Shown here piece after piece: positions 1-64,000 of a DNA stretch of 64,000 nucleotides. The translations under genes and the position numbers were made by a program. Source of the DNA: Antedon bifida (taxonomy: Eukaryota > Echinodermata > Crinoidea > Comatulida > Antedonidae); the NCBI GenBank assembly GCA_963402885.1, contig OY727100.1, forward strand, positions 4,216,001 through 4,280,000, in the 5' to 3' direction. The notes under the pieces were generated by a model. The model saw nothing but the letters and a program-made list of their open reading frames with translations. It was not told the DNA's origin and made no database searches. Position 1 is the first letter of the stretch; every line of letters begins with the position of its first letter.

Positions 1-820
1 CTACCAAACCCATATTTTGGTTGCACTCGCGCACAGTGATAATAAATATGATCTAGTTTAGCACTGTGCGCTACCATACCTAATTTGGTTACACTCGCGC
101 ACAGTGATAATAAATAGGATTTAGTTTAGTTCTGTGCGCTACCACATCTATTTTGATTGCACTTGAGCACAGTGATAATAAAAAGGATCTAGTTTATCAC
201 TGTGTGCTACCATACTCATTTTGGTGGCACTCGCGCAAAGTGGTAAAAAATAGGATTTGGTTTAGCACTGTGCGCTACCATATCAATTTTGATTGCCCTT
301 GAGCACAGTGATAATAAATATGATCTAGTTTATCACTGTGCGCTACCAAACGCATTTTTGTTGCACTCGCGCACAGTGATACTAAATATGATCTAGTTTA
401 GCACTGTGCGCTACCAAACCCATATTTTGGTTGCACTCGCGCACAGTGATAATAAATATGATCTAGTTTAGGACTGTGCGCTACCATACCTAATTTGGTT
501 ACACTCGCGCACAGTGATAATAAATAGGATTTAGTTTAGTTCTGTGCGCTACCACATCTATTTTGATTGCACTTGAGCACAGTGATAATAAAAAGGATCT
601 AGTTTATCACTGTGTGCTACCATACTCATTTTGGTGGCACTCGCGCAAAGTGGTAAAAAATAGGATTTGGTTTAGCACTGTGCGCTACCATATCAATTTT
701 GATTGCCCTTGAGCACAGTGATAATAAATATGATCTAGTTTATCACTGTGCGCTACCAAACGCATTTTTGTTGCACTCGCGCACAGTGATACTAAATATG
801 ATGTAGTTTAGCACTGTGCG
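1..820. repeat. 410-bp higher-order satellite block, two copies
   Basis: Bases 1-410 and 411-820 are nearly identical, about six 68-bp units each, including the same rare variants (aaacccatattttgg, tacctaatttgg, cacatctattttg). One visible difference is tttagcactg in the first copy against tttaggactg in the second. This shows recent block-wise amplification rather than independent drift of single units. Confidence 0.85.
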
Positions 821-2399
821 CTACCATACCCAATTTGGTTACACTCGCGCACAGTGATAATAAATAGGATTTAGTTTAGTTCTGTGCGCTACCATATCTA
901 TTTTGATTGCCCTTGAGCACAGTGATAATAAATATGATCTAGTTTAGAACTGCGCGCTACCATACCCATTTTGGTTGCACTCGCGCACAGTGATAATAAA
1001 TAAAATTTAGCTTAGCACTGTGCGCTACCATATTCATTTTGATTGCACTTGAGCACAGTAATAATAAATAGGATCTAGTCTAGCACTGTGCGCTATCATA
1101 CTCATTTTGGTTGCAGTCGCGCACAGTGATAATAAATATGATCTAGTTTATCACAGTGTGCTACCATACCCATTTTGGTTGCACTTGAGCACAGTGATAA
1201 TAAATAGGATTTAGTTTAACACTGTTCGCTACAATACCCATTTTGGTTGCACTCGCGCACAGTGATAATAAATATGATCTAGTTCAGCACTGTGAGCTAC
1301 CATACCCAATTTGGTTACACTCGCGCACAGTGATAATAAATAGGATTTAGTTTAGTTCTGTGCGCTACCATATCTATTTTGATTGCACTTGAGCACAGTG
1401 ATAATAAATAGGATCTAGTTTATCACTGTGTGCTACCATACTCATTTTGGTGGCACTCGCGCAAAGTGGTAAAAAATAGGATTTGGTTTAGCACTGTGCG
1501 CTACCATACCCATTTTGGTTGCACTCGTGCACAGTGGGAAAAAATAGGATTTTAGTTTAGCACTGTGCGCTACCATACCCATTTTGGTTGCACTCGCGTA
1601 CAGTGATAATAAATAGGATTAAATTTAGCACTGTGCGCTACCATACCCATTTTAGTTGCACTCGCGCACAGTGATAATAGGATTTAGTTTAACACTGTTC
1701 GCTACAATACCCATTTTGGTTGCACTCGCGCACAGTGATAATTAATAGGATTTAGTTTAGGACTGTGCGCTACCATACCTATTTTGGTTGCACTTCAGCA
1801 CAGTGATAAGAAATAGGATTTAGTTCAGCACTGTGTGCTACTATACCCATTTTGGCTGCACTTGAGCACAGTGATAAGAAATAGGATCTAGTTCAGCACT
1901 GTGCACTACCAAACCCATTTTGGTTGCACTCGCGCACAGTGATAGTAAATATGATCTAGTTTTCACTGTGCGCTACCATACCCATTTTGGTTGCACTCGT
2001 GCACAGTGGTAAAAAATAGGATTTTAGTTTAGCACTGTGCGCTACCATACCCATTTTGGTTGCACTCGCGTACAGTGATAATAAATAGGATTTAATTTAG
2101 CACTGTGCGCTACCATACCCATTTTAGTTGCACTCGCGCACAGTGATAATAGGATTTAGTTTATCACTGTGCGCTACCATACGCATTTTGGTTGCACTCG
2201 CGCACAGTGATACTAAATATGATCTAGTTTACCACCATGCGCTACCAAACCAATATTTTGGTTGCACTAGCGCACATTGATAATAAATATGATCTAGTTT
2301 AGCACTGTGCGCTACCATACCAAATTTGGTTACACTCGCGCACAGTGATAATAAATAGGATATAGTTTAGCACTGTGCGCTACCATACCCATTTTTGGT

Positions 2400-4425
2400 T
2401 GCACTTGAGCACAGTGATAAGAAATAGGATTTAGTTCAGCACTGTGTGCTACTATACCCATTTTGGCTGCACTTGAGCACAGTGATAAGAAATAGGATCT
2501 AGTTCAGCACTGTGCACTACCAAACCCATTTTGGTTGCACTCGCGCACAGTGATAATAAATATGATCTAGTTTATCACTGTGCGCTACCATACCCATTTT
2601 GGTTGCACTCGTGCACAGTGGTAAAAAATAGGATTTTAGTTTAGCACTGTGCGCTACCATACCCATTTTGGTTGCACTCGCGTACAGTGATAATAAATAG
2701 GATTTAGTTTAGCACTGTGCGCTACCATACCCATTTTAGTTGCACTCGCGCACAGTGATAATAGGATTTAGTTTATCACTGTGCGCTACCATATGCATTT
2801 TGGTTGCACTCGCGCACAGTGATACTAAATATGATCTAGTTTAGCACTGTGCGCTACCAAACCCATATTTTGGTTGCACTCGCGCACAGTGATAATAAAT
2901 ATGATCTAGTTTAGCACTGTGTGCTACCATACCCAATTTGGTTACACTCGCGCACAGTGATAATAAATAGGATTTAGTTTAGTTCTGTGCGCTACCATAT
3001 CTATTTTGATTGCCCTTGAGCACAGTGATAATAAATATGATCTAGTTTAGAACTGCGCGCTACCATACCCATTTTGGTTGCACTCGCGCACAGTGATAAT
3101 AAATAAAATTTAGCTTAGCACTGTGCGCTACCATATTCATTTTGATTGCACTTGAGCACAGTAATAATAAATAGGATCTAGTCTAGCACTGTCCGCTATC
3201 ATACTCATTTTGGTTGCACTCGCGCACAGTGATAATAAATATGATCTAGTTTAACACTGTGCGCTACAATACCCATTTTGGTTGCACTCGCGCACAGTGA
3301 TAATTAATAGGATTTAGTTTAGGACTGTGCGCTACCATACCCATTTTGGTTGCACTTGAGCACAGTAATAATAAATATGATCTAGTTTATCACTGTGCGC
3401 TACCATGCCCATTTTGGTTGCACTTGAGCACAGTGATAATAAATAGGATTTAGTTTAACAGTGTGCGCTACCATACTTATTTTGGTTGCACTTGAGCACA
3501 GTGATAATAAATATGATCTAGTTTATCACTGTGCGCTATCATACCCATTGTGGTTGCACTCGCGCACAGTGATAATAAATATGATCTAGTTTATCACAGT
3601 GTGCTACCATACCCATTTTGGTTGCACTTGAGCACAGTGATAATAAATAGGATTTAGTTTAGCACTGTGCGCTACCATACCCATTTTGGTTGCACTCGCG
3701 CACAGTGATAATTAATAGGATTTAGTTTAGCACTGTGCGCTACCATACCCATTTTGGTTGGATTGGCGCACAGTGATAATAAATAGGATTTAATTTAGTA
3801 AAGTGCGCTACCCTATCCATTTTGATTGCACTTGAGCACAATGATAATAAATAAGAATTAGTTTAGCACTGTGCGCTACCAATCCTATTTTGGTTGCACT
3901 CGCGCACAGTGATAATAAATAGGATTTAGTTTAGCACTGTGCGCTACCATATCCATTTTGGTTGCACTTGAGCACAGTGATAATTAATAGGATTTAGTTT
4001 AGCACTGTGCGCTACCATTCCCATTTTGGTTGCACTTGAGCACAGTGAAAATGAATAGGATCTAGTTTAGCACTGTGCGCTACCATACCCATTTTGGTTG
4101 CACTCGCGCACAGTGATACTAAATATGATCTAGTTTAGCACTGTGCGCTACCAAACCCATATTTTGGTTGCACTCGCGCACAGTGATAATAAATATGATC
4201 TAGTTCAGCACTGTGAGCTACCATACCCAATTTGGTTACACTCGCGCACAGTGATAATAAATAGGATTTAGTTTAGTTCTGTGCGCTACCATATCTATTT
4301 TGATTGCACTTGAGCACAGTGATAATAAATAGGATCTAGTTTATCACTGTGTGCTACCATACTCATTTTGGTGGCACTCGCGCAAAGTGGTAAAAAATAG
4401 GATTTGGTTTAGCACTGTGCGCTAC
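2400..4425. repeat. Higher-order satellite block, copy A
   Basis: This roughly 2-kb stretch recurs at about 6727-8820. Rare marker units keep a fixed offset of 4327 bp (ttagttcagc at 2431/6758, ctatcatacccattgtgg at 3536/7863). The offset becomes 4395 bp by the marker tagtaaagtgcgc (3796/8191), which means one extra 68-bp unit in copy B. A partial third copy carries the same markers at 10645 and 11041. Confidence 0.8.
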
Positions 4426-6726
4426 CATACCCATTTTGGTTGCACTCGTGCACAGTGGGAAAAAATAGGATTTTAGTTTAGCACTGTGCGCTACCATACC
4501 CATTTTGGTTGCACTCGCGTACAGTGATAATAAATAGGATTAAATTTAGCACTGTGCGCTACCATACCCATTTTAGTTGCACTCGCGCACAGTGATAATA
4601 GGATTTAGTTTATCACTGTGCGCTACCATACGCATTTTGGTTGCACTCGCGCACAGTGATACTAAATATGATCTAGTTTACCACCATGCGCTACCAAACC
4701 AATATTTTGGTTGCACTCGCGCACATTGATAATAAATATGATCTAGTTTAGCACTGTGCGCTACCATACCAAATTTGGTTACACTCGCGCACAGTGATAA
4801 TAAATAGGATTTAGTTTAGTTCTGTGCGCTACCATATCCATTTTGATTGCCCTTGAGCACAGTGATAATAAATATGATCTAGTTTAGAACTGCGCGCTAC
4901 CATACCCATTTTGGTTGCGCTCGCGCACAGTGATAATAAATAAAATTTAGCTTAGCACTGTGCGCTACCATATCCATTTTGATTGCACTTGAGCACAGTA
5001 ATAATAAATAGGATCTAGTCTACCACTGTGCGCTATCATACTCATTCTGGTTGCACTCGCGCACAGTGATAATAAATAAAATTTAGCTTAGCACTGTGCG
5101 CTACCATATTCATTTTGATTGCACTTGAGCACAGTGATAATAAATAGGATCTAGTTTAGCACTGTGCGCTACCATACCCATTTTGGTTGCACTCGCGCAC
5201 AGTGATAATAAATAGGATTTAGTTTTGCACTGTGCGCTACCATACCCATTTTGGATTTTGGTTGCACTCGCGTACAGTGATAATAAATAGGATTTAGTTT
5301 AGTTCTGTTCGCTACCATATCCATTTTGATTGCACTTAAGCACTGTGATAATAAATAGGATCTAGTTTATAACTGTGCGTGATAATAAATAGGATTAATT
5401 CAGCACTGTCTGCTACTATACCCATTTTGACTGCACTTGAGCACAGTGATAAGAAATAGGATCTAGTTCAGCACTGTGCACTACCAAACCCATTTTGGTT
5501 GCACTCGCGCACAGTGATAATAAATATGATTTAGTTTAGCACTGTGCGCTACCATCCCCATTTTGGTTGCACTCGCGCACAGTGATAATAAATATGATCT
5601 AGTTTATCACTGTGCGCTACCATACCCATTTTGGTTGCACTTGAGCACAGTGAAAATAAATAGGATCTAGTTTATCACTGTGCGCTACCATACCCATTTT
5701 GGTTGCACTCGCGCACAGTGATAATTAATAGGATTTAGTTTAGCACTGTGCGCTACCATTCCCATTTTGGTTGCACTTGAGCACAGTGATAATTAATAGG
5801 ATTTAGTTTAGCACTGTGCGCTACAATTCCCATTTTGGTTGCACTTGAGCACAGTGAAAATGAATAGGATCTAGTTTAGCACTGTGCGCTACCATACCCA
5901 TTTTGGTTGCACTCGCGCACAGTGATACTAAATATGATCTAGTTTAGCACTGTGCGCTACCAAAACCATATTTTGGTTGCACTCGCGCACAGTGATAATA
6001 AATATGATCTAGTTTAGCACTGTGCGCTACCATACCTAATTTGGTTACACTCGCGCACAGTGATAATAAATAGGATTTAGTTTAGTTCTGTGCGCTACCA
6101 CATCTATTTTGATTGCACTTGAGCACAGTGATAATAAAAAGGATCTAGTTTACCACTGTGTGCTACCATACTCATTTTGGTGGCACTCGCGCAAAGTGGT
6201 AAAAAATAGGATTTGGTTTAGCACTGTGCGCTACCATATCAATTTTGATTGCCCTTGAGCACAGTGATAATAATTATGATCTAGTTTAGCACTGTGCGCT
6301 ACCATACCCATTTTGGTTGCACTCGCGCACAGTGATAATAAATAGAATTTAGTTTAGCACTGTGCGCTACCATATCCATTTTGATTGCACTTGAGCACAG
6401 TAATAATAAATAGGATCTAGTTTAGCACTGTGCGCTATCATACTCATTTTGGTTGCACTCGCGCACAGTGATAATAAATATGATCTGGTTTAGCACTGTA
6501 CGCTATCATACTCATTTTGGTTGCACTCGCGCAGAGTGATAATAAATGTGATCTAGTTTAGCACTGTGCGCTACCAAACCCATTTTGATTGCACCCGCGC
6601 ACAGTGATAATAAATATGATTTAGTTTAGCACTGTGCGCTACCATACCCAATATGGTTGAACTCGCGCACAGTGATAATAAATATGATATAGTTTAGCAC
6701 TGTGCGCTACCATACCCATTTTTTGT

Positions 6727-8820
6727 TGCACTTGAACACAGTGATAAGAAATAGGATTTAGTTCAGCACTGTGTGCTACTATACCCATTTTGGCTGCACT
6801 TGAGCACAGTGATAAGAAATAGGATCTAGTTCAGCACTGTGCACTACCAAACCCATTTTGGTTGCACTCGCGCACAGTGATAATAAATATGATCTAGTTT
6901 ATCACTGTGCGCTACCATACCCATTTTGGTTGCACTCGTGCACAGTGGTAAAAAATAGGATTTTAGTTTAGCACTGTGCGCTACCATACCCATTTTGGTT
7001 GCACTCGCGTACAGTGATAATAAATAGGATTTAGTTTAGCACTGTGCGCTACCATACCCATTTTAGTTGCACTCGCGCACAGTGATAATAGGATTTAGTT
7101 TATCACTGTGCGCTACCATACGCATTTTGGTTGCACTCGCGCACAGTGATACTAAATATGATCTAGTTTAGCACTGTGCGCTACCAAACCCATATTTTGG
7201 TTGCACTCGCGCACAGTGATAATAAATATGATCTAGTTTAGCACTGTGCGCTACCATACCCAATTTGGTTACACTCGCGCACAGTGATAATAAATAGGAT
7301 TTAGTTTAGTTCTGTGCGCTACCATATCTATTTTGATTGCCCTTGAGCACAGTGATAATAAATATGATCTAGTTTAGAACTGCGCGCTACCATACCCATT
7401 TTGGTTGCACTCGCGCACAGTGATAATAAATAAAATTTAGCTTAGCACTGTGCGCTACCATATTCATTTTGATTGCACTTGAGCACAGTAATAATAAATA
7501 GGATCTAGTCTAGCACTGTGCGCTATCATACTCATTTTGGTTGCACTCGCGCACAGTGATAAAAAATATGATCTAGTTTAACACTGTGCGCTACAATACC
7601 CATTTTGGTTGCACTCGCGCACAGTGATAATTAATAGGATTTAGTTTAGGACTGTGCGCTACCATACCCATTTTGGTTGCACTTGAGCACAGTAATAATA
7701 AATATGATCTAGTTTATCACTGTGCGCTACCATGCCCATTTTGGTTGCACTTGAGCACAGTGATAATAAATAGGATTTAGTTTAACAGTGTGCGCTACCA
7801 TACTTATTTTGGTTGCACTTGAGCACAGTGATAATAAATATGATCTAGTTTATCACTGTGCGCTATCATACCCATTGTGGTTGCACTCGCGCACAGTGAT
7901 AATAAATATGATCTAGTTTATCACAGTGTGCTACCATACCCATTTTGGTTGCACTTGAGCACAGTGATAATTAATAGGATTTAGTTTAGGACTGTGCGCT
8001 ACCATACCTATTTTGGTTGCACTTGAGCACAGTGATAATTAATAGGATTTAGTTTAGCACTGTGCGCAACCATACCCATTTTGGTTGCACTCGCGCACAG
8101 TGATAATTAATAGGATTTAGTTTAGCACTGTGCGCTACCATACCCATTTTGGTTGGATTGGCGCACAGTGATAATAAATAGGATTTAATTTAGTAAAGTG
8201 CGCTACCCTATCCATTTTGATTGCACTTGAGCACAGTGATAATAAATAAGAATTAGTTTAGCACTGTGCGCTACCAATCCTATTTTGGTTGCACTCGCGC
8301 ACAGTGATAATAAATAGGATTTAGTTTAGCACTGTGCGCTACCATATCCATTTTGGTTGCACTTGAGCACAGTGATAATTAATAGGATTTAGTTTAGCAC
8401 TGTGCGCTACCATTCCCATTTTGGTTGCACTTGAGCACAGTGAAAATGAATAGGATCTAGTTTAGCACTGTGCGCTACCATACCCATTTTGGTTGCACTC
8501 GCGCACAGTGATACTAAATATGATCTAGTTTAGCACTGTGCGCTACCAAACCCATATTTTGGTTGCACTCGCGCACAGTGATAATAAAGATGATCTAGTT
8601 CAGCACTGTGAGCTACCATACCCAATTTGGTTACACTCGCGCACAGTGATAATAAATAGGATTTAGTTTAGTTCTGTGCGCTACCATATCTATTTTGATT
8701 GCACTTGAGCACAGTGATAATAAATAGGATCTAGTTTATCACTGTGTGCTACCATACTCATTTTGGTGGCACTCGCGCAAAGTGGTAAAAAATAGGATTT
8801 GGTTTAGCACTGTGCGCTAC
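6727..8820. repeat. Higher-order satellite block, copy B
   Basis: This is the second copy of the block at 2400-4425, longer by one 68-bp unit inserted between the markers at 7863 and 8191. It diverges from copy A after the shared gcaaagtggtaaaaaatagg unit near 8820. Confidence 0.8.
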
Positions 8821-11214
8821 CATATCCATTTTGATTGCCCTTGAGCACAGTGATAATAATTATGATCTAGTTTAGCACTGTGCGCTACCATACCCATTTT
8901 GGTTGCACTCCCGCACAGTGATAATAAATAGAATTTAGTTTAGCACTGTGCGCTACCATATCCATTTTGATTGCACTTGAGCACAGTAATAATAAATAGG
9001 ATCTAGTTTAGCACTGTGCGCTATCATACTCATTTTGGTTGCACACGCGCACAGTGATAATAAAATGATCTGGTTTAGCACTCTACGCTATCATACTCAT
9101 TTTGGTTGCACTCGCGCACAGTGATAATAAATATGATCTAGTTTAGCACTATTCGCTAACATATCCATTTTGATTGCACTTGAGCAGTGATAATGAATAG
9201 GATCTAGTTTAGCACTGTGCGCTACCATAACCATTTTGGTTGCACTCGCGCCCAGTGATAATAAATATGATCTAGTTTAGCACTGTGCGCTACCAAACCC
9301 ATTTTGATTGCACTCGCGCACAGTGATAATAAATATGATTTAGTTTAGCACTGTGCGCTACCATACCCAATATGGTTGCACTCGCGCACAGTGATAATAA
9401 ATATGATATAGTTTAGCACTGTGCACTACCATACCCATTTTGGTTGCACTTGAGCACAGTGATAAGAAATAGGATTTAGTTCAGCACTGTGTGCTACTAT
9501 ACCCATTTTGGCTGCACTTGAGCACAGTGATAATAAATAGGATCTAGTTCAGCACTGTGCACTACCAAACCCATTTTGGTTGTACTAGCGCACAGTGATA
9601 GTAAATATGATCTAGTTTATCACTGTGCGCTACCATACCCATTTTGGTTGCACTCGTGCACAGTGGTAAAAAATAGGATTTTAGTTTAGCACTGTGCGCT
9701 ACCATACCCATTTTGGTTGCTCTCGCGTACAGTGATAATAGGATTTAGTTTATCACTGTGCGCTACCATACGCATTTTGGTTGCACTCGCGCACAGTGAT
9801 ACTAAATATTATCTAGTTTAGCACTGTGGGCTACCATACCCATTTTAGTTGCACTCGCGCACAGTGATAATAGGATTTAGTTTATCACTGTGCGCTACCA
9901 TACGCATTTTGGTTGCACTCGCGCACAGTGATACTAAATATGATCTAGTTTAGCACTATGCGCTACCAAACCCATATTTTGGTTGCACTCGCGCACAGTG
10001 ATAATAAATATGATCTAGTTTAGCACTGTGCGCTACCATACCAAATTTGGTTACACTCGCGCACAGTGATAATAAATAGGATTTAGTTTAGTTCTGTGCG
10101 CTACCATATCCATTTTGATTGCCCTTGAGCACAGTGATAATAAATATGATCTAGTTTAGAACTGCTCGCTACCATACCCATTTTGGTTGCACTCGCGCAC
10201 AGTGATAATAAATAAAATTTAGCTTAGCACTGTGCGCTACCATATCCATTTTGATTGCACTTGAGCACAGTAATAATAAATAGGATCTAGTCTAGCACTG
10301 TGCGCTATCATACTTATTTTGGTTGCACTCGCGCACAGTGATAATAAATATAATCTAGTTTAACACTGTGCGCTACAATACCCATTTTGGTTGCACTCGC
10401 GCACAGTGATAATTAATAGGATTTAGTTTAGGACTGTGCGCTACCATACCCATTTTGGTTGCACTTGAGCACAGTAATAATAAATATGATCTAGTTTATC
10501 ACTGTGCGCTACCATGCCCATTTTGGTTGCACTTGAGCACAGTGATAATAAATAGGATTTAGTTTAACAGTTTGCGCTACCATACTTATTTTGGTTGTAC
10601 TTGAGCACAGTGATAATAAATATGATCTAGTTTATCACTGTGCGCTATCATACCCATTGTGGTTGCACTCGCGCACAGTGATAATAAATATGATCTAGTT
10701 TATCACAGTGCGCTACCATACCCATTTTGGTTGCACTTGAGCACAGTGATAATAAATAGGATTTAGTTTAACACTGTGCGCTACAATACCCATTTTGGTT
10801 GCACTCGCGCACAGTGATAATTAATAGGATTTAGTTTAGGACTGTGCGCTACCATACCTCTTTTGGTTGCACTCGCGCACAGTGATAATTAATAGGATTT
10901 AGTTTAGCACTGTGCGCTACCATACCCATTTTGGTTGCACTCGCGCACAGTGATAATTAATAGGATTTAGTTTAGCACTGTGCGCTACCATACCCATTTT
11001 GGTTAGATTGGCGCACAGTGATAATAAATAGGATTTAATTTAGTAAAGTGCGCTACCATATCCATTTTGATTGCACTTGAGCACAGTGATAATAAATAAG
11101 AATTAGTTTAGCACTGTGCGCTACCAATCCTATTTTGGTTGCACTCACGCACAGTGATAATTAATAGGATTTAGTTTATCACTGTGCGCTACTAAACCTA
11201 TTTTGGTTGCACTA

Positions 11215-14200
11215 GCCTGTCGTTCATACCTCAGACCGAACTTGCGTTGATAGTTAAGGGTTAGATTCGAGCCCAAGTAAGCAGCGGATACTGCAACAAC
11301 ATGATGATGATGCTTTGCCCTACTCTATGCATTTGAATCAGGTAACTATATATTTTGATTTATTTTAGGCCAAAAGTACGTTTTATCAATAAAAAGGTTT
11401 TTTCTACTAAATCAAAACTTATCAGGGAAGAGCGAAAATATCTGCATTAGTGTTTTCCAGATTATCAGTTCTTCTTTCAAATAAGCCAGCTATAAAGTAA
11501 CGCAGAATGTCCTTCCTAACAACATAAAATAATTTAATAAATAGCAAATTTCGTTGTGATTGCAATAGACTTATATCTGTTTTTTTTTATGTAATGAAAA
11601 TACTTGCGTTTTTAAATATCTACCGTGCCGGTATCGTATCTTAGATACTGATTTAAAAATAAGTTTGTTTGTAATTTGTAAAGCTGGTTCGACTCCCGCC
11701 TCTCCCCCAACAACTTTTCAATATAAATTTGCATTCACGTACCACTAGCGTAGTTTATGTGTAATTTTATTTTATGTGGTTGGCTACATGTGGCGTTTTC
11801 GCGTCTCGCATAGTGGTACAATTGGTTAGTAACATATTTTTAAAGTGTTAATGGGTGAATTAAGTTAATTTATCACGCATTGTAATCAAAGTAAACAAAT
11901 AATTTAAACATAGGGAACTATCCACCCAACTATGTTGTATAAAAATATAAATGTGTATTATATTGTAAGTCGAAAACATCAGCATAAACTAAATAGCCTT
12001 TTGAAAGACGTTTAATTTCATTTAAAATTCGTACAATTCAAGTAATATAGTACAGTAAGTTCGATAGCAGACCCATTAAAGGCAACATTTATTTTATATT
12101 TAGGAAAAAGGCTGGCTGAAATGGAAGTAAGAATTTTACTTTCTAAGGTAAATGACATATATTTTATCTTAAATATGCAATATATTCCAAAAGTACGCAC
12201 ATCCACACTCACACTTCTATGATAGTGATAGTTACACCGTGGAAGAAATGTTTACACTCAGTTGTACGTGAATAATTTATTAATGACGTAATGCATAAAC
12301 AGGCGAATAGAGAGGAAGATCTGAACTTTTTTTACTCGGGGTACCCGAGTCCAGGACTCTCTCATCTTCTCTTCCATCCGACACTATTGAGTAAAAAGTG
12401 CGATTTATAAAGTACTACTTCTCCCTTACTCGTTGTAGTATTGAGCTGGGATTTGGTATAAATATACATGTCCTCAAAGCTATAGAGCCGGATTTTTAAA
12501 TTTCAAACCGGATGCAGCCACATGACGTCTCGAAGATGGTACCGTATAGCCGTATTTGGTAGCGAGGTTATTGATGTGTATGTGACTTCACATCTCGTCT
12601 TTTGACGTCATTACAGCTTCTTTTGCTGTACCCCGAGTATCGCACATTCGTGCTTGTTTTGTTTATTACGAGTACGGGTTCGAATCCGGTATTCATCATG
12701 TTATTGTAAATGATTAACCGCAATAATACTAACGAACTTGCCACTAACAGTTTACATCTCAAAATTGAATCTATCTATATTTTCGTAAGATAGAAAATAT
12801 AATTTTTTTTTTAATGTTTCTTTTCAGATATGTCAGAAGTTCGTAATTAAGCCAAAAAGTGATGAAGAGCTTGTTGGGCATTTGAGAATTCTATTAGTTC
12901 CAGAAAAGAATTTTCCACTGAGATTTGTGCGTAGATGTACGTAACTTGCACCAAAACACAAGAGAACCCGTAAAATACCCTCTTTTGTTGTACAGCTTTT
13001 GAAAACACATTAGACCCGGATTGAAAAAAATTGTACCGATATTTATTATTATTAACTATAACTAAACGATAAGGCAGAACAAAAATGATCGTGTTAATGA
13101 AATTATTTCTAGAAGTTAATACGATAAGATATAGAAGGTATTTGCATACCGTCTAGATAAAGACTGGACCTAGACAATCCACCAAAACGGTGTCGAAGAA
13201 TCGAGCGAGTAAGCGCACATCGACCTCAATGTCAGCACATGCGCATAATAAATCAATGACTTAACTAGTTCTGGTCTTTAGGTGTAAATTGAAAAAAAAA
13301 TAGGAACAATAATTAGGCCTACCTTAATTCTATAGATCTTCCTTTATAAATCCAAAAGCAAATATACAGTAATTCCAATAAAATATAAAACACATATATG
13401 TATAGTAACAAATTACTCTCCAGTATACAACAAAGTATGATTGACTATACATTTACCACACAGCAACCATGTTATTCTACGCAAAAACTGAGCAGAGGAA
13501 CGATTGTAGCAAACAGAAAAACAACAACAAAAAAAGAATAGAAATGTGCAACTATGCTAGATGCAAATTAGGATGCAAATTAGGATGCAAATTAAGAGGA
13601 GTCACCGAATGAATACAATAGCATATTTACTAGTAATTCATCACAGTAAAGAAACAAAGAGCCGTCGCTTTCTTCGTCGCTCAAATTAAAATGCTTACGT
13701 ATAATATATGTTTTATTCATTCATATACAAAGTAAAACCGGATTGGATCGACCAACTGGAGTTCAGTGGGCTTGTATTGAGGCTATGGCCCAGGGGGTTG
13801 CAGGAGAAATTCTCTACTTTTTTTAGTTTTAGAGAGATTTTTTAGAAGGTTAGGTTTTCAATATTTAGGACGAGTTTTATTGTTTATGTTTTTATCAAGG
13901 CAAGTTCATAGTTGATACAACTAAGCCGTCATACAGATAGATGCACTATTAAACTAAACAACGATGCCACATACATGACCAAAATATGTGAGTACAGACA
14001 CTATCCCAACATTCACTTCCAACATCAAAATCAGTAGGTGAGAGGATGCATTCTCCGTGTGGGTCACCAGAATCCTTCATCAACAACAGTCATCCTCCAA
14101 GCACAGGAACATAACACAAAATTATGTGCAACATCAAAACAGTTCAAGACATGTACACCAGTACATTGAGATCCCTTCACCATGCCTTCAACAAACACTG

Positions 14201-14349
14201 CATGGCAGCATCTTAGCCAAAGTAATTGTACCTGGTAATTTTTTTAACTGGTCACCTTCATCTTTTAATTAAACATCTATAAATGTACAGGTAGCCCCTT
14301 TCATCTGGCCAGACGCAACACATGGCATTTATCTCTAGTTCCGAAAAAC
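11215..14349. other. Non-coding flank of the satellite
   Basis: No supported gene. The satellite ends inside a degraded unit and gives way to ordinary AT-rich sequence. Two isolated pol III B-box/T-arm-like strings (ggttcgactcc at 11687, ggttcgaatcc at about 12679) have no convincing tRNA body around them. A short triple repeat of gatgcaaatta lies at 13561-13595. Short open frames here lack splice signals or recognisable domains. Confidence 0.6.
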
Positions 14350-14353
14350 TCTG

Positions 14354-14416
14354 GGTTCCTACTAGGACGCAAAGCAAAGACGTAAGCGCAACGCTAGTAA
14401 TTTGACCAATCACGAC
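14354..14416. mobile_element. Single end of a TIR element related to the one at 26722-27054
   Basis: The sequence gttcctactaggacgc, then aagacgtaagcgcaacgc and gaccaatcac, matches the terminal inverted repeat of the element at 26722-27054. Only one end is recognisable here. It lies just downstream, in transcript sense, of the Link-module exon, so open frames running through it on the minus strand are transposon-derived. Confidence 0.6.
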
Positions 14417-14608
14417 CCAATGAAGCATTAGCGTGGATACGGTACTGCATCTTGCCTCAGCTTCACTGGCATTCAATTTATCTGAATTTAAACCGGTCAG
14501 CCTTACAATTCGTTGGGTTTTTGGAATATAATCAAACAAACCTAATGGTTGATTATATCCTCTGTAAGTAATAGCCACTTTCATATGTCTTGTCTGGGAA
14601 CACATTAC

Positions 14609-14818
14609 TTCGTTGATCTGGTGAATTCAATGTGCATCCACCTCCGATTTCGGTGAAGGCAATCTCACCGCTTATCAGCCATCCTTTGATGCAGTTGTCC
14701 ATACGTGGTTGATACGCGTTGTAAAGTTGTTCATACGATGCAAGTGAACCTAAGTTAACGTTACAAGTGCTGGAGGCTACTTCGTAAGCAGCCTTAGATG
14801 AAATAGAATGTACACCAT
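14609..14818 (-). CDS. Link (hyaluronan-binding) module exon, partial gene
   Basis: An acceptor (tttcttttcag) ends at 14819 and a donor (gtaatg) begins at 14608. They bound a 210-nt exon that is phase 1 on both sides, as is usual for extracellular modules. It encodes the core of a Link/XLINK module: GSLASYEQLYNAY, then MDNCIKGWLISGEIAF and a GGGC motif. This gives three of the four module cysteines (SSTC, DNC, GGGC). The fourth, normally in a YDxYC motif, would be in the next exon, which I did not find. If the reading instead continues past the donor it stops after about 20 residues. Link modules bind hyaluronan or related polysaccharide in secreted or surface proteins. Since the region downstream is transposon-derived, this may be a relic rather than a working gene. 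Confidence 0.55.
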
Positions 14819-15225
14819 CTGAAAAGAAAAATTCTAGGATTGATAAATAAACTGCACTTAAAATTTGCATTCCGAAATCTTGAACAGAATGACAGATCAG
14901 TATAAGCAATATCTTTTGAAACAAATTACTACTTAATTCACAGTTTTTAGAAAAATAATATCAAATCTTAAACTAAATGTCGGAATACATGTGTATTGTC
15001 CAGTTTTGTCCATAGTAGTTAGTTCGTACGTACAAGGATGGGGGCTTAAATAGAGTGTATTTGTGTGTGATTCTCTTGAATAAATATTTGTTTTCGATCT
15101 CTTAGTCGAACCGTTAAGAAACTTGTATTGCAATTATATACGATATTTAACAAGGGCCAATGTTGTGGCGCAAACACCACTTTTATTCACATTCATATTA
15201 TCTCATTCCATACAAAGTTTCCTTA

Positions 15226-15606
15226 AAGGCCCATTTACACTAGGGCGATAACGATCGATGATAAATAGATAAACATACATATTTATTGGATAAAACGAAA
15301 GAAATTAGAAAAGTTTTCGTTCTAGAACTATAGGATAATCATGTATGCTGTATTTGATAAAAATAACATTTTTGAAAATCCAATCAAATGACGTCATGAT
15401 CAATAAAAGCAATAACATCGTTCTATTGTAACGATATTATTGCTCTTACTAATCATGACGTCATTTGATTGGACGTAAAAGGCAGCATAGATGATAATCC
15501 TATAGTTCTAGGATGAAAACTTTTTTTAATTCTTTTGTTTTAGGTATGAAAAATGCATATTTATCTTTTTATCGTCGATCGTTATCGCCCTAGTGTAAAT
15601 GGGCCT
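15226..15606. mobile_element. Fold-back MITE, about 380 bp
   Basis: The element is an almost complete inverted repeat. The left end aggcccatttacactagggc is mirrored by gccctagtgtaaatgggcct on the right, and pairing continues through the flanking ATCGATCG and ATGACGTCAT sequences toward the centre near 15425. Flanks read ccTTAA before and TAAAgc after, consistent with a TAA or TTAAA target duplication depending on where the end is drawn. It has no coding capacity, so it is a non-autonomous DNA transposon whose superfamily is uncertain. Confidence 0.8.
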
Positions 15607-15608
15607 TA

Positions 15609-17104
15609 AAGCGCAACATAACGCTTATTTATTTTTACATATTGCTCTAAAATGGGAACTTAGTGTAACCAGCAGATGACATCATAGGATGTTGTTGTTT
15701 TGCTTTAGTTGGTGCTGTTTTTGTTGGAATCATGTTAACAATTAAAATTGGAAACAAATAATGTTAGCTCTTTTTGTATATAAAAGTTGGAACTATAAAT
15801 AAAGTGACATGGATATTTTTGAAACAGAAACACATACAACCTTAATTCGAATCCAACATAATAGTTTTTTGTACCGATTCTAGAAATAGCAAAAGGAGTT
15901 TCGAAACTGTTTTAAGAGTTCTTGGTTTGATTAATAAACAGTTTTCTGTAACCTTATTATTAATCAAATTAGATCTAAACATTTTGCTTAATGTTTTCGT
16001 TATTTATTTATTGTTATATTCTATTTTTTAACAAATTATTATTTCGGAGAGATATGTTGTTTAAAAGAAAAATGTATAAACGAAGATACCAATACATACA
16101 GATTTGTATTAATTCTATTTTTTTATGAACCATATTGATTTATAAAAGTAAGTTTAGGTAAGCCAATAAACTTTATTTGTGGAAATAATTATAGTTGTTG
16201 ATAAAGTTAAGAATTTTGAAAGCACTTGTTATATATACTTTTTATTTACAAACACTGTACTATAATATCTCTGTAACCTTTTATGGAAAAATAATGTTAT
16301 ACTCACGAGTCTTGAAGTTTTCATCCAATACCTATACATAACAAATAATAATGCCGCATTAAAAAATACCTTAACACTGTTGACTATCTGAATTTCTAGC
16401 GGCTCATTTTATATTTAATTTTGATCATCATATCTGGGTCAGGAATAAGAAATAGACGTTTAAAAACTGAATACGATACCTTCTCTATATATTCAAACGG
16501 TTCTTGTTGAAAATCTTCTGTAGATGCTTTGTCTTTTACATTTTTGTTGAGTTGATACAAATGATCCTGCTTACTGTAGTTAACAGACCAACAGTAAACT
16601 TTCCTGGAACAAGCCAACAAACATCCAGCACGATCGATGTTAAGAAGCTGGTAACTCCCAGAAGAGAACGTTTTGAAATCACTGTATATAATTGAGAACT
16701 CGCAAAAGTAGACTCACTGCAGAGTAGAACCGAAAAAAGACCACGGTGAAATACATGTTGATCTTCGACTCTTCCGCATACTCAAATGATTCCGAATACA
16801 CAGTACTTCAATAAATGTATACATTATATAGAGGTATAGTAAACACTAAAAACGTTATTGAGATATAAATGCTCAATGTACTTAACTAATTACTTATTTT
16901 ATGCTTATAGTATGATTAAACAACCATAGTATTACATTGTACCTTTTCCATTTCTTTATTAAAACATTTATAAATATTATTGACCAATTTTCATTTCATA
17001 AGGTAGATTTATATGTTAAATGTATTTATTTTATGATTATTTTTTAAACAACAATAAGATAATAACAATACAAGTTTACATTATTTATTTCTTTGTTACA
17101 ACAT
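15609..17104. other. Non-coding AT-rich stretch
   Basis: No supported gene or named repeat. A minus-strand open frame at 16396-16620 has plausible-looking composition but contradictory splice signals (the same ctacagtaag reads as acceptor or donor) and no recognisable domain. Confidence 0.5.
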
Positions 17105-17779
17105 ACCATAAAATATTGACAAACTCTTCCAATTTAGTAAGGCATAGTGTGATGTTTTCATCAGCAATAACGGTAACGTAAGTGGTAAATTGGGTTTTAA
17201 ACCTGTAATCGGGGTTGCAAACTTTCAGCAGATATAACTCAACTCCGTAATAATAGTGTAATTAGCTAAAAATTATTCATTACTATAACAGTTGTCATTA
17301 GTTTTGTTAGACTAACTTAAGATATAACGAAAATAGAAATGAAAACTTGTTACGTTACCGTTATTGCTGATAAGGCACTATGCCTTACTAAATTGGAAGA
17401 GTTTGTCAATAGTTTATGGTTAATAACGTAGATCATTTAACTAATTACTAATACACTTAACATTATACGTTTTGGTTAACTTCAATAAAATTATGATGAA
17501 TGATCAATATATTTATAGATAAAAAGCTTTTATTATATAAGTCAAATTACTTTTTTTGTATATATAATTAACAAAAACAATAATAATACAAGTTTACATA
17601 TCTTAAGTTAGTCTAACAAAACTAATGACAACTATAATGAAGAATGTTTAGCTAATTATACTAATATTACGGAGTAAGTTTGCAACCCCTATTACAGGTT
17701 TAAAAACCAATTTACCATTGATACGTTACCGTTATTGCTGATAAAAACATTACACTATGCCTTACTAAATTGGAAGAGC
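17105..17779. repeat. Long inverted repeat with a nested third arm
   Basis: Bases about 17105-17325 recur inverted at about 17601-17779. Shared landmarks are caatttagtaaggcatagtg, cagcaataacggtaacgta and ttagtctaacaaaactaatg. A shorter inverted copy of the outer left arm lies between them at 17347-17422, extending to gacaaactcttcc. The result is a two-level hairpin with about 180-bp arms. It is probably a non-autonomous DNA transposon with a second, truncated copy inserted. No protein is encoded. Confidence 0.7.
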
Positions 17780-18132
17780 AACACATGAATTCAAATACTT
17801 CATGATAGAAAAAAAATATAGATATACACTCATATCTCTACAGCTAGTTAAATGATTTAATAATTAGCCTCTTTGAACTATTTAGAAAATTAATGGAACA
17901 GATAGGACCTTTCATTTCGATTTGCAATTTTCAGCTTCTGAAGACAACAAAATCTCACACTAACCGAAAACCAGAGGCTAACCTAATTTTGATGAATGAA
18001 TGAATATTTTGAGGCGCTCTACCAAATGTCTCACACCGCTTACAATCAAAATGCGGACTCAAACTGTTTTAACGTAGACGAATTACGTATACAATGAGTG
18101 TTCTATGTATATACAGTATAACGTCGAATTAT

Positions 18133-18166
18133 TAGTCGCATGCAACGCGACTCTACAGCTCACTAT
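18133..18166 (-). repeat. 34-bp hairpin motif shared with 44999-45032
   Basis: Read on the minus strand this is atagtgagctgtagagtcgc followed by gttgcatgcgacta. It is the same motif found on the plus strand in each unit of the tandem duplication at 44880-45577. The core tcgcg...cgcga can form a short hairpin. Flanking sequences differ, so the motif itself is what is dispersed. Confidence 0.7.
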
Positions 18167-18289
18167 CGGGCGGTGGGATGATCGGATGGTCGGTCGGTAA
18201 ACACGAACTCAAATTTGAGCACGCGACTGCAGCCATGTATATGGCCTTGTTTTAATATTAACTTATTAAATCTATCACAAGATATACTA

Positions 18290-20410
18290 CTAGTGTATTC
18301 TCAAATAATGAATTTTCTTCATGACTTCTAATAAGCCTATTAAACTCTGTACAATTTGTATTAATAACACAGTAGTCGCTTTCACCTCATGCCTGAGAAT
18401 TGTATGCACGCATGTCGTCATTTCCTGTACCATCAAACGTGCGTTTGCTGTATTTCCTTCTACGAGTGAAAGCCTAGCATTTATGTACAAGGCAAGGGCT
18501 ATGGGATGAAGTAGAATTCTATGTTGCATTTTGGCAAAGTGGTGTAACAATTCATCAGCAACTTCCCAGGCATCCATCGCAAGAGGAAACGGAGTAGATA
18601 TCTCCACATTAATCTGCCGATTCATCATAACTTTATCTTTGTTAACAGTAAGAATTATGGGTAATAATACTGTGAGTTTCTCTTTCAGTTCGCTGTAGTT
18701 CGTCATTAGATAATGGTATATCACTATAACGGCTCGTCCACCAATTTGATTATCACTCCATTTGTCGGGGTATACCATGTCGATTCCCAATTCGTAATAC
18801 TGCAATGGCTTTTTGCAATAGAGTGATCTGTATGGTTCGCGTAGATTGATTCCAAATCTGCGGAAATATATCAGTAAGTATGTGTATACATCTCCTAAAA
18901 ATCTATACAAACGTTGTTTGAATAAGGGTTCGTAACCTTCCAATACTATGGTTTCAATATTGTCAACAATAGGCCTCATTATGTCTTCTGGGATCTTCAT
19001 AATCTCCGAACTAGTGTCTTGTGTGTTGGTAACAGCGTCGAAAACTCTTAACAAAGAAGGAAAATCTTTGGCCGCCCACATTGAATTCTCTAAATATCTG
19101 TATGTACTATGCGTAGAACCGCCCGGTTCCAATTGTTCAATGGCTAGTTTAAGTTTTTCTGTCGCTCTAGAATGCTCTAGGAGATTGGTTTCCAAAGCAG
19201 AAAAGTCATCTGGTGTGTTTACTCTGGGGATCCCTAATGCATCACTCATAGAATTGATGACATCAGTACGAACAAATGAAGCTATAGGAAGACTCGACAT
19301 CACCATTGTCCAGAGATCTTTCTTTACTGATTCCAGTTGGTCTATTACGCCGTCACAACGTTCTGTTGACAGATGTTCTATCAAATTTTGTTGGGGAATA
19401 AAATAGTGCTTTAAATGTCTTTGTTTGTAGGAATTGATTAACCAATCTATTACCTTTCTACCTACATCCATGACAGTCTGATGTTCATCTGGAGATCTTT
19501 CACATACCCACAAACAAGCAGTCTTTATAAAATAAGAACAGAAAGGTGTCGGTTTGTCAAGTTCACTATATACAATATACTTGGATTTTACTGCTTTCAG
19601 TGCATACATACATTCGGCGTACATTCTAGGAATTTTCTGGATGAGTTCTCTTTCAGCTAAAGAGAAAGATAATCTCCATTCAGTATCAATATGGCGACTG
19701 TTTTGATGTCCAACGGCGACTACAAGGCATTCCACTTGCCGTACCGTTTCTACCAGGTCTGGAGACGGCCAGTTTGGTCTTTTTCTAGTAAAGAAATTGT
19801 TTGCAAAAGACGGCCATGATTTACATTTCAAGCAAAATACATTATCAACCAAAATGATGTTTCCTTTTCCATTTGATGCTGTTGTAACTTTACTTGATAC
19901 TGAGGGACCATGTTTTTCAGATCCGTCTATAGAATATTCATTCACGGATGTACGATTATATTCTATGAAATCATCGGTCTTTAAATACCCATCGTTATTA
20001 ACCAGACGTTGAATATCTGTGTTTAGGCTGTCTTTGTCTTCAACTTTAAGCCGTAAAAATACCGGTTCAGTCTGCTCGGCAACAACATATCCCGCCGAAC
20101 TGGTTTGATCTTCTAGGCCTGGTGTTTGCGATTCCCATAAGACGATTGGAAATATTCGCTTTCTCATCATCATATCGTGGTCACTACAGACGTTTACATG
20201 CATTCCTTCAAACATGCTTCCAGTTTGATAGTTGTGTTGTGGCCACCATAACAGTTGTTTGTCTACATTATTTTGTATCTCCTGTTCTATCCTAAAATAT
20301 GATATTTTAGTTTGTCTACTAACTGTGCATAAGCCGATAACTGAATTTGCAAGATCTTCCATCAGCCGACGCTTACTCGTTAATTCGTCGTTATCTGCCA
20401 TTCTCTCCAA
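18290..20410 (-). CDS. Mab-21/cGAS-like nucleotidyltransferase-fold protein
   Basis: This is a single uninterrupted 706-residue frame. The N-terminal part carries nucleotidyltransferase-fold signatures: GS at 64-65 in GSMFEG, the acidic pair D77/D79 in SDHDMMM, and a third acidic candidate D189 in LVDNV. The Mab-21 helical part follows: CKSWPSFANNF, RKRPNWPSPDLV (about 209-220), VVAVGHQNS, EWRLSFSLAERELI (about 244-257) and SYFIKTACLWVCE (about 292-304). In this family cGAS and cGAS-like receptors make cyclic dinucleotides, while several Mab-21 members have no shown catalysis. All three metal-binding acidic positions appear present, so activity is possible; this is inference. The C-terminal 300 residues are alpha-rich with no family I recognise. 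No zinc-ribbon of vertebrate cGAS type was evident. Met1 is used; Met4 is an alternative start. No introns or operon-like neighbours are seen. Confidence 0.85.
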   Translation of the reverse strand: MERMADNDELTSKRRLMEDLANSVIGLCTVSRQTKISYFRIEQEIQNNVDKQLLWWPQHNYQTGSMFEGMHVNVCSDHDMMMRKRIFPIVLWESQTPGLEDQTSSAGYVVAEQTEPVFLRLKVEDKDSLNTDIQRLVNNDGYLKTDDFIEYNRTSVNEYSIDGSEKHGPSVSSKVTTASNGKGNIILVDNVFCLKCKSWPSFANNFFTRKRPNWPSPDLVETVRQVECLVVAVGHQNSRHIDTEWRLSFSLAERELIQKIPRMYAECMYALKAVKSKYIVYSELDKPTPFCSYFIKTACLWVCERSPDEHQTVMDVGRKVIDWLINSYKQRHLKHYFIPQQNLIEHLSTERCDGVIDQLESVKKDLWTMVMSSLPIASFVRTDVINSMSDALGIPRVNTPDDFSALETNLLEHSRATEKLKLAIEQLEPGGSTHSTYRYLENSMWAAKDFPSLLRVFDAVTNTQDTSSEIMKIPEDIMRPIVDNIETIVLEGYEPLFKQRLYRFLGDVYTYLLIYFRRFGINLREPYRSLYCKKPLQYYELGIDMVYPDKWSDNQIGGRAVIVIYHYLMTNYSELKEKLTVLLPIILTVNKDKVMMNRQINVEISTPFPLAMDAWEVADELLHHFAKMQHRILLHPIALALYINARLSLVEGNTANARLMVQEMTTCVHTILRHEVKATTVLLIQIVQSLIGLLEVMKKIHYLRIH

Positions 20411-21329
20411 AAGAAGAAGCCTTACAAACTATATAGGCCTACCAGAAATATTGAGACAAAATGTCGTACGAGCACGAACATAACAATAGCAATGGTTAGG
20501 CCTATAACAATAGCTTCAATTTATGACGTGAGGAGTACAGCTAAATTTAGATCATCTATAGTCCAGGGGAATTCCAGAATACAGAAATATGTCATTTTTT
20601 AACGAGGGCATGCAGATATGACTAGCAGAATAATACTCCGTTCAAACGAGCATAATGTACTTTAATAAATGAAACTGATACACTTTAGTAAGCTGCTGTT
20701 TTACTGTATATTATATAAAAGAAAGTGTAGAGAAAGATTTTTAGAACGAAGGATAAATGCAACCGAAGGTAACATCATTTTTTAAGAATGTTTTCAAGAA
20801 TTAAAAATTATAAATGAGAAAATTTAAGTGGATGATAATATAAGCTATAACAAGAATATTAGTTAGACACTGGTAGTGTATCATATATAATGTATCAAGA
20901 GTAATGTGGGACACCTCCACCAAAGAGAAAGAAAAAAAGCAGCTGATTTACTATTTTAATGTATTAGTTTGAACGGAACATCCTATTGTCTTTCTTCCTT
21001 TGTAGAATTGTTCTACACGCCTTCAACATTGTGTATGGTTTTGTTGAACAGAATATGTAGAAATAGTTGTTCAAAATAGCATTTAACAATAATAAAATAT
21101 TATATAATTTGCAACTTCTTTCTGGATTCTACCAAAATGTTAAAACAATATGAAACATTAGCATGATATAGAATAATACACAATCACACGTATATCTAAA
21201 GTAAAATGAGTTAAATTTATTAAAATAATTATGCAATCAATTTCGGGAAGACAACATAAAAGAAATGTGTGTTTCTTATAAAATGTGAACAGCACTAGGC
21301 CTTACAATTCCACAGTTCAAAGGAACACA
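20411..21329. other. Non-coding, upstream of the Mab-21-like gene
   Basis: AT-rich sequence containing the 5' flank of the Mab-21-like gene. I see no clear TATA box or conserved promoter element, and no further gene. Confidence 0.5.
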
Positions 21330-21336
21330 GTTCAGT

Positions 21337-21376
21337 CAGGGAAGAATGAAATTACACTCAATTTCACTCTTCACTG
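21337..21376. mobile_element. 40-bp hAT-like micro-element
   Basis: The termini cagggaagaatgaaatt and aatttcactcttcactg are imperfect inverted repeats separated by only a few bases. The flanks are GTTCAGT (21330-21336) and ATTCAGT (21377-21383), a 7-bp near-perfect direct repeat. CAGGG-type ends with a 7-8 bp target duplication are typical of hAT transposons. A related palindrome lies at 41361-41390. Confidence 0.6.
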
Positions 21377-22974
21377 ATTCAGTATAACGTATAACATCAG
21401 TGATGATGAACAAAGAAACAAGTAGCGCATACGGAGTAACACCTATTTTCAAACTACAATTTATTTTCCGCATTTAGGATTCCATTATATAAGTATACGT
21501 TGTCATGACCACATATAAAAATAAAAATGTAATAAAATGTCGTCGATTGTATGTGGGTACTGTGAAGATGACGAAATTATAGGTCTACTATCATCAGGAA
21601 TATACAAGATACACATTTGTCAAAAGGATGTTCACGGAAGCACGGTTTTATTTCAATGTAAAAAGCATTATACATTCGCTTATTGATTCATACAGATACT
21701 GTACCAGTTCAAATTAGAAAAATTTAACCAATTACAGATTGCTCTCATTTATTTTATGTTAATTTAATTTAATTATGTAACAACTATGTGGAAAAAACAA
21801 TAACCAATCAATACAAATTCAGTGACATGAAATAAGCTCATTTTCTAATAATAATACAAAACTTTATTATATTTATTTGAAAAAGAAAAAGAGACTGAGA
21901 GTATTAAGAAGAAAAGAAATTTAAAGTATACATTCTTAAAGGTCAGGTGTTGGTAAAAAAATTCTATTGATCATACATTCCAATAATTATCGATCTATAG
22001 TTTCCCCTATGTTTCATAATTTTTGGGATTTTATTTGTGTTACACAAGTTTGTTGAAAATAAGCACTTTCTTATCAGTGGGGGATGATTTGATTTGATTT
22101 TATTTTATTCGGTTTCAACATAAGATTACAAGACAATATGAATACAAACAATTTACAAGCAAATACATTAAATAAGAAACCAAGGATAGCCCATAAAGTT
22201 GAAAGAAAAATCAACTTAATTCCAATGGGGTCCTTTAAAAACAGCATAGACAATCACAACAAACAACATAAACATGAAAATGAAACACGCACAACAATAA
22301 AATATGGCAGAAGATATACAATTTAACAATTTTAAAATATGAGACAATAACAAATGGAAGACTTACAGCATGAACTTAGAATATAGTATTTGTTATAATG
22401 GCATTATGGTTATAAAGACTCAGTCGATAAGTGCTTTTTTTTAAAGTTCAATTAACCATAGTTCAAATTACACAGTAAAATCTCTATTTTTTTGTACACA
22501 AATGTCGTAAATAGAGAGGTATTAAAAAAAATTATGAAAAATAAACGGTGTGTTAAAAATGTTATCAGATGACTAAATATAGATAATACTGTATTACTCG
22601 AATTTTACGTTTCTAGTATTTTATCCAACTTCAGAGTTTTATTTTCATGATAATATAGCAAAAATTATCCACCGTATATCCACCATATTTGTTCACTTTC
22701 TAGGGAGTCCCCAGACATGTTATTACATTAGGTTAAACTACCTAACTAATGAAAAAAAGTCTTCTTTTTATAGCAGAATTTTTCCAAATTTTGTATTTGA
22801 CTATTTTAAGGGAAATTCATGTTTTTCGTCTTGATTTCTATTACAAATAATGTTATTTATGTACAATTAACCAGATATTATATTTGAAATTCATGCCTGT
22901 ACCTGAGATTTAAAACTTTTATCATAACAGTATTCCATGTTTCTCTAGATTTAACTTGGATTGATTTTAAAATT

Positions 22975-23070
22975 GTTTTTATATTTATTATAACTGTGAA
23001 ATGGCCTATTTAAAGTTGTTTTTATTAATATTAATTGTTCGTGTTTTTGGGGACAATACATCTTTAACAT
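22975..23070. mobile_element. Degraded end of the TTAA MITE family
   Basis: The string ggggacaatacatctTTAA, preceded by a diverged aactgtgaaatggcctattt, matches one end of the family at 47017-47338 and 51234-51578. The other end is not recognisable. Confidence 0.5.
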
Positions 23071-23449
23071 TTGAGTATAGTAAAATAAGCTATACTATTG
23101 TTCCACAAAATACAGTTTAAAATGACAACATTGGGTTTTAAGTACAACATGTAATTGAATACAAACATTTTTATATTATTTTAGCTATAAAAGATTGTAA
23201 AATTATAAGGCTTATGAATACACTTACCAATTGTAATATTGCAGGGAAATAAAAGAATGTTCAAATTTGAAAGACAATCAGGTTATTACATTTTCAATAT
23301 ATTTATATATCTATAAGTGTAATACATAATTACATATATATATATACATATCAATAGAGTAACTTTAATAATATTAAAATTATCTATTTAGTTTAGCAAA
23401 CCATGTCTCATGATATAATTGATATTTATTTCAGTACAGTGTTCATACA

Positions 23450-23740
23450 GTTTTCATTTAAACGACTACAAAAAGTGTTTTGTCCAATATCAGACTGAAT
23501 ACATAAAAAAACAAAATGGCTGACAATATTTACCAACTTGTATTTACGAGTATTTGGAAGATCTAGAACTATGTAGTTTTCATTTAAACAACTACAAAAA
23601 ATGTTTTGTCCAATACCAGGAGCACATTGAGAAGAAAATGGTTGACTGTAATTGCCTAAATCTTTGTACTGGGGCGAACGTTTACAATTAGCGCAAGAGC
23701 TACAACTTCATAGTTTTCATTTAAACAATATTTGATACTT
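23450..23740. repeat. Degenerate tandem repeat, about 125-140 bp unit
   Basis: The phrase agttttcatttaaacgacta and its continuation tgttttgtccaata recur at 23452 and 23577, with a third partial start at 23716. Each unit ends in a similar agctacaacttcata or agaactatgta string. Confidence 0.65.
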
Positions 23741-24149
23741 TTTCTATTTTTTCTTTACTTCTTTACTATGTATGTTTGTTGTCCTCTATACAGATATATG
23801 ATTGCCATAGCCAGAGTGTGTCATTAATTTGAAATATTTGAAAATCTGAGGAAAGAAGTTTATGTTGATTAAAAATGTTGAATGAAGATAACTAGATTAT
23901 GTTTCAAAAGGGAAATGATTTATAAAGGTTATGCTACATGCAAATCGCAAACTAAAAAATAAAAAACTGAAAACAGTTTGGCCAAACCGAGACCCAAAAA
24001 CAAATCTGTAAGAGAGTATGCATTACCATACAGTAGCATTATACGTTTTTCATATATATTTCTTAGTTTTTGGTTAAAATTAAACATTTATTTTCTCTTT
24101 TTATAACTGAAATAAATTTTTTTGTTTTTTTTTTACAGAAGTGAATAAA

Positions 24150-24235
24150 TTTATTAAAACTGCAAAATGGCCTAATTAAAGTCTGATTTTATTAATCTTC
24201 ATTTTTCATGTTTTTGGCGGACAATACATCTTTAA
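24150..24235. mobile_element. Degraded end of the TTAA MITE family
   Basis: The string aaaactgcaaaatggcctaa is followed by ggcggacaatacatctTTAA, matching the same end as the intact copies at 47 and 51 kb. The opposite end is missing. Confidence 0.55.
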
Positions 24236-24888
24236 TATGACAATCCTTTTTACATGGCAATAAGCCATAAAAGACAGAATTTTAATCTAGGGATTATATC
24301 TACCCCAAAATATACTCTGTATGTTATACAAATAATGAATGTTATGAGTTGAATGGGGAGAATTAGACATAGGGCGTTTCATACGTATGCTACTTGAGCT
24401 TGTAATCTTCGGACAAACATCGAAAACCTTGAATAACTACAGACTTGGGGCAAGTCTAGGGGAAGAATAATTCATTCTTTGAAAGATTGACTATTACATT
24501 ACATAATTGCTGAATTAAAAAATAATGAAAATAATCTCCCAAATCAAAAAATAAATTTATTCATTTATTATTTTTTTCATGAGACACCCAAGGACACATA
24601 CAAATGTAGATCCAATGTTTTTTCACTTTTCCAATAACTGAAATTCAAATTTGTATAGCATATTGAGCAACCAGATTCAACAATGAGAAACTGTACATTT
24701 TGCAGCACAAGCTGAAATCTATGCAAACCAACTGCTATGCAGTCATCAAAAGAACTACCTCATACATAGTTGCAGAAATTGTTATTTGTTTTGGACTGAA
24801 GAAACTCTTTTTTTTAAATAAGGCTGCATTTTGGGAATTTTATTGTATCTGTTATTTTGTTTTACAAAACAAGAATATTGAGGCCTAC

Positions 24889-25008
24889 CTTAATTTCTTT
24901 GTCATCTGACCCAGTGAATAATAAACCATTCTTCAATGCTAGCGCATTAACGCCACCTTCATGCCGACTTAGTGTTTGCAGTGGCAGAAAGTTTTCAAGA
25001 TTCCAAAT
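24889..25008 (-). CDS. TRAF7-like exon 13: WD40 blade 7
   Basis: This 40-codon, phase-0 exon encodes IWNLENFLPLQTLSRHEGG and FTGSDDKEIK, then donor gtaggc. TRAF7 normally ends a few residues later (VW plus a short tail), so the remaining exon should be tiny; it was not located. Reading through the donor would add only eight residues before a stop. Confidence 0.87.
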
Positions 25009-28000
25009 CTGTAAAAAAAAATATTTTAAAAAGTTTTCAAAAATGTTACATTTTTGACGAATAATCACAATCAAAATGTTTTATACAAGTTTAGAAAGTT
25101 TATAATGATAAACCTTTACAGAATATTAAATATTAAAAAACGCTGCAAGATACATAAAGTAGGGTAAAGTAACATGCAATACCAAAACATCATAGGAAGC
25201 CCAGCTGCATAAATGTGACCAACCCATGTGCAACTATACTGAAATGGTTCTGCACAGTATATGAAGATGATGATCAATAATATTCAGGGGTATACTTTCT
25301 TATGCATAAAGCAGTGTACACATTTTTTAGAGATTTTGTGGAATATTTTAACAATATGTCTATGTACATTTAGCTTGCTTTTTGTTGATAATAGTGAGTT
25401 TTCGCATCGGGTAGGGTAATTACAGTCCCCTTCGCTTACCATCCCAATGCAAAAGCTCCCTCATCTTCCCACAGATCACCTTATCTTAAAAACATAATCA
25501 ATTTGTTCTACAATTTTTTAACCTAATATACGCCCTGATATTAAAATGAAAACAAACACACAATAATGAAACAAAAATTAGTATTGGTTTATTTTTTGAT
25601 AAGTTGGCATCGATTGAAATATAAATAGCTTCCAATTGATACTTATGGCATCTTGTTAGCAGCACAAACATGTCAAGATTTTTCATTCATTAGCAGTGTT
25701 TATGAATTAGTAATATTCTTTGTTTGTTTGTTTCTGTATATAAATTATTTAAAATGTATTTTACTATCTTCAAAGAAAGGAAGACTTGCAAGTTAGCTTT
25801 TATTTCCATATATTTTAAAACGGCCCAACCCAATCAGTTTAGTCTTTCCTGTGTTTAGTTGTAGTTGCTTAATACTACATGATTGCAGAAGTAGTTGTGG
25901 CACCCCACATGTATATACATAATGCATGTGACTGTAGCAACAATAACAATATAACTGGTTTCAGCTACAGTACTGGTCAGAGGACTTTAGACATTCCTCG
26001 CGTTGTTCGAGTATTGCTACCGATATTCTCATCCTCGAGTAATACATTAAGGTCAAAATCCATGCATGAACAGTTTTATTGAGCAGGGATTTCCGGCTAG
26101 CAGTTTATCCTCATTTCATTGTCTTTCGTTGTTCCACGTTATTAGCGTAAAAAACTAGGCCGTTGTCGGCGATAATAATTTATTTTAGAAATAGCAAATG
26201 TCAATCAACAATTAAGCAATGGGTGTCAATTTAAAGCATGAGGAGCAGGAATTAGTTGCTACAACGCAATTATTAACTTAGCAGTAGCATAGAAAGTAGG
26301 ACTATGCATTAGTTGCGAAAATGACAGCAATAATACAGTAAAAGTTGCAGTAGCAGTAGCATTATTTGCAGAATTATCATTGACATTACAGTATTATTGT
26401 ATGTGACAGTAGCAGTGTCTAAAGTGCAGTACAGTAATAGTAGCAGTGAATAGTTTTTTTGGTAGTTGAAGTAGTATTGTAATACTACTCCGCAGAAGCA
26501 TTATGAAAACAGTATTAGTAGATGTGTTAGTAGCAGTTGCAATACAAGGTTGCAGTAGTATTTGTAGCATTAATAATAAGTTCTGGGCATACTGTATCCA
26601 TGAATAGGCAGAGATAGAGTATGACCTGGATTTAGGATGTTTGCAGCACCATCGCAATGAATTGGTCTGCTGCTAATCCATTCAACTTGCTGAATTAAAT
26701 TGTATTGTTATGCCCTACTTGGTTCCCACTAGGATGCAACACAAGGATGTAACTTGTAAGCGCAACACGAGTAATTCGACGAATCACAAGCGAAGTTTTT
26801 TCACATTTATAATTTTATTCTTTTTTCTACAACTAGTTCCACACCCACCTACACCAATATATTTACATTCACATTGTCTATTAAATCCTTCAAACGTCAG
26901 TCAACAGAAAAGACAACTTGTAAATGACATGGGATGGGTCACATAAGGCTTTTCAACGCACCAACATCACAAGCAAGTAATCTGATCTGTAAATAGTGAT
27001 TGGTCAACTTGCTTGTGTTGCGTTTACAGTCTTGCATTGCATCTTAGTGGGAATCATTGTCAAGCCACCGTATTATTAGTAGTGCAGTAGTAGTGCATAT
27101 TAAGGTGTTGTTTTCATATACTGTACCTGAATTGTACAGTCATATGACCCAGAAAGTAGAAATTGTTTGGCTGGGGACAAGCCTAAATCAGTGACAATGC
27201 CAACATGACCCCGAAGTGACTTCACATGCTGGTGAGACACCAGATCAAAAATTTGCAAATTTCGATTATAAGTACCTACAAAATAAAACCGACATATAGA
27301 GTCATACAAATGGTGTGGGAGGTGAAAGAAGGGCATGCAACGTGGAAGCAATGATGAAAAGTGAGACTCCGTGTTATCATTGTTTGTTGTTACCTTGACA
27401 ACGGAATCAAATGATGTTGACACTAGAAACATATTGCAAGGAGAGAGATGAAGGTCTGTAATTGTACCAATATGTGCTGTCAAGTCACTAAGATGTTTGT
27501 GAGTAATAACGTCATATAATTGTATATTCTGATTGTATGTTCCTAAGAAAAAGAGAGCATTTTATATTCAGGTGAACATTAAAGATGTATTATCCCCCAA
27601 AAACTTTGAATTATGTTATTTTGTAGTTTTAATTTAGTAAATCACTTCCGTAGAAAAGAAAATGGAAAAAAGAATTATTTTTTCAGGAGGACATCTACAT
27701 TAAAAGTTGTAAGTCAAATTGTTTTGTCAAACAAGATAATGAACATTTATTAGTGGAGTATATATAGTATATATCAAGAGGTGGACTGGTCTACTAATAA
27801 AAAACCCTATCCATTCTAAAAATACAAAATTGTTTGCTTTATACCACACATATGTTAATAACCAAGGCTAGGCCCTAGCCCCCTTAAAAAAAGATCTACA
27901 GTGCTCAGAATTCGGCCGAGTAAAGCTAGCTAGTGCACATTTCAGAATAGTTTTCAAATGTGCAACCTCGAAATTCTAACAAAAACATCCTAATTGCAGG

Positions 28001-31000
28001 TTTTTTTTTTTTTGGAATTCAATTTCTAACAATAGTTAAACAAGGGAAGCGTGACATTAAATCTTATTCTTTCGGTTTAAACATAGAGCAAAGATAGAAT
28101 ATTATTTAAATAACTAGCATAAAACAATTTTTATTTACTGGCCGAAATGATGATCAAATATAAATCGAAATATTAAATCTTTATTTCCTTCACATTAGTT
28201 ATCAGCGTTCTATCATTGCTGAAATAACACATTATAATATATGTTTTATTTAGTTAATTTAGTTTTTATGACATCATGAAGTACATATTGCTTACCAATA
28301 ATTAAGTAAAGATCAGTTATTGCCATGGAATAGACGGAACCATAAGTATGCTCCAATTTTCTCTTCAGGTTAAAATCGCCATCAGAACTCCAGACATGTA
28401 TAGCATTGTGAGACCCACTGTACAGCATTTCCTATAATAGCAAGAAACATTTCTTACAAAAAACGCTGCTCGACTTTTTGAAGTAACAGTTGTAATTATT
28501 GTTCTTTCTTCATTAAATGATGCTCTTTTTGAAATTGATATTCTATTTCATAATTAAGAAATAATGATTTATTATCAATTATTTTTGTTTAACGTAAATA
28601 TAGTCTGAACGGAACAAATTCCGAAACTAAACTAACAATTTGAATAATGGTGGTGGTCAAACTATATTCCAGGGTAGAGGCGTCACTCCCTAAGGTCGTA
28701 GTGACTCACATACCCTAACATTCCAGAAACAAAAAATTTTTCCTTATCCTGATAATTTAACACATTTTACAATACAAACCTTACTATCATCCAAAGTTAA
28801 TGCTCTAACCCAATGATGAAGACCAGATAGTGTTTTAATGGCTTCTAATTTCTCATGACTCCAAATCTTTCAAAATAAATAGAGATTTTTAGTTACAAAT
28901 TATGTTAGGGAACATTTGCTTTCCTCATGCAGTGGCATAACGCAAAAGACATTGGCGAGGCCCCTGGGTATAGCCAGTGAGCGCTCATTGGCGACGTCCC
29001 TGGGTTTAGCCAATGAGCGCTCATTGGCGAGGCCGCTGGGTTTAGCCAGTAAGCGCTCATTTGTGAGGCCCCTGGGTTTCAGTGAGCGCTCATTGGCGAG
29101 GCCCCAGGGTTTAGCCAGTGAGCGCTCTTTGGCGAGGCCCCTGGGTTTAGCCAGTGATCGCTCATTGGGGAGGCCCCTGGGTTTAGCCAGTGAGCGCTCA
29201 TTGGGGAGGCCCCTGGGTTTAGCCAGTGAGCGCTCATTGCCGAGGCCCCTGGGTTTAGCCAGTGAGCGCTCATTGGCGTTAATTAACTTTTCTGATGCAA
29301 CATTCAATCAGTAAGGAAGTTTATCGTGTTATTTCTCATGCTTACATTTCTTGTCATTGCATAAGGTTGTACAATTACAATGTATTAAATAGAAATAAAA
29401 TGTTATTTTACCTTAATTTCTGCATAGGAAGATGAAAAAACATACTTTGCTGTTATGGCTAATGCTGTAATTTCTTCTGAGTGGGCGTCCTAAAAAATGT
29501 ATTTATAAAATCAACCAACCAAATGGATACACTAGGTAAAATAAAATCAATATACTGTATCATATTACTATACATACAATAAAAAACACACAAATAATAT
29601 ATATATATATATTTCTATAGGGAATATACTGACAAATATTCTGAACAGATTTAATAAAATATAAGTAAATGATTATGGTTTCTGGAAATTGAGAGGCATT
29701 CAGAGTTGGGAACCCCACAAACTATCGACCATAAGCATGATACCACATTCACAAGAATTGCCTTTTGAAAATTGAAACAAACTCCTTAACACATTCAGGT
29801 GTGCTGTTTGTATCTTGGTGTGTAGACGTTTACCAAATTTAAGTGTGCTGTGAATGGCACACCTTGATGGAATTTAGGATTGTTCCTCAAAGGACCATGC
29901 ATGTGTACAAAATAATGACCAATATTGATGAGCAAGTTTTATCTACCTTTCTTGCTAATGTTTCTACCATAGCCTGTTCATCATAAGACCATTTTCTAAT
30001 GCTTTTATCTATGCTCGCACTGAAAAGAAAATCCCCTCCATCTATCAATACTGTCACCTAAAAAGAGAAAATAAATAATATAATATTAATAATAATAACA
30101 AACAAACATTCAATCAAGACTTTAATCTAAATTTTGGAGAATTTTTCTAGAAGTGAGAAACACTTTTAGCTTTTATTAAAGTAAAAACCATACGACAACT
30201 TATTGCCTGTAAAAGCTTACAATTTTCATTGGACACTTTTAGCCTTTTCAAAATAAAAAATCGGTCCTGTAAAGTGGAGTGGTTCTTCTTAATTTTAAAC
30301 AGGATATTTATTGGAACAAGGTAGTATGGGAAAAGAGTATTTACTGAAATTTATTCAAATGGGCTCAGGTTATTTACAATACATTTACATATAGCCAAAT
30401 ATGGTATTATAACCTACATCAATCTTATCTGATGTTTGCGGTCTGCAAATTGATTCTTTACGTGTTTTACAAGTCTGTATTTTACCAGACAAAAATTGAA
30501 ACATCTGCAAAATGTAACAACATGTTTGCATAGTGTGAATACAATTTTGTGTGAAAAACACAATGATGAGAGGCCTGTTTTTGTTCCAAGATGTTCAGAG
30601 TTGATACTGTGCACGCGCATGTATTGCCCTGGTATTAAACTTACCAATCGTAGTAAGCAAATAGCACGCAACTATGCTTTTCCTTCGAGATTTATCAGGG
30701 TTCGCATACGCGTGTATGAAAATGTGTTACAAATCGGGAGATCAAACCTGGTTACAAGTTGTTACAAGATGTAAAAATTTATGCAAATGTGAAAAGGGTA
30801 TAACATGACAAAGACAAATGAAATACAGACTTGGGGCAAGTGTAGGTAATCAGTTACAAGTTTAGTTACCTTTCCCTTGTGTCCTTTAAGCGTTTTTGCA
30901 CAGCCTTTACTTAACTGATCTATGTTCCATACTTTAATGACGTTGTCATCACCACTACTGTACAGATTTCTACTCTTAACTGCTAGACAATGAACGCTAC

Positions 31001-34000
31001 CAGCATGCCCTCTATAACAAAAAAACGTCTTACAGTTAAAAGTTAAAGTGTCCATTCATAGGGCCAAGGGGATTGCAAAAGTAGTGGAGCTGTAGCTTTG
31101 TGGTTAACAAGTTTGCCTTTCAATCCCAGGGTCCAAGGTTCAATCCTGACCTAGTGCCAGGGTTGTAACTCCACTCCCTAAGCCTCAAATGAGACTTACA
31201 TTAAAAGCATAATGAATTATAAAATAGTTTATCCATACTGTAATTGGCTAGTTGCCCGCTTTTGGATGCGTATGAAAAAAAAAACTTTTAAAATACAGAA
31301 TATGAATTTATTATTATTGCATAATAATTTAATTTTGAAACGTCTAGAATTTATTTTTATTAATTGAATTTTGAAAAGTTTATATTTTGCCATTTTTTCC
31401 TGTGTACAGGGATTTAAAAACAGTAAAATTGTAAATAAATTGTAAAATTGCTGCAATATTACCATCTGTGAAAATGGGTCTAGATCGGCAATAACACTGA
31501 CTTGTTTACAGCGATATTGCTGCAACTCTTTGTGAAAAGACCTTATAAAATGATAGTAACACAATGATTCTGAAAATGATTTTCATTGTAAAGGTAATGC
31601 ATTCTGGTCCTCAAGTTTAACTGGAAACTGAGGAAATTTGGATTAGGCCCTCCACGGACCCACGGCAGCCAGCAGTGCAGCGCCTACCAGATCATCACAC
31701 CGGGAGACTCTTTTCGAATAGTGTACCAAGTTCTTTAACGTGCACTGTTAAGTACACGGGACCAACGGCTTTACATCCCATCCGAAGGACGAGGCAATGA
31801 GAGTAAAGCATCTTGCCTAAGGATGCAATTAGTATGGTACAGAAAACCTCGAACCCATGCCTATCACATGCTAGTCCGATATTACTATTACACCATCACT
31901 CTCTGGTGTATATACAGCACCCGCCGCTATTTCTAGACGGTCTCCCATCCAGAAAGCAACCGGGTCCAACGTTGCTTAACTTCGGTGATCTGACGAGAAC
32001 CGGTGTTCAACGCAGTATGGCTGTATATAAACATATACATAAAGTATGGAATATCGTATGACAATATTACCTCAATGTACCTATACACTTGAATTCAAAT
32101 GGAAGAAACCACTTCTCTCTGGAAATTGATGATAGATGGTCTGGACTACTAGAAGAGTTCCTTTTACGTGAGCCAATACCTAAATTAAACAAGAAATATT
32201 TCTTACAAAAACGCCGCTCATCTCACGATAACTACCATCTACAAGCATCTCAATATTTATCAGCAAATGTTTTCATAGACAATTTTTTCCCAGATGTGCT
32301 TTGGGGTGTGCGCATGCCCAGTCAAAGTCCTAATTTTTTCAGCCGTAGTAAAGTATAAGCTACCACATGGTAACTGTTTCCTAATGTTATCATTCTGCCT
32401 AAAGGAGCTGCGCAAATTATTAGCTATACTATATAAAAATCATGTAAGACTATTATTTTATCTTTTAATTTTCATTACTTGATAGGGAGTTGGTAGAACT
32501 GTTTCTAGCTCTGCGTACAAGCTCAACTTTCTGCAATTTTAGCTGTTGTTCTTCTAAATTCTCAATCGATCTGAAATGAATTTGTAATAATATCAACTAC
32601 TAATAAAAAAATAAATACAAATAATTAAAAGCAATAAAAAATTGGAAAATTGACCCTATCTTTCTAGTGATCAAGAATTAAACAATATTTTAAAGAGGTA
32701 AAGTGAGGGCCACACACCCTGTTGTACGTTCTTCTGCTGAGTTCAAATCCAACGCTAGTTGCATTGCTTGCAACCTAATAGGCAAGACACTTTATTTACA
32801 GTACGTTTGCCTCTCCACCCAGGTATACAAATACCTGTCAAAACACAACTGTGCTGATTTTATGCACCACTAACGAAACTTTGGGCCACAGATAAAAAAA
32901 AAGTTATGACCATTAAATAAATAAACTCCAGTATCATCCAGTAAAACCGCAAGGTACTGTAGGTAGATAATTTATTTTTCTATTTTGTTGATGATTTGAC
33001 TTTTTAACTTGACTTTAGCATAGAATTGTTTTATCTTTGTATGAGACAAGCACCTTTATTTCCACTTGTTTTGTGGATGAAATAAAGTTATCTTATCTTT
33101 AAGCAGTTGACTTTCAGAAGATAGTAACATACAGGGTCATGACAATTGTATTTAACTACTGTGGAGTAGCTTTGCATCTGGGAGTTGCGTAATTGATCAG
33201 ATGTTTGCCCTACTCTGATGTAATTTTGTACTTTATACTAAATAAGTACATTGAGAAAAAACAAAACAAACAAAAAAACAGTGTCACTTACTGTGAACAC
33301 TTCTGCAACAAAGCAGCCATTGTTCTTCTTTCCTCTTCTAAACTTGATACTCGGTCACTTAATTCAGATACCATCTTCTTTAAGCTTGTATTCTCATCAC
33401 TTAACTTTTCCATCTGAAAATTATTTCAAATTAAAAGAAAACCATATAAAGATTAAGAATTCTCTTTTAGTGTCAGTTTTTTTTTTACAGTTTTTGAGTC
33501 TTAAAAGGCACTGTTTACAATGATACTAAGACTTTTACTAGGGTACAAGGCGCCCGACACAACTGGTGCTGACCAGGGTTCAATTTTTGACAGAACCCTG
33601 GTTAGCGACGAGGGTGTAACCCCATAATTTGGTTTGGGTTTTGCTATTTGTTTTTTTCTATTTATCTCCGAATTTAGTTCAGCGCTTAGAGGTTTCACAA
33701 CATTAGGCTCTTTATAAATCCATGATATTATAATTACTAATAGAAGAAATTAGATTAAAATATCAAAATATTCCCTCAGTACCTAGTGGGCATTCCTATA
33801 CAGAGATAACATAATAACAAAGGGTAACATAATAGACAGTGCAGTGAGAAGATTGGAAGATGAAATCTATAATGCCATTTGATTCTGTTAAAAACCATTA
33901 GCACTGTATATAAAAAAAAAATTATACTAATTATTTTATGAACATGACAAATGTTTGTTCCAATCTATTTTTAGCATGATGGCAATGAAATAAGTTACAT

Positions 34001-36787
34001 GTTTACATGATTGCCATACAATAATATTATAATATAATTTTATTTTCGTAGTTTTTAAAATTTACTTTTGTCATCTACTTCCGTACTAAAGCTCAGTCTA
34101 CACTATCAAACTAGTTTGACAAAAGAAGTGTGATGTACCCACATATGGTAATGATATGACATCATCATGTCCATATATGGGCACATCACATTTTTTTGTC
34201 ACATAAAGTTTGATAGTGTATACTGAGCTTAACAGTATGAAAATTAGTTGATGATGAAATACATTTATTATTTGTTTATTTTATGTCTTCAGACACATGT
34301 GGCCAATGATTACCATAGTAAATTAATCACTGTCCTATCAGATAGGTGGTAATCCCTCTGATTAAGGGGATATTTCTTAAACCAGTTCACCAGGGTAACC
34401 ATCTACTTGTTTCAAATGATGATGATAACTGTTGATCTTTAGGTACGCTAAATGGCGCCACTGTCTTAACTGCTCGGCCATTTGACTCGCATTATAAAAA
34501 TGAAAGAATTGGAATGTCACAGTTAGTTAGATGGACAGCGAAAACAAATCTAGGAGTTTATTTGGAGTTATTTAGAGCAGATTGTATAATTTCATAGATA
34601 GACCTACACTTACATTTTCTTTAAAATGTCCATATGCCGGCTCTTTAGCAAAATTACACTCAGATTGGTGTTTTTGTATTTGGTCATTGACTCCTATAAA
34701 TGTACAACCTAATGTAAAGAAAATAACAAATGTTAGAATAATAAGAATTATCTGACCTTTAAGGGAATTGTGGTATTTATTCATAAAGCTCTGTCTACAC
34801 TATCAAACTTTATGTGACAAAAAACGTGATGTGCCCATATTTGGACACGATGATGTCATATTACTACCATATTTGGGCACATCGCACTTTTTTTGATAGT
34901 GTGGACAGAGCTTTAGAACAGTTTCACATCCATCATCAACAGATGCAAAACAGGATGGAAATGAGTCATAAAATGATTGTTAAGGTTAAATATAGTCTGT
35001 GTGAAAAATATATATATATAATTATACATACAATATATTTGATATAACTGATGTTGAACTAAGCCTATGAAGTTCTGAAATCAAGTAATAATAATGTTTT
35101 AAGTATTTAAACACTGTCATCATAGTAGGTGACACTTGCACACGCATTCCACAAAGGCTAACAAATTTGTAATTTACTAAATTTCGTTGTGATTTTTTTA
35201 TTGAGAGTGACATATAGTTGTTAAAAGATGTTGCTTAAGATTGAAAGCAATAGTATAACTTCTACTAAAAGGATTTTGTTGGCTTTTGTGTTGGACAGAC
35301 AATGTTTTTAGTATACATACTAATAATCGGGATTTGTGTTTGGGAAGTTTAATATAAATTAACAGGCACGGAATAAATTCTAAACCGCCCGGTGATATTC
35401 TAAAAACAAAGTATAAATAAATGCTTTATAATGATTTAAACAGCACTTGTGTGGAGGATTTCATTGTTATATAAATTACCACTAATAGTAATTTTATCCC
35501 CTCTATACTAGTGGATAGGACTCTTACCACTTAGATAGAATGCACCTCTTTAAAAATCCAGCGTACATGATGCAAATTATAAATTATTGAGATGCAAAAT
35601 GTTGTACGTTTACCATTTTCTGCATATTTACATGCCATATAAGGGCACACTTTAACATGGTCATCTAATTCTTTTTTTCTAAATGTTCCACACACAGTTT
35701 CGTTGTTCGGGCAGCCTAGCTTAACATACTCGCACGTCTGCTCATGGTCTTCTATGTCGGCTATTGTTAGTTGTACCGGGCAACCTCCTTCTTCCGGAAC
35801 ATAGTCACGAGATGTAAGACGTGTGATGCCATGGGGGCAGTATACTACTAGATCGTCAATCTGAGAAGCAATGGCTCTGTAAGTTTGAACAAAAAAATTG
35901 GCATAAATATACTAGTCTGTACATATTCAAATACACGTCTGTTCAACTCCATTTAATCCTCAACTTCCTCTACATTTCTTTGACTTGGAAGAGCACCACA
36001 GGAGCTATGAGGATATGGTGTGGTATTATAAAAATCTACATTATTATTAATGACATATTCAAATAAAAACAATGGTTAAACTGCAATAGCTCAGCCAATT
36101 ATTACTAAAGCTAAACATGAGATGAAAGACCATTTTATTTTTTATATATTATTAATCTTTCCAATGTTACTTTACTAAATATGTTTCAATTAATCAATCA
36201 AAATAACATTTATTTCCAAATAATGCTGGCGTCACCAAGAAAGCAATATGCTTGTGTCAGAGATGCATGTAAATCTAAAAGTCATCGACAAGCCTGTAAA
36301 GGTTTAACAGTATAAAGCTAGTAGTAGTATATTACAATATTATAGGCTAGGTCTATCTATAAGTCTACAGTAATCTTCTAATAATAATGTGCTTTTAAAA
36401 GTAAAATGTTTCTGACATTGGCCTAGTACTGCAAAATGTAAACAACCTTCCTGTAAATATCAAAGAACAGGGTGTGGAGAAACCCTCTTCTCCGCCTATT
36501 ATACTAAATCTGTCTGCTACCTACTCCCTATAAAAGCTAGGCCTAACAATGTCTTACCGGTTAACAACAAGGTTATCGGGATTTATCGGCTTTCCGTCCA
36601 CCGGACACACAACCGGGCTCGCTTCATCACCGGTATCAAGTGGCCTACAAGTGCAAGCTTGGCAAAAGGTGTGGCCACATTCTGTACTGATTACGGGATT
36701 TAAAAGAAGTTTTTTGCAAAATGGACAATTTAACTGTGTTGATGGTTGTTTGACCAGAGGCCTAGTTTTACTGTTAATTGAAGTCAT
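24889..36787 (-). CDS. TRAF7-like RING/TRAF-zinc-finger/WD40 E3 ubiquitin ligase (14 exons)
   Basis: Phase-consistent splicing joins exons on the minus strand into about 578 codons plus an unfound short terminus. Residues 21-64 form a C3HC3D RING (C21, C24, C37, H39, C42, C45, C61, D64; last ligand in CPVD). Residues about 109-184 form a TRAF-type zinc finger, including GCTFIG as in TRAF7. About 197-262 are coiled coil, then FKCIGTLRGH opens seven WD40 repeats. This order is specific to TRAF7, which ubiquitinates substrates and acts with MEKK3 in MAPK/NF-kB signalling (known for the vertebrate protein). The start Met at 36785-36787 has an in-frame TGA 18 nt upstream. Human TRAF7 is longer at the N-terminus (about 670 residues). 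Sequence is divergent, so this may be a paralogue. Two exons are alternative to each other. Confidence 0.9.
26270..26580. repeat. Degenerate agtagc low-complexity tract in TRAF7-like intron
   Basis: The tract is rich in gtagcagtagca-type trinucleotides with many interruptions, an old decayed microsatellite. Open frames through it on the minus strand are compositional. Confidence 0.6.
26722..27054. mobile_element. TIR element, about 333 bp, in TRAF7-like intron
   Basis: The left end gttcccactaggatgcaaca and the right end (reverse complement) attcccactaagatgcaatg form imperfect inverted repeats that continue for about 65 bp, down to cgacgaatcac and gaccaatcac. The interior is non-coding. It ends 72 bp from exon 12b. 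The target duplication is unclear. Confidence 0.7.
27127..27275 (-). CDS. TRAF7-like exon 12b (alternative copy): WD40 blades 5-6
   Basis: It is also 149 nt, phase 1 to phase 0, acceptor ttttgtag, donor gtacag. It encodes GTYNRNLQIFDL, LRGHVGIVTDLGLSP and GSYDCTIQ, closer to the canonical WD40 pattern than copy 12a. It is only 118 bp downstream of copy 12a in transcript sense. Confidence 0.88.
27394..27542 (-). CDS. TRAF7-like exon 12a (alternative copy): WD40 blades 5-6
   Basis: This 149-nt exon runs from phase 1 to phase 0, acceptor tttcttag, donor gtaaca. It encodes GTYNQNIQLYDV, AHIGTITDLHLSP and SFDSVVK. It is homologous to the next exon (27127-27275), with about 23 of 50 residues identical. 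Joining both would break the frame. Confidence 0.88.
27583..27699. mobile_element. Internally deleted TTAA MITE in TRAF7-like intron
   Basis: It opens with TTAA|agatgtattatccccca and closes with aggaggacatctaca|TTAA, with only about 117 bp between. The inner sequence (gtagttttaatttagtaaat, cacttccgtagaaaag) matches larger family members. It sits 40 bp upstream, in transcript sense, of the exon 12a acceptor. Confidence 0.65.
28296..28431 (-). CDS. TRAF7-like exon 11: WD40 blades 4-5
   Basis: It encodes EMLYSGSHNAIHVWS and YGSVYSMAITDLYLIIG, ending at phase 1 with donor gtaagc. The following exon must begin with two bases completing glycine; both exon 12a and exon 12b do so. Confidence 0.9.
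28780..28866 (-). CDS. TRAF7-like exon 10: WD40 blade 3 end and blade 4
   Basis: This 29-codon, phase-0 exon encodes IWSHEKLEAIKTLSG and HHWVRALTL, matching the WVRAL motif of TRAF7. The donor is gtttgt. Confidence 0.87.
28950..29278. repeat. 36-bp intronic minisatellite, about 9 copies
   Basis: The unit is gagcgctcattggcgaggcc then cctgggtttagccagt, GC-rich against an AT-rich background. Because 36 is a multiple of 3 and the unit lacks stops in several frames, open frames of over 130 codons exist on both strands (ERSLAKPRGLAN on minus, LASERSLARPLG on plus). It lies in the intron between exons 9 and 10 and is not bounded by usable splice sites. A coding role is unlikely. Confidence 0.9.
29412..29489 (-). 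CDS. TRAF7-like exon 9: WD40 blade 3
   Basis: This 26-codon, phase-0 exon encodes DAHSEEITALAI and SSSYAEIK. It is followed in the mRNA by IWSHEK of exon 10. Confidence 0.86.
29947..30057 (-). CDS. TRAF7-like exon 8: WD40 blade 2
   Basis: This 37-codon, phase-0 exon encodes GGDFLFSASIDKSIRKWSYD. The acceptor is tttttag and the donor gtagat. Confidence 0.88.
30870..31011 (-). CDS. TRAF7-like exon 7: WD40 blade 1
   Basis: It encodes RGHAGSVHCLAVKS and NVIKVWN, then KTLKGHKGK of blade 2. It runs from phase 2 to phase 0 with donor gtaact. Confidence 0.9.
31083..31200 (+). mobile_element. tRNA-derived SINE fragment
   Basis: An A-box-like tagctttgtggttaac is followed 35-40 bp later by a B box ggttcaatcct, then a non-tRNA tail. 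The tRNA stems are not preserved, so this is a SINE head rather than a tRNA gene. It is in a TRAF7-like intron. Confidence 0.55.
31625..32031 (-). mobile_element. 5S rRNA-derived SINE
   Basis: Read on the minus strand the first 110 bases resemble 5S rRNA: gatctgacgagaaccgg (as seen on plus) is the reverse complement of the 5S ctcgtcagatc segment, followed by the internal promoter boxes aagttaagcaacg and ggatgggagacc. The body continues to about 31625 with ccttcggatgggatgtaaag and a gtgcacgttaaagaacttgg string. 5S-headed SINEs (SINE3 type) are known in animals. It lies in the intron just below exon 6 without overlapping it. Confidence 0.75.
32071..32179 (-). CDS. TRAF7-like exon 6: linker into WD40
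   Basis: The acceptor taatttag and the phase-2 donor gtaat bound 109 nt encoding a Ser-rich linker and FEFKCIGTLR, the counterpart of the segment just before the first WD40 blade in TRAF7. Only with this exon is the frame into RGHAGS kept. Confidence 0.82.
32479..32570 (-). CDS. TRAF7-like exon 5: coiled-coil end
   Basis: It encodes SIENLEEQQLKLQKVELV then a basic, serine-rich linker. The acceptor is atttcag and the donor gtaatg, leaving phase 1. Confidence 0.82.
32697..32870 (+). mobile_element. tRNA-type SINE, probable
   Basis: A B-box-like gagttcaaatcc is followed by a body with gcttgcaacctaataggcaa, gacactttatttacagt and gcctctccacccaggtatac, a conserved-looking SINE core. It lies between exons 4 and 5 of the TRAF7-like gene. 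Confidence 0.5.
33292..33413 (-). CDS. TRAF7-like exon 4: coiled coil
   Basis: It encodes MEKLSDENTSLKKM and SELSDRVSSLEEE, a heptad pattern of leucine, valine and methionine. The acceptor is ttttcag and the donor gtaagt, leaving phase 2. Confidence 0.85.
33537..33660 (+). mobile_element. tRNA-type SINE fragment, probable
   Basis: tactagggtacaaggcgccc and cagggttcaatttttgac are spaced like pol III A and B boxes. The tail contains cagaaccctggttagcgacg. It is in a TRAF7-like intron. Confidence 0.4.
34090..34229. mobile_element. Harbinger-like MITE, 140 bp
   Basis: The TIRs agctcagtctacactatcaa and ttgatagtgtatactgagct (the second with one extra change) are flanked by TAA on both sides (34087-34089 and 34230-34232). 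The interior carries catatggtaatgatatgaca and tgtccatatatgggcacatc, shared by the family at 34787, 48206, 48546 and 63005. Confidence 0.8.
34264..34420 (+). repeat. Dispersed repeat, copy 1 (shared with 50095-50345)
   Basis: Shares gattaccatagtaaattaat, cactgtcctatcagatagg and accagttcaccagggtaac with the copy near 50.2 kb. No TIRs or coding capacity; perhaps a SINE or a LINE tail. Confidence 0.65.
34614..34708 (-). CDS. TRAF7-like exon 3: TRAF zinc finger, last part
   Basis: The acceptor tttacattag completes the split glycine of GCTFIG. It ends in KEN|gtaagt at phase 0. H178 and C182 close the final finger. Confidence 0.88.
34787..34912. mobile_element. Harbinger-like MITE, 126 bp
   Basis: TIRs agctctgtctacactatcaa and ttgatagtgtggacagagct. 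The flanks are TAA on the left and TTA on the right, one mismatch from a TWA target duplication. It lies between exons 2 and 3 of the TRAF7-like gene. Confidence 0.78.
35614..35876 (-). CDS. TRAF7-like exon 2: TRAF zinc finger, first part
   Basis: The acceptor cttacag is followed by AGCCATTG; the donor is aatg|gtaaac. It encodes GCPVQL, HEQTCEY, GCPNNETVCG and HVKVCPYMAC, the paired Cys/His ligands of the TRAF-type zinc finger. Confidence 0.88.
36558..36787 (-). CDS. TRAF7-like exon 1: RING finger
   Basis: It encodes residues 1-76 plus two bases of R77, including the whole RING from CPFC to CPVD. The donor is ccg|gtaag. An in-frame stop at 36803-36805 supports the start. Confidence 0.9.
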
Positions 36788-36805
36788 CCCAACAAGATAA
36801 AATCA

Positions 36806-38333
36806 TTGTTTTCGAGAGTGTGGTATAGTAGTAATAAGCCGGATTTAAAAAGTTGTTGTATTATTAATCACTGGAGCGAATCGGGGTCAAGGGTCAGAAT
36901 TATAAAAGAACGTCCTCATGTGCAGAGTGCTTACTTAAAAATTAAAAAAATATAATTATTATCATATTAATTGTATTGAATCTTATGATTTTGCATGTTC
37001 TTGTTTCCGAAATAACCTAAGCACGAAAATCCATAAAATAAACAGTTGATAAATAAAAGCTTCTTCTAGACATAACTATCTTGACTTTTAAAGCAAAAAC
37101 ATTCATTGATACAAGGCATAATAACCTAGTAATATTTAAAAACTAATAAATACGAACTCGAGCCTTCGACGCAAACACATTGATAGGCCTAACGACTAGA
37201 AAAAATGATAGGAAAACTAAACCACTACAAAATCTTGTTTCACATATTTAGGCCTATTATTAAAAGAAAATGTTATGCTTAATAGGCTGACTTGCATCAA
37301 ACAGCAGTCAACTTTCTGGACCGATATGGAAAATTGCAAGAAATATTATATTACCATGGTTGATTGATTGATCACGTTATGTCAGAATAAAAATTCCATA
37401 TATACAACAAACAATACACAACAGAAAATCACACTAAAATAGGATTTTCTCCCATTTGGTGAAGATATTTGTAGATCGTAACAAGCGGACATGCTTGTAA
37501 AAAGATGGAATTCTCCTCGTGGAAAACATGTTACTAGCACTAGTGCTTAGGTAAACCTAGCAACATTCTCAATGAGATGTGTATCCCCAAAGATATAATA
37601 GCGTTTACAGTGTGCTTACACCATTAGCATACAGCAGTACAGATTAGTACAAAAAGACCTGAACAAATTACATTATTTTATATAATGTAAACGTTTAGGA
37701 AAAGTGGATTTTAAAGACAAAATGTAAAATAATCGATTTATATTATTCCAGGCCATATTAATTTAATGATATGCTATAATAATTGATGATAAATCAAAGT
37801 GTACACAATACTAATAGTTGTTCAGCAACTTAAATCCCATGTAATAAGAGAAAGTTTTTCAAATATAGTAACCAATACGATCTTTTAAGTAGATTCACAA
37901 ACGAAGATCAGTTAAATATTAGACTAAGGCACTAATACGACGATAACATCCCCCTTTTGGTAGTTCAGTAATCAGATTTGTGTGTATCTATTTCATCACC
38001 CTGATATTAACTAAGTGATTTGTAAATAGACGGAATAGTGTTGTGACACGTGCGCATAATGCAATGCAATACAACAAGCCGAAATTCTATATACCTTTTG
38101 GTTTCATTAGTCAAACGTATTATCAAACAATGCACGTGTGCAAATAAAATCAATTGGGAAATTCATTACTACATTATTGCCCAATTAAATCTGTAATCAA
38201 TAAACGCCACTTAAAAACGTATGGGCCTTTGCCTGCTATCAATCATCACAGAACTAACTTAGGGGAAGATTGAAATTCGTTTTATTTTCTTAAAGATTTT
38301 CTTAAAGATATGTCGCAACTAAATATAGTCGAT
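36806..38333. other. Non-coding, upstream of the TRAF7-like gene
   Basis: This is the 5' flank of the TRAF7-like gene. No clear core promoter is visible, and no other gene or intact repeat was recognised. Confidence 0.5.
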
Positions 38334-38403
38334 TGGCCGAGCGATTAAGGCAGGAGCGCCGCAAAGTCAAAATATCGGCGCAGGTTCAAGTCTCTTCACC
38401 ATA
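38330..38403 (+). mobile_element. tRNA(Ser/Leu)-like pseudogene or SINE head
   Basis: ggccgagcgattaaggc matches the D-arm/A-box of class II tRNAs and ggttcaagtctc is a B-box/T-arm. The acceptor and T stems do not pair, and no anticodon arm is credible. It is best read as a SINE head or dead tRNA copy, not a working tRNA. Confidence 0.55.
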
Positions 38404-38639
38404 GTTATGGTGGAAGAACAAGTCTTTCATTTCATGTCGATCATTTATTTTGTCTCCATAAATATACAATTTACAAAAATTAGACAAAGAACAAGAAAAA
38501 ACAACACACAAAACCAGGCAGAGACAGGATTCCTAAAAAGTGAACTTAATCACTATAATAATAGGTCTCTTATTGCACTGATTGGATAAAAAAGAGTTAG
38601 AGTATAATTTGCAGGACTTAAAATGGAGGTACAGTAAAC

Positions 38640-38830
38640 TCTAACGAATCCAGGGCATCTTTCGTGATGAGTAGGAGGTTACTCCGGTGTTCTGGTTCAA
38701 ATTCAGTCCCTGTTGACCACAGTTATGGGAGGTGTGCCTGTTTATATCAGGTTCACCTGTCCAATCCCAGTATAGCTACGTTTGAGCTGCAATATAGGGA
38801 TTGTCACACCAATAACCAAGAAAAGATACA
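38640..38830 (+). repeat. SINE-like body, weak
   Basis: ctggttcaaattcagtccct is B-box-like, followed by gttatgggaggtgtgcctgt and caggttcacctgtcc. It may be the body of the tRNA-headed element just upstream. No protein homology is seen. Confidence 0.35.
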
Positions 38831-40088
38831 AATGAAATGTATACAAATTTGAAACTAAATTTGAAACCTAATTGCAATACAAAAAGTAACTTCATTCATT
38901 TGGCATCGATCGGTCTAAAGTCGCAACAGCATTCTCAGGGATAAAACAAATATCAAATCAATGAATTTCTAACAGTATAATTGAAAAAGAATGTAGGCTA
39001 TTATGTACATTAACAATTGAAAACAACATTGTGTGTGAATTCCTTTTTTTTTTCATAAAAAGTACGACAAGAGAACTTCAAAAAAATGATAAGTGAAAAC
39101 ATCTTAAATAATCAGGGAGTGCATTTTTATGGGTATATCATTGTTTGTTTTGATTTAAGTTCTAAGTAAAAACACAAAGAGGATGCAACGAAAATTACAT
39201 TAAAATGGCTTAAGATCATCATATCTTCATGAAATGCTGACGACTGAATGATTAACTAATTAATTTCACCTCGGCGCTATAATATTAAGTTCTATTTTTT
39301 TTATTTTAATATTATAGTAAATCATAATCATTGGTTGGAGGTACACACCTAATTGGTGACAGTGGCTTAGGCTGCTTTTGTGCTTTCCTAACAGCTAGTG
39401 ACTATGATTTTATATTTTCTTCTTGCGTCGTGTTTGTTTAATTTGTTGATTTGTATTATATTTTGTAAAATGTATCTTTTGCCTGAATAAATAATTATAA
39501 TAATAATAATAACAATAAAACAGTAAGAATCAATGGTCATGCTTGTTGCCAATGGAGATAACTTTATGATTTCCTAACATAAACTGTTTTTTTATATTGT
39601 TTTTTTTTAATAATAAGAATAATAAGTTAGTCTACGATCAATTATTTCCTTTTTAAAGCAATCAAATTATATTGAAAACTTATTTACCTTAAGCCTGTAC
39701 ATTTTCATCAAAGTCACGTCCAACAAACTTTGAACATTAAAGCAATGCTGCTTTTTCGCCAACGTATTTGATCAGTGTGTAAACGAAGATAAGTCTGTGA
39801 CTGCTGCGGATATTTGACTAACGGTGAATCTTACAATGTCTATATTTGCTATCTAGGATGTCTCAGTTCAAAACAAGATCCGTAAGTTCAATTGGTATTT
39901 TTCTTATTAGTAATTAATATCCACTTAAACATTAATAGTCAAACACTTTGCAATTTGATTATCAAACAATTGTGTTTGATATTTATTACAACGATTAATC
40001 CAATAATGAATGTAAAAACATATTATAATACCAATAGCCTAATATGTCTTGTTTAATTAAAAATGACTATTTCAAACGATTAAGTTAA
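38831..40088. other. Non-coding stretch
   Basis: No gene seen. A possible retrotransposon 3' tail ends in ttttgcctgaataaataatt followed by a taa/taat microsatellite near 39480-39520. Confidence 0.4.
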
Positions 40089-40462
40089 AGATGTATAAGT
40101 TGTCCCCCACAAAAAAAAGAACAAAAAGAAGAATGAAGATTAATAAAACATGACTTTAAATAGGTCATTTAAAGTTAGTCACTTCCGTAAGAAAAAAAAC
40201 TTCAAAAAAATAATGTTTACACTTAAAATGAATTACTTAACTTAAAAATACAAAAAAAAACCAGTTAAAGTCAACCAAAAACGTATTTGACTGACTTCCA
40301 GTCAATTTGACTATTTTTACCTTAAATTTAACATTTTTTCAGGTAGGCTTAAATATATATATTTCTTCGATCAAATTTTTTGTAAAGTGAATAACTATTA
40401 TGTGACATTAAAATGGCATATTCAACAAAAACATTACAAAAATATTTTGGACAATTTAATCT
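40089..40462. mobile_element. TTAA MITE, about 374 bp, diverged
   Basis: Starts TTAA|agatgtataagttgtccccc and ends ggacaatttaatct|TTAA. Family landmarks are tcacttccgtaagaaaa and gtgaataactattatgtgac. Confidence 0.7.
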
Positions 40463-40619
40463 TTAATCTGGAGAACAAAAATTATGTACGAGGATGAGTT
40501 TCGATGTTGCAGATTGATTCGTATTATAAAAGAGAAAAAGACGATGGTTTACAATGGTTTTAGTAGAAATGTTTACCCCTGAAACATCCTATAATAAACT
40601 ACAGTAATTATTAACCTTT

Positions 40620-40925
40620 AACTGCAACTTTTTACATTGGATATTTCTTTATATCAATAGTTATTTTTTTTAATTTTTCTGTGTTCTGCCTTTCGTCGAA
40701 AACATGAATAAGATCAAACTTTGAATACGACATTTATAGTTTTAATTTTAAGAAAGTTATTCACTTCGAAGACAAAAAAAACGATAAATTAAAGATTTAA
40801 ATACAAAATAAAAGGTTAAATTTAACCTCAAACTCATTGTCGGAGAGTTAATTGTAAGTAAGTTGTAAGTATTTTTTCCCAAATTTTGGTCAAAGTGAAT
40901 AATATGTGACAATAAAATGGAAAAA
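40620..40925. mobile_element. Heavily decayed TTAA MITE copy
   Basis: Retains aagttattcacttcgaagac, ggttaaatttaacctcaaac and ttttggtcaaagtgaataat in family order. Neither end is intact. Confidence 0.45.
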
Positions 40926-41360
40926 TGTGTAGACATTATTTTCTTTTTACAGAAGACATTATCATCAAAGTCACAGTATCACTGAAATAAAAAAATTTTA
41001 AGATTGTAGGAACACGTTTTATTTTTCATAACATTCAACAACTCAACAAAACAAACTAACAAAATTAAAACGATTACTGTTTGGAGGTATAGACACGCCC
41101 TTCAGTGATAAGTTGGTATTGTATTCAACATTCCGGCGATATTGCAGCATGTTGCTGATTCTTTTATACAATTATTATATTACGGTATTACTTATAATTT
41201 TCTTACCACTTTAAAAATATTTTGTTCCAAAGGTATGTTAGAGTCAAAATATTACCACTATTTTACAGGTTACAGCAACTATAGCATTTTAGAGAATTAG
41301 ATATAAATTATTTTCTTCAGTTTTATTCAGGACTTCTGAATTCGACATGTTTTGTGCTAG

Positions 41361-41390
41361 CAAGGAAGAGTGAAATTTCACTCTTCCCTG
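41361..41390. mobile_element. 30-bp palindromic hAT-like micro-element
   Basis: The insert runs from caaggaagagtg to cactcttccctg, and bases 41364-41387 are a perfect 24-bp palindrome. It is flanked by identical 7-bp direct repeats GTGCTAG (41354-41360 and 41391-41397). The ends match the 40-bp element at 21337-21376. Confidence 0.65.
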
Positions 41391-41397
41391 GTGCTAG

Positions 41398-43252
41398 TTA
41401 TGTTTCTGTAAATATTTGCTCAGTCTATTTGCCACCGACAAACGCAACATAATCTAAGAACCTTTATTTGAAACACCCTCTTCAATAAACTAGGTCTAAC
41501 AATCAATCATAATAACTATTACAGTACTCTTATAACAATGGAATACAGAACCTTTTGGGCTTCTTATAGGCGATGGAGTGTCTTAAGTAAACGATCCTTT
41601 ATACACCAACGAACGTAAATTGACAAAGTTTCCAATACACAACATCCTGAATACACAACAACAATACGTATAACAACCGAATTAAACACTACAAACACTA
41701 ACAGCTAATAAAGTTTTGTTTGAGATGCAGACGGGAGCTATGTAATAGCTCTCTAAGTTTATATAGTGATCAGACTATTTAAACTTTGGCTTAGTAAATG
41801 CTTCTACTATCATCCATCATTTAGTGTCTGCTGCAATATAATGGACAAAATAGCACCTGCTGATTCACAATGTGCACATTGAACAACTACGTCACAATCT
41901 AAACATAGAGCATCTATTAAGATAACGTACGAATTATTATTTTTGTATCATTACTAATACACAATTGTTTTTAAATTAATGTTATGATTAACTATAAGGT
42001 TTACCAGCCTACATTTACAATGGTGTACATCGTATGTTATATTATAAATCTTTCTCTATCAAATAAGCATGCGTACTATTTGAAAAAAAAAACCCGCATT
42101 GTAATCATTCCTGAAATTAGAAAGGTATCGAAAATGTTTCATTGTTATTATTATTATTACATATTATTAATAGTTTGTATGATTTACATAAGAATACAAG
42201 TCATTAGAATCCTAAATAATGTATACTTCAATTAATTGTTTTACTTTTCTAAGTGAAAGATATTTACAACAACATATTGTAATAAATATCAAGTTATATA
42301 CACGAAATGAAAATGAAACGGTTAGCTTTTGGTAATAATTATTATTATTAATATTAAATACTAGCTAAATCAAAATAATCTAAATCGTGTTGTTAGATTG
42401 CCTAGACTAAACTTATAAATATTAATCCACAAAGATTTTGAAATAAAGGTACAATCCATGATAATACTTATTGTAGCTAAACGGTGCTAAATTATTGGAC
42501 GTTTAATTTATAAACTTTTGAACTTTGCATTTTAGGAAGCAGCTTTTTCAATATCATTATGTTTCAACATTCATTTCTTCATGGTGCTAAAGGATACAGA
42601 TATTTTGTTACTAAACTTGATAACATTTTCAAGAAAGGAAGAGCTTCAATGTCAAATGACTTCACTAAAGCTTAGAAGATCTTATAATAAAACTTATGTT
42701 TGCAAACACCGAATTCGCCACTGGTTATAGAAGTTTGGATTGCCTGCCTCTAACACTAATTGTTGGAAGCGTTGTGCTGTTCATATGCAGGATCACATGA
42801 TTATAAAACTGTTATTTGATTCGCTGAGTTCATAATTCTCAGCAGACTACAGTAGTTTGCCAAAAATACAAAATGTCATAACTTCTGAAAACTTTTTTTT
42901 AGTTTGTTAATGTTATTCAACTGATCTACTTACTGGTAAAGTTTGCAATAGTATAGATTAGGCTTAAGACGCTAAAAGTAATACTAAGTAATATTTAATG
43001 TATAACTTATATAAACTCAAACTAAGGTTGTTTTAGTAACATCTTAAGTTTATTTAAACAATTAGCTGATGAAACTGAACAGAATACATAATAATTACTA
43101 ATTTGCAAGTTTAAAATTTTAGTTCAAAAAACAATGGTACTGTGACTTGCAAACGCTATTTGCAACTCAAATTAAAGTTAAACTATTTGCAGATGGTTTT
43201 ACAGCGTTTTCTTTATGTACACATTCGGCTAGATCATCTTTATAAATGATGT
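41398..43252. other. Non-coding, downstream of FoxQ1
   Basis: AT-rich sequence with no recognised gene or intact repeat. It contains the 3' flank of the FoxQ1 gene. Confidence 0.5.
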
Positions 43253-44320
43253 CTAATCATGTTTGTAATATTGCGTCAAAGGTCCAAACATCATTGATTG
43301 TCGTGCATGAAGAATAAATCTCTGCATAGCTTGAATATCGACCAAACTTGTAGGGTTTTGAATAAACGGAGGAACGCAGTAGCTTGGCAGAACAGGCCCA
43401 CTTGGTCGACATGCTTGTAATACGTTGTGCATCTGGGACTCTTGGTTCAGATGGTTAGGATACCTCATTATTGTGCTGAAGTGTGGATTAAAAGCTGGTA
43501 ATACGTTGCCTGGCGATTGGAAAGGTGACCATTGTAAACACATCGGTTCTTCTTTATCTGGTTGTTTAACTGCGTATATCGGGACGGGTCTGACAGACCG
43601 AGGACACAACACGGGACTAGTCGTTTGTGTTAACATTGTGAAATTACTCGAACTGCTTTGAACAGATTTGATACTTTCTGGTCGGTAACTTTCCGATAGT
43701 TCTGTACCAAGAATCTGATCAATACTGAACGTACTTGAAAACTTTTTTCGACGTGAAATTTTTGCCAATTGTTGATTACTGCTACTTAATGAAGAGTTGT
43801 GCTTAGACCTACTTTTTATCTTCTTTCGTCGCCGCCGAAAGACACCGTCAGCGAAGGTATACTCACTCTTTTCGTTAATTGTCCAATAGTTGTCCTTACC
43901 CCAAGGTCTAGTAGGATCACGAAGAATCTTGACAAAACATTCGTTCAATGACAAATTATGCCGAACAGAGTTCCTCCAACCCGTATAAGAACCTCTGAAG
44001 AATGGAAATCGATTCATAAGGTATTCGTTGATCTCGGCTAAAGTTAATTTTCCACTTCTTGAGTCCTTGATGGCCATTGCTATCAATGCAATGTACGAAT
44101 ATGGAGGTTTAGGATGACGATGGTATGCCGTCTTTGAAGATAACTTCATCATTTGCTCATTGTTTCCTTCTGATGTTACTAACTCATTTAGAAGTGAAAT
44201 ATTAGTTTTATCTTTTTTAATGTTTTTTACAGAGTATTTTTCCAAACAATCTTTCTCTGCTAGTTTCTGTAACGACGATTTCGAGAGGTCAATAGGCTCA
44301 ATGCTAATTAAGCTCTCCAT
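43253..44320 (-). CDS. Forkhead transcription factor FoxQ1
   Basis: This is an intronless 355-residue frame. The forkhead domain spans about 70-166: [14 protein letters not shown] at 71-84, recognition helix [16 protein letters not shown] at 114-129, and the FoxQ1-type stretch [13 protein letters not shown] and [14 protein letters not shown]. The choice of [19 protein letters not shown] and SYTGW separates it from FoxQ2 and FoxL families. FSIDQIL at 199-205 fits the EH1 motif (FxIxxIL) that recruits Groucho/TLE co-repressors. The protein should be a nuclear DNA-binding regulator; in other animals FoxQ1 is used in epithelial, endodermal and pharyngeal tissues (family knowledge). FoxQ1 genes are commonly single-exon and linked to FoxF/FoxC, which are not in this window. 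A TATA box lies 181 bp upstream of the start. Confidence 0.93.
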
Positions 44321-44500
44321 AGTTTCAGCAACTTTTATTCCAAAACTTCAATTTTCTTTAAATAAAGAATAAGGATGATGCAGTTTTTTAAAAACTTCTT
44401 GTATCCTTTCTTTTCGTTAATAATTAAAGAAGTTTATTATGCAACATTCTAATAAACAGTTAGTGTTCCTGAATCTATTGTGAGGTAAACGCTATGCATC

Positions 44501-44510
44501 TATTTATATA
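44501..44510 (-). promoter_or_regulatory. Probable TATA box of FoxQ1
   Basis: Minus-strand tatataaata, 181 bp upstream of the FoxQ1 ATG, implies a 5' UTR of about 150 nt. No other strong TATA is nearer. Position and sequence fit; function is inferred. Confidence 0.45.
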
Positions 44511-44879
44511 TCTTCTAGGCCCATCTGAATATTCATTTCATATCTTTAGCTTGATATCTTCATTATAAAGGTATAAGTCCAATGATTGGAGAAGTTTTCT
44601 TTGGTAAATACTTTAGCTCCACCTTATTTGCGTTAGAATTACCTGCGCATTGCATGTTATTTGAGTACAGACGCACACTCATGAGATGTTGGTAAACGGA
44701 TTAACAACAAGGAAGATTCTTGCAATGTAAATAAGATTGCATGTTATTTGATTTTATACAATAGAGGCCTACACTTCGTAGATAGCAAATTTATAATCTC
44801 ATTGTTGGTTTACCAATTTTTTTATAACTTATCATATTTTAATGTCTTCACTAGCTTTGTTATTAAAAAGAGGTAAAAG

Positions 44880-45577
44880 ATGGTAATTAATTCATTGATT
44901 AAAGTGTTACGCTTATGTATCTCTTGGGTGAGTGGGACCGACGTCGGCCTATTCAGAACACATTAAACTGCTGCAGAATCCTCAATGCGGGTGCCGACAT
45001 AGTGAGCTGTAGGGTCGCGTTGCACGCGACTAAAAATGGATAATCCTAAAGCTACAGTTCTAATACGGCTAGCGCTCCGGTATGTGATTTTCGATCACAC
45101 ACGGACGTTTTATATGGAATCGTCCGAAATGAGTAACAGTACATGCATTCACACGGCGCCATTGAATACGTTATATGACTTTCTACTTTTCCACAAAACG
45201 GCTCTATTTTCTGAATTCCATGCCATGGTAATTAATTCATTGATTAAAGTGTTACGCTTATGTATCTCTTGGGTTAGTGGGACCGATGTAGGCCTATTCA
45301 GAACACATTAAACTGCTGCAGAATCCTCAATGCGGGTGCCGACATAGTGAGTAGAGTCGCGTCGTTACACGCGACTAAAAATGGATAATCCTAAAGCTAC
45401 AGTTCTAATACGGCTAGCGCTCCGGTATGTGACCGGAGAATCCGAGCTGATTTTCGATCACACACGGACGTTTTATATGGAATCGTCCGAAATGAGTAAC
45501 AGCACATGCATTCACACGGCGCCATTGAATACATTATATGTTCCACAAAACGGCTCTATTTTCTGAATTCCATGCCA
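44880..45577 (+). repeat. Tandem duplication of a ~345-bp unit
   Basis: Unit 1 is 44880-45224 and unit 2 is 45225-45577, starting atggtaattaattcattg and ending gaattccatgcca. Unit 2 has an extra 22 bases (gaccggagaatccgagctga region) and lacks actttctactttt. Both contain a 34-bp hairpin motif also found at 18133-18166 and open frames of 60-90 codons starting MDNPKATVLIRLALRYV. The frames match no family I know and their ends differ by indels, so coding is doubtful. Confidence 0.85.
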
Positions 45578-45678
45578 TTATTATTCATAAATATGCCACT
45601 CTATTGTGCTAATTGTTCTTTTATATTCCATGTAGCCTAATAAAGTTATTAAGAACCTGTTATATTTTACATAAACAA

Positions 45679-45908
45679 AACTTTCCGATAGTTCTGTACC
45701 AAGAATCTGATCAATACTGAACGTACTTGGAAACTTTTTTCGTCGTGAAATTTCTGCCAATTGTTGATTACTGCTACTTAATGAAGAGTTGTGCTTAGAC
45801 CTACTTTTTATCTTCTTTCGTCGCCGCCGAAAGACACCGTCAGCGAAGGTATACTCACTCTTTTCGTTAATTGTCCAATAGTTGTCCTTACTCCAAGGTC
45901 TAGTAGGA
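45679..45908 (-). pseudogene. 230-bp copy of an internal FoxQ1 segment
   Basis: This aligns without gaps to 43687-43916 of FoxQ1 (offset 1992 bp) with about four substitutions, roughly 98% identity. It covers codons about 135-211: the end of the forkhead domain, the basic wing and the EH1 motif. It has no start and no flanking coding sequence. Bases 45655-45669 and 45908-45922 are identical 15-mers, acctgttatatttta, flanking the copy like a target-site duplication; ten unrelated bases lie between the first 15-mer and the copy. Confidence 0.92.
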
Positions 45909-45922
45909 CCTGTTATATTTTA

Positions 45923-47012
45923 AAAAAATAAATTAATTTCATTGAACTTTACACAAAACAAACTATCGAAAGACAAATAGATAATACCTAAATTTGTTAA
46001 TAAAAATACATTTTAAAAAAAATTAGCGTCTAATAAAACAAATAAACGAATGTTTATATTGAACTTTTCTAAATCCAAAGCTCGCTTTATTAATCGGTAA
46101 AGTGAAGGACAATGTAATTATAGAATAATAAACAATATACATATTATTTTTTAAGGAAAATTATCGCATAAAGTATTCTCTTTTTTAATTAAAAAAATAA
46201 TAGTTTGCATATATTCTGCATAATGGTATCCCCTTTAATAATAATACAATGACTTTCTGACCAGCATTAAATTTGGAATTCAAAATTAATTTTCAAAAAG
46301 TAACGCCCTCTATGGGTAAACTTTCCTACTTCAATAATAATTATCCATGCTTTCTGTAGAGGGGGCTAAATGGAGATTGGTATAATTATCTAGCTTTTTG
46401 CTTATTCTATAATCTGCATTAACAATTTTCACAGCTAAAATGCAAAAACCAAATCAATCATGTCACAGCGAAGAGAAGATGACTTTATTCAGGATATCAA
46501 ATTAATATCCCATTTGCAACTTCAATGAAAATTCGTTGAAAACGTAATTCAACGAACTTCATATAGGAAAAATTTCGAAGAAAACCCAAAGCGCCCGCTA
46601 AGCAGAAACAAACTATTGACAATGTATCGTTCCTGCTGCAAAGAAAGTGGCGGTAATTTATTCACACGGTTAATAATCGGTTAATTGTTTTCTTCGCAGG
46701 ACCCACAGAACTGTATTTAAGCTATTTAAAATAACAATGAAAAATAATACACTATTCAATGATTTCTCATTCTCTGAGTTTGAATCTATCTGTTAGATTA
46801 TTTTCATTTACATATGTTTATTTATTTTAGCATTTCCACTGTCATAGGGACCTAACGTGAACATTGGGTTAAGTTAAGCACTTAAAATGTCTAGGCCTTA
46901 CACGAACTGTCTTTCTTTAAAATATATATTGGCATATCAGCATTTTGGTGGGGGGGGGGGGGGGGGAGTTTGTGGAAAAACACAGGCGCCTAATGTCCAG
47001 TTCCTCACTCAC
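45923..47012. other. Non-coding stretch
   Basis: AT-rich sequence without a recognised gene. It holds a run of 17 G at 46950-46966. Confidence 0.55.
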
Positions 47013-47016
47013 TTAA

Positions 47017-47338
47017 AGATATATTGTCCCCCTAAAAAATATTTTTTTTAATTTTTTTGTTGAATATGTTATTTTAATGTCACATAATAGTTATTCACTC
47101 TCACAAAAAATTGGGTCTGAAAAAAATTTATGTACCTGAGAAAAACGTAATTTAAAGCAAAAAATGGTCAAATTGTCTGGAAGACAATGAGTTTTTGGGT
47201 ACTTTAACTGTTTATTTTGTCTTTTTATAGGTGAAATAATTTTTTTCCCTCGTTTCTTCATTAAAACTGCAAAATGGCCTATTCAAAGTCCGATTTTAAA
47301 AATCTTTATTTTTCATGATTTTGGGGGACAATACATCT
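47017..47338 (-). mobile_element. TTAA MITE, 322 bp
   Basis: Ends agatatattgtccccct and gggggacaatacatct are inverted repeats flanked by TTAA on both sides. The body is about the reverse complement of the copy at 51234-51578. The TTAA target suggests a piggyBac-type non-autonomous element. Confidence 0.82.
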
Positions 47339-48205
47339 TTAACGTACTGCCTAAATTTTGTTAATAGCGCCAACTATCTTTCAAAATTCTAAATAATATA
47401 ATAACAAGCATACAGGCCAGGGACTAATACCTGTACTCTTAATATCCTATTCATACATACTATACCAGTCAAGTTACGAAATAAAATGCATGTTTATGCC
47501 ATAAATGATATTTTATACAAAAACAAAATATTGCTTTGTTAAAAAGAACTAAATTTAACACATTATTTTTCATTTAAATCTGATTTTTTTAAATGTATTA
47601 ATTAATATATGTAACTAATATTTCCACTTACACGTAAGTAAAAGTAAGTAAAATGAACAAACATTCAATTAAATACATGTATATTATTACCACACAAATA
47701 TTAGAGTGGAATTGACCTGTAAAAACACAAGCGTCAGTGTTAATTTTAATTTCATTTTAATACTTCATATTATTAAAATAAAAAGTTAAATTAATATCGA
47801 TGTCCACGTACAATAAAAAAAAACGTAATACAGTATCTTGTACTTTTTAGTGATAATAGGTTTCTTAGCATTGTGCCGAAGTTAATATTAACTTATATTA
47901 ATTTGTGGGGCATTTTAGGTGATTGTAACTAGGTCACTCTCGACCTAGTTATAACATAATCAAGTATAATGTACCATACATTCAATAAAGTAAGTTGCTA
48001 TATATGTAGGTCTGTGCCACTTTAGATTGAGATCAAAACACCGGTACCCCCACCTGGCGTGCATTCGCCAAATGCGCATTGATATATGTCTAAGTTAAAT
48101 GAACTAAGCTAAGTGAAATTATATAATGAACCTTTTTCTGTATCAAAAATGTGCGATCAAATAAAAGTTATCAAGCGGTAATCACCACTAAAACGTAGTA
48201 CGTTA

Positions 48206-48370
48206 AGCTCTGTCTACACTACCAAACTAGTTTGACAAAAAAGGTGTGATGTGCCCAAATATGGTAGTGATATGCCCAAATATGGCAGTGATATGGCATC
48301 ATCATGACCATATAATTATGGGCACATTACATTTTTCAGACACATAACATTTGATTGTGCAGACAGAGCT
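48206..48370. mobile_element. Harbinger-like MITE, 165 bp
   Basis: TIRs agctctgtctacactaccaa and gattgtgcagacagagct, flanked by TTA (48203-48205 and 48371-48373). The inner unit gatatgcccaaatatggcag is duplicated. Confidence 0.82.
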
Positions 48371-48545
48371 TTAGATCTTATATATAATGAACCTTTTTCT
48401 GTATCAAAAATATGCAATCAAATAAAAGTAAGTTCAAGTTCAAAAAACATTTATTTATTCAATAATGGCATTATTATTGTACAGTATAACATAGGTGTGT
48501 ATTTAAAAGAACATGGTAATAAACCATCATCTGGTAATCACCAAC

Positions 48546-48737
48546 ATTATCAAACTATAGCTTGACAAAAAAAAGGTGATGTGCCCAAAATAATATGGTA
48601 GTGATATGCCCAAATATGGTAGTGATATGCCCAAATATGGTAGTGATATGCCCAAATATGGTAGTGATATGACATCATCATGACCATATGGCACATCACA
48701 CTTTTTGACACATAAGCCTGATAGTGTAGAAAGAGCT
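48546..48737. mobile_element. Harbinger-like MITE with internal 21-bp tandem repeat
   Basis: The right end gatagtgtagaaagagct|TTA is clear; the left end is eroded. The inner 21-bp unit gtgatatgcccaaatatggt is repeated about four times at 48600-48667, which creates a spurious open frame with repeated YHYHIWA. Confidence 0.72.
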
Positions 48738-48999
48738 TTAGACCTATAGAATTATTATGTCGTACAAAAAAATAAAACATTTAATATACATTTCACAGTG
48801 TGTAGGAGTTGATGGAATATTTTGAATGAATGACACAGAAGAGAATTGTCAATTGTTGACAATGACAGAATTATTTTTTTCTTAAAAAATTGTCTGCTCC
48901 TTGCACTCACTTGGTTTTAATAGGATAAGTGGGTTTAATAATAATTGACGACATTAAAAAATAGGTTTTCTTGTCTAACGTTTGCAGAAATATACATAT

Positions 49000-49162
49000 T
49001 TGCTTTTTTTTATTTATATAGATTAGAGTTGATAATTTTAAATACCATTATTATATATTATTGCAGTTTTATACCATTTTTAATCCATTGTTCTTGTTGT
49101 CTTATATACATAATTATGTTGAGAATTATTTTGACCAAATAAAATGAATGAATGAATGATAC
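49000..49162 (+). mobile_element. Retrotransposon 3' tail, probable
   Basis: Ends in ttttgaccaaataaaatgaa followed by a gaat microsatellite, a form common at 3' ends of LINEs and their SINE partners. No reverse-transcriptase coding remains. Confidence 0.4.
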
Positions 49163-50094
49163 ATTTGCAGCTAAAAAAACCCAACAAAAATGCTATCGAA
49201 GAGTGCAAAGAAAGCTTCAGAGACAAAATGTGGAAAACGTATATACAGAATTGACAATGCTTACTCAGAATTAGATTTTTTCTAATATATGTATTTAGTT
49301 TCCTAGATTATTTAGGTCTGACATTAGTTTAATGTTTCAAAATAAACAGTTATCATTTAACGGTATGTATACATCATCATAATATGTATATAATAATATA
49401 TATATCATACATCTATCAGAATAATTATAATATCAGATTATATTAAAACCCAAACACATGTTTGAAAGAACATTATTCTGCCTAAATGTTTTTATTAAAA
49501 TCCTTAACCTTCATAATTATCTAAATCTTTTAATAATTTACAAGTTTTGTGCACGAACAACAGTTGAACAGATAAAATGAAAGCAAAGTGTTGGTAGAGT
49601 ACCACTTATCTGTCGCATAACGAAATGCATTCGTGTTAAGAGCTTTTACTAAAAATAGGTCATTTTTATAGGTTTAACAGTTCCATACACTTTTGTATAA
49701 GAGAAATGTTCACAGTCTACACGTATACCGTAGGCCTACTAATATTTTTTTCATGTTGTTATCCGTATGCCCAGGCCTACAATATTGGAGTAAACACGGC
49801 CTACGATACTTTTTTCTAGGCCTAAGTCTACAATATAATGTACAAACACTGGAGAATGACCCGATATTGTATTAGCAAAAATTACACTCTTTCCTGGTTT
49901 TAAAGGTTTTTTTTAATGTAAAAGCATAAAAATGGACCTCAAAATGTCTCTGTTATGGATTAATTGAGTCACTGAATCTGTGCGTAAACTGTATACATAT
50001 TGATAAGTGTATATATGTATGCTTCTAGATACAGTATTTTGGTTCTCATTATGTTTAGAGAAAATTCACTACTTTTTTATTTACTTATGTTCAA

Positions 50095-50345
50095 GTTCAA
50101 GTTCAACGTAAACATTTATTTTCTTCCTTTCATAAACAATTACAAAATTTAAATTAATAAGGTATTTAAATTAAAAAAAACATAATAATTAGTTACTCTT
50201 TTGTATTAAATTTCATGTATTTAGGCACATAGCGAAGGATTACCAATAATAAATTTATCACTGTTCTATCAGATAGGTGGTAATCTTCCTAACACAGGGG
50301 CTATTTTGTGAACCAGTTCACCAGGGTAACACCTATACCCATGTC
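50095..50345 (+). repeat. Dispersed repeat, copy 2 (shared with 34264-34420)
   Basis: Contains aaggattaccaataataaat, cactgttctatcagatagg and accagttcaccagggtaac. It starts with a caagttcaagttcaa run also seen at about 48430. Confidence 0.65.
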
Positions 50346-51229
50346 AAATAATAATGAACTGGGTTCTAAAGTGCACACGGGCAAACTGTGTACACTAGAC
50401 CTATGGTGTACAGTCATTATCCGAGAAGACTTTGTATAATATAATAGTTTTGGTCAATAAATGTTTCTTGAATTGAATTATCCGAGTTGACTTCGAATCC
50501 ATGCCGATATTGTTGGCTCTTCAATTAGGTAAACGGCGCCCCCTTTTTAAGCATACGGTAACGAACAGCGTTCCTGTTTCAACAATCACAGCATTTATCA
50601 ACGCTTCTGTATAACAGAATAAGAATGATTAAAATATTATTTTGTCTACAGTTTATAATATTCCTCTCCATAATATATGTTTTCGAGTTTGGTTGGTTAG
50701 CATAACCGGGAAGAGTAAGATTACACACTTCTCTGGCATAGATTAGTATTCATTTATACATTTTGCACACTTTTCATTCATTCATTCATCACATTAGGCC
50801 TACCCTTCCAAAAAAAATACTAGACTTGTCTTAAAATAATGACACTAGCCATTTCTTGGTCCTAGTTTAAATGAAAGAGGCCTACACGTTGTTTTAAAAT
50901 ACCCGAGTATGAAACATGGCCTATACAGAAAAGAGTGTAGTAACTAAACGTAAATTATCTCTCACTAATAGTATCATATATGACGAAGATTGCTGTCAGA
51001 AGACGTGATACTGTAGAATGTTTATTGTCGCTAGACATGATGCCGCTCATGTACGAGGGTAAAACTATTGAATATACCTCTCCCGTTACAACAGCATGTA
51101 AAATGCACACTGACGTTGTCAATCATTTACCGACATTGTCTGGGAATAATAGTATTAAAATAAAATATTCGTAAATCATTCAAAATAATGTGAGAATTCG
51201 AAACCGGGTTTATTAATTATTATTATTTG
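50346..51229. other. Non-coding stretch
   Basis: It includes a tail-like ggtcaataaatgtttcttga near 50452 and an hAT-end-like cgggaagagtaagattaca at 50709. A 64-codon open frame at 50980-51174 has no recognised domain. Confidence 0.4.
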
Positions 51230-51233
51230 TTAA

Positions 51234-51578
51234 AGATGTATTGTCCCCCAAAATCATGAAAAATAAAGATTTTTAAAATCGGACTTTGAATAGGCCATTT
51301 TGCAGTTTTAATGAAGTTGTTCACTTCCATAAGAAAAAAAACTGGGTAAAAAAGTTATTTCACCTATAAAAAGACAAAATAAACAGTTAAATTACCCAAA
51401 AACTCATTGTCTTCCAGACAATTTGACCATTTTTTGCTTTAAATTACATTTTTCTCAGATAAATAAATTGTTTTCAGACCCAATTTTTTGTGAGAGTGAA
51501 TAACTATTATGTGACATTAAAATAACATATTCAACAAAAAAATTAAAAAAAATATTTTTTTAGGGGGACAATATATCT
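51234..51578 (+). mobile_element. TTAA MITE, 345 bp, best-preserved copy
   Basis: TIRs agatgtattgtcccccaa and gggggacaatatatct, flanked by TTAA at 51230-51233 and 51579-51582. Conserved inner blocks are cggactttgaataggccatt, ttgcagttttaatgaagttg and gtgaataactattatgtgac. No coding sequence. Confidence 0.85.
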
Positions 51579-51582
51579 TTAA

Positions 51583-53085
51583 CATTACCTTTATTGTATG
51601 TTAATAACACCCGATTTGATATAAATCATAATACATTGTCACTTAAGCCTACATAAGAATATTCCTGACAGTTGATAAACTCCATGGATCTGTTTCGTAT
51701 CTCGAATTTGTTTCTTTTTAAATAACACTTTAATAAAATAATTTTACGACGAAAGTACAGCACTTATGTTTTATTATTATTTCTATCAGTACCGGATACA
51801 GTACTGCCAAACAGACAGTATCGAACTCCATTATAATATACAGATAATAAGATGGTTATCATTTTCTCAGAAAAACTACGAAATCATTTGGCGTTTTAAT
51901 ATACAGTAGTCTTCTTTTGAAAGATGAGGTAGACACTAATTTGTTGCAAAGAATAAGATGTCGATAGCATGAGGTTCCAAGAAATAAATGCTAGACCCTA
52001 AGATATCTTTCACGTATAACGATTTTTTTGACGTGATTGCTTTATGAAAGGATAATAAGTAGGCCTAAGCTTACTCTTCACATTAATAATGCTGATACGA
52101 CGTCTATCGACTGCTATACCATGCCCGCCGCCATGAATGTGGACACTAATGCAGGTTAGGTATACGTTTTCATCAAGAAAATCGGCCCTAGATGCTGATA
52201 ATAATTATATTTTAAAGAAAGATGGAGGGCCATTGGTAGTGCTGAACTTAACCTCCCCCCCCCCCCAATGCCCGGATTCTCCCCCCCCCCCCCCCACCCA
52301 CAGTAATAATATGCTGAAATATATAAACATTTGAAATGGCAAAGAATATAAAAAAACACCAACCGAGAGACTGGAACTCAGAGAATTATAAACATTTAAT
52401 TTCATTTTATTTTATATGGCCTAAATAAAGTTCTAGGTATGGCATTTCTGGCACATTCTCATTAAAAAAAATCTGATTATTTTTATAAAGACATAACTTT
52501 TAAATTATGACCTACTTGAAAACTTCAGAATCTTTTCTCTTATCTTTATTTATTGAAAATGAATGATTTACTACTCTTCTGTAATTCCCACAAACGATGC
52601 CCATAACCAAGCTAAGTAAATACAGCAAACGAAATTAAAATATCGGCGTAGCACTTATTACCTTGTTAGTGAGGGGTGTATAAACAAACATACCCTGTAT
52701 AAAAAACCAAACAAAATTGGCTATATATTCGTTTCAAGATATTCATACAGATTAGTTTTGAAGCGACGAATTGTTATTGAAGATACCTTGCAGTTGGTTA
52801 TAAAAAAACCAAATTGTATTATTTACAAAATAAAACCCTTATTAAAGAGACACCTTCAGGACCTAACATCCCCCCCCCCCCCACTTAATACAAGCTTCCT
52901 CGAATAAGGTATATAGTATACTTTTTTTCTACATTCATACCAGTTGTTAGGCCTATATTAGATAGCATTTCTATAAGCTTTCTACATAATACATTTTAAA
53001 AGTTTTATTTGGTCTTTGGTGTCATTTTTTTCGCAGATATAGGCCTACAGCAGTTTCACTGGTTTTTTTTATATTGCTAAGTTAA
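51583..53085. other. Non-coding stretch with poly-C tracts
   Basis: No gene recognised. It carries runs of 12 C (52255-52266), 15 C (52281-52295) and 13 C (52870-52882). Open frames through the first two on the minus strand are glycine runs from poly-G. Confidence 0.55.
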
Positions 53086-53391
53086 AGATGTATTGTTCCC
53101 TAGAAACATTAAAAATGAAGATCAGATTTTGAATAGGTTATTTTGTAGTTTTAATAAAGTTAATCACTTCCATAGAAAAAATCCCCCCCAAAAATAATGT
53201 TTTCACTTGTAAAATAACATAATAAATGGTTAGATTCAACCAAAAATCTATTAGCTGGCAGCCAATTTGACCCCATTTTTTGCTTTAAATTACAGTTTTT
53301 TCATGTAAATAATTTTTTTTAGATCTAATTTTTGGTCAAAGTGGATAACTATATATGTGAAATTTAAATGGCATATTCAACAAACAAAATT
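53086..53391 (+). mobile_element. TTAA MITE, 3'-truncated
   Basis: Starts TTAA|agatgtattgttccctaga and follows the family through aaatggcatattcaacaaac, then stops without the second inverted end. Confidence 0.7.
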
Positions 53392-54697
53392 AGTGGTCCG
53401 TAATTTGTATAAAAAAGTGTAGTTGCAGTAACCGTTGTATCGTTGCTTAAAATAAAGCCTACGTTCAGATAAGATTATCATTCAATATCCTTTAATGTCA
53501 CGATCTGAACCTGCCTAAATCTGCATGTTTTTGCCTTTGAACAAGACATAGCCTAATACATAAACTTAGGAAAACGCCGAATGACTTCGTATACAAATGA
53601 AAATTGCAGTCAGGCTATTTCGCTAAAAAGTATGTAGGCCTAGATCAGATGAGGAAAATTACGGCCCGTATGTTTGTGAAGTTGGTCAAATACTCAAAGA
53701 GCTTTATAAAGATAAAAAATAAGAACATTTGAACAAAATTAAGCAAAATTTGACTTGTTCTTGATTTCTGATCAGCTGATTTAGGTCGTAAAAAATGTAG
53801 GCCTAGCTTTAATCTGGACTCAACCTGTACGACCTCAATGTGACAACTGACACGTGATAAGCAGGCCTTTTAAACCGGCCTAATGGAAGCAACGTTGATG
53901 TTATGTATTTTCAGTATCTATCCCCAGCCCATCGATCACGATATTAAATACCATCGACTTTCTGTGTGGCCAACCTTTTAAAATCTTGTACATTTCAGAA
54001 TTCAAACTAACAAAAGAGAGCACGATTCTCACGTTTAACGGAATCCAAACACAAATCTATAAAACTAGTCTTATAATATTCTAATACATTTTTATTGAAA
54101 TAATACACCTTTAGAAATAAGAAAGAATGTATATATAGGAATACTTTAATAATCAAATAAATACGGTATTCTGCATAAGTTAAAAGTATGCTATAGGCCT
54201 ACATCTTTTGAAATAACACACTTTTTAAAATCAGAAGTAAAATACATAAAAATAGTAAAATGAAGTAGTGAACTAAACTAAATTTCGAAATTTATGTGAG
54301 AGGGGGAGGGGGCAAGTACATTGGATCCGCTTATGAATACAAATGTAATACTTTTGAGCAGAAAATTATTAAAAGTTAAAAACAATACAATATAAAACGT
54401 CTAGCTCCAAATTCACTATTTGTGTAAAAAACTGATATTAAATAATAAAAATGTAATAACATGCTCAGATAATTTTTACGCAAAATATTGAAGATAACGA
54501 AATGTATTTTGATTCATGTTAAACCAACTAATCGATTAAACATTAATAGCATGCAGCATGGAACATCCTGTTGTTTTTACATTCGATGATAAAGCAACAA
54601 ATTTTCATTTTATATCACGGAATTAGGTTAAATATATTATCATATGTGACATGATATACCTTTATAAAAGTGGTGGGGGGGGGGGGGACATATGTAT
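53392..54697. other. Non-coding stretch
   Basis: No gene or intact repeat recognised. It contains a run of 13 G at 54675-54687. Confidence 0.45.
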
Positions 54698-54941
54698 ATG
54701 GAACGCCGTTTAAGCAACATTTCGATGATATGAATTTCAGTATGACGCGATATGTGAATGAAATGCATCGATTCAAAGAACATTTATTAACGTCCAAAAG
54801 ACAAAAAGTAACAAAAGACAACAATGGCAAGAGATAATAAAGAAAATGGACGAAAGCAGATTCCAAAAAAATGTGAATCTTGTGACGGGATTCCTAAAAT
54901 TCATATCATTGAAAGGTTGCGTAAACGGCGTTCCATATGTA
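54697..54941. repeat. Inverted repeat with 45-bp arms
   Basis: Arms at 54698-54741 (atatggaacgccgtttaagc onward) and 54895-54939 (inverted) match at about 41 of 45 positions, with about 153 bp between. There is no matching target duplication. It could be a small fold-back element. A 63-codon plus-strand frame starts inside (54824). Confidence 0.65.
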
Positions 54942-55141
54942 CGCGTTTCATACGAGTATCCACCATCATAGCATGGGGCATTGTAAACTGTTTAGTGAGG
55001 TTACTGACAGGTTGACATTGCCATTGATGCTGGCCAAATGTTACTTTAGCTGATAAAACCACCAATTGACTAATGACATGCCCGCCTACTGTACATTGTT
55101 TATTTATCATTCTGCTCACACTTCTCAAAAAGGTTCCCAAT

Positions 55142-55568
55142 CAAATTGTTTGTTTTTATAAAGGTGGTATCCAGCCTGCAATTGTAGTTACAAACTTTAT
55201 TGTACTATCGCAACTGTAATTTTTTTAACTATTACTTTTCAGAAAATTATTTCTTTATTTTTCTTTATTTCTTTTTTTTTAAAGAACTAATTTACTTCCA
55301 CAGAGAAAAAACGAACAGGAGATAATAATTTTTTTGTGTGTATGAATCAAGTATTATTTCTAAGATAAATATTTCTTTTTCTATCCAATCTTTGGTCTCA
55401 TATATTCAACGGAAAAAGTTCAACAAAAAATAGTCTTCATGAAAAATTGGGGTTTTTTCAATATGTTTTTGTTTTTTTAATCGAAATAATCTTCATTTTC
55501 ACGTTCTTTTTTGGGAACATATGCATTTTAATTTAAAAGAGTTTTACGGACAAAATATATCTTTAATG
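55142..55568. mobile_element. Decayed TTAA MITE copy, weak
   Basis: Only faint landmarks remain: acttccacagagaaaaaac, atattcaacggaaaaa and a final ggacaaaatatatcttTAA. The assignment rests mainly on the last 18 bases. Confidence 0.35.
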
Positions 55569-56503
55569 CGTAAAACAAATAAAATTAGATCAGTATAGTT
55601 GACTGTTAAATCAGTTCATGATTGAAGAAACAATAATTATGTTGATATTATTTTATTTACATTATCTTAATTGATATTTATCTATACCTAATTTCTTGGT
55701 GGGTGTGTCTGATCGTTAAAGAAAGGGCAAATCCTCACTGCGATCTAATAAAAAATGACTCCAGTGAATAGTGCAAAATAAATTTCACCCAAAGTGCAAT
55801 TAAATTTCAACTTTTATAGGTCCTACAGTACGGTTGGGTTTTAATAGATATGTTATTGTAACATATGTAGATGATCTATAGAGCAAGGTAATATAAATTA
55901 TTGACTATCAATAGAAATTAGAGCAATGAAAAAGACTGTTTTATAGGAGCAGACGTTATCAAACGATTTCAACAGCAATTACCGAGCCGATGTTTATTGT
56001 AGTTAACACGCAAAAGCATGTTCCGGCCAACCATCTCGGTGAGCACGCTGGCCTAGCAGGTTTTACGTCCTATTCCTCAGCTACATACTCGGCAATTATA
56101 GGATAATTTATGCCCGAAGTGGATTCATACAGGGAGGTCGCATTTATTCTGTCTTTCTAAATCAGCTAGGCCTCCGTCATTAATTTGTTCTGTCGAGAAT
56201 TATCACGCTTCCAAGTCTTATGACACGTTACTTAACGTATGATTTACAGAGACTCTGGCTTAATTCAAATCGTCACATATCGTAGGCGATTTTTTTTCTC
56301 CAGAATATGAAACAATTGAAAGCAAATCACAAACTTGATGAGGTTGATGTAATTAACGAGGCACGATAGACAGCCGCTGAATGATTTAGATTTCTCCCAA
56401 TCGACAAATAAAAAATGGTACCAATCATTGCCACTCTGTACATGTTAGTTCGACCTTTAATTTCTCCAATGGTAGAATGGATATGAAACGAATGTTTATA
56501 ACT
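55569..56503. other. Non-coding stretch
   Basis: No gene or named repeat recognised. A GC-richer patch at 56020-56110 has no open frame of note. Confidence 0.4.
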
Positions 56504-56716
56504 GTTACAGATACCTGGTTCAAGTCTCTTAAAATTAAGAAATATGCCTACAGTTGTAAAATACAGAAATATATAAAATGGTGGCAAACAAAAATAAACA
56601 TAGATAATGTTACAGATGCCTGGTTCAAGTCTCTTAAAATTAATAAATATGCTTACAGTTGTAAAATACAGAAATATATAAAATGGTACCAAACAAAAAT
56701 GAACATAGGCCTAGAT
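56504..56716 (+). repeat. Tandem duplication of a 105-bp unit
   Basis: Units begin gttacagatacctggttcaa (56504) and gttacagatgcctggttcaa (56609). The period is 35 codons, so one open frame crosses both copies with repeated WFKSLKI and KYAYSCKIQKYIKW. Most differences change the amino acid and copy 2 has a 6-base insert (ggccta), so there is no sign of protein-level constraint. Confidence 0.8.
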
Positions 56717-57374
56717 AATGCCTTTAAATAACAAAAAAAACAAACAGTTAGGCCTATATTAACAAAAAAAAACTCCAGACAATGGGCTTTCGGTTGGTGA
56801 CCGCAATTTTTTTTCTGTAAAATTACGGTATATTTTGTCAATAATAAAATAACCTATTCAGTGGAACACATTTTATCTATCTATATATTTATTATTTTTA
56901 TAAACGAATAAACAGTACCGTATCCGGATCCGCCATAATACTGTAATTTAGTAGTGTAATGAATTTGGGAGACAGGATATCTTTAATTAAGGAAAAAAAA
57001 GTCTAGGCCTAATCCAATATTTGAATCGAAAAGTTAGAAAAAGATAGAGAAATAAGACACGTTCTAAACTTAAAATGAACTGGTTAGGGTTGATGGTGTA
57101 AATCAAATGAATCGCTTAATGAATTAAAAGTAAACACACATTTTGTTATGAAATATGTTGTCATAATAACATTAATTTACTCTAAATCAAAGTATTAATA
57201 ATATGTATGCCCTAATTTTATGGTCTAATAATAAATCGTGAACGAAGTTTATGTTTATAAAATACCAAATCAAACTTCTAAAGGTAATACGAATAATTGT
57301 ATATAATATTTATATTGTTAATATAGGCATAGGCCTAACTATAATTATTCCGACTATTTTCATAATACCATTAA

Positions 57375-57698
57375 AGATGTATTGTACCCCAAACAAATAC
57401 ATGAAAAATGATGATTAATTAAATCAGACATGTAATATGTTAATTTGTAGTTTTAATAAATTAAATCACTTTCGTAGAAAAAAAAGTTTTGACAAAATAA
57501 ATGGTTAAATTCAACCAAAAACACATTGGCTGGCAGGCAATTTGACTATTCTTTTGCTTTAAATTACAGTTTTTCAGGTAAATAGTGCTTTTTTCTATCC
57601 AATTTTTGGTCAAAGTGAATAATTATTATGTGACATTAAAATGGCATATTCAACAAAAAATGTTTATGGAACTATTTTTTCAGGGGGACAATATATCA
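57375..57698 (+). mobile_element. TTAA MITE, 324 bp
   Basis: Ends agatgtattgtaccccaaa and gggggacaatatatca, flanked by TTAA at 57371-57374 and 57699-57702. Same orientation as the copy at 51234. Confidence 0.8.
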
Positions 57699-57702
57699 TT
57701 AA

Positions 57703-58499
57703 TTATCTTGATCATAGGTAGAGAATTCGGCTATTACAGACTAATCACTATAGGTTTCAAGCGAACCAATAAAGTCAATTAATTTCTTCGCAAGAAAAGC
57801 TAAATATCACGAACACGGCTAGAGTCTGGCCGAACAAATTAAAGAAATAGAATTAACGAAATCAATCTAAAAACTACAAAAATATCTGACGTAAACCATA
57901 CCAAATCAAATCTGAATCTTCGAAGATATTTGATGAATAATAATTCGAGTGGTTGAATTAGCTTAACTTTGAATTTTTTAGTACAGACAATTGCCACAAA
58001 AAATAATAAAAATCATCATTCTAAACTAGGCGGATCTAGTGGGAAGCGGTCCCATCCGGTCCGGTTCTACTCTAAATTTCGGAAAATAGTGGTAAGATAG
58101 TTTCGCACTAGATTTTACAATCATGGCTAACGTTACTAAAACAATAATGATCTACCTTTGCAAGGTGATTAAAAAAAAACTTTTGAAACATTTCTTACTT
58201 GAAGATACACTTGTTTGTGAAGCTCTAGGCTACTCTCTAGGCTACTCAACAAATTAAAATTACTTAAATAAAAAATTATATAATATTATTCTGATTCTAT
58301 AATATTTACAGACATACAGAGCCCTCATTTGGTAAGCTGCTTCACGGAATCTCACCTACAGTAATACATACAATATATTTCTATCTATGGCCGAGACGTC
58401 TGACGGACTTAACTGTTTAAAGCACGTTTGGCTGTTCATATCCATACCATTGACCAATATCTCGTTCAGTGACCATCTTGACCAGAGGAGAGGCATTAA
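57703..58499. other. Non-coding stretch
   Basis: No gene recognised; AT-rich with no intact repeat apparent. Confidence 0.4.
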
Positions 58500-58715
58500 G
58501 CCCATACGTCTGAGGCAGATACAGCACTAGATGGAGGGGCTGCCATAAAAGTCAACAGTGCTGATCTCAAATGCTTAATGGGACCCCAGCTCCATACACA
58601 ACACCCGGTATTTCCCAGATGGTCTCCCATCCAAGCCATAACCCGGCCCAATGTTGCTTATCTTCGGTGATCTGACGAGAACCGGTGTTTCAACGTGGTA
58701 AGGTCACAGTAAATA
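58500..58715 (-). mobile_element. 5S rRNA-derived SINE, second copy
   Basis: The minus strand of 58590-58713 reads as 5S-like: the reverse complements of gatctgacgagaaccgg, ttgcttatcttcgg and ggtctcccatccaag are the 5S internal promoter boxes. The 3' body differs from the copy at 31625-32031, so only the 5S head is shared. Confidence 0.72.
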
Positions 58716-61700
58716 CAGCGATTATGATTATGTCTATAATATATAACAAAATATATGTTTGGAAGAAAGAAACAAAAATACGATGTTTCTACAAGATATA
58801 ATATGAATCATAAAATGTATTAACACTCATCATACATCAACACAATCAACGATGACAAATAATCATTTTATTTATTCTACGTACCATTATAACAAAAAAC
58901 ACTTTTCATCGGGTGTTCTTATTTTTGTTTCGCAGGTAAAATAAAAATAATAATAAATATAATAATTTATAATAAAATTTTATTTCTGTAATTAATTGGG
59001 CATTGGACAAACATTTCAAAGTATGTAATGAATATAATCTATTTGTTTTAATATCAATTCTTAAAACGGTTGTTAGGCTGACTTGAAAGAGATGAAAGGG
59101 CTCGGCATTTTCACCAACATTCAGTGAATAGAATGGTTTGGTGGTACAATACTATCAAATATACGGTATCATCACATGAATGGAAAGTGATGAAATAAAT
59201 AAACTGCCATCACGTGACCAACAACTCATAAACATAACCATGTAATTTTAATGTTAATAATGAATAACATCCTTCAGTACCACACGGACGAACTCGCTTC
59301 TACGAACGCGTCATCAAGCGAAGTTGACTTTTCGACCGGTAAAAACCACTGGCTGTTGTTGCGGTCAAACCTGACAAGCCTAAACAACCATGCATCAATA
59401 CTTCACTCGTTTTTGACAGGTATAAAGCGTTGTTATAACAAGCTCATATAACCATCATACTCGCGAATATGAACCCACTGCGCTCTAGTGTTACTTTTAA
59501 AACTGCTGGCACATTGTGTAGTAAAACGCTTTAAAATAAACGTGCAAAAATATTATTTACTTTAGACAAACGAACATAAAACCAAATTGGCCAGTAAGTA
59601 CAGTACCGCCTACTGTTATCTGAAGCCCCGGGGTCGATCATGGTATGTAAATGAATATCATGTCCAATATTATAGAACTGAAAGATTTTATCGTATAATT
59701 ACTTAACTTTTATGTAACGTAAGTTGGGACAGGAAATTTTCATTGTAATTTCAATTCAAATGAGGCCCTCCATTTTTGCTTCATAACGGTTTATATTTTC
59801 ATATTTTATTAGTAAATTTAATTTAATTTATTTAATTAATTTATTTGACCAACAAACCTAAAAATAGGTCAGGAAAAAGTAAAAGCGCTCTAAGCCACTA
59901 TGACTCAATGAATCAGTACCGGTAATTCCTTTACAATATAAAAATACATCAATTTGGTGAAAAACACTATTTTACACAAAAAAACCGATTACAGTACAAT
60001 TTTAAGATTTCAGGATGAAAATATAATTTAAATTAAATTAACAAGTACAATATTTTTGTTGCGGTTTTCAATTTATCAAGGAATAAGTACATTAAAAAAG
60101 ATTAACAGTACAAAATAAACAGTTTTCATTTTCTTATAGAGTGATTTAACATTTACGAAAAAAAGAACTGCAAAATAATGTTATTCGGCAATACAGATGA
60201 AAATATAAAGTAAAATATAAATTCGTTTCTTCCACTTGAAAGTAAAAATCTATAAAATGTTTAAGAATGTCTTTAACAAAAAAAACAGACAACTTCCATT
60301 TAATTAAAATATACCACCCTGACATGGGGAACATCGATTGTACAGTCACAAATCCTCTATCATGTTTCCAAATGAAATGAATCTCTATTTTACTCGAATG
60401 AAAGTTTATATAAAATATGAAATTCCAATTCAGCTTAGAACAATAGCAGTTGTATACAACTTTTTAACTAAGCAACGGTAAATGACTGGAACCTTTTTGG
60501 TTGCCGTTATTTTAAAGACTTTACAGTCATGTTTACTGCAAAAGTTGGAGAATTGTTTTTTAACGTTCTGAATTGAATTTTAATTGATGTTTACGTAATT
60601 GTAAAGCTTCGGCGTTTTTCCCAAGCAAGCGTCAGGGGGAAAATGGCAAACGGTTTATACTTTCTAGTATTTTTATCAGATAATCTATATTGTTTTGACA
60701 ACTCTTGTAAGATGACCACAGTGCTGATTTTGCCATTTTCAAGTTACAAGATATATTGTAATGTAATTTTATAGAATAAAAAAATGATTTGATTGATTGA
60801 TTCACGTTATTAATAGCATTGGTTTTTAATCTATCTAGGCCATACATTATTACGCAAGAGCTTAAAACTATAAAATGCTAGCTACATACATTAATCCACA
60901 CTTAGTGCATGGAGGTATAAAATTAGATTTTATCTATTTCCAGCTAATTTTATACCCCCATGCTTGGTGTAATGGTAGAACAGTTCATTGTTAGATACAA
61001 ACTACCGGTAACTTATTTTCCGCCAAATTAAGATTTACAGTTACCGCACCATGCATTGCTTGTCGGAAATTACAACCTCTGTTAATATTTACTGTGTTCG
61101 AAAACGTTCGATTTAATTACTTTGTCGAGACCGTTCTGAAGCTCCCCTGACAGAGTTTGTTTGCCCGTTCATTTTGTTTGTTTATACCAACCTGAAGATT
61201 TCTCTCCCTATGGTTTCTGATAAATGCAATATAACACTGAATCCCAGTTATTAATATTACCATAAGCATGGTCTATTTTGTAAGTTTATCGTTTCGTCAA
61301 TACGTAATAAGTAAACAGACAGTTATGAGTCTTAATATTGTAGCTGATGCTCTATCGGTAATTCGTACAGTATTAAACACAAATACTGTAGGGATAGTGG
61401 TAGATACAGTGCCGTGTGTATCCCAGATGGATAGATGTTCTGCTGACGTTAATATTCGTATGTTACGGCACACCACAAAAATGGTCTCCGAGTCAGTTCA
61501 GTGGAATAATGATATTATATAAAACATATATAAAAACCACAAGGTTATATAAAGAGATGAAAGAAAAGACATTAACTAATAACAAGATTATAACTTTTCT
61601 TTCATGTCCATGCCTTTAATACAGTATACAATTTCCTACCAATTTAAATCAGACAGTGTACTACTGTAAACTTTTTCAAGACTAAAAGTTAAAATACTTC

Positions 61701-61940
61701 CTTTTCAAACAAGGTTTTCATAATTTTAATTATCGCCACTTCTCGTCTATTTTATTTATGTACAGCGCAATGAGAGCTTGCTTATATGCGAATGAACTAT
61801 TATTATTGAGGATGAACTGTTTATCTATATATAGGCCTAAACAGAAATTGACGATGAAATAAATATCTGAAATGATTACAATATTGAAATTACAAAATAC
61901 TTTCCATAATGGAGTTTTTAAAGTAGAACAGAACAGTTAG
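58716..61940. other. Non-coding AT-rich stretch
   Basis: No supported gene. Short open frames (59251-59451, 61268-61522 plus; 60146-60349 minus) have no recognised domain or splice support. A short inverted pair, cttagtgcatggaggtataa and ttataccccca...tgcttggtg, lies at 60900-60970. Confidence 0.45.
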
Positions 61941-62142
61941 ATTCCAAAACTCTGGAACACTCTACCCCTCGAAATACGCTCATCAAAATCTGTAATCACA
62001 TTTAAAACTAAACTCAAAACTCTTCATCTCTTCAGAGAAGCATAATCACACGCTACTACTTGCACAGATCTTGGAAAACACAGCGCTTTGAAACCTTGGT
62101 CTCTTGCGCTTTATAAATGTTATTTATTATTATTAGGCCTGA
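61941..62142 (+). mobile_element. 5'-truncated LINE: end of the reverse-transcriptase ORF and 3' UTR
   Basis: The frame 61941-62045 encodes IPKLWNTLPLEIRSSKS then TFKTKLKTLHLFREA and a stop, the usual C-terminal signature of non-LTR retrotransposon ORF2 (CR1/L2/jockey-like). A stop just upstream at 61938-61940 marks the truncation point. The 3' UTR ends gcgctttataaatgttattt and a tta microsatellite, as in CR1/L2-type tails. Confidence 0.75.
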
Positions 62143-63001
62143 AAATGTTTTATACATTCGCCAACATTATAACTATTATTTAAACATTTGGTTTGGTAAT
62201 GATACGGGATTGGCAAAACATTTACAATTAGTGAAAGTACACCTATACTTTTTAAAAAGCTGTTTTTACATTGTGTAGAAATATATTATTATCTCAATAT
62301 AGTGCAAATGGCAAAAATAGGAGTTCAAAATATATTTTTATATTTGGCGTTAATACTAAACGAACATTTTTGACAAATTGAATTGAACTGAAACATTTTA
62401 TTTATACTTGGCGACCTTTGACATGAAAGAGTCATCAAATGAGGTGAAAAAACCCTTACAAGGGAGAAATCTTTACAACCCACAAAAACGCATCTTCGGC
62501 CCCAAACAAACCCTGCTCCGTGACCTAAGCTCAACTTGTCATCAATTATACAAGTATTTTATGGTAGAAAAGATGCACCAGCGATTCATGCTGACATTTA
62601 GTAGGAAGGCAGTATTTGACTACTCCGTCTTCATCACTACTGGCTACATTAATAAAACAAGATGAAGTCATGTCAATGAGGTAGATTAATCGATCGATGG
62701 AGAGAGTCATATTATTATATTGAAAGCTTACTTTGAAGCGTGCAGACGATATCTTGAGAGTTCAACGCGACCGTGTTGTTTATCAGTTTCAATTGAGACG
62801 AATTTAGAGAGATAGTGTCCATAAATTTGTGTTAATTTTCATTTATATTGAAATCTAGACAGTATTTATCAAATGTGAAATGTCGCTGAAGTTTATACGA
62901 CATTTATTTAGACATAATTTCATGAAAACATTAAGATTTTAAACAGAAATAAAAACAATATTCTAAGGATAACTTTGTACTATTGAAAAGTACGCTAAAC
63001 A
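62143..63001. other. Non-coding stretch
   Basis: An 85-codon plus-strand open frame at 62408-62665 has no recognised domain. No other feature is visible. Confidence 0.4.
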
Positions 63002-63004
63002 TTA

Positions 63005-63159
63005 AGCTCAAACTAGTGCGATGTGCCCAAATATGGTAGTGATGTGCCCAAATATGGTAGTGATATGCCCAAACATAGTAGTGATATGACATCATCATGT
63101 CCATATATGGGCACATCACATTTTTTTTTCACATACATTTTGATAGTGTAGACAGGGCT
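63005..63159. mobile_element. Harbinger-like MITE, 155 bp
   Basis: Ends agctcaaactagtg and tgatagtgtagacagggct, flanked by TTA (63002-63004 and 63160-63162). The left TIR has lost the tctacactatc part. The inner atgcccaaatatggtagtg is repeated. Confidence 0.75.
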
Positions 63160-64000
63160 TTAGAATAGGTTTAGAAAACATAGGTCACCACAGAAATACG
63201 CAAAGAGGCACAATACTATTCGAAAACATTTTTCAAATTTATACTCAGGCCGACTAATTAAAGAAGTTAGGCCTACAGTACACAGATGGACACATCAAAC
63301 AGGTATGTTCTATACAGACCACTTTTCTTTACCCGGATGGGCAGAAGTACTGTAGTTTCTTTATTAAAATAGAGACGATTTGTTTTCAGCAAAACCACCG
63401 GCGTTTGCGACCGCGCCGTATTTATTGAAAGTTACAAAAACTGTTTGTAGAACCTCCCAATATAATATTTTTAATATTTAAATAAATAAATATGCAGACG
63501 TTCATATCTAAATAGAGCGTTCAAAGATTAAATGATCTCTAAAAAGAGGAACCAATACCAACCCGATATCAGAGGATTAAATGTTAATATACCTGCATTA
63601 CCGTATGTATTATTTTTCAGCGTAGGGAAAATACCGCTGCGCGTGTTATCTATAAATTGAACATATCCTTTGGTTTTCACGGTGAGTCTGAAAAGGGATT
63701 ACATATTTAATTGAACTTTTGTTTGAGCGTGTGCCTCGATTCCCTAGCCGAGGTAACTCAAGAATTATGTTTAGGTTATACCATTGAATCAGGTGTATTT
63801 GTAGACGTCACCATGTCACTTGCATTACTCGAGGATCAGCGAGCTCGTCCCGCGACTCCTCAAAACAATCCAGGCGTGATTCGCAACAAATTAGAAAAAC
63901 TTTCTTTTTTTTAATTATGTTCTGTGTATAATGTGCAATTCTATATCGAAAGTGCATATCAATTGGTTTTCAGTTTGATAACGAAAGAGTATAGTTTATT
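63160..64000. other. Right edge, possibly approaching a gene
   Basis: Mostly AT-rich. At 63711-63914 a 67-codon plus-strand frame has higher GC and more coding-like text: after accATGtc it reads MSLALLEDQRARPATP then NNPGVIRNKLEKLS. I do not recognise the family and see no clear donor before the stop, so it may be an upstream exon of a gene to the right or chance. Confidence 0.25.

Follow-up and report, generated by a model that had tools for sequence, protein, structure and literature searches.

In OGDH, exons 4a and 4b are a mutually exclusive pair separated by a restricted intron with a long pyrimidine tract and an AG-free zone (PMC7969005). The OGDH branch points, which were mapped by experiment, lie 25-41 nt from the donor of the first exon in human (PMC7969005), and a steric limit of ~50 nt was applied both for OGDH (PMC7969005) and in a human survey (PMC5740500). 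That survey describes 629 human clusters of mutually exclusive exons; 377 (60%) include exons whose length is not a multiple of three, and in 57 (9%) the distance between donor and branch point is under 50. Elsewhere, 236 human events of tandem duplicated exon substitution are reported (PMC9741552). Among WD40-repeat proteins, coronin-1D has exclusive duplicated exons, 5a and 5b, which were identified in tetrapods and encode part of the coronin domain (PMC3203266). Human TRAF7 consists of a RING, a zinc finger, a coiled coil and seven WD40 repeats (PMC12801879). Two TRAF7 genes are reported in lamprey and zebrafish (PMC7179693), so paralogues do occur, and a splicing event described for mouse Traf7 is exon skipping (PMC10334696).

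The minus strand of the window, i.e., the whole 64,000-nt stretch of DNA that was analyzed, contains a gene whose architecture is TRAF7-like and whose WD40 region includes two 149-nt exons, here called A and B. With a probability of roughly 0.85, the two are products of an old tandem exon duplication, are spliced mutually exclusively and provide an alternative part of blades 5 and 6. Judged from its sequence, the exon pair is real and probably functional.

In order, the gene has exons for a RING, for zinc fingers, for putative coiled coils and for a WD40 propeller. Its model comprises 11 shared exons ahead of the pair (36787 to 28296), A and B themselves and one further shared exon (24889-25008). 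Every intron is GT-AG, and with either A or B the exons can be read through in phase for 578 codons without meeting a stop. The RING exon (36558-36787) is the first coding exon of the model and was matched by Pfam zf-C3HC4_2 at 31.3 bits (cut-off 27). It is followed by a zinc-finger exon (35614-35876), and both were assigned from Pfam and a structure match, the TRAF6 chain 3hcs_A matching residues 17-192 (E 1.8e-07), a match that takes in the zinc-finger region. For the zinc fingers, Pfam gave Sina_ZnF alone, at 26.6 and below its cut-off of 32, among the 25 of 35 families listed. A second zinc-finger exon (34614-34708) was recognized by eye, as were two coiled-coil-like exons (33292-33413 and 32479-32570) with heptad-like sequence between the zinc fingers and the WD40 domain. 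A linker exon (32071-32179; KWFLPFEFKCIGTL) leads into the WD40 domain, which begins with exons for blade 1 (30870-31011, by Pfam), blade 2 (29947-30057), blade 3 (29412-29489) and blade 3/4 (28780-28866). The shared upstream exon (28296-28431) holds the end of blade 4 and strands A to C of blade 5 and ends in phase 1, and the shared downstream exon starts in phase 0 and supplies strand D of blade 6 and blade 7. The best candidate for the last exon (23786-23845; IFKYFKLMTHSGYGNHISV followed by a stop) is uncertain.

Pfam scored the WD40 domain at 101 bits, with three stretches passing 0.001. Seven blades were counted by eye and by alignment to a C-terminal sequence that we take to be that of human TRAF7, the exon of the last strand being uncertain. 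Outside the pair, 92 of 224 aligned residues of the WD40 domain are identical to this sequence, which has the right letter at 16 of the 16 published variant residues falling in it (15 positions from PMC12801879, plus R641). Searches of solved structures gave no chain named TRAF7 among the 60 matches listed of 531 or among the 60 listed of 97. The gene is diverged and TRAF7-like in its apparent domain order, and it points to an animal source.

The window contains several other features. Full-length 5S rRNA-like elements lie on the minus strand at 31909-32028 (71 bits) and 58594-58711 (69 bits); the former is within an intron of the TRAF7-like gene and so may be a 5S-derived SINE. Nine copies of a 36-bp minisatellite (28950-29278), open on both strands, lie in the intron that separates the exons for blade 3 and blade 3/4. 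A 21-bp repeat of the CCCAAATATGG type occurs at 48246-48295, 48592-48671 and 63009-63088, and letters resembling it were seen by eye near 34100-34240 and 34780-34930; it is perhaps a mobile element. Downstream of the TRAF7-like gene and on the same strand is a Mab-21-type ORF of 712 codons (18290-20428; PF03281 and PF20266). Also on the minus strand is an ORF (14553-14960) that encodes an extracellular link (Xlink) domain, and a 68-bp satellite, repeated in tandem over 11 kb, occupies the left end of the window (1-11213). A single-exon forkhead ORF (PF00250) is located at 43253-44347 on the minus strand, 1.2 kb from another minus-strand ORF (45581-45919) that has no Pfam match at 0.001 and whose middle, by eye, repeats part of the forkhead ORF almost letter for letter.

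Exon A (27394-27542, minus strand; GTYNQNIQLYDVITHKHLSDLTAHIGTITDLHLSPCNMFLVSTSFDSVVK) covers the last strand (D) of blade 5 and the first three (A to C) of blade 6, with the blades assigned by eye, and exon B (27127-27275, minus strand; GTYNRNLQIFDLVSHQHVKSLRGHVGIVTDLGLSPAKQFLLSGSYDCTIQ) is an alternative copy of the same segment. The initial annotation had placed two exons of equal length at these coordinates, with phases of 1 in and 0 out, a spacing of 118 bp and about 23 of 50 residues identical. All of this was reproduced, with GT-AG borders at both exons and an identity of exactly 23/50 without a gap. The acceptors are ctctttttcttag/GAA for exon A and ttttattttgtag/GTA for exon B, and the donors are AAG/GTAACA and CAG/GTACAG, respectively. 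Both donors match the donor consensus at 6 of 9 positions, as do 10 of the 14 donors of the gene, these two included.

The likeness of A and B exceeds that of WD40 blades in general: their ungapped BLOSUM62 score is 151, whereas B reaches at most 31 against any 50-residue window elsewhere in the modelled WD40 domain; with gaps it scores at most 49 against the upstream blades, and 5000 shuffles of B peak at 46. Segments of 136 residues scored 56.2 bits with A and 64.0 bits with B against Pfam WD40 (cut-off 27), and another propeller model gave 68.0 and 66.2, respectively. Of the tetrad usual in WD40 repeats, both exons encode the His, Ser and Asp, and exon A has AH where GH is usual. The exons also differ in charge, with 2 K+R and 4 D+E in A and 4 K+R and 3 D+E in B. 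In tblastn searches of the window with pieces of the gene, the A and B queries found each other (E 1.3e-15 and 6.1e-16), and no third copy was found, all other matches to these queries having an E of at least 0.19. An assembly duplicate was ruled out by the A/B DNA identity of just 79/150.

The phases of the exons restrict how they can be combined. The downstream exon is read in frame 0 after A alone or B alone, in frame 2 when A is spliced to B and in frame 1 when neither is used; translation stops 17 residues past the A/B joint in the joined form and 4 residues past the joint in the form with neither. The earlier claim that inclusion of both exons or of neither breaks the frame therefore stands. 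To treat A alone and B alone as the only readings that keep the frame would be too narrow, as the A frame runs through the 118-nt intron without a stop and A plus intron plus B (416 nt) is also frame keeping.

The open intron bears on a rival reading, in which the 118-nt stretch (27276-27393, minus strand) is not, or not always, removed and gives a single 416-nt exon or a retained-intron isoform with 89 extra residues. Frame 0 would be preserved downstream, and of 8494 118-nt windows from the other 12 introns of the gene just 897 lack a stop in a given frame, but the open frame is explainable by composition, with 1501 of 5000 dinucleotide shuffles also open. The stretch is moreover bounded by GT-AG, with a usable donor and acceptor, and its codon score of -0.15 is near the intron mean (-0.16) and not the coding mean (0.19), 2.7% of coding windows being as low. 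Its translation, 39 residues long, drew no Pfam hit at E 1 or better, and by eye the strands A and B that an extra blade would need are not there. Retention is very unlikely to be the explanation.

With mutually exclusive splicing, exactly one of A and B would enter each transcript, giving two versions of the WD40 propeller. The sequence supports the two TRAF7-like isoforms differing in blades 5-6 that had been proposed, the difference spanning blade 5's outer strand and the greater part of blade 6. Such alternative isoforms may differ in tissue use and in substrates. Wrongly joined or skipped transcripts would presumably be removed by nonsense-mediated decay; the stop of the joined form falls inside exon B, ahead of another junction, while the presence of a later junction in the skipped form hangs on the uncertain last exon. 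These early stops, and the position of the one in exon B, would also suit a frame switch, in which joint inclusion or skipping lowers expression through decay (unproductive splicing) and two propellers are not made. Two protein-coding exons under residue-level constraint are not needed for such a switch, which we consider barely credible. Mutually exclusive use does not require the complete absence of joined transcripts: reads across an A-B junction, which the initial annotation regarded as a refutation, are too strict a test, because the human survey accepts joined-exon reads where joining causes a frame shift (PMC5740500).

Constraint on both copies is indicated by the pattern of divergence. 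A and B share 28, 36 and 15 of 50 nucleotides at codon positions 1, 2 and 3, respectively; the 23 shared residues use identical codons in 9 cases, against 9.4 expected under randomized synonymous sites, and of the 9 fourfold sites that can be compared, 7 differ. By these counts, synonymous sites look saturated with the residues retained, and NG86 estimates gave a dN of 0.46 and a saturated dS. In a neutral simulation in which one copy drifted freely, started from B and without indels, 23 identical residues were kept in 99% of runs at a distance of 0.25, 24% at 0.5 and 0.25% at 0.75, and in 0/2000 at both 1.0 and 1.5; an open frame plus AG/GT survived in 0.5% of runs at 1.0. The simulation is not decisive at the short distances (0.25 and 0.5), but given synonymous saturation the longer ones are relevant, and constraint has probably acted on both copies ever since an old duplication. 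Codon randomization and simulated neutral decay thus support the long-term selection suggested previously. The 40-nt flanks of A and B are unlike (12/40 and 13/40 identical), and blastn of the surrounding introns gave a best E of 0.61, leaving aside the A-to-B intron present in both inputs, as expected from an old duplication.

The same data address the possibility that one exon alone is in normal use, the other being a copy that is seldom used or dying. Codon scores are low for the gene in both exons (-0.06 for A and -0.04 for B, in bits per codon over 117 nt): 5% of the gene's coding windows are as low, and 24% (A) and 18% (B) of intronic windows are as high, under a coding model trained on the gene's other exons and two neighboring ORFs, which flatters those coding windows. 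Exon A in particular has AH for GH, a lower Pfam WD40 score (the other propeller model slightly favors A) and a little less likeness to the presumed human segment (15/50 identical residues, compared with 18/50 for B). A dying copy is nevertheless difficult to reconcile with open frames, intact splice sites and 36/50 conserved second positions in the face of saturated synonymous sites, or with the rarity in neutral runs at distance 1.0 of a surviving frame with AG/GT and the lack there of any run keeping 23 residues. Single use is accordingly a highly improbable alternative to exclusive use of two maintained exons.

The intron between A and B has properties that could enforce this choice. It is the shortest in the model; of the 12 others with fixed ends, 11 are 299 to 1200 nt long and that following B measures 2118 nt. 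A pyrimidine-rich stretch (27308-27367, minus strand; intron positions 27-86) is 77% pyrimidine over 60 nt, a content that none of 9190 overlapping windows of this size from the other 12 introns matches, and it overlaps an 89-nt AG-free zone. This zone is the second longest among the 13 introns, after one of 103 nt in the intron between B and the blade 7 exon, and AG gaps reach 88 nt in 9 of 458 cases across the 13 introns, this one included. Two motifs at 27355-27362, CTCAC and TTCAT, provide candidate distant branch-point adenines at intron positions 32 and 39, respectively, both closer to the donor of A than the steric limit of ~50 nt. If the acceptor of B uses these motifs, A could hardly be joined to B, while the upstream exon could still be joined to it. 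A competing and good motif, TTCAC, has its A at position 71 (27323), and TGAC is present at 92 nt; a branch point at 71 nt lies beyond the limit and would not block splicing of A to B. That a branch point at 32 or 39 nt helps to block this splicing, as in OGDH, is therefore a tentative proposal and less likely than not.

Docking of intron RNAs, as in a Dscam-like selector, was not supported in this single genome, a weak test, since no intron pair outperformed its 60 shuffles (z of 0.44 for I1 with I2, -1.34 for I2 with I3 and 2.21 for I1 with I3, the last weaker than shuffled). Local folding gave z values of 0.27 for the intron and -0.85 for A plus intron plus B.

The swapped segment aligns with residues 575-626 of the presumed human sequence. 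A and B are closer to each other than either is to the human segment, which suggests that the duplication took place after the lineage separated from that of human or that it is confined to a diverged paralogue, a dating based on three sequences only. To our knowledge, human TRAF7 has no duplicated exon. The human variants L595V, T601A, K615E and F617L fall within the aligned segment (PMC12801879), and, if both exons are used, the partners of the two isoforms could show what the face at these positions binds. The most extensive scenario, in which a TRAF7-type ubiquitin ligase swaps this disease-variant region of its propeller by means of two ancient exons, kept exclusive by a branch point too near the donor of the first, and so becomes two ligases with different partners, is unlikely as a whole.

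Exon pairs of this class are well known, and a TRAF7-like gene appears to be a new host. TRAF7 does not occur in the main texts of the two human surveys (PMC9741552 and PMC5740500), and no exclusive exon pair in TRAF7 was found in the open-access literature searched, which consisted mostly of titles and the starts of abstracts. This agrees, within a search that was not exhaustive, with the view of the initial annotation that no such pair had been described for TRAF7. When viral contigs were scanned for the B-form segment, 29 pattern matches arose, of which none was confirmed as a relative.

A and B resemble the human sets in being probably exclusive exons that are homologous (as in PMC9741552), in often shifting the frame if combined and in age, the human tandem duplicates being mostly old. 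They resemble OGDH exons 4a and 4b in probable exclusivity, the restricted intron, the long pyrimidine tract and the AG-free zone (PMC7969005). The branch points of the A-to-B intron, however, are motifs read from sequence, and its AG-free zone of 89 nt, with the 71-nt motif usable too, contrasts with the canonical size of ~280 nt given for a fish OGDH minigene (PMC7969005). Coronin-1D exons 5a and 5b are exclusive duplicates within a WD40-repeat protein, but they belong to a different gene from TRAF7 and have a separate origin (PMC3203266). If both A and B are used, the locus would be a natural experiment on a TRAF7-like WD40 domain, with two versions of its surface that are 46% identical and apparently long kept. 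Another WD40 gene would then join the cases of exon swapping beside coronin-1D, possibly with an OGDH-like steric lock in a different gene.
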